Below, piece after piece: positions 1-59,271 of a stretch of 59,271 bases of DNA. Origin of the DNA: Clostridia bacterium. Its GTDB lineage: Bacteria > Bacillota > Clostridia > Christensenellales > Aristaeellaceae. Numbering within the stretch: the stretch's first letter is position 1; the number at the start of each line of letters is the position of its first letter. The DNA lies in NCBI GenBank assembly GCA_017431005.1, contig JAFRLY010000042.1, positions 1 through 59,271 of the forward strand, written 5' to 3'. A program made the translations under genes and the position numbers. Under the pieces are notes generated by a model that was not told the origin of the DNA, made no database searches, and was given only the letters and a program-made list of their open reading frames with translations.

Positions 1-78
1 CTTCTTTGATTCAGTAGCGAAAGCGGCCGCACATTTTGACCGATTTGTCAACCCTTTTCTGCAATTTTCTTAACAAAA

Positions 79-115
79 AAAGAGACCGGAACCTGTTTCA
101 GTTCCAGTTCTCTTT
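79..115. terminator. Terminator-like hairpin near left edge
   Basis: An imperfect stem (AAAGAG...GGAAC pairing with GTTCC...CTCTTT, with a small bulge and a mismatch) is flanked on its left by seven A residues, which read as a U-run on the minus strand; the plus strand has only three U. It could end a transcript entering from either side. Bases 1-228 hold no other feature I can support. Confidence 0.5.
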
Positions 116-228
116 CCGTCATCCTTATCTGAATGACATTGGCCTGCAGGGCTGCCGTTTTTTTCTTTGCGTACGGTGCAAACAAATGTGTCGTCTCACG
201 CGTCTAATAGGTGTGGAGGCTGATAACG

Positions 229-417
229 ATGAAAAAATACCGATTGTGTCTGATCAGAAAGCAGGGGAAGCCGTACCGGCACTATACGATCCGGGTTGGC
301 CGGGACGCGGTGACCGGAGAGCTTTCCGCTTCTTTTTCCGGCGGCGGGCGCATGCTGATGGTCTGCATCGAAAGGCTCATCCCGGAGCTGACCGGACTCG
401 TCGGACAGCGCCGCTGA
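229..417 (+). CDS. Small hypothetical protein (62 aa)
   Basis: This short basic protein begins MKKYRLCLIRKQGKPY and is preceded by a TGGAGG ribosome binding site about ten bases before the ATG; a GTG eighteen bases upstream in the same frame is less likely because it would lie in front of that site. No domain is recognised. The sequence has a beta-strand-like alternation (RHYTIRVGRDAVTGELSASF) but no membrane segment or signal peptide. It lies upstream of the ECF sigma promoter, and nothing ties it functionally to the sigma operon. It could be a chance open frame; the good ribosome binding site is the main support. Confidence 0.4.
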   Translation: MKKYRLCLIRKQGKPYRHYTIRVGRDAVTGELSASFSGGGRMLMVCIERLIPELTGLVGQRR

Positions 418-506
418 TTTCCCTGTGTCATACAGGCCTGAAAAAAAGTCTTCCGCAAATGATTCCGGAGGATGAACAAAAACGGGGCCCGGATTCCGTC
501 TTACTG

Positions 507-533
507 TTGAAAGGCCGGAGCGCGGCGTATAAT
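507..533 (+). promoter_or_regulatory. Probable sigma-A promoter of the ECF sigma operon
   Basis: TATAAT at 528-533 is preceded by TTGAAA at 507-512 (15-base spacer) or TGTTGA at 505-510 (17-base spacer). It lies about 75 bases upstream of the ECF sigma gene. Bases 418-606 contain nothing else that I can identify. Confidence 0.45.
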
Positions 534-606
534 GTATGTATAACGCGCGGCCTCAGGCTGCGGGAACGGATGAGAATGCTTCCCGCAAGGATACGGGGGT
601 GGGTAT

Positions 607-1107
607 ATGCGGACGGACGCCTTGGTACCAGGCGCCATCAGCGAAGAAGAATTGTCCCGCTTGGTGAATGCCTATTCGGGCATTCTGCTGGGATTATGCA
701 GAGTAACCCTGGGCGATATGGCCATGGCACAGGACATCGTTCAGGAAACCTTCCTGAAAGCATGGAAAAAGGGCGGCTTCAGACAGGAATCGGAGAAGGC
801 ATGGCTGATCCGCGTGGCCATGAATCTGTGCCACGATTATCACCGCAGCCGATGGTGGAAGCACATTGATCATTCGGCTTCCACAGAAGATATTCAAATC
901 GCGGAGCCTGATCCGGCGGACCGGGAAATCCTGACCCTGGTGAAGGAACTCCCCTTCAGGCAGAGGCAGATCGTCATTCTGCACTTCTGGAACCGGATGA
1001 CGCTGCGTGATATTGCCAATACCCTGGAAATGAGCCCCTCCACGGTTTTCCGGGAACTGGAGAAGGCCCAAAAACGGCTAAAGCTTGAATTGGAAGAGGA
1101 GGGCTGA
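607..1107 (+). CDS. RNA polymerase ECF-type sigma factor
   Basis: A 166-residue sigma-70 family protein of the extracytoplasmic-function type. Region 2 is seen in residues ~15-80 (DIVQETFLKAWKK, the core-binding and -10 recognition helices), followed by a short linker and region 4 in ~100-160 (LPFRQRQIVILHFWNRMTLR, then the recognition helix around MSPSTVFRELEKA). There is no region 1 or 3, as expected for this group. The stop codon overlaps the start of the next gene (TGATG), so the two are translationally coupled. ECF sigmas are normally held by a co-transcribed membrane anti-sigma factor; the next gene occupies that place. The ATG follows a GGGTGGGTAT stretch, and an upstream start is not needed for a full domain. 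Confidence 0.92.
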   Translation: MRTDALVPGAISEEELSRLVNAYSGILLGLCRVTLGDMAMAQDIVQETFLKAWKKGGFRQESEKAWLIRVAMNLCHDYHRSRWWKHIDHSASTEDIQIAEPDPADREILTLVKELPFRQRQIVILHFWNRMTLRDIANTLEMSPSTVFRELEKAQKRLKLELEEEG

Positions 1108-3038
1108 TGAAAATGAAAGAAGCAGCATTGCGGAACGCATTGAATTCATCCATCATAAGCTGTCAGCCTTCAGAATACTGGAAGGATCATTTGGTCCGAC
1201 AGATTGTGAAAGGAGAAAATATGCCCAGGAGGACGAAGCTGTCCCTGGGTGTTGTACTGGCCACGGCACTGATCCTGATCAGTGCAGTGGCGCTGGCGGT
1301 CGGAATCCTGGTGAACGAGTATTACGCGAAGGTGGCTGAAATGGAAGCCAGCGGCGCACTTGGCAGGTGGAACCTGGAGGACAAGCTCACATTTGTGAAG
1401 ACGATGCGCGAATGTAATTTTGAGATGAATCCGGAATTATATCAGATTCTGATGGACGAAAAAAACACGAAGGAAGAGCGGGAAAACGCGGCGGACAGGA
1501 TCGTGGACGCGACCTACGGCGAGCTGATCCGACGGCAGCAGGGGTATTATATCTCCGAACCTGAAGACAGCATCGGCGTGGCGCCGGATCCCATTATTGT
1601 GTTCCAGGAACGTTATTTCGCGGAGCATCCCGAACCGATTGACGATACGCCGGAAGGCAGAGAAGCGCTGCTGGCGTATACGGACGCGCTGGGGTACTAT
1701 CTGCGGGACATTTATAACCCGTTCTATATACAGGAACAGGACGGACAGGGAGGCCTGCCGGAAAAAACGGAGGTAACGGAAGATACGGCGGTTGAAGCCC
1801 TTCGTTCGCTGATGACGGAAGTGCTGGGCTGGGATCCGGAGGAAGTGAACGAGATGACGCCGGAGATTCAATGGGATGAAACATACAGGATGTGGACGGT
1901 TTCCGGAGAAGTCAGCAAAGCCTCCATGGACAAGGTGACGGACCGGCGGAAGGGAATTGAACCTTCCCTGGATGGGCCTCTGGTGGAGGAAACAGAGACC
2001 GGGTACCGCGCGACGCTTCTTGTGGATGAGCGGGGCAACCGGAGCTTCGACACGCTGGATAAGGAAGAATTCCAGAACATGTACATGGATGTGACACCGG
2101 CGGCATCGGTGGATGCTCAGGAAGCTATGGCCCTCGCTGAGCAGGCGATTCGGGGAAAGTATTCTGTCAGCGACGCCGAGATGAAAGCGCTGTTCTGCGA
2201 CGTGATTCCCCTCGGAGCCGGAGAGGAAAACGGAATGCTGGTCAGGATGCAGTTCCATACGCACTATCAGCTGAATCAGGAAATGAAATACGGCGCGGTC
2301 ATCAACCTGGGGACTGGCCAGGCGGAAGCGGCATACACCTACGATCCGGACGGGTGGTCCGCAGAGCTTCAGATTCTTCAATACGGCGCAAAGGCGGAGG
2401 CAAAGTACGGATGGTATATTCACTGGGAGCCGGAAGTCAAGGAAGAACTGATCCGGATGCTGTGGGGGATCGGGATGTGCCCGGAGCATGACTACCGGTC
2501 GGCCGGACTGCCGGATGAGGCCCGGATGGACGCTTTCATCGCAGAGGCCTTCGGCATGCCCGGCTATCCTTCCGCCGTGAATGAGGCGCTCATGGCCCAT
2601 GTACTGTTGGGAGACGAAGAAAACCGGGACCTGGAAACACAGTCCCTGACGCAGTACCTGTGGGAGAAATACCATATTCATTCTGAAGTGACTGCAGGCG
2701 AGATCCGGCAGGGCAGCTCAGAAATCGACCGGGAAACGGCGGCACGGATGGTGACGGATGCCGTGTGCGCGGCCTGGAATATGCCGGGAGACGCCCTGGA
2801 CGGTTGGGAGTGCACCGTGCAGCTGGTTCAGGCGCCGGCAACGCCGCAGCATGAAAGCCTGGTGTGCTACCGGGTCTTCCTGACACGCCCGGACAGCGAA
2901 ATCGGACAGGATACCTTCGGCGGCTGCGACAATTTCAACTATCGGATTCTGATGGACGGCACGATCATGGATTCCACGATGGTGGATGCATGGTACAGCC
3001 CGGCGGAGGACGCAAAACGCTGGGGCGGGGAACAATAA
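1107..3038 (+). CDS. Membrane protein with large extracellular domain, probable anti-sigma/sensor
   Basis: A 643-residue protein whose ATG overlaps the sigma factor stop codon. Residues 1-44 are cytoplasmic-like and basic, one transmembrane helix spans ~45-69 (LSLGVVLATALILISAVALA), and ~570 residues would lie outside the cell. The topology (short cytoplasmic part, one helix, large exterior) and the coupling to an ECF sigma gene are those of anti-sigma regulators, but I do not see a clear zinc-binding HxxxCxxC anti-sigma motif. The exterior part contains repeats reminiscent of PepSY-type modules (for example ALAEQAIRGKYSVSD near residue 340, and ETAARMVTDAVCAAW near 545). Membrane location is well supported; the anti-sigma role is inferred from context. 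Confidence 0.7.
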   Translation: MKMKEAALRNALNSSIISCQPSEYWKDHLVRQIVKGENMPRRTKLSLGVVLATALILISAVALAVGILVNEYYAKVAEMEASGALGRWNLEDKLTFVKTMRECNFEMNPELYQILMDEKNTKEERENAADRIVDATYGELIRRQQGYYISEPEDSIGVAPDPIIVFQERYFAEHPEPIDDTPEGREALLAYTDALGYYLRDIYNPFYIQEQDGQGGLPEKTEVTEDTAVEALRSLMTEVLGWDPEEVNEMTPEIQWDETYRMWTVSGEVSKASMDKVTDRRKGIEPSLDGPLVEETETGYRATLLVDERGNRSFDTLDKEEFQNMYMDVTPAASVDAQEAMALAEQAIRGKYSVSDAEMKALFCDVIPLGAGEENGMLVRMQFHTHYQLNQEMKYGAVINLGTGQAEAAYTYDPDGWSAELQILQYGAKAEAKYGWYIHWEPEVKEELIRMLWGIGMCPEHDYRSAGLPDEARMDAFIAEAFGMPGYPSAVNEALMAHVLLGDEENRDLETQSLTQYLWEKYHIHSEVTAGEIRQGSSEIDRETAARMVTDAVCAAWNMPGDALDGWECTVQLVQAPATPQHESLVCYRVFLTRPDSEIGQDTFGGCDNFNYRILMDGTIMDSTMVDAWYSPAEDAKRWGGEQ

Positions 3039-3052
3039 CGGGGAGGATCAAG

Positions 3053-4225
3053 ATGAAAAAGCTGATAATCATGATGCTGTGCCTGATGATCTGCTGTGTG
3101 GCTGCCTGCGCTGAAAACAGCGTGAGCATCAGCGCGGAGGGCGAGGACTGGATGGCCTATGCCTTTACGCTGCCGGACGGCCGGATGATCTTTACCGGAA
3201 GCCGCGGAAAGGCCGGAAACTATCAGGAAAGCAAAGCCAGACTGCTCTGCCTGAATCCGGACAGAACAGTGGCATGGGAATACTGGGACCCCGCGAAGGG
3301 GCAGGCGCATTTCAGAGGCGCGGCGCTGCTGGATGACGGTATGATCGGCGCTGTTTATGTCAACGCGCCTTATCAGAATACGGAAGCCATCGAAATCCGC
3401 AGGTTTTCCGCAGAAGGAGAACCCATTGGCGCCGCGGTTGATATCTTCCAAAACGGAAAGACCAGCGGACTGGTGGACAGCATTACTTCAGCATGCATCC
3501 AGATGAATGTATACACGGAGGACGGAGAGGAGCAGCGCGGTTTTCTGGACTGGAACGGCGGGCTGATCTTCAGCTTCGACCGGAAGACGATGATCGGGCT
3601 CAGAAGCACTTTCGCGGCGGAAGGCGGGCTGGTGCTGGCCGGGAACGAGGTCGGGGGATCCTCAAACGCGAAGATCATGAAGGTGGATATGCAGGGCCAC
3701 GCGATCTGGGAAACCGTGCTGCCCATGATGATGGAAAACGGCGCAAGGGCCTGGATTGACAAGTGTGTTCAGACTCCGGACGGCGGATATCTGGCGTGGA
3801 TCATCGAATCCGATTTCAGCTCGGAGCATTGGGCTCACGCGCTGGCGCGCTTTGACGCGAACGGCCGCAGGCTCTGGCTGAACAGGGAGAGCTTTGACGA
3901 TACCCCGAGGATCGGCTGCTCGCAGCTGATTGAATACGGGGGAAAAGCTGTGATGGCGGTCCGGAATGACAGCCTGGGCATGCAACAGACCTACCGCTGG
4001 TTTGACACAGAAGGAAAGGAGCTGGGATCCACAGAGCTGATCGTTCCCTGTGAGGACGCCGGGGAAGAAGCGGATCAGAGCAACACGCAGGTCATCCCGC
4101 AGGGGCTGATCATCATGGAGGACGGGCTGTGGGTGCTGAATGACCTGCGGATCACCGATGACAACGTGCTGAAGGAGATGGATTCCAAGGAAGATATTCT
4201 TTACAAGGTTCCGGAGCTCAACTGA
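3053..4225 (+). CDS. Secreted or lipid-anchored beta-propeller-like protein
   Basis: The ATG at 3053 follows GGGAGG and gives a signal peptide (MKKLIIMMLCLMICCVAAC). The end reads VAAC-AEN, so either lipidation at Cys19 or cleavage after ACA by signal peptidase I is possible. The mature part (~370 residues) has repeated blade-like units with a strand ending in D-x-x-G-x-x-x-W, for example NPDRTVAWEYWD, DMQGHAIWETVLP, DANGRRLWLNRES and DTEGKELGSTE, as in PQQ/WD-like beta-propellers. Only 14 bases separate it from the membrane protein gene, so it belongs to the sigma operon. It may be a ligand-binding partner of the membrane protein; that is inference. A longer open frame begins upstream inside the previous gene but has no ribosome binding site. 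Confidence 0.65.
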   Translation: MKKLIIMMLCLMICCVAACAENSVSISAEGEDWMAYAFTLPDGRMIFTGSRGKAGNYQESKARLLCLNPDRTVAWEYWDPAKGQAHFRGAALLDDGMIGAVYVNAPYQNTEAIEIRRFSAEGEPIGAAVDIFQNGKTSGLVDSITSACIQMNVYTEDGEEQRGFLDWNGGLIFSFDRKTMIGLRSTFAAEGGLVLAGNEVGGSSNAKIMKVDMQGHAIWETVLPMMMENGARAWIDKCVQTPDGGYLAWIIESDFSSEHWAHALARFDANGRRLWLNRESFDDTPRIGCSQLIEYGGKAVMAVRNDSLGMQQTYRWFDTEGKELGSTELIVPCEDAGEEADQSNTQVIPQGLIIMEDGLWVLNDLRITDDNVLKEMDSKEDILYKVPELN

Positions 4226-4258
4226 GCGCACCGGGAGATTGCGTTTTGAGGTAAGCAA

Positions 4259-4285
4259 AGCGCCGGGAATGCCATTCCCGGCGCT
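4259..4285. terminator. Perfect 12-bp inverted repeat after the sigma operon
   Basis: AGCGCCGGGAAT and its exact complement flank a GCC loop, 34 bases after the beta-propeller stop. There is no T-run directly after it, so it is either a Rho-type/processing hairpin or a weak terminator. Confidence 0.5.
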
Positions 4286-4300
4286 ACAGACTGTCAACAA

Positions 4301-4329
4301 AGCCCCTATTTTCGAGAGAAGATAGGGGC
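4301..4329. repeat. Inverted repeat, possible end structure of the decayed IS
   Basis: GCCCCTAT and ATAGGGGC are separated by 12-13 bases (TTTCGAGAGAAG). It lies between the operon hairpin and the transposase remnant, and may be the terminal inverted structure of the insertion element. The link to the IS is inferred from position only. Confidence 0.35.
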
Positions 4330-4373
4330 CTTGTCATGTTACGGATAATAGAAATCGAAGAAGCCAAAGGCCC

Positions 4374-4490
4374 TTAGGCCATGACCAGCCTTTTAATGTT
4401 CTGAGCAGCTGCGGTCAGGAAACACTGTTCCCGCATGTTCTTAATTCCAAGCATGCGGGCAAAGCGTAAGCCATGGGAAAACCTCGGAAG
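4374..4490 (-). pseudogene. Transposase 3' remnant, IS1182-like
   Basis: Reading the minus strand from about 4487 to the TAA at 4376-4374 gives a C-terminal tail HGLRFARMLGIKNM followed by REQCFLTAAAQNIKRLVMA and stop. This ending (R-x-Q-x-x-L-T-A-A-x-Q-N-x-K-R-L) is typical of IS1182/IS5-type DDE transposases. Everything upstream is missing: the frame meets a stop after about ten further codons, and no other transposase block is seen. It is therefore a dead fragment, probably left by an insertion between the sigma operon and the carbohydrate locus. Confidence 0.75.
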
Positions 4491-4594
4491 GTCTCTCTGC
4501 AAAGTGACTTTTTTATTTTATCCTATTCGGCAAAACAATCAAAAGCGGCCGCTTCGGGAGGTGTATTTCTGCATATTTTTTGTTACGTTTTCTC

Positions 4595-4623
4595 TTGCGG
4601 GAAGGATGCCGGAAGGGTATGAT
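4595..4623 (+). promoter_or_regulatory. Promoter of the plus-strand glycosidase operon
   Basis: TTGCGG (4595-4600), a 17-base spacer and TATGAT (4618-4623) lie 40 bases before the first glycosidase gene. No AraC or CcpA operator can be assigned with confidence. Confidence 0.5.
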
Positions 4624-4662
4624 AAATTCAAAGGAAGAAAGTGAAAAAAGGATGGAGGGCCG

Positions 4663-5991
4663 ATGAACAACCCTGCCGTATATCCCTGCTTTTCCTGCGG
4701 AAACAGGGAGCTGGAACAGGCCTTTGTTCTGGCAGCGGAAACGCTGGCATCCAACACGAAGCCGATTGCGGACGGGAAGCCGGGGAAGGGCAGCGCCTGC
4801 CTGATGGCCGGGGCGGATTATCCGACCCAGTGGACGAGGGACGCCGCGATCAACGTATGGTTCGCGGAGGCGCTGCTGGATCCGGAAACGGCGCGCAGCA
4901 CCCTGCTGTGCGTACTGGAGGACAGGGGAAACGGGCCGGAGGTCGGTGGGCAGTACTGGGACCGGATGATCTGGGCCATCGGCGCGGAGCGTCTGTGGGA
5001 GGTTACCGGGGACACCGATTTCGCATACCTGGCGTATGATGCCCTGCGGCGCACCGCGGAGCAATGCATCCGGGAGGAATATGACCCTGAGGACGGGCTG
5101 TTCCGGGGGCCGGCGGTATATGGAGACGGCACTTCCGCTTATCCCGAACGCTACCGGAACCCCTCCCTTACCTCCTCCATTCTGCGCTGGCCAGGAGAAC
5201 ATCCGGAGCAGCGGGCGGCCGCCGGCGTGGGGATTCCGATGAAAGCGCTGTCCACCAACAGTATTTATGAGCATTCGTTCCGCGTGATCGCCCGGCTTGC
5301 CCGGCTCCGGGGCGAGGACGGCAGCGGCTGGATCCACCGCGCAGACGCGCTGCGGGAAGCCATCCGGCGCGCGTTCTGGAACCCGGGTACCGGGCTGTTC
5401 GACTACCTTGCGGGGGAGTGCGACGCCCAGGAGAGCCTGGGCCTGGCCTTCGCCATTCTGTTCGGGATCGCGGACGCGGAGCAGACCCGCTCCGTCATGG
5501 AGCATGCCTTCCGCACGGAACAGGGCATTCCGTGCGTCTGGCCGGCATTTCCGCCCTACCGCGCAAAAGGCTACGGCCGCCACTGCGGGACAGTGTGGCC
5601 GCACATCCAGGGCTTCTGGGCCCTTGCAGCGCTGAAAGCCGGGCGGAGCGGCCTGTTCGCGGACGAGCTGTACGCCCTGGCCCGCCATGCGGTGCGGGAC
5701 GGGCAGTTCGCCGAGATCTATCATCCGGAGGACGGAAGGATTTACGGCGGGATCCAGGAGGGCGGCGGGAAATATCTGGAATGGCGCTCCTGCGAAAGGC
5801 AGACCTGGAGCGCCGCCGCGTTTCTGGCCATGGTTTTTTACGGGATATTCGGTCTGAAGCCGGACGGGAGCGCCGGGCAACCCTGCCTGCCGGAGGGAAT
5901 CGGGTACGCGGAGCTGAACGGCCTGTACGCAGGCGGGAAGGAAATACATCTCAGGATCGGCAGAAATGCCGGAAAGGAAGGCAACGGATGA
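4663..5991 (+). CDS. (Alpha/alpha)6-barrel glycoside hydrolase
   Basis: A 442-residue cytoplasmic protein without signal peptide. It has the helical six-hairpin glycosidase pattern: an acidic motif at QWTRDAAINVWFAEALL (residues ~52-68), repeated helix pairs, ALSTNSIYEHSF, GTVWPHIQGFWALAA and the closing motif ERQTWSAAAFLAMV. These features resemble the MGH1/GH63-like and trehalase/glucoamylase superfamily, but I cannot fix the family or the substrate. It overlaps the next gene by ATGA and starts an operon with an isomerase, an alpha-mannosidase and a rhamnosidase-like gene, so a role in trimming imported oligosaccharides is likely. The start has a GGAGGGCCG ribosome binding site. Confidence 0.75.
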   Translation: MNNPAVYPCFSCGNRELEQAFVLAAETLASNTKPIADGKPGKGSACLMAGADYPTQWTRDAAINVWFAEALLDPETARSTLLCVLEDRGNGPEVGGQYWDRMIWAIGAERLWEVTGDTDFAYLAYDALRRTAEQCIREEYDPEDGLFRGPAVYGDGTSAYPERYRNPSLTSSILRWPGEHPEQRAAAGVGIPMKALSTNSIYEHSFRVIARLARLRGEDGSGWIHRADALREAIRRAFWNPGTGLFDYLAGECDAQESLGLAFAILFGIADAEQTRSVMEHAFRTEQGIPCVWPAFPPYRAKGYGRHCGTVWPHIQGFWALAALKAGRSGLFADELYALARHAVRDGQFAEIYHPEDGRIYGGIQEGGGKYLEWRSCERQTWSAAAFLAMVFYGIFGLKPDGSAGQPCLPEGIGYAELNGLYAGGKEIHLRIGRNAGKEGNG

Positions 5992-6815
5992 AAATTTATG
6001 CTTTTTCGGATGAGGCGGCTTCCGGGCTCAGCGAACAGATTGCCGCCATGAAACGGAACGGCCTGGATGGTACGGAAATCCGTGGTGTGAACGGGCGGAA
6101 CATTACAGCCCTCACCGTTCAGGAGGCCGCGGAGACGCTGCGGCAGCTGAAGGACAACGGTCTGTGCGTGTGGTCTGTCGGATCCCCGATCGGAAAGATT
6201 CCGCTGGACGGGGATTATGCCGGACACCTGGAGCTGCTTCGCCATACGCTGGAGCTGGCAAACACGCTGGAGTGCGCCAACCTGCGGATGTTCTCCTTCT
6301 ACCTGCCGGAGGGCGCAAAGCCGGAGAGCTGCCGGAACGAGGTGATTGAGAAGCTGGCGCAGATGGCGGAAATCGCGGCTGACTTCGGCGTCGCGCTTTG
6401 CCATGAGAATGAGAAGGGAATCTATGGCGACCTTGCGGTCCGGTGCGCCGGTCTGCTGGATGCTGTACCTGCCCTGCGCTGCGTTTTCGATCCGGCCAAC
6501 TTCATCCAGTGCGGCCAGGATGTTCCCGAAGCATGGAAGCTGCTGGGCCCCCGGACCTGGTACATGCATATCAAGGACGCCATGGCGGACGGAACGGTGG
6601 TGCCGGCCGGACAGGGAATCGGGCACCTGCCGGAAATTCTGGCGGATTACGCTGCCCGGGGCGGCGAAGCGGTGACCATTGAGCCGCATCTGCGCGTGTT
6701 CGACGGCCTGCGGGAGCTGGAACGCGGACAGAAGACCGCCCTGCAGGAGGGCGTGTATCCCACGGAGGACGCGGCCTTTGACGCGGCCTGCGGCGCGCTG
6801 AGGAAACTGATCTGA
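5988..6815 (+). CDS. Sugar phosphate isomerase/epimerase family protein
   Basis: A 275-residue TIM-barrel protein of the xylose isomerase-like AP-endonuclease-2 superfamily. It shows the expected metal-site strands: DGTEIRG near the N-terminus, CHENEKGIYGD (His and Glu) at ~125-135, CVFDPANFIQCG (Asp) at ~160, MHIKDA (His, Asp) at ~187-192, and TIEPHL (Glu) near 226. Members interconvert ketoses and epimers or act on inositol derivatives; the substrate cannot be read from sequence. The ATG overlaps the stop of the glycosidase gene (ATGA), so this is one operon. It may process a sugar freed by the neighbouring hydrolases. Confidence 0.85.
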   Translation: MKIYAFSDEAASGLSEQIAAMKRNGLDGTEIRGVNGRNITALTVQEAAETLRQLKDNGLCVWSVGSPIGKIPLDGDYAGHLELLRHTLELANTLECANLRMFSFYLPEGAKPESCRNEVIEKLAQMAEIAADFGVALCHENEKGIYGDLAVRCAGLLDAVPALRCVFDPANFIQCGQDVPEAWKLLGPRTWYMHIKDAMADGTVVPAGQGIGHLPEILADYAARGGEAVTIEPHLRVFDGLRELERGQKTALQEGVYPTEDAAFDAACGALRKLI

Positions 6816-6833
6816 TCAGGGAAAGGAACGCAC

Positions 6834-9800
6834 ATGATCAACGAAATCCGTGAACAGCTGGCCCATCTGATCGATGCGCTGGAGGCAGATCTGTACCATC
6901 CGCTGGGGGAGATTGAACTGGAAGGATTCCCGGCGCAGGGAGCGCTGACGCTCGCGGAGGCGGAAACCCGCGCCCGGACGCCCTGGCCTGCCGGAACGGC
7001 ATGGGGAAAGGCCTGGGACTACGCCTGGATGTTCGGCAGCTTCACCGTGCCGGCGGAAGCGCGCGGCGAGCGGATCGTGATGGACCTGAACCCCGGCGGG
7101 GAGTCCGTGCTGTTTGTGAACGGCCGGGTTTTCGGCGCGCGGCGTGCGGACCGGATGGATCATCCGCACCAGTATATCTCCGACCAGGCGGTCTGCCAGG
7201 AGGCGGAGGGCGGCGAGACCTTCTCCATCGCCCTGGAGGTATACGGCGGCACGCCACTGCCCGAGCATCCCAGCCGGCCGGTTTTCCCGGAGAAGGGGGT
7301 TACCTATACCCGCGGCGGCCCCGCGGTGACCGGCCGGAGCACCTTCGGCTGGTGGAACGAGGAGGCCTATCAACTGTGGCTGGATCTGACAGTGCTGCGG
7401 GACGTGCATGATTTTCTGGAGCCGCACGACGGCTTCCGGGAGGCGCTGGCGGAGGGCTTCGCCCGGCTGCTGGACAGCCTGGACGCGGAGCTTCCCCTGC
7501 CGGAGCGCCGGCAGGCGTACGCTGCGGCCCGCACGCAGATCGCGCCTCTGATGAACGCCCATAACGGCACGTATGCCGCTTCCATGGGCGTGATCGCCAA
7601 CTCCCATCTGGACCTCGCATGGCTGTGGCCGATGGAGGAGACGCGCCGGAAAACCGCGCGCACCTTCGGGGCGGTGCTGCGCCTGCTGAAGGAATATCCG
7701 GAAATGATGTTCCTCCAGAGCCAGTGCGCGGAATATGAGCTGTGCCGGAAAAACTATCCGGAGCTGTTTGAGGAAGTGAAGGCCGCGATCGCCGAAGGCC
7801 GCTGGATTGCCGACGGCGGCATGTGGGTGGAGCCGGATACCAACCTGGCGGGCGGGGAATCGCTGGTGCGCCAGTTCCTGTACGGCCACCGGTATTTCCG
7901 GGAGGTTCTGGGCGTGGAAAGCCGCGTGGCATGGCTGCCGGACACCTTCGGCTACAGCGCCGCGCTGCCGCAGATTATCAAAGGGTTCGGGATGACCGGG
8001 CTGACCACCCAGAAGATATTCTGGTCCTACAACGATTCGGAGCCCTTCCCGCACCACGCTTTCCAGTGGCGCGGACTGGACGGGACGACGATCCCGACGT
8101 TCCTGCATATGTTCTACGAAACCCCGGTGGACGCCAGAACTGTCCATACCCGCTGGGTCAGCCGGCTGGAGCAGGACGGGAGCTGCGATTTCTACCTGCC
8201 GTTCGGCCAGGGGGACGGCGGCGGCGGGCCGTCCCGGGACGATATGGAGCAGGTGCGCCGCCAGCGGGACCTGCAGGGAGCGCCGAAGCTGTACTGGATC
8301 ACCCCGGAGGACTACCTGAAGAAACGGGATAACGGATCCCTGCCCGTATACCGGGGAGAGCTGTATGTGCCGTGCCACCGCGGAACCTATACCACGCAGG
8401 CCATGATCAAGAAGGGAAACCGCCGGGCGGAGCACGTGCTGCGCGCCTGGGAGATGCTGGCAGCCATGGCCGCCTTCTCCGGCCGGGCGGTATACCCGGT
8501 GGAGGTGCTGGAGAAGACCTGGAAGCTGCTGCTGACGAACCAGTTCCATGATATTCTGCCCGGGTCCTCCATCGCGCGGGTGTATGAGGAAGCGAAGACG
8601 GATATTGCGCAGATCCGCGACACCTCGGTCCGCGGCGCGCGCGAAGCGCTGCTGGCCTTCTGCCGGAACGGCCCGGGCGTAACGGTGTTCAACCCCGCCT
8701 CGCACGGGGTGACCCGGATCATCCGGACGGACGACCGGTTCGTGAACGGCGCAGTGACGCGGGACGGCAAGCGCTTCCAGGCGGCAGCCTATCGCGGGGA
8801 GGCGGTGGTGCTTGCCCATCTGGAGCCCATGTCCGCGATGACGATGTATCCGGCTGAGGTGCCGGTACGCAGCGGCGCCACGGCCAGCCGGCACGGCGGC
8901 TCCTTTATCCTGGAGAACGCCCACCTGCGCTGCGAGATTTCGCAGAAGGGCGAGCTGCTGTCCATGATCATGCTGCATGACGGGCGGGAGCGCGTGCGCT
9001 CCGCCTCCAACGTATTTCACCTGTACCGCGACCTGCCCCGGCGCTTTGATGCCTGGGATATCGACAGCCAGACGGAACGGCGGGAGGTGCCTATGGACGC
9101 CGCGTACGAGGCGGAAATCGCATGCGCCGGCGGCCTGTTTGCCGAGCTGAGGATCACCGCGCGGTTCTCCTCCTCCGTGATAACGCAGCAGATCCGGCTG
9201 TCGGCCGGGGAGATGCAGCTGGAGTTTATTACAGAGGCGGAATGGCAGGAGCGCCACCGCCTGCTGAAGGTTTCTTTCGATACAGGGATCGACGCGGACA
9301 ACGCGGATCACCAGATCCAGTTCGGGTACATTTCCCGGCCGGCCCACCGCTCCCGCCGGTATGACGAGGACCGCTTCGAGGTCTGCGCGCATGCCTGGAC
9401 AGCGCTGCGGGACGCCACCCACGGCGCGGCGGTGCTGAACGACTGCAAGTACGGCGTATCCGCCGCGGACGGTGTGATCGGCCTGAGCCTGCTGCGGTCC
9501 CCGACCTATCCTGACGCGGCCGCGGACCGCGGCTACCATCGCTTTATCTATGCCTATCGCGTGTGGGACGGCCCGATAGAGCAGAGCGGCCTGGCGGAAG
9601 CGGCGGAAGCCATGAACGACCCGCTGATTACCGTACCGGGGTCCTCCGTGCCGCTGCGTCTGATGGAATGCAGCGATGCCTCCGTGACCGTTGAAAGCGT
9701 GAAGCTGGCGGAGGACGGAAGCGGCGACTTGGTGATCCGGATGTATGAGAGCATGGGCGGGGCGCGTTCCGCCCTGATTCATCCCCTTCTCCCCTTCGGC

Positions 9801-9959
9801 GCGGTCTGCGTCTGCTCGATGGCGGAGGAGCCGGGGGAGAGGCTGCAGGTGAAGGACGATACCTTCACCCTGTTCTTCCGACCGTTTGAAATCGTGACCG
9901 TGCGGCTGGCACGCCCCGGCGAAAGACAGGAAACCGGCCCGCACAGGAGAGGAGCATAA
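6834..9959 (+). CDS. Alpha-mannosidase, GH38
   Basis: A 1041-residue GH38 enzyme, the usual length. An N-terminal beta-sandwich region (1-240) precedes the catalytic domain. Zinc ligands and catalytic residues are visible: His258 and Asp260 in NSHLDLAWLW, the nucleophile Asp370 in WLPDTFGYS, and His572 in NQFHDILPGSS. The C-terminal half holds the beta-sandwich domains of the family. No signal peptide is present, so it acts on imported alpha-mannosides in the cytoplasm. It is 18 bases after the isomerase gene and 2 bases before the rhamnosidase-like gene. Family members cleave alpha-1,2/1,3/1,6-mannosyl bonds with retention; the linkage is not predictable here. Confidence 0.93.
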   Translation: MINEIREQLAHLIDALEADLYHPLGEIELEGFPAQGALTLAEAETRARTPWPAGTAWGKAWDYAWMFGSFTVPAEARGERIVMDLNPGGESVLFVNGRVFGARRADRMDHPHQYISDQAVCQEAEGGETFSIALEVYGGTPLPEHPSRPVFPEKGVTYTRGGPAVTGRSTFGWWNEEAYQLWLDLTVLRDVHDFLEPHDGFREALAEGFARLLDSLDAELPLPERRQAYAAARTQIAPLMNAHNGTYAASMGVIANSHLDLAWLWPMEETRRKTARTFGAVLRLLKEYPEMMFLQSQCAEYELCRKNYPELFEEVKAAIAEGRWIADGGMWVEPDTNLAGGESLVRQFLYGHRYFREVLGVESRVAWLPDTFGYSAALPQIIKGFGMTGLTTQKIFWSYNDSEPFPHHAFQWRGLDGTTIPTFLHMFYETPVDARTVHTRWVSRLEQDGSCDFYLPFGQGDGGGGPSRDDMEQVRRQRDLQGAPKLYWITPEDYLKKRDNGSLPVYRGELYVPCHRGTYTTQAMIKKGNRRAEHVLRAWEMLAAMAAFSGRAVYPVEVLEKTWKLLLTNQFHDILPGSSIARVYEEAKTDIAQIRDTSVRGAREALLAFCRNGPGVTVFNPASHGVTRIIRTDDRFVNGAVTRDGKRFQAAAYRGEAVVLAHLEPMSAMTMYPAEVPVRSGATASRHGGSFILENAHLRCEISQKGELLSMIMLHDGRERVRSASNVFHLYRDLPRRFDAWDIDSQTERREVPMDAAYEAEIACAGGLFAELRITARFSSSVITQQIRLSAGEMQLEFITEAEWQERHRLLKVSFDTGIDADNADHQIQFGYISRPAHRSRRYDEDRFEVCAHAWTALRDATHGAAVLNDCKYGVSAADGVIGLSLLRSPTYPDAAADRGYHRFIYAYRVWDGPIEQSGLAEAAEAMNDPLITVPGSSVPLRLMECSDASVTVESVKLAEDGSGDLVIRMYESMGGARSALIHPLLPFGAVCVCSMAEEPGERLQVKDDTFTLFFRPFEIVTVRLARPGERQETGPHRRGA

Positions 9960-9961
9960 CT

Positions 9962-12900
9962 GTGCTTTACCCGCGCTCCAAGGAAAAAATACCGGATCCC
10001 GGACTGTTCCGGAATCCCGGCTCCGAATACCGCGCCGCACCCTTCTGGGCATGGAACTGCGACCTGGACGAGGACCTGCTGAAGCGGGAAATCGGTTATA
10101 TGAAACAGATGGGAATGGGCGGCTTTCATATGCATCCCCGCAGCGGGATGGCTGTTCCGTATCTGTCCGAGGCGTTTATGAACCGGATCCGCACCTGCGT
10201 GGAGGAGGCGCGGAAACTGGGCATGCTGGCCTGGCTGTACGACGAGGACCGGTGGCCGTCCGGATTTGCCGGGGGCTTCGTGACGGAAAAGGAGGAAAAC
10301 CGCCAGCGCTTCCTGCTGATGACGCCGAAAGCGCCCGGCCCGGACGGGGGACGGGTGCTCGCCCGGTATGAGGTGACGCTGGACGGACGCGGATCGCTGA
10401 CAGGCTACCGGCGGCTCGCCGAAAACGGGGAAGCTGCCGGAACGATATGGTACGCGGCGGAAAAGCAGACCGTGCCGAGCGCCTGGTTCCATTTCCGCGG
10501 GTATACGGATACCATGAATCCCGCGGCTATCCGCGACTTTATCCGCATCACGCATGAGCGGTACCGGGAAGCGCTTGGCAGCGACCTGGGCGGAATCTGC
10601 CCGGCGATCTTTACGGACGAGCCGCAGATGCCGCGCAGAACCGTGCTCTCCCGCTCGACGGATCTGCAGGACGTGCTGCTGCCATGGACCGCCGGGTTGG
10701 AGGAAAGCTATCGGGCGGCCTGGAAAGAAAGCCTGCTGGACCGCCTGCCGGAGGTGATCTGGGAACAGCCGGAGGGGATTTCCCCTGTGCGCTGGCGCTT
10801 TTTTGACCATACGACGGAACGCTTTGTTTCCGCCTTCAGCGACCAGATCGGAAAATGGTGCCGCGAACACGGCATCCTGATGACCGGCCACATGATGTCC
10901 GAGCAGACGCTGGAAAGCCAGTCCGGCGCCGTGGGCGAGGTGATGCGCGCCTACCGCGGCTTCACGCTGCCGGGGGTGGACCAGCTGTGCGACGGACGGG
11001 AGTTCACGACTGTGAAGCAGGCGGCCTCCGCCGCGCATCAGCAGGGGTGCCCCGGCGTGGCCAGCGAGCTGTACGGCGTGACAAACTGGGATTTCGACTT
11101 CAAGGGACACAAGCTGCAGGGGGACTGGCAGGCTGCCCTCGGGGTGACTGTGCGCGTGCCGCACCTGTACTGGTGCTCGATGCACGGGGAATCCAAACGC
11201 GATTATCCGGCCTCCATCGGCCACCAGAGCGCCTGGTGGCGGGAATATCCGTTCATTGAGGACCACTTTGCCCGAGTGAATACCCTGATGACCCGCGGGA
11301 AGCCGCTGATCCGCGTCGGCGTGATCCATCCGGTGGAATCCTGCTGGATCGCGTTCGGCCCGGAGGACCGGACCGGTCTGAAACGGGCGGAGCTTGACCG
11401 CCGCTTCGCCGAGCTGACACGGTGGCTGCTGGAGGACACGCTCGATTTTGACTATATCTGTGAATCCACGCTGCCGGATCTGTTCCGGGCGGGGGAGGGC
11501 GCCTTTACGGTGGGGGAGATGTCCTATGACGCCGTGATCGTGCCCGGCTGTGAAACGCTGCGCCGCACGACGATGGCCGCGCTGGCGGACTTCCGAGCCC
11601 GCGGGGGACAGATCATCTTCCTCGGTGCGGCGCCGCGCTATGTGGACGCCCTGCCGGGCGGCGACGCGGCGCGCTTCAGTGAAGGCTGCGAATGCCTGCC
11701 CTGGGACCGGGTGCGGCTGAACGGCAACCTGGACCGTCTGCGGGAGATCCGGATTGTGACAGAGCGCGGCAGGCCCGCCAAAAACCTGCTGTGCGCCATC
11801 CGGCAGGACGGCGGCTGCCGCAATGTTCTGATCGTGCACGGAGAGCCTGCCCGGCACGGCGCGCCGGACGAGCCGGAGACATATACCGTCACCCTGACCG
11901 GCCTGTGGACGGCGGAGATCTGGGATACGCTGACCGGGGATATCCGTCCGGCGGAAACCTCCGTCAGGGAGGAAAACACGGAGCTGACCTGGCGCTGCTG
12001 GGGACAGGACAGCCTGCTGCTGCGGCTGACCCCGGCCAGATCGGGGGACGGCCGGCGGGCTGCCGCACGGGAAGCCGCGCTTGATGGCAGCTACGGAATC
12101 CATATGGCGGAGGAGCTGAGCCGGGACCGCGGAAGCCGGAACGGACGCCCGCTGCCGCCGCCGGAGGAAATCATCCGCGGCGAGGATAACGTGCTGGTGC
12201 TGGATACCGCCGAATGGCGGACCGACGCGGATCCCTGGGAAAGCGCGGAGGAAATGCTCCGCATCGGCCTGAGGGCCAAGGAGAAGCTCGGCATTTCCAC
12301 TGCTGCGGCCTCCGGCGCGCAGCCGTGGGCGCTGCCTCCTGAGAAACCGGAGCATACCCTCTCCCTGCGGATTTCGTTCCGCACGGAAATCGCACTGCCT
12401 GCCGCGCGTCTGGCCCTGGAGGACGCGGAGGAATGCCGCGTGACACTAGACGGCGCGCCGCTGAGTGATGAACAGGACGGCTTTTTCACGGATGAGGCCA
12501 TCCGCTGCTTCCCGACCGGCCCCCTGCGGGAGGGCGTGCATACCGTTGAGCTTACCCGGCCGCTGACGGCTGCCGCTTGCACGGAAAACCTGTTCCTGCT
12601 GGGAGATTTCGGCGTGCGCGTAGCCGGGAGGGAAACCGCGGTGGTGCAGGCACCTCGGACGCTTGATTACGGCGACTGGACCGCGCAGGGGCTGCCGTTC
12701 TACTCCGGCCCCCTGACCTGCCGCTGGCATCTGGCCGGCGGAGAGCGTCTCCGGCTCCGGCTGGGACTGTTTTCCGCGCCGTGCGTGACGGTGGCGCTGG
12801 ACGGGAAGCGGATCGCGAACGTATCCCTCTCCCCCTCGGAGGCGGACCTGGGGCTCCTGAGCGAGGGAGACCATGTGCTGGACATCACCGTGTATCCCAG

Positions 12901-13063
12901 CCGGATCAATTCCTTCGGGACGTTCCATCTGAACGATTATTCCGTGATCTGGTTCGGCCCGCAGGCATGGAGAAGCACCGGAATGCGCTGGACGTACAAT
13001 TACCGTCTGGCGCCTTCCGGCCTGCTCAGCGAACCGTATCTGTTTGCCGATGAAGAGAAATGA
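9962..13063 (+). CDS. GH106-like alpha-L-rhamnosidase family protein
   Basis: A 1033-residue protein beginning at GTG 9962 behind AGGAGAGGAG, two bases after the mannosidase stop. The N-terminus (NPGSEYRAAPFWAWN, then GYMKQMGMGGFHMHPRSGM and LAWLYDEDRWPSG) is that of the large GH106/alpha-L-rhamnosidase-like group with a TIM barrel; further family-like blocks are AIFTDEPQMPRR, HGILMTGHMMSEQ and WDFDFKGHKLQGDWQAALGV. The C-terminal region is beta-rich, as in jelly-roll accessory domains. There is no signal peptide, so it is probably cytoplasmic. Rhamnosidase activity is the family assignment; some members act on other sugars. Confidence 0.8.
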   Translation: MLYPRSKEKIPDPGLFRNPGSEYRAAPFWAWNCDLDEDLLKREIGYMKQMGMGGFHMHPRSGMAVPYLSEAFMNRIRTCVEEARKLGMLAWLYDEDRWPSGFAGGFVTEKEENRQRFLLMTPKAPGPDGGRVLARYEVTLDGRGSLTGYRRLAENGEAAGTIWYAAEKQTVPSAWFHFRGYTDTMNPAAIRDFIRITHERYREALGSDLGGICPAIFTDEPQMPRRTVLSRSTDLQDVLLPWTAGLEESYRAAWKESLLDRLPEVIWEQPEGISPVRWRFFDHTTERFVSAFSDQIGKWCREHGILMTGHMMSEQTLESQSGAVGEVMRAYRGFTLPGVDQLCDGREFTTVKQAASAAHQQGCPGVASELYGVTNWDFDFKGHKLQGDWQAALGVTVRVPHLYWCSMHGESKRDYPASIGHQSAWWREYPFIEDHFARVNTLMTRGKPLIRVGVIHPVESCWIAFGPEDRTGLKRAELDRRFAELTRWLLEDTLDFDYICESTLPDLFRAGEGAFTVGEMSYDAVIVPGCETLRRTTMAALADFRARGGQIIFLGAAPRYVDALPGGDAARFSEGCECLPWDRVRLNGNLDRLREIRIVTERGRPAKNLLCAIRQDGGCRNVLIVHGEPARHGAPDEPETYTVTLTGLWTAEIWDTLTGDIRPAETSVREENTELTWRCWGQDSLLLRLTPARSGDGRRAAAREAALDGSYGIHMAEELSRDRGSRNGRPLPPPEEIIRGEDNVLVLDTAEWRTDADPWESAEEMLRIGLRAKEKLGISTAAASGAQPWALPPEKPEHTLSLRISFRTEIALPAARLALEDAEECRVTLDGAPLSDEQDGFFTDEAIRCFPTGPLREGVHTVELTRPLTAAACTENLFLLGDFGVRVAGRETAVVQAPRTLDYGDWTAQGLPFYSGPLTCRWHLAGGERLRLRLGLFSAPCVTVALDGKRIANVSLSPSEADLGLLSEGDHVLDITVYPSRINSFGTFHLNDYSVIWFGPQAWRSTGMRWTYNYRLAPSGLLSEPYLFADEEK

Positions 13064-13086
13064 GGCCTTTCCGGAAGGACCTCGGG
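13062..13086. terminator. Weak hairpin between convergent operons
   Basis: GAGGCCTT and AAGGACCTC form a stem with one bulged base immediately at the GH106-like stop codon, followed by CGGGTTT. It sits in the 30-base gap between the convergent plus- and minus-strand genes. Confidence 0.35.
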
Positions 13087-13093
13087 TTTCCGT

Positions 13094-15550
13094 TTACAGC
13101 TCCAGGACCGGCAGCCCGGCGGCCAGGGCGGCGCTGCGCCGCAGCTGGGCCGCGGGTTCCGCCGGAGCCTCCAGGGTGATGATATATCGGAATTCGTGCC
13201 AGCCGCCCAGATCCGCCGCGAAATTGGTTTCCCAGTAATTATTCATGATACGGCTGCGGATTTCCGCGCGGTTCAGGGAGATACTCTGCCTGTCACAAAG
13301 CGTGACGGGCCCTTTTTCATTTTCGCCGAAGGAAACCAGCGGCACATCCGGGCTGGTGACGAGCAGGTCAAAACCGCTCCCCCTGCGGAGGATTCCGTTC
13401 TGCAGGCACCAGAAGGCCTGGCAGGTTCCCGGCAGCTGGTCGATTCCCGGACGGATCACGCAGCCGGTCTTATCGATCCAGGTTTCGTTGTCCCCGTCAG
13501 TGACAAACGGCAGCGCCAGCTGGATTTCCTCCGGATCATGACAGCTCCTTTTGCGGATGCGTACCCGGACGTCCATCCGCGGAACGGCTTTGTAAAGCTT
13601 CAGGTCCACCGCGCACGCGTCCGTGCCCTCCAGATCGTACTCCACGCGCAGCGTGACGAAGACAGGTCCGTCCTCCGCAACCGCAAAGCGCTTCGGCCGG
13701 GCGGCATATTCCCGCGTGTTGATCGTTGCCCGGCGGCGGCCCATTCTCCGCCGGGAGGAGGTCACCGGCCCGGCTGCCGGCGTAACGTAATACAGGCAGG
13801 TGAAGGCGCCGAAACGGCAGGCCGGATCCAGCAGCTCCCGCCCCGTGCGGCGGTCGGTGACGGAAGCGATCCCCTTTGCCGCGTCTGTGCGGACAGTGAA
13901 GCAGGCGGTCTCCACCACCTCGGGCAGGCAGAGCCCGGAAATATCCGCCTGGTCCGTCATCGCGTCCGCGCACATCCACGCGGTATGCGGCGGCATGCCC
14001 GTATCCGCGGGGGCATATTCCAGCTGCAGTTCCCGGTTTTCCCCCGGAGCGAGCTTGAGCATTGTTTCCACGAGGCGGCCCCGGGGTCCGGGACCTGTCT
14101 GGGACGGCAGGAGAGCGCCTGACGCGGTATCCCGCAGCGCCAGCGGCCGGCTCTCCTGCTGCCGGCCTTCCGGATATTCCCAGCCAAGCAGCGGAATGGC
14201 GGCCGGCATGACGACCGGGAACGGGTAAGGATTGATCACCCGCGCGCGGCCGGGGCGTTCGGGCCGGATGACCCGGTTTCCCAGTCCGGCAAGCACGCCG
14301 TCCAGCAGCGCGCTGGCCGCGGTGTCCGCGTTCACGGCGAAGGCGGTTTTCCGCAGCAGCATGGAGGCGACCAACGGGCTGTAAGGATCGGAGACGGAGG
14401 AGGAATGTCCCCAGGTATGCTCCGCGAACAGCATCATGCTTTCCCCGGCCTCCCGGCGGAGCGCGTCATCGGTCCTTTTTCCGCCGGGATCCAGCAGCGC
14501 GGCAGTATTCCGGCAGCGCTGCGCCCCGCGGTAAAGTTTGACAGCTTCGGGCGTGGAGCCGATCCCGTCCGCCCACCAGTCGGTCCAGTCTCCGGCATAT
14601 TCCGGAATCTCCGCACCGGAGGAGGACAGCTCCTCAAAAAAGGCGTCCAGCGTGGTCATCCGCAGGAACACCCTGCCGCCGAAGCGCCCGTTGAGCCAGT
14701 TGACCCGCTCCGCCACGCGCGCGTTCGGAGGCGAATTATCGGACAGAATGCCGCTGACAAACACCGGTACGAAGTCCAGCGGCCAGCCCGCATCCTCCAG
14801 ACCGGCCAGGTACCGTGTGATACGGGCCACCGCCAGGTCTGTTTCCTCCGCGTCTGTCGTTTCGGCGTCCGTGGTGAAGAGGCGGCCGCTTTCAATCGCC
14901 TGCAGGAAATCATCGTTCAGCATAAACGAGGACGTTCCCCGGGGACAGAGCCCCAGCACATGCCCCCAGTGGTAGTGCTCCCCGCAGAAGGCCAGCACGC
15001 TCTTTCCTGCCGGCCCGCGCCACCGGAAGAACGCCGGGTTCCGGTGCAGGGGATACATCCCGTGGTGGGTATGCACCGCGCTGTAGAAATACCGGACGCC
15101 GGCATCCGCCAGCGCGTCCGGCAGCGCGGCGGAATATCCGTTCACGTCCGCCGTCATGGCGCTGCGAAGGCTCAGGCCGTTTTCGCCGGCCCAGGCGGCG
15201 GCCCGGGCCAGGTGCTCCCGGAGCACGGTGTCATCAATGAGGTCCGTCAGATTCAGATAGGACGCGCTCAGGCCGATGCGTCCCTCCCGGACATAGCGGA
15301 CAAAGTCCGTGCGGTCCGCTTCGGAGGCGGATTTCAGGAACTGCTCCACCTGCCAGAAATTTTCACACTGCCAGCGGAAGCCCTGCTGCTCCCCGGCCTT
15401 TCCGGCCTCCTCCCGGCGCAGAAGCTCCACGGCTCCGCGCAGGAATTCCCCGTGCTGGCGGGCAGCCAGCTCCTGCCGGACGGTATAGCCGACATCCGTA
15501 TGGGAATGATGCAACACATCAATCCGCCATGCTCTTTTCAGTTCCTTCAC
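13094..15550 (-). CDS. Divergent GH38-like glycoside hydrolase
   Basis: An 818-residue protein from a GTG at 15550, chosen because AGGAGG lies five bases before it and because the longer frame (to 15634) only translates a hairpin. The GH38 N-terminal pattern is present: HHSHTD (His17, Asp19), TADVNGYS (Asp135, the nucleophile position) and AEHTWGHSSS (zinc-site His region). It is divergent from the GH38 enzyme at 6.8 kb and shorter, and belongs to a subgroup whose substrate is unsettled. It is last in the minus-strand operon with the solute-binding protein and permeases, so it probably acts on the imported glycan. No signal peptide is seen. Confidence 0.75.
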   Translation of the reverse strand: MKELKRAWRIDVLHHSHTDVGYTVRQELAARQHGEFLRGAVELLRREEAGKAGEQQGFRWQCENFWQVEQFLKSASEADRTDFVRYVREGRIGLSASYLNLTDLIDDTVLREHLARAAAWAGENGLSLRSAMTADVNGYSAALPDALADAGVRYFYSAVHTHHGMYPLHRNPAFFRWRGPAGKSVLAFCGEHYHWGHVLGLCPRGTSSFMLNDDFLQAIESGRLFTTDAETTDAEETDLAVARITRYLAGLEDAGWPLDFVPVFVSGILSDNSPPNARVAERVNWLNGRFGGRVFLRMTTLDAFFEELSSSGAEIPEYAGDWTDWWADGIGSTPEAVKLYRGAQRCRNTAALLDPGGKRTDDALRREAGESMMLFAEHTWGHSSSVSDPYSPLVASMLLRKTAFAVNADTAASALLDGVLAGLGNRVIRPERPGRARVINPYPFPVVMPAAIPLLGWEYPEGRQQESRPLALRDTASGALLPSQTGPGPRGRLVETMLKLAPGENRELQLEYAPADTGMPPHTAWMCADAMTDQADISGLCLPEVVETACFTVRTDAAKGIASVTDRRTGRELLDPACRFGAFTCLYYVTPAAGPVTSSRRRMGRRRATINTREYAARPKRFAVAEDGPVFVTLRVEYDLEGTDACAVDLKLYKAVPRMDVRVRIRKRSCHDPEEIQLALPFVTDGDNETWIDKTGCVIRPGIDQLPGTCQAFWCLQNGILRRGSGFDLLVTSPDVPLVSFGENEKGPVTLCDRQSISLNRAEIRSRIMNNYWETNFAADLGGWHEFRYIITLEAPAEPAAQLRRSAALAAGLPVLEL

Positions 15551-15590
15551 GCCTGCCTCCTCCCGCGTTTCCGGCAACAGTACTGAAACA

Positions 15591-15619
15591 GGGGCTGCCG
15601 CGGAAACCGCAGCAGCCCC
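15591..15619 (-). terminator. Intercistronic hairpin between binding-protein and hydrolase genes
   Basis: On the minus strand GGGGCTGCTGCGG, loop TTT, CCGCGGCAGCCCC: a 13-bp stem with one mismatch. It lies 18 bases after the solute-binding protein stop and has only a short U-stretch after it. Such hairpins often stabilise the upstream binding-protein mRNA and reduce downstream expression. Confidence 0.6.
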
Positions 15620-15637
15620 CTGCAGAAAGGTCATCCA

Positions 15638-17269
15638 TCAGTTCTGGGACGCGTACCACTCGTTGGCTTCGTTCGTCAGCGTTTCGCCGCCGGCGCTCAT
15701 CCAGTCAGCGACAAAGTCATCCCAGGTATCCAGGGAACGATCGCCGCGGATGAAGTCAACATACGCTTCATCGCGGATGGTGTTCACTTCGCCGAACAGT
15801 TCGCCGGCGCTGGGAAGTGTTTCGGTGACGACATCCTGGATGTAGCTGTTGTACTGATCCTTCTTGAACCAGTTGAGGCGGTTCGCGATGGTCTTGTCAT
15901 TGTAGAAGGCCAGGTTGTAGCCCAGCTCGGAGAAAGCACGGTCGCTGCCGTACAGGCTGCGGCATCCCCAGACGCCTACGGCGTTCAGGTCTTCGTTGCC
16001 CATCAGGCGGGTGATGGTGCCGTCCTCATTCTTCGTGTAGTGTTCTCCCTCGATCCCGGCGAAGGCAAGCATGTACAGCTCGTCATCCGTCGCAAAGGCG
16101 TTCAGGATCTTGAAGATCACAGCCAGCTTCTCATCGGAAACATTGGCGTTGTACACGGCGCTTTCGCTGACCGCCACAGGCGTTCCGACCTCCCAGCCGT
16201 AATCGCCGTTCGGGCCGGCCGGCCACGGGCCGTACACGAAGGTGGAATCCTCACCGTTGACCTGCCAGTATTCCGTCGCGCAGCGTCCGCCCGCGTCATC
16301 CGGACCGGCGATGCCCTTGAGGCGGTAGTGGTCGATGGACGCGTTGGCGCTCACGCCGTAGATTCCGTTCACCATGCCGTGGGAGATGGCCCAGTAGCTG
16401 CCCTCCACGGATTCCTTGCCGGCGACGAATTCCTTGTCAATCAGACCCTTGGCGTACATGTCGGCCAGAATGCCGATGACGGTCTTCGCGTCGTCCGCTA
16501 CGTCGCTGCTGACTACCTTGCCGTCCCGCAGCACCCAGTAGGAGGTGCTGCCGGAGAAGCCGGTGCCGAGGCCGTACGAGCCGAACAGCGCCTTCATCGC
16601 GGTGATGGAGCAGCCGTAGGTGTTGGCTTCACCGTCGCCGTCCGGGTCTTCATTGGTGAAGCGTTCCATCAGACCGACAAACTCATCCACCGTCTTCGGC
16701 AGGGTTTCCTCCGTCACGCCCAGCTTGTCCAGCCAGTCGCCGCGGTAGATCAGGGTCTTGTAGGGCATGGAGCCGTCCGGCTTGAAGGAGGGAAGGACAA
16801 CCATTTTGCCGTCCCGGACAGCGGCCTTCTTCCAGGCCTCCACGTCGTCCTTCAGGTCGCCGTAGGCGGCGCCGTTCATCACAAAGTTCCAGACGTCCGG
16901 AGCATTCTCCTGGAGGAACGCCTCGTCCCAGGTGCGGATGACGCCCTGGTCCAGGTATTCATTCAGGGTGGTGGTGCTCTGCGCGAGGAACACGTCGGGG
17001 GCGGTGCCGCCGGAAAGCCGGGTGTTCAGGATTTCGGCGTAGTTGCCCTGCTCAATGTAGACGACGTCGATGTCCACATTGATGCCGTGCTTTTCCTTCA
17101 GCATCTTCTCAACAGCGGGGGTGATAACGTCTTTTTCGTTATCGAGCGGTCCGAACATGTAGCCGGCGACGGAGATTTTCATCGGTTCGTCTTCGGCAAC
17201 GGCGGTCGGCACCAGCGCAAGGACCATGACCAGGGCCAGCACCAGCGCAAGGATACGGAAAGCTTTCAT
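15638..17269 (-). CDS. ABC transporter extracellular sugar-binding protein (LplA-like)
   Basis: A 543-residue family 1 solute-binding protein. Residues 1-25 are a signal peptide ending TAVA before EDEPMKISVAGY. The body shows the usual pattern: AEILNTRLSGGTAPDVFLAQ near 95, and a long C-terminal lobe with PSAGELFGEVNTIRDEAYVD. The ~540-residue size is that of the LplA/YtcQ group, which carries oligosaccharides of plant or host glycans to LplB/LplC-type permeases. A clear lipobox cysteine is missing, which is unusual for a Gram-positive binding protein. It is third in an operon after the two permeases. No ATPase gene is in the window, as is usual for this group, which shares an MsmX-type ATPase. 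Confidence 0.92.
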   Translation of the reverse strand: MKAFRILALVLALVMVLALVPTAVAEDEPMKISVAGYMFGPLDNEKDVITPAVEKMLKEKHGINVDIDVVYIEQGNYAEILNTRLSGGTAPDVFLAQSTTTLNEYLDQGVIRTWDEAFLQENAPDVWNFVMNGAAYGDLKDDVEAWKKAAVRDGKMVVLPSFKPDGSMPYKTLIYRGDWLDKLGVTEETLPKTVDEFVGLMERFTNEDPDGDGEANTYGCSITAMKALFGSYGLGTGFSGSTSYWVLRDGKVVSSDVADDAKTVIGILADMYAKGLIDKEFVAGKESVEGSYWAISHGMVNGIYGVSANASIDHYRLKGIAGPDDAGGRCATEYWQVNGEDSTFVYGPWPAGPNGDYGWEVGTPVAVSESAVYNANVSDEKLAVIFKILNAFATDDELYMLAFAGIEGEHYTKNEDGTITRLMGNEDLNAVGVWGCRSLYGSDRAFSELGYNLAFYNDKTIANRLNWFKKDQYNSYIQDVVTETLPSAGELFGEVNTIRDEAYVDFIRGDRSLDTWDDFVADWMSAGGETLTNEANEWYASQN

Positions 17270-17310
17270 GTGTTTACCCTCCTTAAATGAATTATTTTAC
17301 AGAAAGGCTC

Positions 17311-18192
17311 TCAGCCTTTCAGTGAGCCGATCATAATTCCCTTGACGAAGAACTTCTGAACGAAGGGATACGTACAGAGGATCGGGAAGGTGGTGACAAA
17401 GATGCAGGCGGCCTTCAGCCCCTCCGAGGAAACGACCGATTCCATTTCGGCGGCGTTGGCCGCGGCGCTGGTGTCCAGAATTTCCTTGGAGCCGGTGAGA
17501 ATGATCCGCCGCAGGACGATCTGCAGGGTGAATTTGGTGTCGTCCGAAATATAGATCAGGACGTCGAACCAGCTGTTCCAGTGCCCGACCACCAGCCACA
17601 GGGCCACGGTGGCGAGGATGGGTTTGGACAGCGGCAGGATAATCTGCAGGAAGATGCGGAACCGGCCGGCGCCGTCGATCAGGCAGCTTTCCTCAATCTC
17701 CTCCGGCAGGCTCTGGAAATAGTTCCGGATGATGACCATGTTGTACGCGCTGATCAGCCCGGGCAGGATCATGGACGCGTAGGTGTCCAGCAGGCCGAGC
17801 CCCTTGACCAGCAGATAATTCGGAATCAGGCCGCCGGAGAAGAACATCGTGAAGACGATGAACAGCGTCCAGAAGGTGCGGTGCGGGAAAAACCGCTTGC
17901 TGAGCACGTAGGCCCCCATCGAGGTGAAAAAGAGCTGCAGCACCGTACCGATGACCGTGCGGATAATCGTGTTTTTGTAGCCCAGCCAGATGTACCGGTT
18001 GCCGATGACCCGGGCATAGTTGTCCGCCGTCGGGTCCTTCGGCCAGAGCAGCAGACCGCCCCGGGTGGCGATATAGCTGGGACTCAGACTCAGATTGAAC
18101 AGGTGCCAGAAGGCGACGACGATGGAGCCGCACAGCAGGATCAGGAACAGGTAGATCAGGGCCTTGCCGACGGAAAAACGATTGTGTTTCAT
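17311..18192 (-). CDS. Carbohydrate ABC transporter permease (LplC/YtcP-like)
   Basis: A 293-residue inner-membrane permease with about six transmembrane helices. The N-terminal cytoplasmic part is short, and the EAA-type loop that docks the ATPase is at IEESCLIDGAGRFRIFLQII (residues ~187-206: E-S-C-x-I-D-G-A-G, the usual EAAxxDGA form). The C-terminus ends in VKGIMIGSLKG, typical of the MalG-like partner in this family. It lies 14 bases after the other permease gene and before the binding protein gene. Its substrate is probably a mannose- or rhamnose-containing oligosaccharide, judged only from the neighbours. Confidence 0.93.
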   Translation of the reverse strand: MKHNRFSVGKALIYLFLILLCGSIVVAFWHLFNLSLSPSYIATRGGLLLWPKDPTADNYARVIGNRYIWLGYKNTIIRTVIGTVLQLFFTSMGAYVLSKRFFPHRTFWTLFIVFTMFFSGGLIPNYLLVKGLGLLDTYASMILPGLISAYNMVIIRNYFQSLPEEIEESCLIDGAGRFRIFLQIILPLSKPILATVALWLVVGHWNSWFDVLIYISDDTKFTLQIVLRRIILTGSKEILDTSAAANAAEMESVVSSEGLKAACIFVTTFPILCTYPFVQKFFVKGIMIGSLKG

Positions 18193-18206
18193 ATCCGGCC
18201 TCCCCC

Positions 18207-19169
18207 TTACCAGATGCCTTCGCCGCTGATGCGGCGGGTGATGAGGTTGGTCCCCACCACGAGGATGAAGGCGATCACGTTCTTGAAGAGGCCGACCGCG
18301 GTGGCGAAGGAATATTTCATTTCGCCCAGGCCGTAACGGTACACATAGGTATCAATGATATCGCCGGTTTTGTATACGGCGCTGTTGTACAGATTGAACA
18401 CCTGATCGAACCCGGCGTCCATGATGGAGCCGACGTTGAGGATCAGCATAATCACGATGGTGCTGACCAGGGAGGGAAGCGTGATGTAGCGGGTGCACTG
18501 CCACCGGGTCGCGCCGTCGACGGTCGCGGCCTCGTACAGCGTCGGATCGATGCCGGCGATGGTCGCCAGGTAGAGGATAGAGGACCAGCCGACGTTCTTC
18601 CACAGGTCCGTCGCGATGAGCGTTCCCCGGAAATAATCGTTGCTGCCGAGGAAATATATGGACTCCTTCACGCCGAATACGTCCCGCAGCACGGCGTTGA
18701 CGGCCCCGTTGTTCGGCGACAGCAGCTGCTGAAACATACCGGCCAGCACGACCCAGCTGAGAAAATGGGGCAGGTAGGAAATCGTCTGAACGGTTTTCTT
18801 GAAGCGGAGGTGGGTGACCTCATTCAGCATGAGCGCCAGCAGGATCGGCGCCGGGAAACCGAAAAGGAGCTTCAGCCCGCTGATCGTCAGCGTATTGGTG
18901 ACCGAGCGGCCGAAGGTGGCGGTGCGGAAGGCCTTGCTGAAATTGTCAAATCCGCACCAGGCGCTGCCGAAAATCCCCTGGCTGATCTTGAAATTCTTGA
19001 AGGCGATGACAATGCCGGCCATCGGGATATACTTAAAGACGGAAAAATAAAGGACAACGGGAACGAACATCAGGGTAAGCGCCGCGTATTTTTTATAACC
19101 GGCGAACCCGTGGAGCCAGCGGCCGAAAGCGGAATCACGCTTCGGCACATGCGAACCGGCAACGGACAA
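18207..19169 (-). CDS. Carbohydrate ABC transporter permease (LplB/YteP-like)
   Basis: A 320-residue permease, the MalF-like partner. It has the family signature FKYIPMAGIVIAFKNFKISQ at residues ~45-64, the loop YEAATVDGATRWQ (EAA motif) near 218, and ends RRISGEGIW. The first codon is TTG, 10 or so bases after GAGGGGG; a later ATG would delete the cytoplasmic N-terminus. It is the first gene of the importer operon (permease, permease, binding protein, GH38-like hydrolase), downstream of the AraC gene on the same strand. Confidence 0.92.
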   Translation of the reverse strand: MSVAGSHVPKRDSAFGRWLHGFAGYKKYAALTLMFVPVVLYFSVFKYIPMAGIVIAFKNFKISQGIFGSAWCGFDNFSKAFRTATFGRSVTNTLTISGLKLLFGFPAPILLALMLNEVTHLRFKKTVQTISYLPHFLSWVVLAGMFQQLLSPNNGAVNAVLRDVFGVKESIYFLGSNDYFRGTLIATDLWKNVGWSSILYLATIAGIDPTLYEAATVDGATRWQCTRYITLPSLVSTIVIMLILNVGSIMDAGFDQVFNLYNSAVYKTGDIIDTYVYRYGLGEMKYSFATAVGLFKNVIAFILVVGTNLITRRISGEGIW

Positions 19170-19227
19170 GGCTCATTCCCCCTCTCCGATGACATATCCA
19201 TTTACAAAGATGACAAATACTATGGAA

Positions 19228-19256
19228 ATTGTACCAATATCGGGCGTTGCGGAAAA
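19228..19256 (-). promoter_or_regulatory. Candidate promoter of the importer operon
   Basis: On the minus strand TACAAT (19233-19228) is 17 bases after TTTTCC (19256-19251). The weak -35 fits a promoter needing an activator such as the adjacent AraC protein. Confidence 0.35.
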
Positions 19257-19317
19257 GTGCCGCATGTAATATAAAATGTGCAAAAGTTAAGAATCGGCAG
19301 GGAGAAAGGACCGGCGC

Positions 19318-20049
19318 TCAGGGCTTGCGGAAACCCTTGCGGTATTTCTGCGGGGCGACCCCGTAGTATTTGCGGAAGGCGCGGGTGAAGGTGCTGGAAT
19401 CGGTATATCCGCACGCGTAGCAGACCTCTTCGTTCGGCAGCCCCTTGTTCAGCAGGGTGACAGCGTACTGCATGCGCTGCTGCACAATATACTGGTAAGG
19501 CGTATAGCCGGTTTCCCGCCGGAAGAGGCGGATAAAATAGTTGGGATGGTAGCTGAACAGCTGGCTGAGCCGCTCGATGGTCAGATCCTCGGAGATGTGC
19601 CGGAGGATGTGGCGCTGCACCCGGGTGAGCATCTCGGAATTCGGAACAAAACCCTCCCGGTTCTTCAGGAAGGCGGAAAAAGCTTCCGCCAGCTGCTCCA
19701 GCAGCTCGATCCGTTCCTCCCGGATCGCCGCGGAGACGGCCGCGATGAAATGCTCCAGGCAGCTGCCTTCCTCCACCCGGAACTCGATGAGGCTGCTGAC
19801 CCGGTTGCTGCTGAAATCCACATGGAGATAGGTACAGGCGAACGCCGTTTCCGGATTCCGCCACACATGGTAGGGAATGGTGGAGGGCAGCACATACAGG
19901 CATCCGGGCAGCAGCGCCCGCCGGCCGTCGGCCGCCTCATAGGTAACCTCTCCGGTCAGGACATAGTAGACGCGGGAATAGCCCGTCGGCGATTCCTCGT
20001 TCAGCTCCCAGGTCCTTTTCACCACTGTGTTTCCGTATTCGATCAGCAT
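19318..20049 (-). CDS. AraC-family transcriptional regulator
   Basis: A 243-residue regulator from the ATG at 20049. The N-terminal cupin-like sensing domain (YYVLTGEVTYEAADGRRALL, then LYVLPSTIPYHVW) covers residues ~1-140. Two helix-turn-helix motifs follow at ~160-243, with LTIERLSQLFSYHPNYFIRL, the second HTH region EVCYACGYTDSSTFTRAFRK and the ending YYGVAPQKYRKG, the standard AraC C-terminus. The reading frame continues 83 codons further upstream, but that part crosses the promoter region and looks non-coding. The gene lies between the importer operon and the divergent glycyl radical enzyme gene, so it likely controls one or both in response to a sugar. Confidence 0.88.
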   Translation of the reverse strand: MLIEYGNTVVKRTWELNEESPTGYSRVYYVLTGEVTYEAADGRRALLPGCLYVLPSTIPYHVWRNPETAFACTYLHVDFSSNRVSSLIEFRVEEGSCLEHFIAAVSAAIREERIELLEQLAEAFSAFLKNREGFVPNSEMLTRVQRHILRHISEDLTIERLSQLFSYHPNYFIRLFRRETGYTPYQYIVQQRMQYAVTLLNKGLPNEEVCYACGYTDSSTFTRAFRKYYGVAPQKYRKGFRKP

Positions 20050-20082
20050 ATGCGGTTTGTCCTGTTCTCTGTTGGTGCCTCC

Positions 20083-20112
20083 ATTATATACAAAGGCCGG
20101 GATAAAATGCAA
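20083..20112 (-). promoter_or_regulatory. Promoter of the AraC gene
   Basis: On the minus strand TTGCAT (20112-20107), an 18-base spacer and a perfect TATAAT (20088-20083), about 34 bases before the ATG. TGCAAA-type hexamers recur in the 196-base divergent region (20109, 20142 inverted, 20214) and might be regulator sites. Confidence 0.6.
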
Positions 20113-20174
20113 ACGGAAACGGACGGCATTCATCTTACTTTTTGCATATTTTCTGCTTATTCCTGCACTTCGCT

Positions 20175-20203
20175 TTGTTCCTGCCCTTTTCTTACAATAT
20201 ATA
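20175..20203 (+). promoter_or_regulatory. Promoter of the glycyl radical enzyme operon
   Basis: TTGTTC (20175-20180), a 17-base spacer and TATATA (20198-20203), 43 bases before the ATG at 20246. It points away from the AraC promoter, so the two share one control region. Confidence 0.5.
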
Positions 20204-20245
20204 CGGATGAAAAGCTGCAAATCAGACGATTTTCGGAGGCGGACT

Positions 20246-22516
20246 ATGAGGGGATACCTGGCGTGGGATGACGCGCATCTGGAGGACAGCCTGGACATGG
20301 AGTTCAGGTATACGCAGGTTTACCGGGAAAACAGGGACCGCTCCCCGGCCATGCGGGAGCTGAAGTGCCTGGAGGTGGCCCTGCCTGCCGCGGTTGCCCC
20401 GGCCCGCGCCGGGGATCTGCTGGCCGGGCGGCGCATGTTCCGACCGCTGGGCGTGGCGCCCAGCTACTGGGACGATGATACCGACGGACTGGACAACGTC
20501 TCCTTCTACGCGGATATCGGCCGGCTGGAACGGGTGATGAACCGCCCCTCCCAGACCCCGGAGAGCCAGGCGGAGATTGCCGCGCTGATCGATTTCTGGA
20601 AAAAGGAAAACGTGAACGCGAAGGTCCGTGCGCGGTTTGATGGGGAGATGCGGCGCGAGATGCCCAGCGACATGTGGTCGCGGGATTCCGGCGTGATCTT
20701 CGGCCTCTACCGGCTGGTGTTTTCCCAGCTTGATTACGACAAGCTGGTGCGCCTCGGCCTGCCGGGCCTGAGGGCGGAGGTTTCCGCCCGGATGGCGGAT
20801 CCGTCCCTGACCGAGGAACAGAAGGACTTTCTGCAGGCGCTCGTGTCGCTGACCGGCCTGCTGACGGAAATCCTCGGCCTGTATGAGGAGCAGTTCCGGC
20901 AGCTGCTGGCGGAAGGCGGGGATCCGGCGGGGATCCGGCCGGTACTGGACAGCCTTGCGCGGCTGAAAACCGGCGCGCCGGTGTGCTTCCGCGACGCGCT
21001 GCAGCTGGTGTGGATCTATTCCGCCCTGACCGGCGGACGGGATTTCGGCCGGATGGACGTTTACCTGGGCGATCTCTACGCGCAGGATCTGGACAGCGGC
21101 GCGCTGACGGAGGAGGAAGCGGTTGAGCTGCTGCTTTCCTTCTACCGGCTGATGAAGGAAACGGACAGCCGGGACGGCCGGATTGTGATGGGCGGGCTGG
21201 GACGCCGGAACCCGGAGAACGCGGACCGCGTTTCCCTGGCGATCATGAAGGCGGGGCTGCGCTTCCGCGAACTGAAGCCGGAATTCTCCCTGCGGATGTA
21301 CAAGGGCCTTTCCGAGGAAGTGATCAGCTTCGCCCTGAAAATGCTGGGGGACGGGATGACCTACCCTCTGCTGTTCAACGATGAGGCTTCCGTGCGCGCG
21401 GTGGAAAACATGATGCATGTTTCCCCCTGCGAGGCGGAGCAGTATGGATTTTTCGGATGCGGGGAATATGTGCTGGGTCACCGCAGCATCGGCACCCCCA
21501 ACGACATCATCAACCTGGCCAAAGCGCTGGAGGTTACGCTGCACGAGGGAACCGATCCGGTCCGTGGCTGCCCGCACGGGCTGAACCTCGGCGCCCCGGA
21601 AAGCTTTGACACCTTCGAAAAGCTGCTGGACGCCTACAGGCGCCAGGTGGAATACTTCACGGAGATCGCCGCCCGGCATCAGCGCCTCGTGTATGATACG
21701 GTGCGCGAAAACGGCGCGATGCTGCTGATGAGTCTGCTGATGGACGACTGCGTCGCACGGGCAAAGCCCCTGGTGGACGGCGGGGTGCGGTACCTGGCCG
21801 GCACCTACGAGACCTACGGCAACACGACGGTTTCCGACAGCCTGACCGCCATCCGGGAATATGTGTATGAAAAGAAGCTTCTCACCCTGCGGGAACTGGT
21901 GGACATTCTTGACGCGGATTTCGCCGGGCACGAGGAGCTGCGCCAGCGGCTGCTGCGCTGCCCCAAATTCGGGAATGACGATTCCGCGGCGGATGAAATG
22001 GCCCGGACGGTCAACACCCACGTGTTTGAAACGACAGCCCGGCAGGCGAAGGCGCAGGGCCTTTCCTCCTATCTGGTGGTGATGATCAATAACGGCGCGA
22101 ACGTGGATCTGGGGCGGAACACCCTGGCCACGGCGGACGGGCGCCACGCGTACACCTATCTCTCCAACGGCAACAACCCGATGGCCGGGATGGATCACGC
22201 CGGCCTGCCGGCGCTGCTGCGCTCGCTAGCGTCCACCCGGATGGACATGACGGCCGGTACCGCGCAGAACCTGAAGCTCAGCGCCGACCTGTTCCGGAAA
22301 CATCCGGACGTGGTGCGGGATCTGATCGACACGGCGTTCGACATGGGGATCCTGTCCCTGAACATCAGCGTGATGGACCGCGGCGAGATGGAGGACGCCA
22401 TGATCCATCCGGAGCTGCACCAGAATCTGTTTGTGCGCGTGGGCGGATTCAGCGCCCGGTTTGTGAACCTGGACAGCGGCACCCAGGTGGATATGCTTTC
22501 CCGCGCCCTGTACTGA
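20246..22516 (+). CDS. Glycyl radical enzyme, dehydratase-like, substrate unknown
   Basis: A 756-residue member of the pyruvate formate-lyase/glycyl radical superfamily. The start at ATG 20246 has CGGAGGCGG before it; an open frame 73 codons longer crosses the promoter. The radical site is Gly734 in RVGGFSARF, 22 residues from the C-terminus. The thiyl cysteine is Cys405 in YGFFGCGEYVLG. The C-x-E arrangement (Glu407) plus Asp420 matches the GCVE...D pattern of glycerol/diol dehydratases and choline lyase rather than the CC pair of pyruvate formate-lyase. The following gene is its activase. It would be oxygen-sensitive and needs anaerobiosis. No microcompartment genes are nearby. The substrate is unknown; the position beside a sugar importer suggests a sugar-derived polyol or acid. 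Confidence 0.9.
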   Translation: MRGYLAWDDAHLEDSLDMEFRYTQVYRENRDRSPAMRELKCLEVALPAAVAPARAGDLLAGRRMFRPLGVAPSYWDDDTDGLDNVSFYADIGRLERVMNRPSQTPESQAEIAALIDFWKKENVNAKVRARFDGEMRREMPSDMWSRDSGVIFGLYRLVFSQLDYDKLVRLGLPGLRAEVSARMADPSLTEEQKDFLQALVSLTGLLTEILGLYEEQFRQLLAEGGDPAGIRPVLDSLARLKTGAPVCFRDALQLVWIYSALTGGRDFGRMDVYLGDLYAQDLDSGALTEEEAVELLLSFYRLMKETDSRDGRIVMGGLGRRNPENADRVSLAIMKAGLRFRELKPEFSLRMYKGLSEEVISFALKMLGDGMTYPLLFNDEASVRAVENMMHVSPCEAEQYGFFGCGEYVLGHRSIGTPNDIINLAKALEVTLHEGTDPVRGCPHGLNLGAPESFDTFEKLLDAYRRQVEYFTEIAARHQRLVYDTVRENGAMLLMSLLMDDCVARAKPLVDGGVRYLAGTYETYGNTTVSDSLTAIREYVYEKKLLTLRELVDILDADFAGHEELRQRLLRCPKFGNDDSAADEMARTVNTHVFETTARQAKAQGLSSYLVVMINNGANVDLGRNTLATADGRHAYTYLSNGNNPMAGMDHAGLPALLRSLASTRMDMTAGTAQNLKLSADLFRKHPDVVRDLIDTAFDMGILSLNISVMDRGEMEDAMIHPELHQNLFVRVGGFSARFVNLDSGTQVDMLSRALY

Positions 22517-22517
22517 T

Positions 22518-23396
22518 ATGCGCGGAATCATTACGGATATTATCCCCTTCTCCGTCAACGACGGGCCGGGGATCCGCACCGGCGTTTTTTTCAAGGGCTG
22601 CCCCCTGCGGTGCCGGTGGTGCCATAACCCGGAAACGCAGCGCCCCGCGCCGCAGGTGATGGTGCTTACCACCCGCTGTGTCCGCTGCGGCGCCTGCGCA
22701 GCCTGCCCCGCCGGAGCGCGCGGAAAGCACGGGGAGCTGGATTCGGCCCGGTGCACCGGCTGCGGCCTGTGCGCCGCCGTCTGCCCGGCGGAGGCCTGCC
22801 GGATCAGCGGGAAGGCAATGACGCCGGAGGAGGTCGTGGTCCGGATCCTGCCGGACCGGCCCTTTTTCCGGAAGCGCGGCGGCGTGACCCTGACGGGCGG
22901 AGAACCGATGGCGCAGCCGGACTTTGCCGCCGCGCTGGCCCGCATGCTGCACCGGGAGGGGATCCACACCGCGGTGGAAACCTGCGGCTATGCTCCCGGG
23001 GACGCGTTCCGGGAGATTCTTCCGTTTACCGGCCTTTTTCTGTTTGACTGGAAGCTCACCGATCCCGCCCAGCACCGGGCGTGGACGGGACAGGACAACC
23101 GGCTGATCCGGGAAAACCTGGAGCTGCTCAACCGGGAAGGTGCGGAGATTATCCTCCGATGCCCTGTGATCCCCGGCGTGAACGATACGCCGGAGCATTT
23201 CCGGGGCATCGCGGAGCTGACGCATGCATATACGCGGATCCGGCGGGTGGATCTGCTGCCCTATCACGCGCTGGGGAACAATAAGCGCAACCAGCTGGGC
23301 CTGCCGAAGGACGGCTTTGATCCGCCGGATGAGCAGACCGCGGAGGAGTGGCAGCAGGAGCTCGGGAGGATCTGCCGGGTGCCGGTATGCCGGTGA
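22518..23396 (+). CDS. Glycyl radical enzyme activase (radical SAM)
   Basis: A 292-residue radical SAM protein. The [4Fe-4S]-SAM cysteines are Cys28, Cys32 and Cys35 in GCPLRCRWCHNPE. An inserted ferredoxin domain with two further clusters follows (Cys54, 57, 60, 64 and Cys79, 82, 85, 89), as in activases of glycerol dehydratase and benzylsuccinate synthase-type enzymes but not in that of pyruvate formate-lyase. The GGEP motif for SAM binding appears as LTGGEPMAQPD at ~133. The gene starts one base after the enzyme's stop codon, so the two are coupled. It makes the glycyl radical on Gly734 of the upstream protein. Confidence 0.94.
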   Translation: MRGIITDIIPFSVNDGPGIRTGVFFKGCPLRCRWCHNPETQRPAPQVMVLTTRCVRCGACAACPAGARGKHGELDSARCTGCGLCAAVCPAEACRISGKAMTPEEVVVRILPDRPFFRKRGGVTLTGGEPMAQPDFAAALARMLHREGIHTAVETCGYAPGDAFREILPFTGLFLFDWKLTDPAQHRAWTGQDNRLIRENLELLNREGAEIILRCPVIPGVNDTPEHFRGIAELTHAYTRIRRVDLLPYHALGNNKRNQLGLPKDGFDPPDEQTAEEWQQELGRICRVPVCR

Positions 23397-23480
23397 AGCG
23401 CGGGTACCGGCTGTATGGGAGAGCGCCCGCAGTGAGCGGCCGGAAAGCTACAGGGCAGGATACAGAAGGAGGAAAATCCG

Positions 23481-24374
23481 TTGAAAGGATCTGTGCTGCT
23501 TGACGTCGGCGGAACGGAGATCAAGAGCGCTGCTTATTCCGGTTCCGGGAAACGCCTGGATGCCGTTCATTCGGCGTCGTCGTATGCGCAGGCAGACAGG
23601 GATACCATCCTCGGGAACCTTCTGGCCGTGACAGCCCGGGAGAAGGCTGTGCTGGAGGCAGGCGGATTCCGGCTCGGAGCGGTCGGGCTGGCATTTCCCG
23701 GCCCGTTTGATTATGAGAAGGGGATCTGCCGTATCAGGGGCCTGGCGAAGTATGACGCGATCGAAGGCCTGCCCCTGGAGGATGCCCTGAAAAGCCTTCC
23801 GGGCCAGACGGTTCTGACGCCGGAGGTACGATTCTTTTTCCGGCACGATCTCGAGTCCTTCGCCCGGGGACTCGCGTCCCTGGAGCCCGTCTGCGCGGAA
23901 GGGCGCGTCCTGTGCCTGTGCATCGGGACGGGCGCCGGCTCGGCATTTCTGGAGGGGGGCCGCCTGCTGAAGCAGGCGCCTGGCGTTCCGCCTGACGGTT
24001 GGATCTATCCGTTTCCCTTCCGCGGCTTAACGATTGACGACTGGATCTCCGCGCGGGGCCTGGAACGGCTTGCCCGTGAAGCGGGCTTTCCGCCCGGGAC
24101 CTCCGGGAAGGAGCTGTCCGCTCTGGCGGCGTGGGGAGACCCGCGGGCGGCCGGCGTATGGAGGACCTTCGGTCTTTTCATCGCGGAAGCGCTGCAGCCT
24201 TTTATTGACGCGTTCCGGCCGGACCGGCTGGTGCTGGGGGGACAGATCTCCAAAGCCGAACGGTATTTCGGAAAGGAACTGAAGGACAGGCATACGGAGC
24301 TGCCGGTGCTGACCGTCAGCGATACGACGGAATACACCCTCGAAGGGCTGCTCGTCGCAGACAGGGAGGGCTGA
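23481..24374 (+). CDS. ROK-family sugar kinase
   Basis: A 297-residue sugar kinase starting at TTG 23481 behind AGGAGG. The phosphate loop LLDVGGTEIKSA (residues 6-17), the catalytic Asp in FRHDLESFARG (~residue 119-129) and the second nucleotide motif CIGTGAGSAFLEGG near 155 are seen. The zinc-binding cysteine cluster (CxCGxxGCxE) normally found after that motif in ROK proteins is absent and replaced by YPFPFRGLTIDDW. Next to a mannose-6-phosphate isomerase, it may phosphorylate mannose released by the mannosidases, but glucose, fructose or N-acetyl sugars are equally possible from sequence. Confidence 0.85.
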   Translation: MKGSVLLDVGGTEIKSAAYSGSGKRLDAVHSASSYAQADRDTILGNLLAVTAREKAVLEAGGFRLGAVGLAFPGPFDYEKGICRIRGLAKYDAIEGLPLEDALKSLPGQTVLTPEVRFFFRHDLESFARGLASLEPVCAEGRVLCLCIGTGAGSAFLEGGRLLKQAPGVPPDGWIYPFPFRGLTIDDWISARGLERLAREAGFPPGTSGKELSALAAWGDPRAAGVWRTFGLFIAEALQPFIDAFRPDRLVLGGQISKAERYFGKELKDRHTELPVLTVSDTTEYTLEGLLVADREG

Positions 24375-24425
24375 GGCGGCCTGCGCTCCGGCACGGCCCG
24401 AAAGACAGAGATACGGCGGTAAGGC

Positions 24426-26174
24426 ATGAAATACAGCAGTTTTCACAATTATGACCCTTTCCCATCCGTCCGGGTGACGGGGGAGAACGCGTGCTGCGCG
24501 GAAGGCTGGGAGGCCGTCCTGGCGGAGATACGGAAGCGTATCCCGGAAGGCCGCTGCGTCGTCCTCTGCGAGATGTATCCGGGCGTTGACCAGGACGCGG
24601 TGCAGCGGGAGCTGCGCAGGCTTTCGCCGGCCCTGCTGATTGACACGCGGGAGCTGCTGCTGTCCGCGGACGAGCTGCTGGAGCGCGTGTACGGGGATCA
24701 GGGCAGCGACCGGGTTTTCGGCCTGATGACGCACAGAAGCCTGCGGGACTGCTTTGACGGGGAAAAGCTCAGCAGGGCCCGGGCGGCGATCGAAAAAAAC
24801 CGGGACGGCCTGGTTCTGGTATGTGGAGCGGGAGCCTCCCTAGCGGCGGCAGGCGACGTCCGCCTGTATTTCAACATCACCCGGTGGGAAATTCAGCTCC
24901 GGTACCGGAAGGGTCAGGGCAACTGGGGACTCGGAAACGGGGACGCTCCGCTGCTGACCAAATACAAATACGGCTACTTTGTCCTGTGGCGTATGGCGGA
25001 CCGGCTGAAAACACGGCTGCTTCCGGATGTGGACCTGATGCTCGACGCGAATGACCCGGATGTGCCGAAAATGATTACCGGAGCCGACTACCGCCGGGCG
25101 CTGGAGCAGGCGGCAGGACAGCCGTTCCGCGTCCGGCCCTATTTCGATCCGGGAGTATGGGGCGGCCAATGGATTCGGAAACAGCTGGAGATCCCGACGG
25201 AGGCGGCCAACCTGGCCTGGGGCTTCGACGGCGTGCCGGAGGAAAACGGGCTGGGACTGACCTTCGGAAACAGCACGCTGGAGTTTCCGTGCATTGACCT
25301 GGTGCTGACGCATCCGCATGAGCTGCTGGGGGAAAGGGTGCACGGAAGGTTCGGCGCGGAGTTTCCCATCCGCTTTGACCTGCTGGACACGATGGAGGGC
25401 GGGAATCTTTCCCTGCAGGTGCATCCGCTGACGGAATATATCCAGGAGCAGTTCGGCATGCACTATACGCAGGATGAGAGCTACTATATCCTGGAAGCGG
25501 ACGGGAACAGGGATCCCGCGGTATATCTCGGCGTGAAAACCGGCATCCGCCCGGAGAAAATGATCGCGGAGCTGGAGGACGCACAGCGCGGCGGCGCGCC
25601 GTTTGATGCGGAAAGGTATGTAAATCGGATCCCGGTGAAAAAGCACGACCACCTGCTGATCCCGGCCGGAACGGTTCACTGCTCCGGCGCGGATACCGTG
25701 GTGCTGGAGATCAGCGCCACGCCCTATATTTTTACCTTCAAGCTCTGGGACTGGGGGCGGGTCGGCCTGGACGGGCTGCCGCGGCCGATTCACATCAGCC
25801 ACGGAAAAAATAATATTCAGTGGGACCGGAACACGGAGTGGGTGAACCGGGAGCTGGTGAACAGAACTGAAACCGTCTGCCGGGAGGACGGTGTCCTGGC
25901 GGAGCACACGGGCCTGCATCCCCGGGAATTCATTGAGACCATCCGTTACACGCTGTCCAGGCCGCACACCTGCCGGTGCAATGACAGCGTCCATGTGATC
26001 AATCTGGTGGAGGGAAAGGAGATGACCATCGAAAGTCCGGACGGTTCATTCCGGCCGTTTGCCGTTCACTATGCAGAGACGGTGATCCTTCCCGCGGCGG
26101 TCGGGGAATACCGCCTGTGTCCGACGGCGGAAAGCACGGAAATCAGGGTGATTGACGCCTGCGTGAGGCCGTAG
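24426..26174 (+). CDS. manA: Class I mannose-6-phosphate isomerase with extra N-terminal domain
   Basis: A 582-residue protein. Residues ~225-582 are a cupin-type mannose-6-phosphate isomerase, with zinc ligands Gln331 and His333 in SLQVHPL, Glu351 in TQDESYYILEA and His418 in PAGTVHCSG, and the ending typical of the short bacterial form. The first ~220 residues are an added domain: IPEGRCVVLCEMYPGVD, LVLVCGAGASLAAAGD and LYFNITRWEIQLRYRKGQGN suggest an alpha/beta fold like nucleoside or sugar kinases, but no Walker A P-loop is present, so its job is unknown. Bacterial isomerases of this class are normally about 310-320 residues. It follows the ROK kinase by 51 bases, giving a mannose to fructose-6-phosphate route. 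Confidence 0.85.
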   Translation: MKYSSFHNYDPFPSVRVTGENACCAEGWEAVLAEIRKRIPEGRCVVLCEMYPGVDQDAVQRELRRLSPALLIDTRELLLSADELLERVYGDQGSDRVFGLMTHRSLRDCFDGEKLSRARAAIEKNRDGLVLVCGAGASLAAAGDVRLYFNITRWEIQLRYRKGQGNWGLGNGDAPLLTKYKYGYFVLWRMADRLKTRLLPDVDLMLDANDPDVPKMITGADYRRALEQAAGQPFRVRPYFDPGVWGGQWIRKQLEIPTEAANLAWGFDGVPEENGLGLTFGNSTLEFPCIDLVLTHPHELLGERVHGRFGAEFPIRFDLLDTMEGGNLSLQVHPLTEYIQEQFGMHYTQDESYYILEADGNRDPAVYLGVKTGIRPEKMIAELEDAQRGGAPFDAERYVNRIPVKKHDHLLIPAGTVHCSGADTVVLEISATPYIFTFKLWDWGRVGLDGLPRPIHISHGKNNIQWDRNTEWVNRELVNRTETVCREDGVLAEHTGLHPREFIETIRYTLSRPHTCRCNDSVHVINLVEGKEMTIESPDGSFRPFAVHYAETVILPAAVGEYRLCPTAESTEIRVIDACVRP

Positions 26175-26221
26175 CCCCGCGGAAATCCGGTCCGGGGGAC
26201 AGGAAGGCGTTTTCTGAAGAG

Positions 26222-26254
26222 CGAAAAAAAAAGAGCCGGACAAGCAGTCCGGCC
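26222..26254 (-). terminator. Intrinsic terminator of the mnmM transcript
   Basis: On the minus strand GCCGGAC, loop TGCTT, GTCCGGC, then CTCTTTTTTTTT, starting five bases after the mnmM stop. A strong minus-strand terminator in the convergent gap. Confidence 0.85.
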
Positions 26255-26257
26255 GTT

Positions 26258-26830
26258 TCAGGCAAAGGCTTTCTGAACAACCAGGCACTCCGGCGCGCCG
26301 GGGCCGGCGTTCAGGAAGGTCTGGCGCAGTACGTTGAACCGCTGAGGCGGCAGGGAGGACAGATAACGGATCAGGGCCTCCTGTTCCCGGGCGCCCTCCT
26401 CGTGACCCGGATAAACACAGATGAGCAGCACACCGCCGGGAAGCAGCAGCTCCAGTCCCTGCTCCACGGCTGCCAGGGTCGTCTGCAGCCGGGTTGTGAT
26501 CAGATGGTCGCTGCCGGGGAGCCAGCCCAGGTTGAACATGACCAGCCGGACGGCGTGAGGGACCTTTTCCCGCATGTGCTCATGACCGGTATGAAACAGG
26601 CTGGCCCGGTCCGCAAGTCCCGCATCCGTCAGACGCTGACCGGTTTTTCCGACGGCCTGCGCCTGAATATCGAAAGCATAGACATGGCCTGACGGGCCGA
26701 CCAGACGGCAGAGCGCCTCCGTGTCGTGTCCGTTGCCCATGGTGGCATCCACGGCCTCGTCGCCCTCCGACAGCACCTGTCTGAGGATATCGGCAGCCAG
26801 CCAGCGGGCTGATTTCAATTCATATGACAT
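26258..26830 (-). CDS. mnmM: tRNA methyltransferase MnmM (YtqB family)
   Basis: A 190-residue class I SAM-dependent methyltransferase of the YtqB family. The SAM motif is DATMGNGHDTEALCRLVG (residues ~28-45), followed by GHVYAFDIQ (acidic residue of motif II), MFNLGWLPGSDH (the N-L-G-x-L-P-G-x-D-x hallmark of YtqB) and LLICVYPGHEEG. YtqB/MnmM methylates 5-aminomethyl-2-thiouridine at tRNA position 34, and the thiolation enzyme MnmA is also encoded in this window (57.8 kb). It lies 46 bases after the MATE gene on the same strand and may be co-transcribed with it. Confidence 0.88.
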   Translation of the reverse strand: MSYELKSARWLAADILRQVLSEGDEAVDATMGNGHDTEALCRLVGPSGHVYAFDIQAQAVGKTGQRLTDAGLADRASLFHTGHEHMREKVPHAVRLVMFNLGWLPGSDHLITTRLQTTLAAVEQGLELLLPGGVLLICVYPGHEEGAREQEALIRYLSSLPPQRFNVLRQTFLNAGPGAPECLVVQKAFA

Positions 26831-26876
26831 AATAACGCAATCCTTTCCGGATACAGAAATGATGCCGGGAGGAACA

Positions 26877-28250
26877 TCAGGATGCGGTTCCGGACCCGGC
26901 GGGAATGGTAAGGTCCTTTACCCATTTGTATTTACGGAAGTGGGCCATGACCCATGGAAGCTTGCCGACCTCATCCAGACAGGTGCAGGCATACACCGCC
27001 AGCACGGGCCAGTGAAACACGAAGGCGCCCAGCAGTGCCAGCGGAATTGCAAGTCCCCACATCATGACAGCCAGGCTGTACATATCGAAAAGCGTGTCCC
27101 CGCCGCCGTCCAGCACCCCGTTGATGGTGACCGTGTTGACGCAGCGGCCGATCATATAAACGGCCATGATGATCATCATGCCGGTGAGGTTGCTCTGCGC
27201 TTCCGGCGTCAGAATCACCATGCGGACAATGAAGGGGGCCAGCGCCAGAACGAGGGCGGTGGAGGCGAAGCCGATGATCCAGGAGATATTTTTCAGCCGG
27301 ATGCCGTAGGCTTTGCCGGTTTCCAGCCTGCCGGCGCCCAGCTCGTTTCCGACCATGATGCCGGCAGCCGTGCCGACACCGTTGCAGGCGCAGCAGATCA
27401 GATCGCGTACGACAGCGGCGACCGAATTGGCGGCAGCCGCGTCCGCACCCATGTGGCCGATAATAGCCGTGTAGGACGTGAACCCGACGCCCCAGAACAG
27501 GCAGCCGCCCATCAGGGGCAGGCACTGTCTGCGGAAATCCAGGGCCAGCTGCCTCCGGCCGCGGAGGAACCGCTTCCAGTCCGGATGAATGTGATCATGA
27601 CCGGCGCTGACCGCCAGGCAGAGCGCAAGCTCAATGACCCGGGACAGCGTGGTTGCCAGCGCGGCGCCGCGGGATTCCATGCGCGGCGCACCGAGAAGGC
27701 CGAAGATGAAAACCGCGTTCAGCAGAATATTCAGGATGACGGCGGCGGAGCTGATCCAGGCCGAAGCCGGCACATGATCCGACACCTTCAGCATGGCCAG
27801 ATAGCACTGGGAGATACCGGTGATCAGATAGGACCAGCCGGCAATCCGCAGATAGTTTTTACCGATCTCAAGCAAAGCCGGGTCATGCGTGAAGATCCGC
27901 ATGAGCGCTTCCGGAGCCAGCTCGCAGGCGCTGAAAAAAAGCAGGGAAACCAGACCGCTGAAACGAAGGATCAGGCTGAACAGCTCCTCCATGGTATGCC
28001 GGTCTCCCTTGCCGAAATACTGGGCGCCCAGAATGGACCCGGCAGCGGTGATGGCGCTGACAAACATGTTCTGGACGAACTGGATCTGCGTCGCCAGGGA
28101 TACGGCGGTCATCTCCTGCTGAGCGACCCGGCCAAGCATCAGGGCGTCGCCGGCGGCGACAGCCGCAAGCATCAGGCTCTGAAAGGCAATGGGCAGCGTA
28201 AGCTGCCACAGACGTCTGCGGAAGGCACGGGAATCAATGGCGGCGTTCAT
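26877..28250 (-). CDS. MATE-family efflux transporter
   Basis: A 457-residue membrane protein with about twelve hydrophobic segments, starting at ATG 28250 after AAAGGAG (a 26-codon upstream extension overlaps the promoter). The first half carries LWQLTLPIAFQSLMLAAVAA, with AGDALMLGRV, and AQYFGKGDRH; the second half repeats the pattern with MVGNELGAGRLETG, the conserved G-N-x-x-G-A-x motif of MATE proteins. These export drugs or metabolites in exchange for Na+ or H+; the ion and substrate cannot be told here. Confidence 0.9.
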   Translation of the reverse strand: MNAAIDSRAFRRRLWQLTLPIAFQSLMLAAVAAGDALMLGRVAQQEMTAVSLATQIQFVQNMFVSAITAAGSILGAQYFGKGDRHTMEELFSLILRFSGLVSLLFFSACELAPEALMRIFTHDPALLEIGKNYLRIAGWSYLITGISQCYLAMLKVSDHVPASAWISSAAVILNILLNAVFIFGLLGAPRMESRGAALATTLSRVIELALCLAVSAGHDHIHPDWKRFLRGRRQLALDFRRQCLPLMGGCLFWGVGFTSYTAIIGHMGADAAAANSVAAVVRDLICCACNGVGTAAGIMVGNELGAGRLETGKAYGIRLKNISWIIGFASTALVLALAPFIVRMVILTPEAQSNLTGMMIIMAVYMIGRCVNTVTINGVLDGGGDTLFDMYSLAVMMWGLAIPLALLGAFVFHWPVLAVYACTCLDEVGKLPWVMAHFRKYKWVKDLTIPAGSGTAS

Positions 28251-28294
28251 GACGGAACTCCTTTCGGAAGGGAAATGGACGGAATACCGGCGGG

Positions 28295-28323
28295 ATTGTA
28301 GCACAGGGCAGCCGGCGGCGCAA
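28295..28323 (-). promoter_or_regulatory. Promoter of the MATE-mnmM operon
   Basis: On the minus strand TTGCGC (28323-28318), a 17-base spacer and TACAAT (28300-28295), 45 bases upstream of the MATE ATG. Confidence 0.6.
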
Positions 28324-28342
28324 GCCAAAAAGCGCCGGACAG

Positions 28343-28376
28343 AAAAAGACCCGCGCGGATTGCCGCGCGGGTCTTT
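28343..28376 (-). terminator. Terminator of the zinc-ribbon gene
   Basis: AAAGACCCGCGCG and its exact complement flank a six-base loop, just after the zinc-ribbon protein stop; on the minus strand it continues in TTTTT. It insulates the following MATE promoter. Confidence 0.88.
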
Positions 28377-28387
28377 GGATTCAATGC

Positions 28388-29527
28388 TTACTGAACGCGG
28401 ACGACATCCGCGATGCGGTTGCCGTCCTTATCGGAAATAAAGGCATCCGCTCCGGTACGCTTTGAGGTGATGTACAGGCTGTCGCCCACATTCACGTTCA
28501 ACCAGTCGCTTTCAGCCAGACGGTAAACCGCGGATTGCTGCTTCTTGTCCTGAACGGTGAAGAAGTAGGCCTCCGCCCGGTCCCCGGCACGCTCGTTTTC
28601 CCCGAGCTCAGGCTCCGGCCAGGCGGCGTTGTGATCCGAGCCGGAGGCTGAGGCCACCCGGGTCGGCGTCCACCGCCATATCGTGTAGTAATATTTGGTG
28701 GCGTAGCGGGGAACCTGCACATACACCGGCTGCTGAACTGTTTCGGTATAATACTCGGTTTCGTAGACCGGGCGTTCATGCTCCTCCTGCTCATACATGC
28801 CGTTTCCGAGGTCGTTATAGGTGTAATAGGTTTCATAATGATCGATGACCCGGCGGGACCGCTGCACCTCGACATCTTCGTAGTGGTCAAGGACGCTGTC
28901 AAAATGGTGAAGCTCCGTCTTCTGTTCTGTCAGCTCAGCGGTGTCCGGCAGGGTCCATCCGGATTCACTGTACTGGATGTTTTCCTCAATCTGGATGTCG
29001 CGCTGCCAGCTCAGGGCGGAAACGTTCAGATCCCCGGAGGTCTTATTGCCGTTCATATAGGTGAACAGCAGCACCAGGGCAGCAACGACCACCAGCAGCA
29101 GGATCAGCGGGCGCTTGCTCCTTGGCGCGGCCTGCGCCTGGGACTGGGCCTGGACGGGCTGGGGGCCTTCAACGCGGTTCGCCTCCCGGGCCTCCTTCTT
29201 TTTCAGCATGTCGAAGTAATTGCTTTCGGAGCTTTCCCGGCTGGCGCCGCAGTTTGAGCAGAACTGCGCGTTGTCGCTGTTCAGGGAATTGCAGAAGGAG
29301 CAGTACCAGTCCGGATTGCGGTTGATATACTTCGCCTTCTCCTCGTCCACATACTCAATGTCCGCGGTATCCCCCTGCTCCCGGGTCTGGCCTTCCGCAT
29401 GATCCTTCATATAGAATTTGACATCCCCGCGGGCCCGGCCGCAGGAGGGGCAGGTCATCACATCGCCCCGGATGCCCTGGCTGCCGCAGAAGGGACAGTC
29501 CCAATATGCCATGACGAGCTTTCCCAT
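28388..29527 (-). CDS. Zinc-ribbon membrane protein of unknown function
   Basis: A 379-residue protein from ATG 29527 with GAGGAG before it. Two zinc ribbons are seen: Cys11-x2-Cys14...Cys26-x2-Cys29 and Cys76-x2-Cys79...Cys90-x2-Cys93 (the second of RanBP2/double-zinc-ribbon style, WYCSFCNSLNSDNAQFCSNC). An Ala/Gln-rich linker leads to one transmembrane helix at ~140-157. The remaining 220 residues, with many Tyr and Glu (HYETYYTYNDLGNGMYEQEE), would be extracellular and end in a beta-rich part (VNVGDSLYITSKRTGADAFI). It transcribes away from the atp operon. No function is assignable. Confidence 0.75.
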   Translation of the reverse strand: MGKLVMAYWDCPFCGSQGIRGDVMTCPSCGRARGDVKFYMKDHAEGQTREQGDTADIEYVDEEKAKYINRNPDWYCSFCNSLNSDNAQFCSNCGASRESSESNYFDMLKKKEAREANRVEGPQPVQAQSQAQAAPRSKRPLILLLVVVAALVLLFTYMNGNKTSGDLNVSALSWQRDIQIEENIQYSESGWTLPDTAELTEQKTELHHFDSVLDHYEDVEVQRSRRVIDHYETYYTYNDLGNGMYEQEEHERPVYETEYYTETVQQPVYVQVPRYATKYYYTIWRWTPTRVASASGSDHNAAWPEPELGENERAGDRAEAYFFTVQDKKQQSAVYRLAESDWLNVNVGDSLYITSKRTGADAFISDKDGNRIADVVRVQ

Positions 29528-29587
29528 AACGCTCTCCTCATCAATATCTTTATCTGATCTTTGCGCAATATGCTGCGCTTCCATCCC

Positions 29588-29616
29588 ATTTTATCTCATT
29601 TTGGCAGTTCTTTCCA
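29588..29616 (-). promoter_or_regulatory. Candidate promoter of the zinc-ribbon gene
   Basis: On the minus strand TGGAAA (29616-29611), a 17-base spacer and TAAAAT (29593-29588), about 60 bases before the ATG. It diverges from the atp promoter. Confidence 0.4.
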
Positions 29617-29662
29617 CTCCCTCCGGCGCATTTTTTTGGTATTCTTTCCGGAGGTTGTACGG

Positions 29663-29691
29663 TTGCAAAAGGGCAACAGATTTGATAATAT
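29663..29691 (+). promoter_or_regulatory. Promoter of the atp operon
   Basis: TTGCAA (29663-29668), a 17-base spacer and TAATAT (29686-29691), 34 bases upstream of the atpI GTG start. Confidence 0.6.
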
Positions 29692-29725
29692 ATCCGTTAG
29701 GTTTATTTTTCGGGAGGAAGAGCCT

Positions 29726-30151
29726 GTGCTGAACCTTGATCCTTCAGTAAAAAGGGAAACGGGCTATATTGCCGCGTGGACGGGGATCCTCAGCCTCGTG
29801 ATGGAGGCTGTGTTTCTTCTGCTCCGCCAATGGGACGTTTCCGTGCTGCTGGGGAATCTGGGCGGCGCGGCCGCGGCCGTTGGCAATTTCTTTGCCATGG
29901 CGCGGACGGTCAGCCAGGCGGTTGAGCAGGGGGATCCGAAATCGGCGGCGACCCGGGTACGGGCCTCAGCCGCGATCCGGATGCTGACAATCGCGGGCAT
30001 CTGCGCCCTGCTGATCGGCCTTGCGAAAACCAATCCGTTTGCCACGCTGATTCCGCTGCTGTTTCCCCGGGTCGGAATTATGTTCTGGCCGCTGGCGGAG
30101 CGGAAAAGGAAAGCGGAGACGGCGGGAACGGAAGGGAGTGAGCTTGATTGA
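29726..30151 (+). CDS. atpI: ATP synthase subunit I-like protein
   Basis: A 141-residue membrane protein starting at GTG 29726 behind CGGGAGG; the frame stays open 55 codons further upstream, across the promoter. Four hydrophobic segments are visible (GILSLVMEAVFLLL, LLGNLGGAAAAVGNFFAMA, AIRMLTIAGICALLIGLA, FATLIPLLFPRVGIMF). Position and topology match AtpI, which helps assemble the c-ring or supply divalent ions; the sequence family is poorly conserved, so the name rests on operon position as well. Its stop overlaps the atpB start. Confidence 0.75.
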   Translation: MLNLDPSVKRETGYIAAWTGILSLVMEAVFLLLRQWDVSVLLGNLGGAAAAVGNFFAMARTVSQAVEQGDPKSAATRVRASAAIRMLTIAGICALLIGLAKTNPFATLIPLLFPRVGIMFWPLAERKRKAETAGTEGSELD

Positions 30152-31068
30152 GTGAGATAAAAACGCCGGATGTGAAGAGCAGACGGTTCAGGATGACGGA
30201 TTACGCGCTGATCGCGATGATGATTCTTCCGTTCGTGGTCTGCATCCTGCTGAAGGTGCTGTTCACTCCCGCCCATGAGGGCGTGCACATCGCCGGCGCG
30301 CTGATCTATCTGGAGATCCCGGCCCCGGTTCAGCCCCTGATCATCAGTGAGAGCCAGGTCAACAGCTGGGGCGTGATCATCTCCATCCTGGGGCTGTGCC
30401 TCTACCTGACCCACGGGCTGACGGCAAAGGCCGTGTGCAAACGGCAGCTGGCGGCGGAGTGGATTGTCGAAAAGTGCCAGAAGCTGGTGGACGAGAACAT
30501 GGGCGACTATTTCTCGACCTGGGCGGCGTTTGTCGCCGCAATTCTGGGACTGAGCGCCCTGTCCAGCCTGAGCTGCCTGGTGGGCCTGTTCGCGCCGACC
30601 GGGGACGTCAACGTGACGGCGGGCTGGGCGATCCTGGTGTTCGTGCTGATCATGCACTACAAGTTCCGGGGCGGCTTCTGGAATTACTTCTCAGGCCTGT
30701 TCAAGCCGATTCCGTTCTTCGCGCCGATCAACCTGATCGGGGAATTCTCGACGCCGGTATCCATGGCCTTCCGTCACTACGGAAACGTGCTGAGCGGCGC
30801 GGTGGTTTCCTCCCTGATGGCCGCGGCACTGGGCGGCCTGAGCCGGACGCTGCTGGGATGGCTGCCGGGCATTCTGGGAGACATTCCCTTCCTGCGCATC
30901 GGTATTCCGGCGGTGCTGTCCATCTACTTTGACGTGTTCAGCGGATGCATGCAGGCTTTCATCTTCGCGATGCTGACCATGATGAATGTTGCCGGCGCGG
31001 TTCCTTGGGAAGAGTGGAACGCCCGGAAGGAAAAGAAGCGTCTTCGCCGCTCCGCGGCAGCCGGCTGA
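30148..31068 (+). CDS. atpB: ATP synthase F0 subunit a
   Basis: A 306-residue membrane protein starting at TTG 30148, which overlaps the atpI stop (TTGA), behind GGAAGGGAGTGAG. The essential arginine of the a subunit is Arg209 in SMAFRHYGNVLSGAVV, in the same place as the family's S-L-x-L-R-L-F-G-N-M motif. Five to six transmembrane helices are evident. It forms the ion half-channels against the c-ring. The motif varies from the common R-L-F-G-N (here R-H-Y-G-N), and the C-terminus is basic (RKEKKRLRRS). The coupling ion is best judged from subunit c. Confidence 0.92.
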   Translation: MSEIKTPDVKSRRFRMTDYALIAMMILPFVVCILLKVLFTPAHEGVHIAGALIYLEIPAPVQPLIISESQVNSWGVIISILGLCLYLTHGLTAKAVCKRQLAAEWIVEKCQKLVDENMGDYFSTWAAFVAAILGLSALSSLSCLVGLFAPTGDVNVTAGWAILVFVLIMHYKFRGGFWNYFSGLFKPIPFFAPINLIGEFSTPVSMAFRHYGNVLSGAVVSSLMAAALGGLSRTLLGWLPGILGDIPFLRIGIPAVLSIYFDVFSGCMQAFIFAMLTMMNVAGAVPWEEWNARKEKKRLRRSAAAG

Positions 31069-31136
31069 CGGCTGAACGGGGAAAGGCTGAGATATATCAT
31101 CTTTATTCAGACAAAACGGCTGAAGGGCCGGACTAA

Positions 31137-31436
<300 letters not shown>

Positions 31437-31480
31437 TCCCGCGGACGGACACATTTACTGAAGGACGAACGGGGAAGAAC

Positions 31481-31978
31481 ATGCAGAATTTATCTGTCAT
31501 TTCCATTAATATCTGGGATGTCCTGATTTCGCTGTGCAACCTCATGCTCCTGACCTGGGTTGTGAAGAAGTTCCTGTTCAAGCGGGTGCAGAAGGTGATC
31601 GCTGACCGCAGGGCGGCCATCGACGCGGACTACGCCCAGGCGAAGGAAGCCCGGGAGCAGGCTGAGGAGGACAGGCTGAACTATGCCGCGGCCATGGCGG
31701 CGGTGAAGCAGACATCCGACCAGATTATCGCGGAAGCATCCCGGACGGCTGAACATCGCGGAAACGAGATTGTCGCCGAGGCGCGGGACAAGGCGAACGA
31801 CATCCGCCGGCAGGCGGAGGCCGACGCCCTGCTGGAACGCAAGAAGGCGGAAGACGACATGCGGCGCGAGATTGCGGACGTATCCGCCCAGCTGACGGGC
31901 AAGCTGCTGGAGCGTGAGATCAACGAAGAGGATCACCGCGCGCTGATTGACTCCTTCCTGCAGGAGATCGACTCATGA
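31481..31978 (+). CDS. atpF: ATP synthase F0 subunit b
   Basis: A 165-residue protein with one N-terminal membrane helix (INIWDVLISLCNLMLLTWVV, residues 9-28) and then a long charged coiled coil with many Ala, Glu, Arg and Gln (AQAKEAREQAEEDRLNYAAA...). It is the peripheral stalk linking subunit a to the F1 head. The stop overlaps the atpH start (ATGA). Confidence 0.95.
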   Translation: MQNLSVISINIWDVLISLCNLMLLTWVVKKFLFKRVQKVIADRRAAIDADYAQAKEAREQAEEDRLNYAAAMAAVKQTSDQIIAEASRTAEHRGNEIVAEARDKANDIRRQAEADALLERKKAEDDMRREIADVSAQLTGKLLEREINEEDHRALIDSFLQEIDS

Positions 31979-32505
31979 CAACAACGAGCAGAGAATACGC
32001 GGAGGCTTTATTTGAGCTGTCCGCCGAAGACCGGACCCTTCAGGAAACAGCGGAGGGGCTGGACCTGATGAAAACCGTGCTCACGGAGGAGCCGGGATAT
32101 CTGGCGCTGCTGGCCAGCCCGGCCATCGGGAAGGAGAAACGGCTGAAGGCGCTGGACGACGCGTTCCGCGGCAGGCTGCCGGACGCGCTGCTGGGCGTGA
32201 TGCGCATGATGATCGCCCGGGGGCACGTTAACCTGCTGGACGACATGGCGCTGGAGTTCGAAAAGCTCGCCCGGGACGCCCGGGGCGAATCCGTGGCGCT
32301 GGTTACCTCCGCGGTTCCGCTGAGCGAGGCGGAAACGGCAAAGCTGAAGGCGGGACTGGAGAAGAAGTTCGGCCGGAGGTTCACGCTTCAGTGCGCCGTG
32401 GATCCGTCGCTGATCGGCGGCGTGCGGGTGGAAGCGGAAGGCAGCGTTATTGACGGCAGTATCAGAAATAAGCTGGATCAGATCAAGGAAGTGATGCACT
32501 CATGA
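31975..32505 (+). CDS. atpH: ATP synthase F1 subunit delta
   Basis: A 176-residue protein of the OSCP/delta family. The N-terminal helical bundle ([16 protein letters not shown]) and the C-terminal motif [20 protein letters not shown], followed by [11 protein letters not shown], are the family landmarks. It caps the alpha-beta hexamer and holds the b subunits. It overlaps atpF upstream and atpA downstream by four bases each. Confidence 0.96.
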
Positions 32506-34010
32506 GCTCCAAGGCTGGAGAAATCAGCAGTATCATCAAGGAACAGATAAAGCAGTACGAGTCCAAAATAGAAATGAAGGAGAACGGCACGGTGATTACC
32601 GTCGGCGACGGCATCGCAACGGTATACGGGCTGCGCTCCTGCATGGCCAATGAGCTGCTGAAGTTCGAGGACGGCAGCTTCGGCATGGCCCAGAACCTGG
32701 AGGAGGAGACGGTTTCCGTCGCCATCCTGTCCGACCGGGATACGATCCGGGAGGGTTCCGTGGTCTACCGGACGGGAGAAGCATTGAGCGTACCGGTGGG
32801 CGAAGGCCTGCTGGGCCGCGTGGTCAACGCGCTGGGCGCGCCGATTGACGGCAAAGGCCCGGCGGAGACGAAGGAAATCCGCCCGATCGAGTCCCCGGCT
32901 CCCGGAATCATTCAGCGCAAGGGTGTTTCCGTGCCGCTGCAGACCGGGATCAAGGCGATCGACTCCATGATTCCGATCGGCCGGGGCCAGCGCGAGCTGA
33001 TCATCGGCGACCGGCAGACCGGCAAAACCACGATCGCCGTGGATACGATCATGAACCAGAAGGGGAAGGGCGTGATCTGCATCTACGTGGCCATCGGCCA
33101 GAAGCAGACCAGCGTCGTTCAGATTGCCCAGGAGCTGGAAAAGGCCGGGGCGATGCCCTATACGATCATCGTGTGCGCCTCCGCGGCGGAGAGCGCTCCG
33201 CTGCAGTACATCGCGCCCTACTCCGGCTGCGCCATGGCGGAATATTTCCGTGAAAAGGGCCAGGATGTGCTGATCGTCTACGACGACCTGTCCAAGCACG
33301 CCGTGGCTTACCGCGCGCTGAGCCTGCTGATCCGCAGGCCTCCGGGACGCGAGGCTTTCCCGGGCGACGTGTTCTATCTCCATTCCCGGCTGCTGGAGCG
33401 CGCTGCCTGCGTGGCGCCGGAATACGGCGGCGGCTCCATTACCGCCCTGCCGATCATCGAGACCCAGGCGGGCGACGTTTCCGCCTATATCCCCACCAAC
33501 GTCATTTCCATCACGGACGGCCAGATCTTCCTGGAGACGGAGCTGTTCCACAGCGGTATCCGCCCGGCCATCAACCCGGGTATTTCCGTGAGCCGCGTGG
33601 GCGGCGCCGCCCAGATCAAGGCGATGAAGAAGGTCGCCGGCGAGCTGAAGCTGCTGTACGCCCAGTACCGCGAGCTGCAGGCCTTTGCCCAGTTCGGCAG
33701 CGATCTGGACGCGGACACCAAGAACCGGCTGGCCCTGGGCGAGCGGATCGTGGAGGTGCTGAAGCAGAAGCGCTCCCGGCCCGTGACGGTGGGCTGCCAG
33801 GTGGCGATCGTGTACGCTGTGACACGCGGATACCTGAACGGGGTGCCGGTGGCGGCCGTGCAGGATTACGAGGCGGCCCTGTATGAGTACCTCGAAGCCC
33901 GGTACAGCAATCTGCTGGCCCGGATCGAAGAGGGCGAATGGAACAGCGACGACGTGGCAACGATGGAAGACGCGCTGAAGAGCTTCCGTTTCAACGCCGA
34001 GCAGGCCTGA
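32502..34010 (+). CDS. atpA: ATP synthase F1 subunit alpha
   Basis: A 502-residue non-catalytic nucleotide-binding subunit of usual length. The P-loop is [15 protein letters not shown] (~residues 169-183), the Arg finger region is [19 protein letters not shown], and the DELSEED-like loop is absent, as expected for alpha. The N-terminal beta-barrel and C-terminal helical domains are intact. It overlaps atpH by four bases (ATGA). Confidence 0.98.
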
Positions 34011-34036
34011 CGGCGGGATGATGAAGGAGGACTGGA

Positions 34037-34837
34037 ATGGGCGCTGACATCAAATCCCTCCGGAACCGGATCCGGTCGGTGGATTCCACCCTGCACCTGA
34101 CGAAGGCCATGGGGCTGGTGGCGTCCTCGAAGATCCGCCGGGCGACCCGGAACATGATCCAGACCCGGGAATACGCCGGCGCTCTGGAGGAGCTGGTATC
34201 CGTGCTGCGCTCCTCGCCGGAGTGCGAACGCTCGCCTTATATGCAGGCGGCGGGAACCGGCACGCGGGTCATCGTGATCGCGGGCGACCGGGGACTGGCG
34301 GGCGGATATAACGCCAACGTATTCCGCCTGGCGGCGACGGTGGCGGACGCGGAGTTCATCCCCCTCGGCAAGCGGGCGTGCGAGCGCTTCGGAAAGCCGG
34401 TCGTTTCCTCGGAGCATTTTTCCGGGCTGGACGCAAAACGGCTGGCGGATATGCTGTGCCAGGATTTCCGGGAGGGAAAGTTCGGACGGCTGGGTATCCT
34501 GTATACCCGGTACAAGAGCATGATGAGCCAGGAGGCGACGCTGCTGTGGGTGCTGCCCCTGGAAAAGAATGAGGAAGGCGGCAAGACAGAGCCGATCTTC
34601 GAGCCGGATGAGCAGACAGTGCTCAATACGGCGGTGCCGACCTTTGTCAGCGGCGTGCTGACCGCCTGCGTGCGGGAAAGCTACGCCAGCGAGGTGGCCG
34701 CCCGGAGAATGGCCATGGATTCCGCCGGAAAGAACGCGCAGGAAATGATCGACCGGCTGGAGCTGCAGTACAACCGGGCGCGGCAGAATTCCATCACGCA
34801 GGAGATTACGGAGATTGTGGCCGGCAGCGGCCTGTAA
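34037..34837 (+). CDS. atpG: ATP synthase F1 subunit gamma
   Basis: A 266-residue central-shaft subunit. The conserved N-terminus ADIKSLRNRIRSVDSTLHLT and the C-terminal helix RMAMDSAGKNAQEMIDRLEL, ending QNSITQEITEIVAGSGL, are typical; the internal VIAGDRGLAGGYN matches the family's G-D-R-G-L-x-G-x-x-N. It is slightly shorter than the ~285-residue norm. A GGAGG site precedes the ATG. Confidence 0.97.
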   Translation: MGADIKSLRNRIRSVDSTLHLTKAMGLVASSKIRRATRNMIQTREYAGALEELVSVLRSSPECERSPYMQAAGTGTRVIVIAGDRGLAGGYNANVFRLAATVADAEFIPLGKRACERFGKPVVSSEHFSGLDAKRLADMLCQDFREGKFGRLGILYTRYKSMMSQEATLLWVLPLEKNEEGGKTEPIFEPDEQTVLNTAVPTFVSGVLTACVRESYASEVAARRMAMDSAGKNAQEMIDRLELQYNRARQNSITQEITEIVAGSGL

Positions 34838-36537
<1,700 letters not shown>

Positions 36538-36540
36538 TCA

Positions 36541-36565
36541 ACAGGGACGGCATTGCCGTCCCTGT
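36541..36565 (+). terminator. Hairpin at the end of the atp operon
   Basis: ACAGGGACGGCA and TGCCGTCCCTGT form a perfect 12-bp inverted repeat three bases after the atpC stop. No T-run follows, so read-through into the aminopeptidase gene is likely. Confidence 0.55.
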
Positions 36566-36590
36566 ATCTGCAGAAACAGGAGGGGATACG

Positions 36591-37859
36591 ATGGATCATC
36601 TGGAAGGGTTTCTGACCTTCGCGGAGCAGTCGCCGACCGCGTTCCATTCCACGGCGCATTTCACAGAAATGCTGCGGCAGGGAGGATACCGGGAGCTGAA
36701 GGAAACGGATCCCTGGCTGGTGGACGCGGGCGGGAAGTATTTCGTGACCCGGAATGAATCCGCCCTGATCGCTTTCTCCGTGCCGGAAAGCGGGTTCAAT
36801 CCCTTCCGGATCACGGCGGCCCACGGCGACTCCCCGGCGTTCAAGCTGAAAACGTTTTTTGAGGACCGGACCGCGGAAGGATATACGCGCCTGAACGTTG
36901 AGAAATACGGTGGGATGATCATGTCCTCCTGGCTGGACCGGCCGCTTTCCGTGGCGGGCCGGCTGGTGATCCGGGAAGGGGAGGGCATTGCCTCCAGACT
37001 GGTCAACCTGGACCGGGACGCGGTGCTGATTCCGAACATGCCGATCCATTTCAACCGGGACATAAACAACGGATACAGCTACGATCCCCAGACGGATCTG
37101 CTGCCGCTGTATGCCTGGGGCGAGGACAGCGGGTCCCTGATGAACGAGCTGGCGGAGGCCGCCGGGGTTCAGCCGGAGGACGTGATTGCCCACGATCTGT
37201 TCCTGTACAGCCGCCAGAGCGGCAGCGTCTGGGGCGCCGGGGACGCGTTCTTCTCCTGCCAGCGGATCGACGACCTGGAATGCGCCTACGCGGCGGTCGC
37301 GGCGCTGCTGGACAGCACGGCCCGGGAGACGATCAACGTCTGCGCCGTGTTTGACAACGAGGAGGTCGGCTCCACGACCCGGCAAGGCGCCGACTCCAAT
37401 TTCCTGTACGATACGCTGACCCGGCTGGGCTTTGCCCTGGGAGCGTCCGACGGGGAAATCCGGGCGGCGATGGCCGGCAGCTTCATGGTTTCGGCGGATA
37501 ACGCCCATGCGGTGCATCCCAACCACCCGGATAAATACGACAAACAGAACAGGACCTGGATGAATCAGGGCATCGTCATCAAGCATAACGCGAACCAGAA
37601 ATACACGACGGACGCGATATCCTCCGCGCGGTTCCAGCGGATCTGCGAGAAGGCCGGCGTGCCGGTGCAGCATTTCGCGAACCGGTCGGATATCGCCGGC
37701 GGATCCACGCTGGGCAATATATCCAATTCCCACGTGTCCATGGAAACCGTGGATATCGGCCTGGCCCAGCTGGCCATGCATTCCGTCTGCGAGACGGCCG
37801 GGGTGAAGGATCTGGATTACCTGATTCAGGCGCTGAAAACCTTCTGGAGCGAAGAATAA
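36591..37859 (+). CDS. M18-family aminopeptidase (aspartyl aminopeptidase type)
   Basis: A 422-residue metallopeptidase, start at ATG 36591 behind CAGGAGGGG. Metal ligands of the M18 family are visible: the His in TAAHGDSPAFKLK, the Asp in the central motif, and Glu-Glu in VFDNEEVGSTTRQGADS, plus a C-terminal His in NISNSHVSMET. It removes N-terminal residues, preferring acidic ones in characterised members, in the cytoplasm. It follows the atp hairpin and may be expressed partly by read-through; I see no strong separate promoter. Confidence 0.93.
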   Translation: MDHLEGFLTFAEQSPTAFHSTAHFTEMLRQGGYRELKETDPWLVDAGGKYFVTRNESALIAFSVPESGFNPFRITAAHGDSPAFKLKTFFEDRTAEGYTRLNVEKYGGMIMSSWLDRPLSVAGRLVIREGEGIASRLVNLDRDAVLIPNMPIHFNRDINNGYSYDPQTDLLPLYAWGEDSGSLMNELAEAAGVQPEDVIAHDLFLYSRQSGSVWGAGDAFFSCQRIDDLECAYAAVAALLDSTARETINVCAVFDNEEVGSTTRQGADSNFLYDTLTRLGFALGASDGEIRAAMAGSFMVSADNAHAVHPNHPDKYDKQNRTWMNQGIVIKHNANQKYTTDAISSARFQRICEKAGVPVQHFANRSDIAGGSTLGNISNSHVSMETVDIGLAQLAMHSVCETAGVKDLDYLIQALKTFWSEE

Positions 37860-37874
37860 AAAGCAGGACAATAT

Positions 37875-37905
37875 AAAACGGGCCGGCGGCTGCCGGCCCG
37901 TTTTT
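37875..37905. terminator. Bidirectional intrinsic terminator
   Basis: AAAACGGGCCGGC, loop GGCT, GCCGGCCCGTTTTT: a strong GC stem with A-run on one side and T-run on the other, between the convergent aminopeptidase and PfkB genes. It serves both strands. Confidence 0.93.
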
Positions 37906-38841
37906 CTATGGGGCGGAGGGATCCGGCCGGATGCCGAATTCCTCCGGTAAAAAGCGGGGACAGGTGTTATCCATGGTGCGGATGACGGAGGCTGCCAGGC
38001 GCGTACCGATTTCGCAGGCCTCCGGCAGGGCTTTGCCGTAGGTCAGGCCGACGGCCACGCCGCTGAAGAACGCGTCTCCCGCGCCGGTGGTATCCACAAC
38101 GGGAACGTCCCAGGCGGAACAGACGCCGTGCTGTCCCTCCTGAGTGGCCCAGACAGCGCCTACGCCGCCGAGCGTGACAACCATGGAACGGATCCGGGCG
38201 GCGGCCACGCACATGGCCAGCTGGGAGGCGAGCCCCTCCGGGGTGGGCGCGCTGAACTCCGTGGAGAAAAGGATTTCCGCTTCGCCCTGATTGCAGACAA
38301 AGCAACTCAGCTGCTGGAAGAAGGCCCGCCGCTCCATGGCGATGCTCATATTGGAAACGGCAGCAAATACCGGTTTGCCGTGCTTTTCCGCCAGACGGAA
38401 AATCTCCGTAACGATTTCCCGTTCCATATCCAGCTCCAGGAGGACGCTGTCCGCCCGGGAGAAGATTTCGTCCCCGGATTCCTCCAGGGTTTTCAGGATC
38501 GGGGTCAGATCCGGCCGGCGGGAGATGGAGGCGCACACGTCGTTATTGCTGTCGAAGACCGCCAGCCACGTGCCCATACCGTCCGGAACCTGCCGGATAT
38601 AGCGGGTGCAGACCTGATGGGCCTCCAGCCGCGCAAGAACGTCGGCGCCGATGCCGCTTTCGTCCACCAGGGAAACAAAGGCCGGCTTCAGCCCCAGGTT
38701 TCCGATATCCTCCGCGATGTTGCGGCTGACACCGCCATGCACATATTCCACCCGCCCGGCATTCCGGCCGCCGGGAATATAGGAGCCCGTGGGATAACCC
38801 TTGATGTCCACAAAGACCGATCCGAAAACGACAGCGCCCAT
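37906..38841 (-). CDS. PfkB-family carbohydrate kinase
   Basis: A 311-residue ribokinase-like kinase. It shows the N-terminal glycine-rich motif GGVSRNIAEDIGNLGLKPAF (residues ~36-55) and the C-terminal signature VVDTTGAGDAFFSGVAVGL near 240, with Asp of DTTGAGD as catalytic base. The N-terminal form (GG-V-S-R-N-I-A-x-x-I/L) is close to that of pseudouridine or related nucleoside kinases, but adenosine, ribose or fructose substrates cannot be excluded. It is the last gene of a three-gene minus-strand operon (AEC transporter, GNAT, kinase), 11 bases after GNAT. Confidence 0.88.
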   Translation of the reverse strand: MGAVVFGSVFVDIKGYPTGSYIPGGRNAGRVEYVHGGVSRNIAEDIGNLGLKPAFVSLVDESGIGADVLARLEAHQVCTRYIRQVPDGMGTWLAVFDSNNDVCASISRRPDLTPILKTLEESGDEIFSRADSVLLELDMEREIVTEIFRLAEKHGKPVFAAVSNMSIAMERRAFFQQLSCFVCNQGEAEILFSTEFSAPTPEGLASQLAMCVAAARIRSMVVTLGGVGAVWATQEGQHGVCSAWDVPVVDTTGAGDAFFSGVAVGLTYGKALPEACEIGTRLAASVIRTMDNTCPRFLPEEFGIRPDPSAP

Positions 38842-38852
38842 GGGATCCTCCT

Positions 38853-39320
38853 TTACAGCTTCTGCTCCATGGCGGTGTACAGCGGGGTCATGCCGAGCTT
38901 TTCATAAAATCCGAAGGCCTTTTCGTTGAAGTTCCAGGCATGCAGCGTGACGCGGCTGCAGCCCAGCTCCCTGGCCGCGAGGAGCACCCGCTCGTACAGC
39001 CGGGTGCCGATATGCCGGCCGCGGGCGGACGCCTCCACACACAGGTCGTCCAGATACAGGGTGCGGACCGGCTGCAGCGACGTGGTGCCGGGCGTATCCT
39101 CCAGGATGCAGAAGGCATAGCCCAGCACCTGATCATTTTCCGCGCAGACAAAAACAGGCCGGCTGTCATCCGGCAGAATGTCCAGCAGCTCCTGATCCGT
39201 ATATTTGATGCCGCCGGCCCTGAACAGGTCCGGCCGCCCGTCCGCGTGAATCTGGCAGACCTGATAAAGCAGACGCTTCAGCCCCTCCAGATCGCCGGAC
39301 TCCGCCCTGCGGATAATCAT
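38853..39320 (-). CDS. GNAT-family N-acetyltransferase
   Basis: A 155-residue acetyltransferase of the GNAT fold. Landmarks are the start MIIRRAESGDLEGLKRLLYQ, the strand LYLDDLCVEASARGRHIGTR with the acetyl-CoA loop R-G-x-x-I-G (residues ~94-101), and the ending TLHAWNFNEKAFGFYEKLGM, which holds the C-terminal CoA-contact motif. The substrate is unknown. It lies 14 bases downstream of the AEC transporter gene. Confidence 0.9.
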   Translation of the reverse strand: MIIRRAESGDLEGLKRLLYQVCQIHADGRPDLFRAGGIKYTDQELLDILPDDSRPVFVCAENDQVLGYAFCILEDTPGTTSLQPVRTLYLDDLCVEASARGRHIGTRLYERVLLAARELGCSRVTLHAWNFNEKAFGFYEKLGMTPLYTAMEQKL

Positions 39321-39334
39321 AGAACAGCCCTCCG

Positions 39335-40276
39335 TTACGCAAGAATTCCTCCCGCCGAAAGCAGGGACACCCAGAGGAAAATGGTGACAATGGAAACGAC
39401 GGTCGCGAAGGCCAGAATTTCCCCGGCCAGCGGTCCGTCAGCACCCATCTCCACCGCCATCGTATAGGATGAAACCGCGGGCGGGACACAGGTGATGGAA
39501 AAAACACTGATCAGCGGCAGACCGCGGAAACCCAGGAGCCACGCGCCGCCCGTGATCAGCAGCGGCACAAGAATCAGCTTGATGAACGAGGTCAGGACGA
39601 CCATCCGCCAGTCCTTCCGCAGACCCCGGAACTGAAGGTCCGCGCCCAGAAGGATCAGCGCCAGCGGCGTCACCATGGAGGTCAGCGTATGCAACGGCAC
39701 GCTGAGCATCTCCGGAAGCCGGATGTTCAGCAGCAGCGCAATGCCGCCGGCCAGCGCGCCGAGGATCAGCGGGTTGGTCACGATGCCGCGCGCAAGCTTT
39801 CCGATCCGGATCTGCTCACCGCGCCTGGATTCCAGGGCGATCACGGACAGCACGTTATACCAGGGCACGCATACGGCGACACACACGGAGACAATCCCGA
39901 GGTTTTCGGACCCGCAGAGGGCCGAGGCGATCGGCAGGGCGAACAGTACAGAGTTGGACCGGAACCCGGCCTGAATCATGGAGGCCTGCCTGGGCCTGGA
40001 TTTTTCAAAGCAGGGGATGAAAAGCATCAGCAGGATGAACACCGCCGTGACGGCGGCAAAGAGGAACCATACAATACCGATCCCGTCGCTGTGCAGCGCC
40101 GCGCCCGCGTTCATGACGTTTTCAAACATAAGCAGCGGGAACAGCATGCGGAAGATGAAACGGCTCATGACGGAGGAGGCTGAGGGGGTAATCAGCTGGC
40201 CTGCTCTGGCCGCAATGCCGATCCCGATATAGATGCACAGGGGAAGAACGACGCGGAAAGACAGCATGAAATCCAT
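39335..40276 (-). CDS. AEC-family (auxin efflux carrier-like) transporter
   Basis: A 313-residue membrane protein with about ten transmembrane segments. The two inverted halves are recognisable from MLFPLLMFENVMN and QAGFRSNSVLFALPIASALCG in the first half and ADLQFRGLRKDWRMVVLTSF in the second; the N-P-L-I-LG motif (TNPLILGALAGGIALLL) is typical. Bacterial AEC proteins transport small organic acids such as malate. The neighbours give no clear substrate. Confidence 0.88.
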   Translation of the reverse strand: MDFMLSFRVVLPLCIYIGIGIAARAGQLITPSASSVMSRFIFRMLFPLLMFENVMNAGAALHSDGIGIVWFLFAAVTAVFILLMLFIPCFEKSRPRQASMIQAGFRSNSVLFALPIASALCGSENLGIVSVCVAVCVPWYNVLSVIALESRRGEQIRIGKLARGIVTNPLILGALAGGIALLLNIRLPEMLSVPLHTLTSMVTPLALILLGADLQFRGLRKDWRMVVLTSFIKLILVPLLITGGAWLLGFRGLPLISVFSITCVPPAVSSYTMAVEMGADGPLAGEILAFATVVSIVTIFLWVSLLSAGGILA

Positions 40277-40340
40277 CGGCGGAGCCTCCTTCCTGCTGCA
40301 ATGAGCGCCCGGCGGCGCATGTAACTGAACCTGTGCTTCT

Positions 40341-40368
40341 ATTCTAACACAACCTGCCCAATTTGCAA
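40341..40368 (-). promoter_or_regulatory. Promoter of the AEC-GNAT-kinase operon
   Basis: On the minus strand TTGCAA (40368-40363), a 16-base spacer and TAGAAT (40346-40341), 65 bases before the AEC start. It lies immediately after the hppA terminator. Confidence 0.6.
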
Positions 40369-40370
40369 TA

Positions 40371-40399
40371 AAAACCCCCGCCGGGAAACCCGGCAGGGG
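40371..40399 (-). terminator. Terminator of hppA
   Basis: On the minus strand CCCCTGCCGGG, loop TTT, CCCGGCGGGGG, then TTTTATTG. It lies just after the pyrophosphatase stop. Confidence 0.9.
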
Positions 40400-40420
40400 A
40401 GAAAAGATTCCGGAGGAAAA

Positions 40421-42571
40421 TCAGTGGATCAGCGTGATGTTCCGGAATACGCTGACCAGCGTGTTGGCGACGGTGGACATGGTCTTGATGAAGATGTCCA
40501 GCGCGACGCCGACAACGTCCTTGCGGGTGTCGCCGACGGTGTCGCCGGTAACGGCTGCCTTATGAGCGGCAGTGCCCTTGCCGTAGCCCTTCAGCGCGCC
40601 GGATTCGATATACTTCTTCGCGTTGTCGAAGGCGCCGCCGGAGTTGCCCATGAACAGCGCTCTCGGGATCGCCACGATGGTGGCGCCGATCAGCAGGCCG
40701 CCGACGAACTCGACACCGAATACGAAGCCACCGATCACGGGAATGATCATGGCCAGCACGGAGGGGAACAGCATCTTCTTCAGCGCCTGCTGGGCAGCCA
40801 GTTTGATCATCCGGTTGTAGTCCGGTGTCTTCTTTCCGGCCAGCACTTCGGGGGTCAGCTGCTTGTCGCCCTCGTCAGCCATCAGCTTGGCGGATTCGAT
40901 GGTGTTATCCGTCAGCATGGCGGAGAAATATTCCACCAGGGCGCCGCCGATGATGGCGCCGGCCACGACGACGAAGGAGGCAATGTTCAGATTCATTTCA
41001 GCGGAGTAGTTGCCGACATAGGAGACGATCAGGGACACGGTGGCGAAGGCCGCGGAGCCGATGGCGAAGCCCTTGCCGACGGCGGCGGTGGTGTTGCCCA
41101 CGGCATCCAGCTTATCGGTGATCACGCGGACATTGGCATCCAGGTGGCAGCTTTCCGCCAGACCGCCGGCATTGTCAGCGATGGGGCCGAAGGCGTCGAT
41201 GGAAACGGTGGTACCGACGAAGGCCAGCATGCCCAGGGCAGCCAGGGCGACACCGTAGGTGCCGGCCAGCTTGCCGGATACGAACAGGGCGATACCGATG
41301 ACCAGCACGGGCAGCAGGGCGGAACGGGAACCGATGGCGTCACCCTTGGTGATGACGAAGGCTTCGCCTTCCGGCGCCATTTCCGCGAGCTTGCGGGTGG
41401 GCTTGTAATCGGTGGAGGTGTAATACTCGGTGATGGAGCCGATGGCCACGCCGCTGCAGATGCCCAGTACGGCGCAGATCCAGGGGGAGATCCAGCCGGC
41501 AACCCAGTGATAGGTTTCCTTCAGGATGGCGGCATCCGTGCCGGCAAAGGCTACGGCCGTGCAGCCCAGGCCCAGGACGATTGTCAGGCCGGCGGAGATC
41601 CAGGTGGCCAGGTTCAGCTCGCGGGAGGGATTGTCGCTCATCTTTTTCTTCGCGGCGTAGAACAGGCCCAACAGGCAGCTGAGCAGGCCGGCGCCGGCCA
41701 TCATGAGCGGATAGGAGATCGTTCCACCGAACACCTTTTCCAGCAGACCCGCGTCTCCGGCGAAGCTCTTTTCATAGCTCTGGAAGAGGATGACGGCGAT
41801 CATCAGGGAAGCGGATACGGTGGCAACGAAGGACTCCAGCAGGTCGGAGCAGTTGCCGGCGATATCGTTGACGTTGTCGCCGATGAAGTCCGCGATGACG
41901 TTGGGAACGCGGGAGTCATCCTCCGGCAGGTCGTTCCGGACCTTGGCCAGGATATCCGCGGAGATGTCCGCAGCCTTGGTATAGTTGCCGCCGGCCACGC
42001 GGTTGAACATGGCCACCAGGGAGCAGCCCAGGGAATAGGTGGAGATCCGCATGATGGTGGGATTGACACCCTGCAGCGAGGTGATGATGCCGCCGCCGGT
42101 GACGTCATGCTTCACGTTGCCGAAGATCAGCAGGATCATGGTCAGGCCGAAGAGGCCGAAGGCCTGAACGGACAGGCCGGAGATGGAACCGCCGCAGAGG
42201 GCGACCTTCACGGTCTCGCCGATGGAAAGGCTTTCGCGCGCCTTGTTGGCGGTGCGGACGTTGGCGTAGGTGGCGCTGCGCATGCCCAGCACACAGGCGC
42301 AGGAGGACATCAGCGCGCCGACCAGGAAGGTGATGCCGCTGGTCTTTTCAACAAAGAGGCTGAAAACCAGGGCCAGCAGGGCCACCACGATGATGATGGT
42401 GCGGTATTCGGTGATCATGAAGGTGTTGGCGCCGGAACGGATGATTCCCGCCATCTCCACCATTTCATGGGTGCCTTCCGGCATTTTGCGGATGCGGATA
42501 TAGTTCCAGGCCACATATCCGACCGCCGCCGCGATCAGCACCAGGATGAGGACATACCAAAGCGTGGACAC
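40421..42571 (-). CDS. hppA: Membrane-bound ion-translocating pyrophosphatase (divergent)
   Basis: A 716-residue, ~16-helix membrane pyrophosphatase, which splits PPi to pump Na+ or H+ across the cytoplasmic membrane. The family motifs are present but altered. The first PPi-binding motif, usually DVGADLVGKVE, reads DISADILAKVR (Asp202, Asp206, Lys210, Arg212), so its last acidic residue is Arg. DNVGDVAGMGADLFE reads DNVNDIAGNCSDLLE, and the C-terminal GDTVGDPFKDTSGP reads GDTVGDTRKDVVGV. The GNTTAAVGKG motif has Ala where K+-independent enzymes have Lys, so K+ dependence is expected. ADNAGGLAES and the main lysines are kept. It has its own strong promoter and terminator. Confidence 0.92.
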   Translation of the reverse strand: MSTLWYVLILVLIAAAVGYVAWNYIRIRKMPEGTHEMVEMAGIIRSGANTFMITEYRTIIIVVALLALVFSLFVEKTSGITFLVGALMSSCACVLGMRSATYANVRTANKARESLSIGETVKVALCGGSISGLSVQAFGLFGLTMILLIFGNVKHDVTGGGIITSLQGVNPTIMRISTYSLGCSLVAMFNRVAGGNYTKAADISADILAKVRNDLPEDDSRVPNVIADFIGDNVNDIAGNCSDLLESFVATVSASLMIAVILFQSYEKSFAGDAGLLEKVFGGTISYPLMMAGAGLLSCLLGLFYAAKKKMSDNPSRELNLATWISAGLTIVLGLGCTAVAFAGTDAAILKETYHWVAGWISPWICAVLGICSGVAIGSITEYYTSTDYKPTRKLAEMAPEGEAFVITKGDAIGSRSALLPVLVIGIALFVSGKLAGTYGVALAALGMLAFVGTTVSIDAFGPIADNAGGLAESCHLDANVRVITDKLDAVGNTTAAVGKGFAIGSAAFATVSLIVSYVGNYSAEMNLNIASFVVVAGAIIGGALVEYFSAMLTDNTIESAKLMADEGDKQLTPEVLAGKKTPDYNRMIKLAAQQALKKMLFPSVLAMIIPVIGGFVFGVEFVGGLLIGATIVAIPRALFMGNSGGAFDNAKKYIESGALKGYGKGTAAHKAAVTGDTVGDTRKDVVGVALDIFIKTMSTVANTLVSVFRNITLIH

Positions 42572-42657
42572 AGGGCAACACTCCTATCTGTAGTATGAAA
42601 TTCGCTGCTTTTTGGAGATGGAAAAACAGCAGAAAAACGGATTGAAAAATCAGGCTT

Positions 42658-42686
42658 ATTATCCTATTAAGATATACCTTTGTCAA
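42658..42686 (-). promoter_or_regulatory. Strong promoter of hppA
   Basis: On the minus strand consensus TTGACA (42686-42681), a 17-base spacer and GATAAT (42663-42658), 87 bases before the ATG. Confidence 0.8.
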
Positions 42687-42744
42687 GTGATTCTTCCCCG
42701 CGGCCTGGGAGGCCTGCACCGCAACAGCCGGACCGATTTCAGCG

Positions 42745-42773
42745 TTGACAAAGGATGCTCCGCGGGGTACAAT
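42745..42773 (+). promoter_or_regulatory. Promoter of purA
   Basis: TTGACA (42745-42750), a 17-base spacer and TACAAT (42768-42773), 95 bases before the ATG. It diverges from the hppA promoter; nothing else is seen in the 296-base intergenic region. Confidence 0.8.
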
Positions 42774-42867
42774 GACAAAAGTGTGAGTTCGGAAGCCTGA
42801 GGGCTGCGCATGCCTCATGTGAGAATATAAACCTGCTGAACAGAATACTGGAAAGGGGACCCGGACA

Positions 42868-44139
42868 ATGGATGCTGGCACCGCGATTGTTGGAATCAAC
42901 TGGGGAGACGAAGGCAAGGGCAGGATGGTTGACCTGCTGACGGAATCATTTGACGTTGTCGTCCGTTTCCAGGGCGGCGGAAACGCCGGACATACCGTTA
43001 TCAACAAGTACGGCGAGTTCATGCTGCATCTGCTGCCCTCCGGCGTGTTCCGCCCCAACGTGGTCAACGTGCTGGGCAACGGCGTGGCGCTGGATCCAGA
43101 GCACCTGATCAACGAGATCAAGACCCTGCAGGACAAGGGCGTGGACATTACGCCTGAAAACGTGAAAATCAGTGAACGGGCTTCCCTGCTGCTGCCCTGG
43201 CACCGCTGGCTGGACGCCCTGGAGGAGAACCGTCTGGCGGACAAGCAGTTCGGCTCCACCAAGAAGGGTATCGCGCCTTTCTATTCCGACAAATACGCCA
43301 AGAAGACCGTGCTGGCCGGCGAGCTTTTCTATCCGGAGCTGCTCAGGCAGCATCTGCAGGATCTCAAGCAGTGGAAGAACATGACCCTGACCCGGGTGTA
43401 CGATCAGGCGCCGGTGACGGACGAGGCGATCGACACCTGGATCCGGAGCTACTGCGAGCCCCTGAAGCCCTTTATTCAGGACACGACCGAATATCTGACC
43501 AAAGCCCGGGCGGAACACAAGCGGATTCTCTTTGAGGGTCAGCTGGGCGCTCTGCGCGACCTGGACTTCGGCATCTATCCCTACACCACCTCCTCCAACG
43601 TGCTGACGGGATATGCGCCTATCGGCGCCGGTCTGCCGGACGAGAAGATCGACCGGGTCATCGGCGTGGTAAAAGCCTACTCCAGCTGCGTGGGCGAGGG
43701 CCCCTTCGTCTGCGAGATGTTCGGGGAGGAAGCCGAGAAGCTGCGCAGGCTGGGCGGCGAGTACGGCCACAGGCCGCACCGCGTGGGCCCGATCGACCTG
43801 GTGGCCACCCGCTACGGCGTGAAGATTCAGGCGGCGACGGAAATCGCGCTGACGAAGCTGGATATCCTGAGCAACTACGACGAGATTCCGCTGTGCGTCC
43901 GGTATAAGCTGAACGGGGAAGAGACCGACAAGATGCCCTTCCCGTGCCTGCTGGACAAGTGCGAGCCCGTGATCGAATACATGAAGGGCTGGAAGTGCGA
44001 CATCTCCAACGTGCGGACCTGGTGGGACCTGCCCCAGGAAGCCAAGGACTATGTCAAGCGCATTGAGGACAGCATGGGCGTCATTATCAAGTGGATCTCC
44101 GTCGGACCGGAGCGTCACAGCATCATCCGCAGAGGATAA
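42868..44139 (+). CDS. purA: Adenylosuccinate synthase (divergent)
   Basis: A 423-residue PurA-type enzyme, forming adenylosuccinate from IMP, aspartate and GTP. Family landmarks are INWGDEGKGRMVDLL (GTP loop with the catalytic Asp), QGGGNAGHTV with the catalytic His, and DLDFGIYPYTTSSN. Two places differ from common PurA: FEGAQG reads FEGQLG, and RPRRCGWFD reads RPHRVGPID. These lie in the IMP- and aspartate-binding parts, so a subgroup with altered details is possible. The GTP-binding and catalytic residues are kept. It carries its own promoter and is followed by pfp after an 81-base gap. Confidence 0.88.
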   Translation: MDAGTAIVGINWGDEGKGRMVDLLTESFDVVVRFQGGGNAGHTVINKYGEFMLHLLPSGVFRPNVVNVLGNGVALDPEHLINEIKTLQDKGVDITPENVKISERASLLLPWHRWLDALEENRLADKQFGSTKKGIAPFYSDKYAKKTVLAGELFYPELLRQHLQDLKQWKNMTLTRVYDQAPVTDEAIDTWIRSYCEPLKPFIQDTTEYLTKARAEHKRILFEGQLGALRDLDFGIYPYTTSSNVLTGYAPIGAGLPDEKIDRVIGVVKAYSSCVGEGPFVCEMFGEEAEKLRRLGGEYGHRPHRVGPIDLVATRYGVKIQAATEIALTKLDILSNYDEIPLCVRYKLNGEETDKMPFPCLLDKCEPVIEYMKGWKCDISNVRTWWDLPQEAKDYVKRIEDSMGVIIKWISVGPERHSIIRRG

Positions 44140-44220
44140 GAAACGGGGAAACCTGCGGGCGCGGCCAGTCCGTTCCCGCGGCTGAACATATATTTAATGA
44201 ATAAAAGAGGAGACAGTTTT

Positions 44221-45483
44221 ATGAAGGGGAATGTACTCGTAGGTCAGTCCGGCGGCCCGACCGCCGTCATCAACTCCAGCCTGGCGGGCGTTTACAAGAC
44301 TGCCATGGAGCGCGGCTTCAACAAGGTTTACGGCATGCGCAACGGTATCCAGGGCTTCATGGACGGCCAGTATGTGGATCTGTCCGACCATATCAAGAGC
44401 GAGCTGGATCTGGAGCTGCTGAAGCGGACGCCCTCCGCCTTCCTGGGCACCTGCCGCTACAAGCTGCCGGAAATCCATGAGGACAAGGCGGTTTATGAGC
44501 GCATCTTCGAGCTGCTGGACGAGCTGGACATCGAAGTGTTCATCTACATCGGCGGCAACGACTCCATGGACACAATCCGGAAGCTGTTTGACTACTCCCT
44601 GCTGACCGGCGCGAAGCAGAAGTTTGTCGGCTGCCCGAAGACCATCGACAACGACCTGGCCATCACCGACCATACCCCCGGCTTCGGCAGCGCGGCCAAG
44701 TACATCGCCACCTCCACCAAGGAAATCATCTGCGACGCCATGGGCTTCTCCTACAAGAAGAAGAACGTGAATATCGTTGAAATCATGGGCCGCAACGCGG
44801 GCTGGCTGACCGGCTCCGCCGCCCTGTCCCGCAGCGAGGACTGCGAAGGCCCCGACCTGATCTATCTGCCTGAAGTGCCCTTTGATATCCAGGGCTTTGT
44901 GACCAAGGTCAAGGAGCTGCTGGAGACCAAGGACGTCGTCGTCGCGGCCGTCTCCGAAGGCATCAAGACCAAGGAAGGCAAGTATGTCTGCGAATACGCC
45001 ACCGATTCCACCACGAAGGATGCCTTCGGCCACATCCAGATGACCGGCACCGCGTCCTATCTGGCGAACGTGATCAAGAACGAGCTGGGCTGCAAGACCC
45101 GTGCCGTGGAGCTCTCCACCCTGCAGCGGGCCGCCGCTCACCTGGCCAGCAAGATCGACGTGGATGAAGCCTTCAACGTGGGCGGCGCCACCGTCAAGGC
45201 TGCCGATGAAGGCTCCTCCGGCGTCATGGTCGTTATCGACCGCGTGTCCGATGATCCCTATCAGAGCGCGACCGGCGTTTACGACGTGCACCGCATCGCC
45301 AACGACGAAAAGGTCGTTCCGCGGAAGTGGATCAACAAGGAAGGCAACTACGTCACCGAAGAGTTCCTGGACTATGTGCGTCCGCTGATTCAGGGCCAGT
45401 ATTCCCCCGTCATGGTCGAGGGTATTCCGCGGCACCTGAACATGAACATGAAGAACTACGACTGGAGAAGATCCAACAAATAA
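44221..45483 (+). CDS. pfp: Pyrophosphate-dependent 6-phosphofructokinase
   Basis: A 420-residue phosphofructokinase starting at ATG 44221 behind AGAGGAGA (a 24-base upstream ATG is out of range of that site). The phosphoryl-donor site reads YIGGNDSMDT with Asp114 in the place where ATP enzymes have Gly, and the following GCPKTIDNDL has Lys140 before the catalytic Asp143; both are signs of a PPi-dependent enzyme. It converts fructose-6-phosphate and PPi to fructose-1,6-bisphosphate and phosphate, reversibly. It lies beside the membrane pyrophosphatase, which uses the same PPi pool. A terminator follows. Confidence 0.93.
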   Translation: MKGNVLVGQSGGPTAVINSSLAGVYKTAMERGFNKVYGMRNGIQGFMDGQYVDLSDHIKSELDLELLKRTPSAFLGTCRYKLPEIHEDKAVYERIFELLDELDIEVFIYIGGNDSMDTIRKLFDYSLLTGAKQKFVGCPKTIDNDLAITDHTPGFGSAAKYIATSTKEIICDAMGFSYKKKNVNIVEIMGRNAGWLTGSAALSRSEDCEGPDLIYLPEVPFDIQGFVTKVKELLETKDVVVAAVSEGIKTKEGKYVCEYATDSTTKDAFGHIQMTGTASYLANVIKNELGCKTRAVELSTLQRAAAHLASKIDVDEAFNVGGATVKAADEGSSGVMVVIDRVSDDPYQSATGVYDVHRIANDEKVVPRKWINKEGNYVTEEFLDYVRPLIQGQYSPVMVEGIPRHLNMNMKNYDWRRSNK

Positions 45484-45498
45484 TTATACCGGATCCGC

Positions 45499-45530
45499 AG
45501 CAGTCCCCTCCGACAGAGGGGGCTGCTTTT
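45499..45530 (+). terminator. Terminator of pfp
   Basis: AGCAGTCCCCTC, loop CGACA, GAGGGGGCTGCTTTT, 15 bases after the stop codon. Confidence 0.9.
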
Positions 45531-45568
45531 CTGTACGCCAAAAAACAGGGAATGTGCAGGCGGGCCGG

Positions 45569-45596
45569 TTGACAGGGAAGCGAAGAACGATATAAT
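45569..45596 (+). promoter_or_regulatory. Consensus promoter of the lysine-branch operon
   Basis: Perfect TTGACA (45569-45574), a 16-base spacer and perfect TATAAT (45591-45596). The first coding start is 398 bases downstream; the leader holds the riboswitch and a terminator. Confidence 0.88.
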
Positions 45597-45614
45597 GGAA
45601 CGGAATCCGGAAGA

Positions 45615-45765
45615 CCGGGTTCGGATAGAGGCGCGGCAGACAGGAGTAGCGCGGGGGAGCCCGGCCGGGGCAGGGAACCTGCGGGAAAGGGAATGCCGCC
45701 GAAGCGTGCCGGCATGGCAGACGGCAGGCTGGGACGGAGGAAAACATCCTTCGGACTGTCATGGG
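45615..45765 (+). promoter_or_regulatory. Lysine riboswitch (L-box) aptamer
   Basis: The leader contains the conserved blocks of the lysine riboswitch in order: AGAGGCGC (45627-45634), AGGAGTA (45642-45648), GGGAATGCCGCCGAAG (45689-45704), GGCTGG (45727-45732) and ACTGTC (45755-45760). GATAG (45624-45628) can pair with CTGTC (45756-45760) to close the P1 stem, and CGGAGGA/TCCTTCG forms P5. This matches the layout of the Bacillus subtilis lysC leader. It should lower transcription of the downstream dapA-dapB-ddh genes when lysine is plentiful, through the terminator at 45876. Confidence 0.85.
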
Positions 45766-45875
45766 CGGACGTGTCCGCGCATGGAGCGCTATTCATGAAG
45801 ACGTTTCCGCAGAATCCGGAAGAACAGCGGCGCCGGAGCGCGCCGGCTGCATCGGAGCTTTGCGAGAATGATACG

Positions 45876-45908
45876 GCAGTGAATGGCGGGTTCGTTCGCT
45901 GCTTTTTT
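45876..45908 (+). terminator. Riboswitch-controlled intrinsic terminator
   Basis: GCAGTGAATGG pairs with TTCGTTCGCTGC, including G-U pairs, followed by TTTTTT. It lies ~110 bases after the aptamer and 86 bases before the first gene, where an expression platform is expected. The stretch between the aptamer and this hairpin is about 110 bases, longer than usual, and may hold the anti-terminator. Confidence 0.65.
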
Positions 45909-45993
45909 CTTTGGTTGAAAGCCCGGACGAAGCGTAGTAAAATATCCGGAGAGGCATCCGGAAAAAAGAACGGGAACAGGAGCGCTGAGCAGT

Positions 45994-47442
45994 TTGGAAG
46001 ACATCCGGGAGGCAAAGCGGCGGCTGCGGGCCTGGGCGGCGGAAAGGCGCCGGGCGCTGAGCGCGGCGGAAACGGCGGAGGCCGGCAGACGCATTCAGGA
46101 GAAGGTGCTGGCACTGCCCGAATACCGGGCGGCCCGGACCGTGATGGTTTATGTGAGCCTGCCGGGAGAACCGGACACCCGGGGAATCATTCTGGATGCT
46201 GTGGAACACGGAAAACGGGTGCTGCTGCCCCGATGCCCGGATGCGGAGCGGATGGAGGCGGGCCTGTTCACCGGGTTTGACCGGCTGGTTCCCGGCCGGA
46301 TGGGGATTCCGGAGCCCACGGATGACGCGGATCCCGGCATCGCCCCGGATCTGATCCTGGTTCCCTGCGTGGCGGCGGACCGGGAAGGCCGGCGGCTGGG
46401 ACACGGGGCCGGCTATTACGACCGGTTTCTGGCAAACCGGAACGGAAAAAAGATATGCATGTGCTTTCAGGCGCTGCTGACGGAGCGCCTGCCGACGGAG
46501 AAAACGGACGTCCGGATGGACCGGGTTGTGACAGAGCAGGAGGAGGACTGCGGGATGAAGCAGACGATTTTTACAGGCGCGGGTACAGCTATCATTACCC
46601 CCTTCACCGCCGACGGCGTGGATTTTGACGCTCTCGGGCGGCTGCTGGACGACCAGATCGCAAAGGGAATCGACGCAATTGTACCGACGGGAACCTCCGG
46701 CGAGGGCTCCACGCTGACGGACGCGGAGCACGAGGCCGTGGTCAGCTTCTGCGTGAAGCGGGTCGCAGGCCGGGTGCCCGTGATCGCCGGAACCGGCTCC
46801 AACAACACCGCTCACGCCATCGAGCGGACCCAGACGGCAAAGCGTGTCGGAGCGGACGCCGCCCTGCTGGTGACACCCTATTACAACAAAACGACGCAGC
46901 GGGGCCTGATCGCCCATTACACGGCGATCGCCGACGCCGGCGGACTGCCGTGCGTGCTGTACAACGTTCCTTCCCGGACCGGGCTGAACATGCTGCCGGA
47001 AACCCTTGCTGTGCTGGCGGACCATGAACGGATCGTCGCCGTGAAGGAGGCTTGCGGAAACATCAGCCAGGTAGCCAGGGAACGGCTGCTGTGCGGTGAC
47101 AGGCTGGACATCTATTCCGGCAGCGACGACCAGATCGTCCCGATCCTGAGCCTGGGCGGCAAGGGCGTGATTTCCGTGATTGCCAACATCCTGCCCGCGG
47201 AGACGGCAGGCATATGCCGCCGCTTCTTTGCCGGAGACACCGCCGGAGCGGCCCGCGAGCAGCTGCGGCTGCTGAACCTGATGGATCAGCTGATGATCGA
47301 GACCAACCCGATTCCGGCAAAGGCCGCCTGCGCAGCACTGGGCTTCGGGGAAAACCGGGTGCGGCTGCCGCTGGTTCCCATGGAGGAGAAAAACCGGCAG
47401 CGCCTGCTGGAGCTGATGCGGGAAGCCGGGCTGCCGGTCTGA
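45994..47442 (+). CDS. dapA: 5-formyltetrahydrofolate cyclo-ligase joined in frame to dihydrodipicolinate synthase
   Basis: One open frame of 482 codons from TTG 45994. Residues 1-187 are 5-formyltetrahydrofolate cyclo-ligase (VMVYVSLPGEPDT, LILVPCVAADREGRRLGHGA then GYYDRFL). Residues 188-482 are 4-hydroxy-tetrahydrodipicolinate synthase DapA: PTGTSGEGSTL, LLVTPYYNK, catalytic Tyr323 in LYNVPSRTG and Schiff-base Lys351 in AVKEACG. No stop lies between them. A strong ribosome binding site (GGAGGAGG) precedes the Met188 codon at 46555, so DapA could also be made alone. The lysine riboswitch upstream and dapB/ddh downstream show a lysine/diaminopimelate operon. Whether the joined protein is made in full is open. 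Confidence 0.88.
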   Translation: MEDIREAKRRLRAWAAERRRALSAAETAEAGRRIQEKVLALPEYRAARTVMVYVSLPGEPDTRGIILDAVEHGKRVLLPRCPDAERMEAGLFTGFDRLVPGRMGIPEPTDDADPGIAPDLILVPCVAADREGRRLGHGAGYYDRFLANRNGKKICMCFQALLTERLPTEKTDVRMDRVVTEQEEDCGMKQTIFTGAGTAIITPFTADGVDFDALGRLLDDQIAKGIDAIVPTGTSGEGSTLTDAEHEAVVSFCVKRVAGRVPVIAGTGSNNTAHAIERTQTAKRVGADAALLVTPYYNKTTQRGLIAHYTAIADAGGLPCVLYNVPSRTGLNMLPETLAVLADHERIVAVKEACGNISQVARERLLCGDRLDIYSGSDDQIVPILSLGGKGVISVIANILPAETAGICRRFFAGDTAGAAREQLRLLNLMDQLMIETNPIPAKAACAALGFGENRVRLPLVPMEEKNRQRLLELMREAGLPV

Positions 47443-47469
47443 GCGGGTATATGAAGGAGCGGACAGAGC

Positions 47470-48228
47470 ATGAGAATCATCCTGACAGGATATGCCGGCC
47501 ACATGGGCCGGGAGGTGCGGGAATGCGCGGAACGGACCGCGGGAGCGGAGATCGTTCAGGGAATCGACCCCTTCTGTGAAACGGAGGACGGGATCTGTGT
47601 GCGCAGTTTTTCCGCCTGCAGCCGGGAGGCTGACGTGATCATCGACTTCAGTCACCATTCCGCCACACGGGAGCTGACAGCATTTGCCGCCGGACGGTCC
47701 CTGCCGCTGGTGCTGGCCACCACGGGGCAGACGGAAGAGGAAAAGGCCCTGATTCTGGAGGCGGCCAAAAAGATCCCGGTGTTTCTGGCAGCCAATTACA
47801 GCCTGGGTATCGCGACGCTGACAGATCTGGTGAAACGGGCCGCGGCGCTGTATCCGGACGCGGACATCGAGATCGTGGAGCAGCATCACAACCGGAAAAT
47901 CGACGCGCCGAGCGGCACCGCGCTGGCTCTGTTCCGGGCCGTGCAGGAGGTCCGTCCGGATGCCGTGGCGGTGACAGGACGCTCCGGCCAGGGAAAACGG
48001 AAGCCGGAGGACGTTGGGATTCACGCGATCCGGATGGGCAATATCGTCGGGGTGCATGAGGTGCTGATCAGTACGCAGAACGAATGCATTTCCCTGAAGC
48101 ACCAGGCGTTCAGCCGGGGCGTGTTCGCGGAAGGAAGCCTGAAGGCCGCCGCTTTCCTGATCGGGAAGGAACCCGGTCTGTATGATATGAAGGATCTGCT
48201 TCGGGAAGGCTCCGGAGCGGAAGCATAA
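47470..48228 (+). CDS. dapB: 4-Hydroxy-tetrahydrodipicolinate reductase
   Basis: A 252-residue DapB. The N-terminal nucleotide loop is ILTGYAGHMGREVREC (G-x-x-G-x-M-G), VIDFSHHSATRE follows, and the catalytic part is EQHHNRKIDAPSGTAL near 138 (His-His and Lys of the family's E-x-H-H-x-x-K-x-D-x-P-S-G-T-A). It reduces the DapA product with NAD(P)H. It is 27 bases after the dapA frame and 15 bases before ddh. Confidence 0.97.
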   Translation: MRIILTGYAGHMGREVRECAERTAGAEIVQGIDPFCETEDGICVRSFSACSREADVIIDFSHHSATRELTAFAAGRSLPLVLATTGQTEEEKALILEAAKKIPVFLAANYSLGIATLTDLVKRAAALYPDADIEIVEQHHNRKIDAPSGTALALFRAVQEVRPDAVAVTGRSGQGKRKPEDVGIHAIRMGNIVGVHEVLISTQNECISLKHQAFSRGVFAEGSLKAAAFLIGKEPGLYDMKDLLREGSGAEA

Positions 48229-48243
48229 AAAGGAGGCGGCAGC

Positions 48244-49221
48244 ATGAAGATCGGCATTTACGGATACGGCAATCTGGGGCGCGGAGTGGAGCTGGGCGTC
48301 CGTCAGAATCCGGATATCGAACTGGTGGGCGTTTTCACCCGCAGGGATCCGGCAACGGTAAAAACCCTGACCGGGATTCCGGTATATCCGGCGGCGCGGG
48401 TTGAGGATTTCGCGGCGGAGATTGACGTGCTGATTATCTGCGGCGGCAGCGCGTCCGACCTGCCGGAGATGACCCCGGCGCTGGCGCGGTCTTTCAATGT
48501 GATCGATTCCTTCGATACCCACGCGCGGATTCCGGAGCACTTTGAAAACGTCGAAAAGGCCGCCATGCTGACCGGGCATACCGCCCTGATCAGCGGCGGG
48601 TGGGATCCCGGGCTCTTCTCCCTGGCCAGACTGTACATGAATGCGGTGCTGCCGGACGGGAAGGATTACACCTTCTGGGGCCGGGGCGTCAGCCAGGGCC
48701 ACAGCGACGCCATCCGCCGGATTCCCGGAGTGGCGGACGCTCGGCAGTACACCATTCCCGTTCCGGAAGCGCTGGAGCGTGTGCGGAAGGGAGAGAATCC
48801 GGAGCTGACCACCCGTCAGAAGCATACCCGGGAATGCTGGGTTGTGGCGGAGGAAGGCGCGGACAAGGCGGAGATTGAACGCCGGATCAAGGAAATGCCC
48901 AACTATTTCGCGGACTACGACACCACGGTGAACTTTATTACTGCGGAGGAGATGAAACGGGACCACAGCGAGCTGCCCCACGGCGGCCAGGTGATCCGCG
49001 GCGGCGCGACAGGGACGGACGGAAAGCACAGGCATGTGATGGAGTTTTCCCTGAAGCTGGATTCCAACCCGGAATTCACGGCTTCCGTGCTGCTGGCCTG
49101 CGCACGGGCGGTATGCCGCATGTACGCGCGGGGCAATTACGGCTGCAAAACGCTGTTTGACATCGCGCCTGCGGACCTGTCTCCCCTGAGCCCCGAGGAA
49201 CTGAGAAAGAGATTACTGTAA
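48244..49221 (+). CDS. ddh: Meso-diaminopimelate dehydrogenase
   Basis: A 325-residue NADP-dependent dehydrogenase. The Rossmann motif is IGIYGYGNLGRGVEL, and the substrate/dimer regions ISGGWDPGLFSLARLYMNAV, FWGRGVSQGHSDAIRRIPGV and RQKHTRECWVV are characteristic of Ddh. It converts tetrahydrodipicolinate directly to meso-diaminopimelate with ammonia, bypassing the succinylase, acetylase or aminotransferase routes. Its place after dapA and dapB makes a complete short route from aspartate semialdehyde to meso-diaminopimelate. Confidence 0.96.
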   Translation: MKIGIYGYGNLGRGVELGVRQNPDIELVGVFTRRDPATVKTLTGIPVYPAARVEDFAAEIDVLIICGGSASDLPEMTPALARSFNVIDSFDTHARIPEHFENVEKAAMLTGHTALISGGWDPGLFSLARLYMNAVLPDGKDYTFWGRGVSQGHSDAIRRIPGVADARQYTIPVPEALERVRKGENPELTTRQKHTRECWVVAEEGADKAEIERRIKEMPNYFADYDTTVNFITAEEMKRDHSELPHGGQVIRGGATGTDGKHRHVMEFSLKLDSNPEFTASVLLACARAVCRMYARGNYGCKTLFDIAPADLSPLSPEELRKRLL

Positions 49222-49378
49222 CGGGGGGCTTTCCGATCGCCCCCCGAACCCCCTTCGGTCAATATGCTTTTTTTACGGAGGAGGTCCGGGGCTTTCCGAT
49301 CACCTCCGAACCCCCTTTGGGCGATATACCTTTTTTACGGAGGGGCCCGGGGCTTTCTGATTGCCCCTTAGCTCCCTT
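49222..49378 (+). repeat. Three tandem hairpin repeats (~61-63 bp)
   Basis: Three copies of a unit around GGGGCTTTCCGATC start at 49225, 49288 and 49349. Each carries a stem around this core (GGGGGGC/GCCCCCC; GGAGGT/ACCTCC; AGGGGC/GCCCCT), then a proline-coding-like ACCCCCTTCGG block, and the first two end with a T-run and TTACGGAGG. The stems differ between copies but keep pairing. It fills the gap between ddh and nrdG. Confidence 0.8.
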
Positions 49379-49411
49379 CGGGGAAATGAATCAAAGAAAC
49401 ACGGAGCGGAT

Positions 49412-50104
49412 ATGAAAATACACGGACTGCAGAAAATGACCCTGCTGGATTTCCCGGGCAGGGTTGCCTGTACTGTTTTCCTGGGCGGCTGCGATATGCG
49501 CTGCCCCTTTTGTCATAATGCGGAGCTGATCGACGGTTCAGCACCGCCGGTCATGGAGGAGGATGCGCTGCTGTCCTTCCTGGAGAAGCGGAAGGGATTG
49601 CTGGACGGCGTGGCCTTCACCGGCGGGGAGCCGCTGCTGCGGGATGACCTGGACGGGCTGTTTGAGCGGATTCAGGCACTCGGATATCCCATCAAGCTGG
49701 ATACCAACGGCACGCATCCGGACCGGTTGGCCCGGCTGACCGGCAAAGGTCTGGTGCAGTATGTGGCCATGGACGTCAAGAACGCGCCGGAACGCTACGC
49801 GGAAACGGTGGGCGTGCCGGACTTTGACCTGGCGCCGGTGCGGGAAAGCGTGCGCCTGCTGCTGACCGGAAAGGTGCCCTATGAGTTCCGGACGACCGTG
49901 GTGGCCGAGTTCCACGATGGGGAAAGCATCCGCGGAATCGGCGAATGGATCCGCGGCGCGGAAAGGTATTATCTGCAGAAATTCACCGACCGGGATTCCG
50001 TGCCCTTCGCGGGGCTGCACGCCCCTTCCGACGGGGATCTGCGCGCCTGGGTAAAGATCGCAGAGCCTTTTGTCCGGGAGGCGGGGCTCCGTGGCGTCGA
50101 CTGA
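49412..50104 (+). CDS. nrdG: Anaerobic ribonucleotide reductase activating protein
   Basis: A 230-residue radical SAM protein. The cluster cysteines are in GCDMRCPFCHNAEL, the SAM motif is AFTGGEPLLRDD, and KLDTNGTHPD follows, as in NrdG-type activases of the shorter NrdG2 group. The ATG at 49412 is chosen because ACGGAGCGG lies before it; the frame extends 17 codons up into the repeats. It lies before nrdD, whose glycyl radical it would generate. The 151-base gap to nrdD holds the NrdR-like boxes and a promoter. Confidence 0.9.
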   Translation: MKIHGLQKMTLLDFPGRVACTVFLGGCDMRCPFCHNAELIDGSAPPVMEEDALLSFLEKRKGLLDGVAFTGGEPLLRDDLDGLFERIQALGYPIKLDTNGTHPDRLARLTGKGLVQYVAMDVKNAPERYAETVGVPDFDLAPVRESVRLLLTGKVPYEFRTTVVAEFHDGESIRGIGEWIRGAERYYLQKFTDRDSVPFAGLHAPSDGDLRAWVKIAEPFVREAGLRGVD

Positions 50105-50108
50105 TAAA

Positions 50109-50157
50109 ACACAAGATATTGTGATTGATCGCATTTTTCGCGTACAACATATTGACA
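50109..50157 (+). promoter_or_regulatory. Pair of NrdR-like boxes
   Basis: ACACAAGATATTGTGA (50109-50124) and GTACAACATATTGACA (50142-50157) resemble the 16-bp NrdR operator. They are 33 bp apart start to start, about three helical turns, as NrdR pairs usually are. The second overlaps the -35 of the nrdD promoter, fitting repression by NrdR when dNTP supply is high. No nrdR gene lies in the window. Confidence 0.6.
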
Positions 50158-50180
50158 TTCATGATAAACGCTGATACAAT
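50152..50180 (+). promoter_or_regulatory. Promoter of nrdD
   Basis: TTGACA (50152-50157), a 17-base spacer and TACAAT (50175-50180). The 75-base leader contains a hairpin (CGCCGGCAGGGC with GCCCTGGCG). Confidence 0.8.
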
Positions 50181-50255
50181 AGGCGCGCACGCCGGCAGGG
50201 CGATGACTGCCCTGGCGGAATGAGAATTTTCATATTATATAGGAGCGCGGAAACA

Positions 50256-52664
50256 ATGTATCAGGTTGTCAAAAGAGACGGAAAAGTCACAGAGTTCGAG
50301 ATCAGCAAAATCTCAAAAGCGATCACCAAGGCGTTTGACGCCCTGGGCAAGCAGTACCATCCCAGCGTCATCGACATGCTGGCCCTGCGGGTTACCGCGG
50401 AGTATGAGCCGCTGATTCAGGACGGCAAGATCGCCGTGGAGAGCATCCAGGACTGTGTGGAAAAGGTGCTGTCCGAGGCCGGCTACGCCGACGTGGCCAA
50501 GGCTTACATTCTGTACCGCAAACAGCGGGAAAAAGTCCGCAATGTCAATTCCGCGCTTCTGAACTATAAAGATCTGGTTGACAATTATCTGCATATCAAT
50601 GACTGGCGGGTCAAGGAAAACTCCACGGTCACCTACTCCGTGGGCGGTTTGATCCTGTCCAATTCCGGCGCGATCACGGCCAATTACTGGCTCAGCGAGA
50701 TCTATGACGCTGAGATCGCCGAGGCGCACCGTTCCGCCGCGATCCATATTCATGACCTGAGCATGCTCACCGGCTACTGCGCGGGCTGGAGCCTGAAGCA
50801 GCTGATCCAGGAGGGCCTGGGCGGCGTGCCCGGAAAGATCACCAGCGCTCCGGCCAGCCATCTTTCCACCCTGTGCAACCAGATGGTCAACTTCCTGGGC
50901 ATCATGCAGAACGAATGGGCCGGCGCCCAGGCGTTCTCCAGCTTCGATACCTATCTGGCCCCCTTTGTCCGGGTGGACAACCTGAGCCAGAAGGAAGTCA
51001 AGCAGTGCATCCAGTCCTTTATCTACGGCGTGAACACGCCCAGCCGCTGGGGCACCCAGGCGCCCTTCTCCAACATTACGCTGGACTGGACCTGCCCGAA
51101 GGATCTGGAAAACCTGCCGGCGATCGTGGGCGGCAAGGAGCTGGACTTCACCTACGGTGAGTGCCAGAAGGAAATGGACATGGTGAACAAGGCCTTCATC
51201 GAAATCATGATCGAAGGCGACGCCAACGGCCGCGGCTTCCAGTACCCGATTCCCACCTATTCCATCACCCGGGACTTCGACTGGAGCGAAACCGAAAACA
51301 ACAAGCTGCTGTTCGAAATGACCGCGAAGTACGGCACGCCCTACTTCAGCAACTATATCAACTCCGACATGGAGCCCAGCGATGTGCGCAGCATGTGCTG
51401 CCGGCTGCGGCTGGATCTGCGGGAGCTGCGGAAAAAGAGCGGCGGCTTCTTCGGCAGCGGTGAATCCACCGGCTCCGTGGGCGTCGTGACCATCAATATG
51501 CCCCGCCTGGCCTATGAAGCCGCCGACGAGCAGGATTTCTACCGCCGGCTGGACAAGCTGATGGACATCTCCGCCCGCAGCCTGAAGACCAAGCGCACCG
51601 TTATCACGAAGCTGCTGGATTCCGGCCTGTATCCCTACACCAAGCGCTACCTGGGAACCTTCAGCAACCACTTCAGCACCATCGGTCTGGTGGGCATGAA
51701 TGAAGCGGCTCTGAACGCGAAATGGCTGCGCAAGGATCTGACCCAGCCCGAGGCCCAGGCATTTGCCCGGGATGTGCTGAACCACATGCGCACCCGCCTG
51801 AGCGATTACCAGGAGAAGTACGGCGACCTGTACAACCTGGAGGCGACCCCGGCGGAGTCCACCACCTACCGCTTCGCCAAGCATGACAAGGAGCAGTATC
51901 CGGACATCATCACCGCCAACATGAACGGCACGCCCTACTACACCAACTCCAGCCACCTGCCGGTGGGCTACAGCGAGGATATCTTCTCCGCGCTGGATGT
52001 TCAGGACGACCTACAGACGCTGTACACCTCCGGCACCGTGTTCCACGCCTTCCTGGGCGAGAAGCTGCCGGACTGGCGCGCGGCCGCGAACCTGGTGCGG
52101 AAGATTGCCGAGAACTATAAGCTGCCCTACTATACGATGAGCCCCACCTACTCCGTCTGCAAGGACCACGGATATCTGGCGGGCGAGCAGCAGGTATGCC
52201 CGCACTGCGGCGCGAAGACCGAGGTTTACAGCCGGATCACCGGTTACTACCGTCCGGTGCAGAACTGGAACGATGGCAAGGCGCAGGAATTCCGCGACAG
52301 GAAGGTGTACGACATCGGCCGCTCCCACCTGACCCATACCGGTCCGGTGCAGACCATTCCGGAGGAAGCGCCGGCCGCAGCGGCGGAAACAGCCGCAACC
52401 GCGCAGCCGATTTCCACCGCCCGGGCCATGCTGTTCGTCAGTGCGACCTGCCCGAACTGCAAGCTGGCTATCAGCATGCTGGAGAAGGCCGGATTCCCCT
52501 TCAAGCGGGTGCTGGCGACGGAAAACGTGGAGCTGACCAACAAGTACGGCATCAAGCAGGCGCCCACCCTGGTCGTGCTGGACGGGGAAGACTTTGAAAA
52601 GTTCAAAGGTGTCAGCGAGATCAAGGGTATGCTGAACGCCAAAACGCAGAAGACAGCCGGCTGA
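50256..52664 (+). CDS. nrdD: Anaerobic ribonucleoside-triphosphate reductase with C-terminal redox domain
   Basis: An 802-residue class III ribonucleotide reductase from ATG 50256 behind AGGAG. An ATP-cone (VVKRDGKVTEFEISKISKAI) occupies ~1-95. The catalytic barrel carries MCCRLRLDLRELRKK. The zinc site is around CKDHGYL...CPHCGAKTEVY, and the glycyl radical is Gly663 in SRITGYYRPVQNW. After ~residue 725 there is an added thioredoxin/glutaredoxin-like domain (LFVSATCPNCKLAISMLEKA, active Cys732 and Cys735; KQAPTLVVL). The next gene is thioredoxin reductase-like, so the protein may take electrons through its own redox domain rather than from formate. Confidence 0.95.
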   Translation: MYQVVKRDGKVTEFEISKISKAITKAFDALGKQYHPSVIDMLALRVTAEYEPLIQDGKIAVESIQDCVEKVLSEAGYADVAKAYILYRKQREKVRNVNSALLNYKDLVDNYLHINDWRVKENSTVTYSVGGLILSNSGAITANYWLSEIYDAEIAEAHRSAAIHIHDLSMLTGYCAGWSLKQLIQEGLGGVPGKITSAPASHLSTLCNQMVNFLGIMQNEWAGAQAFSSFDTYLAPFVRVDNLSQKEVKQCIQSFIYGVNTPSRWGTQAPFSNITLDWTCPKDLENLPAIVGGKELDFTYGECQKEMDMVNKAFIEIMIEGDANGRGFQYPIPTYSITRDFDWSETENNKLLFEMTAKYGTPYFSNYINSDMEPSDVRSMCCRLRLDLRELRKKSGGFFGSGESTGSVGVVTINMPRLAYEAADEQDFYRRLDKLMDISARSLKTKRTVITKLLDSGLYPYTKRYLGTFSNHFSTIGLVGMNEAALNAKWLRKDLTQPEAQAFARDVLNHMRTRLSDYQEKYGDLYNLEATPAESTTYRFAKHDKEQYPDIITANMNGTPYYTNSSHLPVGYSEDIFSALDVQDDLQTLYTSGTVFHAFLGEKLPDWRAAANLVRKIAENYKLPYYTMSPTYSVCKDHGYLAGEQQVCPHCGAKTEVYSRITGYYRPVQNWNDGKAQEFRDRKVYDIGRSHLTHTGPVQTIPEEAPAAAAETAATAQPISTARAMLFVSATCPNCKLAISMLEKAGFPFKRVLATENVELTNKYGIKQAPTLVVLDGEDFEKFKGVSEIKGMLNAKTQKTAG

Positions 52665-52696
52665 GCGGCAGTAAACCGGTGCTGAAACGATTCTTT

Positions 52697-52722
52697 CGGG
52701 GACGCGGCGCGTCCCCGTTTTT
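52697..52722 (+). terminator. Terminator after nrdD
   Basis: CGGGGACGC, loop GGC, GCGTCCCCG, then TTTTT. It separates nrdD from trxB only partly, since trxB starts 17 bases later with no promoter of its own visible, so attenuated read-through is possible. Confidence 0.9.
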
Positions 52723-52739
52723 CAGAGGAGACGCGTAAT

Positions 52740-53654
52740 ATGACAGATATCATCGTAGTCGGAGGAGGACCGGCGGGCATGACGGCGGCCCTGTATGCCC
52801 TGCGCAACGGAAAGTCCGTTCTGGTGCTGGAGAAGCACGGCTTCGGCGGGCAGATCACCTACAGCCCGAAGGTGGAAAACTGGCCCGGCACCGCTCAGAT
52901 GAGCGGCAATGAATACGCGGACGCCCTGCTGGATCAGATCATGGCGCAGGGCGCCGAGGTGGATCTGGCGGAGGCGGTCCGGATTGAGGACCGCGGAGAC
53001 GTGAAGGCCGTGATCACCGAGGACGGCGAGGAACGGCTGGCCAGGGCCGTCATTCTGGCGACCGGTGTGAAGCACAGAATGCTGGGCCTGCCCGGGGAGA
53101 CCGAGCTGGTGGGCGAGGGCATCAGCTTCTGCGCCGTGTGCGACGGCGATTTCTACACGGACCGGGTGGTCTGCATGGCCGGCGGCGGGAACTCCGCCCT
53201 GCAGGAGGCGATTCTGCTTTCCGGAAAATGCCGGAAGGTGATCATGCTGCAGGATCTGGATTTCTTCACCGGAGAGCAGAAGCTGCAGGATATTCTGTTT
53301 GCGCGGGATAACGTGGAAAAACGGACCGGCGTGGCCATCACCGCGCTGAACACGGAGAATGGGGAGCTGAAAAGCGTCAGCATCCGGAACCGCGCGACCG
53401 GCGAAACGGAGGATATCCCCTGCGACGGCCTGTTCGTGGCGATCGGCCTGATCCCCGAGAATGAAGCCTTCGCGCCTCTGGCGGATCTGAATGAATACGG
53501 CTATTTTGACAGCGGGGAGGACTGCGTGACGCGGACCCCCGGAATCTACGCGGCCGGCGACTGCAGAAGCAAGCGCGTGCGCCAGCTGACCACAGCCGCC
53601 GCGGACGGAGCGACGGCAGCCCTGGCAGCCTGCCGCTACCTGGACGGACAGTAA
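52740..53654 (+). CDS. trxB: Thioredoxin reductase-like flavoprotein
   Basis: A 304-residue FAD/NAD(P)H disulfide reductase. The FAD motif IIVVGGGPAGMTAALYALRN is at the N-terminus, the redox-active pair is CAVC in ISFCAVCDGDFY (~residues 130-141), the NAD(P)H motif is MAGGGNSALQEAILLS, and the second FAD motif is GIYAAGDCRSKRVRQLTTAA. The low-molecular-weight TrxB layout is complete. It lies just after nrdD with its attached CPNC domain, which may be its substrate. Confidence 0.93.
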   Translation: MTDIIVVGGGPAGMTAALYALRNGKSVLVLEKHGFGGQITYSPKVENWPGTAQMSGNEYADALLDQIMAQGAEVDLAEAVRIEDRGDVKAVITEDGEERLARAVILATGVKHRMLGLPGETELVGEGISFCAVCDGDFYTDRVVCMAGGGNSALQEAILLSGKCRKVIMLQDLDFFTGEQKLQDILFARDNVEKRTGVAITALNTENGELKSVSIRNRATGETEDIPCDGLFVAIGLIPENEAFAPLADLNEYGYFDSGEDCVTRTPGIYAAGDCRSKRVRQLTTAAADGATAALAACRYLDGQ

Positions 53655-53668
53655 ACGACGTTCTGAGA

Positions 53669-53708
53669 AAAGGAATGCCTTGTAAATACAGGGCATTCCT
53701 TTACTTTT
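53669..53708 (+). terminator. Terminator of trxB
   Basis: AAAGGAATGCC, loop TTGTAAATACAG, GGCATTCCTTT, then ACTTTT. Confidence 0.85.
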
Positions 53709-53727
53709 GGATGAAAACCGGTATAAT
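53699..53727 (+). promoter_or_regulatory. Candidate promoter of the S component-coaX-hom operon
   Basis: TATAAT (53722-53727) with a weak -35, CTTTAC (53699-53704), at a 17-base spacer. A leader of about 105 bases follows, in which I recognise no riboswitch. Confidence 0.55.
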
Positions 53728-53837
53728 GGGAACATCCGCAGAAGCCAGGCGCCGGCAGCGGGAGCACCGGACGCCGTGAGAGCGCGGAAATAAAGATCGA
53801 CGGGCATCTGTAAGGAGCCTGAACGGAGGAAAACATC

Positions 53838-54443
53838 ATGTCACAGGGAAACAAAAGAACAAAGGTTGCAAGGATGACGCTGCTGGCCATGCTGGCGGCG
53901 GTTTTGGTGGTTCTGGGATACGTCAACATCCCGATGCCGATGGGGCTGTCCATCACCTTCAATATGATCCCGGTGGCGATCGCCGCAATCGCCATGGGAT
54001 ATCCGGGAGGCGCCATCATCGGCGGCGCATTCGGCCTGATCAGCTTTCTGCAGTGCTTCGGCATCTTCGGCTCCAGCCCGCTGGGAGCGGCGCTCGTGAA
54101 TATCAGCCCGTTCCTGATGTTTGTGCAGCGGTTCGTGTCCCGGGTGCTGGTGGGCCTGATCGCCGCGCTGGTATACAAGACCATGAGCCGGACCAGGGCG
54201 CCGCTGTATGTGCGGGGAGCGGTAACCGGATTTTCCGCCGCTTTCTTCAACACCCTGTTCTTTATGAGTCTGCTGATTCTGCTGTTCGGCAGCACGCCTG
54301 AGATGCAGTCCCGGATGGCCGGACGGAGCGCGTTTGCCTATATTATCGCATCCACCGGTGTCAACGCCCTGGTGGAAATGCTGGTGGCCACACTGGTGAC
54401 CGGAGCGGCCGCCGCGGCCCTGAAGAAGGCCAGACTGATCTGA
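53838..54443 (+). CDS. ECF transporter S component, probably for pantothenate
   Basis: A 201-residue membrane protein with about six hydrophobic helices and a short basic N-terminus (NKRTKVARMTLLAMLAAVLV). The pattern IPVAIAAIAMGYPGGAIIGG and ISPFLMFVQRF is that of ECF-type vitamin uptake S components. It is followed 26 bases later by coaX (pantothenate kinase), so pantothenate is the most likely substrate. No energising A or T components are in the window; group II S components share them. Confidence 0.82.
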   Translation: MSQGNKRTKVARMTLLAMLAAVLVVLGYVNIPMPMGLSITFNMIPVAIAAIAMGYPGGAIIGGAFGLISFLQCFGIFGSSPLGAALVNISPFLMFVQRFVSRVLVGLIAALVYKTMSRTRAPLYVRGAVTGFSAAFFNTLFFMSLLILLFGSTPEMQSRMAGRSAFAYIIASTGVNALVEMLVATLVTGAAAAALKKARLI

Positions 54444-54468
54444 TTCAACGGGAAGGAGGAACCCCTTC

Positions 54469-55248
54469 ATGATTCTGACGATGGACGTCGGCAACACCAA
54501 TATCAAGACAGCGCTGTTCGACGGCAGGGAGATGTACAAATACTGGCGGATGTCGACAAACATTCAGTCCACCTCGGACGAATACGGCGTACGCCTGTGC
54601 TCCATGTTCGACCATGAGGGCGTGTCCCGGGACGTGGTGGAGGGGATCGTGGTTTCCAGCGTGGTGCCGACGATCAACTACACCATAGAGCACATGCTGC
54701 AGAACTATTTCGGCAAAACCCCGCTGTTTGTGGCGCCGGGCGTCAAAACCGGCATCAATATCAAATATGAAAACCCCAGGGAGCTGGGAAGCGACCGGAT
54801 TGCCAACGCCGTGGCAGCCTACGATGAATACGGCGGCCCCTGCATCTTTATCGACTTCGGCACCGCCACCACCTTCGGCGTGGTGGACGCCCAGGGCTCC
54901 TTCCTGGGCGGCGCCATCTGCCCGGGCATCAAGCTGAGCAGCGAAGCGCTGGTGACCGGAACGGCCAAGCTGCCCCGGTTTGAGCTGGCGCGGCCTGAGC
55001 GCGTGATCGGGCGGACGACGCTGACCAACCTGCAGAGCGGCATGTATTACGGATATGTGGGCCTCGTGCGGAACCTGGTCCGGAAGATCCGGCAGGAGCT
55101 CGGGGAGGAAGCGTACGTGGTGGCAACCGGGGGCATGGCTCTGATGATCGCAGAGGAGAGCAAGGCGATTGACAAGCTGGACGGCCTGCTCACCTTGAAG
55201 GGATTGCGCCTGATTTATGAACGGAATCTGCCTGAAGGGGGAAAATGA
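54469..55248 (+). CDS. coaX: Type III pantothenate kinase
   Basis: A 259-residue CoaX of the ASKHA fold. The N-terminal phosphate loop is LTMDVGNTNIKTALFDG, GSDRIANAVAAYDEYGGPCI carries the G-x-D-R motif, and DFGTATTFGVVDAQGSFLGG is the second phosphate motif. This type is not inhibited by CoA in characterised members. It overlaps the homoserine dehydrogenase start by four bases (ATGA). Confidence 0.96.
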   Translation: MILTMDVGNTNIKTALFDGREMYKYWRMSTNIQSTSDEYGVRLCSMFDHEGVSRDVVEGIVVSSVVPTINYTIEHMLQNYFGKTPLFVAPGVKTGINIKYENPRELGSDRIANAVAAYDEYGGPCIFIDFGTATTFGVVDAQGSFLGGAICPGIKLSSEALVTGTAKLPRFELARPERVIGRTTLTNLQSGMYYGYVGLVRNLVRKIRQELGEEAYVVATGGMALMIAEESKAIDKLDGLLTLKGLRLIYERNLPEGGK

Positions 55249-56513
55249 AAATGAAGGAAGTTGTGCTGGGACTGCTGGGACTGGGAAATATCGGCGGCGG
55301 CGTCTGGGATCTGATCCGGGAGTTCAACGGGGAAATTGAGAAACGGACAGGCCTGTCCCTGCGGGTGAAGAAAGCGCTGGTGCTGGACAAACGGTTCCAC
55401 GGCGGCAAGGAAGTGCCGGAAGAAGTGCTGACCACTGAACGCGAGGACATTCTGGAGGATCCGGAAATCCGGATCGTCTGCGAATTCCTGGGCGGCGAGC
55501 AGCCGGCGGCTTCCATGATGCTCCGCGCTCTCGAGAACGGGAAATCGGTTGTGACGGCCAACAAGATGGCTCTTTCCCTGCACTTTGACGAGCTGCGGGC
55601 GATGGCGCAGAAGACCGGAGCCGGCCTCTATTACGAAGCCAGCGTCGGCGGCGCCATTCCGATTCTGACCGCGATTCAGAGTCCGCTGATTGCTAATCAC
55701 ATCGATCAGATGATGGGCATCGTTAACGGCACAACCAACTATATCCTGACACGGATGGCAGCGGAAGGCGCCGAATACGATACCGTGCTGAAGGACGCCC
55801 AGCGCCTGGGACTGGCGGAGCCCAATCCCGAGGCGGACGTGGAGGGTATGGACGCGGCTTACAAGCTGAGCATCATGGGATCCATCGCCTTCCACAGCAG
55901 GATCTATATGGAGGATATTTACCGCGAAGGCATCACGAAGGTGACGCCTGAGGATATCGCTTTCGGCCGGGAGATGGGCTATGTGCTGAAGCTGCTGGCC
56001 ATCGGCAAGGACAACGGCGATTCCATCGAAGCCAGAGTGCATCCGGCCTTCCTGCCGGCGGATCATCCGCTGGCGCGGGTGGACGGCTCCCTGAACGCCA
56101 TCTACCTGTACGGGCATTCCTTCAAGGATATGATGCTCGAGGGCCGCGGCGCGGGCGACGCTCCGACGGCGAGCGCGATTGTCGGGGACATCATTCAGGC
56201 AGTGCAGAACACGGTGCATCCGATGCCCTATCTGCGGGAGGATTCCCTGCCTGTGGCGGATGACTGGCAGAGCAAATACTTTATCCGGATGAAGGCCAAG
56301 GACGCCCCGGGCGTGCTGGCTGAGGTGACCGGTCTCCTGGCCGGGGAAGGCATTTCCGTTTCCGCCATGATGCAGAAGGGCGCCGCACCGGGCGGCAAGG
56401 CCACGCTGGTTGTGATCACGCATATTGCACCGGAAAAGGCCGTGCAGCGGGTCGTCAAAGCGCTGAATCCGGAAATCTGCCGCGTTGAGAACGTCATTCG
56501 GGTGGAAGGTTAA
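55245..56513 (+). CDS. hom: Homoserine dehydrogenase
   Basis: A 422-residue enzyme reducing aspartate semialdehyde to homoserine. The Rossmann motif is LGLLGLGNIGGGVWDLI, the catalytic region includes VVTANKMALS, YEASVGGAIPIL and IVNGTTNYILTRM, with the Lys in ADVEGMDAAYKLSIMGSIAF, and an ACT domain (VLAEVTGLLAGEGISVSAMM) lies at the C-terminus for threonine feedback. It competes with DapA for the same substrate. It overlaps coaX and is two bases before the next gene. Confidence 0.96.
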   Translation: MKMKEVVLGLLGLGNIGGGVWDLIREFNGEIEKRTGLSLRVKKALVLDKRFHGGKEVPEEVLTTEREDILEDPEIRIVCEFLGGEQPAASMMLRALENGKSVVTANKMALSLHFDELRAMAQKTGAGLYYEASVGGAIPILTAIQSPLIANHIDQMMGIVNGTTNYILTRMAAEGAEYDTVLKDAQRLGLAEPNPEADVEGMDAAYKLSIMGSIAFHSRIYMEDIYREGITKVTPEDIAFGREMGYVLKLLAIGKDNGDSIEARVHPAFLPADHPLARVDGSLNAIYLYGHSFKDMMLEGRGAGDAPTASAIVGDIIQAVQNTVHPMPYLREDSLPVADDWQSKYFIRMKAKDAPGVLAEVTGLLAGEGISVSAMMQKGAAPGGKATLVVITHIAPEKAVQRVVKALNPEICRVENVIRVEG

Positions 56514-56514
56514 T

Positions 56515-57789
56515 ATGAGCAATACATGGGTTCTGTTTGATCTGGACGGAACGCTGACCCGGTCGGAGGAGGGCATCTGGAACTGCGCAAAGTACGCAGC
56601 CGCGAAGATGGGCTATCCGGAACCGGACGCCGCGACGCTGCGGAAGTTTATCGGACCGCCGCTGAGCTGGTCCTTTCAGAACCTGCTGGGCATGACTCCG
56701 GAGGAGGCAGCCCGGGCACAGAAATACTACCGGGAACGCTATACCACAGCGGGTATGTATGAAAACCGGGTGTACCCGGGTATCCGCCGGGTGCTGCGCA
56801 CTCTCAGATCCCAGGGAATGCAGCTGGGCGTCGTGACCGGGAAACCGGCTTATCCGACCAGCAAAATCCTGGAATACTTCGGGCTTTCCCGCTGGTTCAG
56901 CACGGTGGTCTGTGCGACGGACGGACACGCGGAGAAGGAAGCCCTGATCGCGCGGGCGCTGCCGGAGGATCACGGTGAGGTCTGGATGGTGGGCGACCGC
57001 TGCTTCGATATGGACGGCGGCGTGAAGGCCGGCGTGCATACGCTGGGCGTGCTTTACGGATACGGATCCGAGGAAGAGCTGCGGGAGGCCGGCGCGGAGA
57101 AAATCGCACGGACACCCCGAGATATCCTGAGTCAGCTGTGCCCGCAGGCGCAGGGTTCGCGCGGGTTCTTTGTGTCCATGGAAGGGCTGGACGGCAGCGG
57201 GAAAGGCACGCAGCTGGAGCTGCTGGCCGATCTGCTGGACCGCTTCGGCTTTGAGGTGCAGCGCAGCCGGGAGCCCGGAGGCAGCCCGATCGGGGAGAAG
57301 ATCCGGGACGTGCTGCTGGATCCCGCCAACCGGGAGATGACAGCGGAAACGGAAGCGATGCTGTATGCCGCTTCCCGGGCGCAGCACGTGCGGGAAGTGA
57401 TCCGGCCGGCGGTGGCTGAAGGCAGACTGCTGCTATGCGACCGCTTCGCCGATTCCTCCATCGCCTACCAGGGCGGCGGAAGAGAGCTGGGCGTGGACGC
57501 CGTGCTGGATATCAACCGGCCTGCGATTGACGGAACCTGGCCGGACGTGACTATATATCTGGACATTGATCATCGCAGGGCGCTGGCCCGCAGAGTGGCC
57601 GCCAGCGAGCCTGACCGGATGGAGCAGGAGGCGGAAAGCTTCCACGCCCGGGTTGAGGCGGCATATCATGAGCTGATCTCCCGGGATCCGGAACGGTTCG
57701 TCACGGTCAATGCGGAACAGAGCCGGGAGGAAATCGCGGAGGAAATCAGACGGCGGGTGCTCCCGCGGCTGATGGAGGCGGAGAATTGA
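56515..57789 (+). CDS. tmk: HAD phosphatase-thymidylate kinase fusion
   Basis: A 424-residue protein in one frame. Residues 1-210 are a HAD hydrolase of the phosphoglycolate phosphatase type (catalytic Asp9 and Asp11 in [15 protein letters not shown], helical cap, [17 protein letters not shown]). Residues ~215-424 are dTMP kinase: P-loop [15 protein letters not shown] (Lys230), [18 protein letters not shown], and [18 protein letters not shown]. Both parts look intact and the junction ([14 protein letters not shown]) has no stop and no strong internal ribosome binding site. Thymidylate kinase is normally a separate ~205-residue protein. The HAD part could hydrolyse a nucleotide. The ATG at 56515 follows GGTGGAAGG. 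Confidence 0.93.
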
Positions 57790-58874
57790 AGGAACGGATT
57801 GTCGTCGGAATGAGCGGAGGCGTGGACTCCTCCGTCACAGCCCTGCTGCTGAAACAGCAGGGCTATGATGTTATCGGCGTTTTCATGAACAACTGGGAGG
57901 AAACGGACGAGAACGGCGTTTGCAGCGCGGAAACAGACTGGCAGGACGTCCGGGAGGTCTGCGAAAAGATCGACATTCCGTATTACAGCGTGAACTTCGC
58001 GAAGGAATATCAGGACAGGGTATTCGCGGACTTTCTCCGGGAATACCAGGCGGGACGGACGCCGAATCCGGATGTGCTGTGCAACCGGGAAATCAAGTTC
58101 AGCGCATTTCTGGACTTTGCGCTGAAGCTGGATGCGTCCCGGATCGCCACCGGCCATTTCGTGCGGACTGACGGCAGCGGCGCGCTGCTGCGCGGAGCGG
58201 ATCCGCAGAAGGACCAGAGCTACTTCCTGTATATGGTGCACAGGGACCAGCTGAAGAAAGCGATGTTTCCCGTCGGAGGCATGACAAAGGCGCAGGTGCG
58301 GCAGATTGCGGAGGAAAACGGGCTGCCGGTCAGCCGGAAGAAGGACTCCACCGGCGTGTGCTTTATCGGCGAACGGAATTTCAAGAAGTTTCTGTCCGGT
58401 TATCTTCCAGCGCAGCCGGGGGATATGGTCTCCCCGGAGGGAGAAGTCGTAGGACGCCACGACGGGCTGATGTATTACACGCTGGGGCAGCGGCGCGGAC
58501 TGGGAATCGGCGGCCGGGGCGACGGGCGAAGCTGGTTTGTCATCGGCAAGGATCTGGAAAGGAACCGGCTGCTGGTGGCCCAGGGAGAGGATCACCCGAT
58601 GCTGTACAGCACCCGGTGCCGCACGGAGGATCTGACCTGGGTGGAGGATCCGCCGGCCGCGGAGGGCGTTCCGTTCAGGTGTACCGCGAAATTCCGGTAC
58701 CGCCAGCCGGATCAGCCGGTGGAGGTGACGATTCGGGAGGGTCAGCTGTGGATTCAGTCGCTGACGCCCCAGCGGGCTGTGACGCCCGGACAGAGCGCCG
58801 TGCTGTATGACGGAGACCGCTGCCTGGGCGGCGGCATCGTGGCGGAAATACTGGATGCAGGAATCCCGTGCTGA
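57786..58874 (+). CDS. mnmA: tRNA-specific 2-thiouridylase MnmA
   Basis: A 362-residue MnmA starting at TTG 57786, overlapping the previous stop. The PP-loop is [20 protein letters not shown], the two catalytic cysteines are in [12 protein letters not shown] and [12 protein letters not shown], and the C-terminal beta-barrel is intact ([10 protein letters not shown]). It puts sulfur on U34 of Lys, Glu and Gln tRNAs. The MnmM gene at 26.3 kb modifies the same position. Confidence 0.97.
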
Positions 58875-58890
58875 AGAGGCACGGGGTTTT
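58865..58890 (+). terminator. Terminator overlapping the mnmA stop codon
   Basis: CCCGTGC pairs with GCACGGG and is followed by GTTTTC; the TGA stop is in the loop. Confidence 0.85.
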
Positions 58891-59038
58891 CTTTACACCC
58901 CGAACGATTGGGGAAGGGGAAATCCCCGGAAAGCCAAGGATACGGACGGGGAATCCGAACGATCGGAGAGGGGAAAAGGGGAATGTCCGGAGGCCTTGAA
59001 AAACCTGAATTTTTTTCAAAAAAAGTTGAAAAAAGGGG

Positions 59039-59067
59039 TTGACAAGGGGGTTCAGGTTTGTTATTAT
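59039..59067 (+). promoter_or_regulatory. rRNA operon promoter
   Basis: Consensus TTGACA (59039-59044), a 17-base spacer and TATTAT (59062-59067), preceded by A/T-rich runs (TTTTTTTCAAAAAAAG) that look like an UP element. Bases 58891-59038 hold nothing else that I recognise. Confidence 0.88.
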
Positions 59068-59242
59068 AGCCAAGCTCGCTCGAACGGGGGTGCCGAAAGG
59101 GGGCCTGAGTGAGAGGGAGCAGGAGCGAACCTTGAAAACGATACAGAGGAAGTAAACGCGCAATTATAGGAAGAGACAGCGAAGATTCCAAAGAGTTAAA
59201 AACGCGGAGACAGATGGAAGTCTGTTGGAAGCGATAAGGATT
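59068..59242 (+). other. Leader of the rRNA transcript
   Basis: About 175 bases between the promoter and 16S, with CCTTGAAAACGATACAGAGG, common in Firmicutes rRNA leaders. It probably includes the 5' half of the RNase III processing stem; the 3' half lies outside the window. Confidence 0.7.
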
Positions 59243-59271
59243 AAACGGAAGAGTTTGATCCTGGCTCAGGA
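59243..59271 (+). rRNA. rrs: 16S ribosomal RNA, 5' end only
   Basis: The window ends within the 16S gene. AGAGTTTGATCCTGGCTCAG (59250-59269) is the universal start region near position 8-27. The mature 5' end is placed about seven bases before it. Only about 29 bases are present, too few for taxonomy. Confidence 0.97.

Follow-up and report, generated by a model that had tools for sequence, protein, structure and literature searches.

What does a glycyl radical enzyme (GRE) do in a bacterial locus for sugars? Many abundant GREs of the gut are without a known function, according to a review (PMC11574389). We have analysed a GRE gene located in a stretch of 59,271 nucleotides from a Clostridia bacterium (contig JAFRLY010000042.1 of assembly GCA_017431005.1), the whole of which is called the window here; its features are collected in Table 1. 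The gene starts with ATG, and its product scores above the cut-offs for both Pfam domains, PF02901 (324 bits) and PF01228 (63 bits). By these domains, the conserved glycine and cysteine and the cognate activase, the protein is a member of the GRE superfamily as judged from its sequence, and it accounts for the single Gly_radical match in the genome, which is 85% complete. An AlphaFold model (pTM 0.86) is roughly equidistant from many solved GREs.

Table 1. Features of the window around the GRE gene (positions in nucleotides).
Feature	Position	Strand	Remarks
MGH1-like glycoside hydrolase	4663..5991	+	PF22422
Xylose-isomerase-like TIM barrel protein	5988..6815	+	
GH38 alpha-mannosidase	6834..9959	+	four Pfam domains
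1033-aa protein, weakly alpha-L-rhamnosidase-like	9962..13063	+	NF049897 43 bits, cut-off 1300
Divergent GH38-like glycosidase	13094..15634	-	PF01074 55 bits
Extracellular solute-binding protein	15638..17269	-	
Sugar-type ABC permease	17311..18192	-	
Sugar-type ABC permease	18207..19169	-	
AraC-family regulator	19318..20049	-	divergent from GRE
Divergent intergenic region AraC/GRE	20050..20245	.	GGAGG just ahead of GRE start
GRE	20246..22516	+	756 aa
GRE Cys405 codon	21458-21460	+	
GRE Glu407 codon	21464-21466	+	
GRE Gly734 codon	22445-22447	+	
Radical-SAM activase	22518..23396	+	292 aa; two ferredoxin-type cluster motifs
ROK-family kinase-like protein	23481..24374	+	PF00480 57 bits, weak
582-aa protein	24426..26174	+	C-terminal part mannose-6-phosphate isomerase-like (1qwr, 47 bits over 232-462)

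The setting described by the earlier sequence-only reading, a GRE divergent from an AraC gene next to a sugar ABC importer, was borne out, since the regulator, both permeases and the solute-binding protein were all identified. The start of the AraC gene was inferred from 243-residue orthologues (the list of open reading frames has 20298). Solved relatives of the GH38-like protein (sought to E 0.001) and of the 1033-residue protein (sought to E 0.1) were not found.

The activase carries the radical-SAM motif CPLRCRWC at residues 28-35 and two ferredoxin-type cysteine motifs starting at residues 54 and 79. These two extra clusters had been singled out as a peculiarity of the system. They are present, but two such clusters are usual in the general family of GRE-activating enzymes, and with 310 bits against TIGR02494, the model of that family (cut-off 174), the activase belongs to it; the clusters are therefore ordinary.

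A deep family across phyla

The GRE does not stand alone. A scan of genome contigs yielded 53 loci, among them 18 full-length orthologues with 65 to 88% identity, and eight of these 18 come from records that name goat, sheep or water-buffalo gut. Seven further full-length loci from the same scan, with 34 to 41% identity, belong to Ruminiclostridium, Maledivibacter, Opitutaceae (two), Sphingobacteriia, Anaerolineae and Phycisphaeraceae, and plasmid records added members in Parabacteroides distasonis and Persicobacter. Profile searches detected the family in seven of 394 Bacteroidota genomes and in five of 342 Planctomycetota genomes, not counting those that carry loci L040 and L046, respectively. 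Members thus occur in five phyla or more, namely Bacillota, Bacteroidota, Planctomycetota, Verrucomicrobiota and Chloroflexota. Within the genus of the window only six of 45 genomes (including its own) have a member, and the locus is therefore accessory. Across 398 genomes from the phylum of the window, with that of the window among them, a loose first look with two candidates scored per genome gave no further match above 245 bits. The scan of viral contigs gave no relative of the family, and a phage search returned distant GREs, with 24 to 30% identity among the matches listed (five of 28 records).

Of the 25 full-length loci of the family, 18 were combined with the GRE of the window in the first alignment, and for the later comparisons 30 family rows were chosen from 43 members by dropping close copies. 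The C-terminal pieces at L066 and L047 and the short stretch at L073 were kept out of every alignment and tree, and the open reading frames of G+C-rich loci were picked by a codon-usage caller.

In a careful tree of 41 out of 56 rows (long or redundant ones were dropped), all 22 family rows are set apart by a branch with 100/100 in the two supports used. This branch measures 0.96 on one side of the midpoint root and 0.12 on the other, and across it lie YbiW, PflD, glycerol dehydratase, CutC, HYPD and IAD. The tree did not include IslA, HpsG, HplG or benzylsuccinate synthase. Two quick trees give the same split between the family and the characterised GREs. Clustering with a characterised enzyme, which the sequence-only reading had named as the result that would speak against it, did not occur, as none of the six characterised GREs placed in the tree groups with the family.

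Profile scores point in the same direction. The family profile gives 811 to 1322 bits with members from the genus; among solved GREs it reaches at most 397 bits, with a CutC chain that contains two GRE-like stretches, and IslA, HplG and benzylsuccinate synthase obtain 231 to 365 bits. Conversely, the GRE scores 276 bits against TIGR01774 (the formate C-acetyltransferase/glycerol dehydratase subfamily), below the cut-off of 678, and none of the NCBIfam equivalogs HYPD, CutC, HpsG, HpfG, IAD, HPAD, PFL1 and PRK09983 is reached (70 to 237 bits versus 994 to 1150). Judged by trees and profiles, the GRE is a member of a deep family for which no characterised member was found, and among the matches listed in the open-licence literature we recognised no paper on it. 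With at least five phyla, and with a copy in Parabacteroides distasonis, this family may carry a new sugar reaction.

Active-site residues

Cys405, Glu407 and Gly734 are located where the sequence-only reading had put them, as is Gly406, and the three catalytic positions are invariant in all 30 family rows; a loss of Cys405 or Gly734 in relatives, the second result named as speaking against that reading, was likewise not seen. The unusual GCGE context is real and conserved, because position 406 is Gly in 28 of the 30 rows (the other two have GCTE) and in none of 26 other GREs. The proposal that Asp420 acts as the dehydratase aspartate did not hold, however: it is Asp in just seven of 30 family rows, and the aspartate of glycerol dehydratase aligns with Pro418 instead.

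This matters for one alternative, namely that the enzyme is an ordinary dehydratase, which would abstract a carbinol hydrogen from a small polyol, deoxy-sugar or sugar acid released by the glycosidases and eliminate water. The shared fold, a cysteine and glutamate as in dehydratases, and an importer and glycosidases close by all fit such an enzyme. The substrate contacts do not. In glycerol dehydratase the substrate residues are His164, His281/Ser282, Tyr339 and Asp447, and all of these positions are replaced in the family. The column of Asp447 holds Pro418 in 30 of 30 rows by both profile and multiple alignments; that of His164 holds Phe159 in the window GRE and Phe, Gly or Cys across the family; and the segments bearing His281/Ser282 and Tyr339, which lie ahead of GRxD and ahead of RxxxGG, have fewer residues than in the six characterised enzymes. 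Equally short segments occur in 5/26 and 9/26 of the other GREs and in none of the six. This shortening suggests a pocket that may be roomier. Hence, of the dehydratase-style active site claimed earlier, the Cys/Glu/Gly set stands and the substrate-contact residues of diol dehydratases do not.

The surroundings argue against an ordinary dehydratase as well. In line with the earlier claim that microcompartment genes are lacking nearby, the entire genome (85% complete) gives no BMC shell match, and a scan of neighbours from roughly 1 to 29.6 kb, a subset of the open reading frames in the window, hit no alcohol or aldehyde dehydrogenase. The locus does not look like a propanediol, glycerol or choline system, in agreement with the sequence-only reading, and we consider an ordinary dehydratase rather unlikely.

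Three other positions set the family apart: Arg156, Arg312 and Pro418 each occur in all 30 family rows, but in just 1/26, 1/26 and 0/26 of the other GREs, respectively. Two additional invariant arginines could grip a carboxylate, as would be expected for a C-C lyase resembling pyruvate formate-lyase (PFL) or a decarboxylase, and relatives in plasmid records are annotated as pyruvate formate lyase family proteins. PFL, though, has a Cys-Cys pair in its active site, as two papers state (PMC10591478, PMC12338860). The family has a lone cysteine followed by Gly-Glu, and with the family profile PFL reaches only 126 to 127 bits, such that we regard a C-C lyase of this kind as highly improbable.

Neighbouring genes and a PhyH-type oxygenase

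Across the family, an activase gene lies within four genes of the GRE in 43 of 44 placements (the exception is L130) and an AraC gene in 40 of 44 (the exceptions are L042 to L045), with the caveat that L119 and L133 are one locus counted twice among the 44. The sugar-locus setting proposed from the window is conserved among its close relatives: an ABC importer is common to the loci of its clade that are long enough, several contain GH38-type genes, and some have MGH1, ROK and ManA-like genes further on. In seven close-clade loci an MGH1-like homologue directly follows the activase, and in four a ROK gene is close behind it. Six Bacteroidota loci all encode a GH92-type protein (tested with Pfam on one) and an AKR, and a Gfo/Idh gene, a solute-binding protein gene and a nucleoside-hydrolase-like gene are each found in five of the six; L124, also from Bacteroidota, has a gene of the zinc alcohol dehydrogenase family that is nearer to glucose dehydrogenase. 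GH130 is found at L042, L043, L046 and L128, while ROK and NanE genes precede a GCTE-type GRE in Parabacteroides and at a second locus of genome G006. Elsewhere the neighbours are GH94 (Ruminiclostridium), PTS genes together with genes for a class II aldolase and a Gfo/Idh oxidoreductase (Maledivibacter), GH3/GH5/GH28 (Anaerolineae) or GH20 (Persicobacter). The annotatable loci are thus mostly sugar loci, often with mannose-type enzymes (L129, L130, L132 and L133 are hardly annotated), and the neighbouring genes point to mannose-related compounds as the substrate class. The sets of neighbours vary by lineage, and a single common substrate for the family is therefore not proven.

A gene for a PhyH-type (2-oxoglutarate) oxygenase beside the GRE was first noticed at L040, at L046 and in Persicobacter. 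In Bacteroidota, six of eight genomes have a PhyH gene no more than 10 kb from the GRE (0.05 expected; P of 5e-13, uncorrected for kinship), five of these six cases coming from a single clade; each of the eight genomes has between zero and two PhyH genes, and of the remaining two, one (G626) has its sole PhyH 31 kb from the GRE and the other has none. In Planctomycetota, where the genomes concerned have 13 to 17 PhyH copies each, one lies within 2 kb of the GRE at four of six assessable loci (0.12 expected; P of 2e-6, again uncorrected for kinship); L120, on a contig of 3.4 kb, is outside this count. Both distance windows were set after looking at the data. When the two genomes of the first sightings are removed, the counts are five of seven (9e-11) and three of five (8e-5), respectively. 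No PhyH gene occurs within 10 kb at L128, L129 and L132. As a control, 29 loci with other GREs, 378 kb in all, were examined and have none, but they are unmatched in lineage and many of their hosts are anaerobes. Seven genomes with the family (three from the genus of the window, Ruminiclostridium, Maledivibacter, Opitutaceae and Anaerolineae) have no PhyH match anywhere, and all seven are presumably anaerobes, judging by their lineages.

On the family tree, PhyH beside the GRE, a label carried by seven of 29 rows, requires six changes. Identity to the Persicobacter PhyH protein is 44 to 61% for those of L040, L130, L131 and L133, and only 21 to 23% for those of L046, L126 and L127; by these identities, the PhyH genes near the GRE are of at least two types. 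Residues H108, D110, H198 and R209, which have iron- and oxoglutarate-binding roles, are kept in eight aligned PhyH proteins. YbiU (DUF1479) was considered as a candidate E. coli counterpart of PhyH; compared with it by hhalign, the PhyH set gives a probability of 8.9.

The proximity of PhyH and GRE genes in Bacteroidota and Planctomycetota is new here, and a search of the open-licence literature for a glycyl radical enzyme together with phytanoyl-CoA dioxygenase found nothing. For orphan GREs such a link is a rare handle, since it offers an oxygen-using enzyme that possibly shares the substrate and may aid in finding it. The reading that we put forward, and to which we give an even chance, is that the GRE is a radical lyase that breaks an inert bond in a compound of sugar size related to mannose, and that PhyH is its aerobic counterpart. 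By analogy with other GREs, the activase would form a radical on Gly734, which would be transferred to Cys405; the resulting thiyl would abstract a hydrogen atom from an oxygen-bearing carbon, and the adjacent inert bond (a C-O ether, C-OH or C-N) would be broken by elimination with the assistance of Glu407. The sugar fragment would then be passed to central metabolism, a step for which the ROK-like kinase and the mannose-6-phosphate-isomerase-like protein may serve in the window. In oxygen-exposed phyla, the genomic association raises the possibility that the PhyH enzyme near the GRE hydroxylates the same inert bond when oxygen is present. If this were true, bacteria would have an aerobic and an anaerobic solution for a single inert sugar bond.

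A concrete substrate can be imagined, though we consider it quite improbable: the GRE might anaerobically open a mannose-type anhydro-sugar, for instance unphosphorylated 1,5-anhydromannitol, and PhyH might be the aerobic C1-hydroxylase that converts the same compound to mannose. According to a review, Rhizobiaceae reduce 1,5-anhydrofructose to 1,5-anhydromannitol, which is then C1-hydroxylated to mannose by a hydroxylase still without an identity (PMC12441222). The manno-type neighbours and the AKR and Gfo/Idh genes near the Bacteroidota GREs would suit this substrate. So would the Gfo/Idh protein of Maledivibacter, whose third-best solved relative is dihydrodiol dehydrogenase (93 bits), an enzyme that the same review calls a more efficient anhydrofructose reductase in humans (PMC12441222). 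Against it stands that the hydroxylase is described there as P450-family-like, not as PhyH (PMC12441222), that ten of 12 genomes lack an FSA aldolase match over the cut-off, and that the reductase matches do not favour it: the best match of the Bacteroidota Gfo/Idh is a protein without assigned function (219 bits), as compared to 44 to 46 bits for anhydrofructose reductase. The latter was considered as the nearest relative of the Gfo/Idh neighbours and discarded, as it is the top match neither in Bacteroidota nor in Maledivibacter.

Comparison with characterised glycyl radical enzymes

How, then, does a radical lyase for a mannose-related compound compare with known systems? In fold, the closest solved enzyme is HypD (trans-4-hydroxyproline dehydratase, 6vxc), with the highest Z of 34.6, tied with CutC at 34.1. 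Both are distant in the tree, and the window GRE scores 237 of the 1100 bits and 199 of the 1050 bits set as equivalog cut-offs for HYPD and CutC. Glycerol dehydratase (1r8w) and the 1,2-propanediol dehydratases differ from the family in the substrate-contact positions discussed above, the genome of the window gives no BMC match, and in none of the three trees does the family group with 1r8w.

YbiW and PflD (8id7, 8id0) share the GRE fold and the Cys, Glu and Gly residues with the family, and their genes adjoin sugar genes in E. coli, just as the window GRE is part of a sugar locus. Both are reportedly anhydrohexitol-6-phosphate lyases, and the family could accordingly be imagined to open the ring of a phosphorylated 1,5-anhydrohexitol to 1-deoxyfructose-6-phosphate, which would then be cleaved by an aldolase. 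YbiW is the top solved chain both by single sequence (194 bits, 26% identity) and, per single domain, by the family profile (384 bits, followed by glycerol dehydratase with 377 and CutC with 364), and the Maledivibacter neighbourhood would provide PTS genes and an aldolase. However, an FSA-type aldolase exceeds its cut-off in only two of 12 genomes tested and is unmatched in the genome of the window (85% complete) as well as in a 97% complete relative, and the scanned neighbours in the window include no PTS gene. A reaction of this type thus appears improbable to us, and E. coli-type anhydroglycolysis was demoted to a rival on account of the FSA distribution and the tree position. In the tree, YbiW and PflD fall together with glycerol dehydratase, whereas the family forms a separate branch and has Arg156, Arg312, Pro418 and shorter active-site segments.

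A riboswitch in the window and GREs outside the family

The lysine riboswitch was the sole Rfam match to reach its gathering score when the whole window was scanned. Among the loci compared with the window, a Kiritimatiellae contig carries two adjacent full-length glycyl radical enzymes (GREs), preceded by a third frame of 464 aa with a glycyl-radical-like motif, and all three lie outside the family of the window's GRE.

Coordinates of the features discussed (L-numbers, compared GRE loci; G006, a genome)
Feature	Location	Strand	Support
Second family GRE, G006	L097:13444-15753	-	
Ruminiclostridium GRE locus, activase-like gene apart from GRE	L039:4158-12226		
Kiritimatiellae GREs	L062:133-5842		
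Parabacteroides distasonis family GRE	L101:17923-20202 (NZ_OY725812.1)	+	
Bacteroidota multihaem cytochrome c gene	L128:4036-5427	+	
Lysine riboswitch RF00168	window 45618-45799	+	Rfam, 84 bits vs gathering score 30

Gene neighbourhoods and replicon

In Ruminiclostridium, the activase-like gene lies upstream of the GRE but does not adjoin it: a gene of GH94 type, one short ORF and the AraC gene intervene. The cytochrome gene of the Bacteroidota genome is two genes away from an AraC-activase-GRE set. The P. distasonis record is labelled a plasmid and bears ftsH, nusB and coaE; because these are housekeeping genes, it may be a piece of the chromosome.

A second family member in one genome

Genome G006 carries two GREs of the family, one of the window type and one in the gene order ROK-NanE-GRE-activase-HAD-GH94-like. 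The latter operon starts in the same way as that of P. distasonis, and its GRE has GCTE where the window-type enzyme has GCGE.
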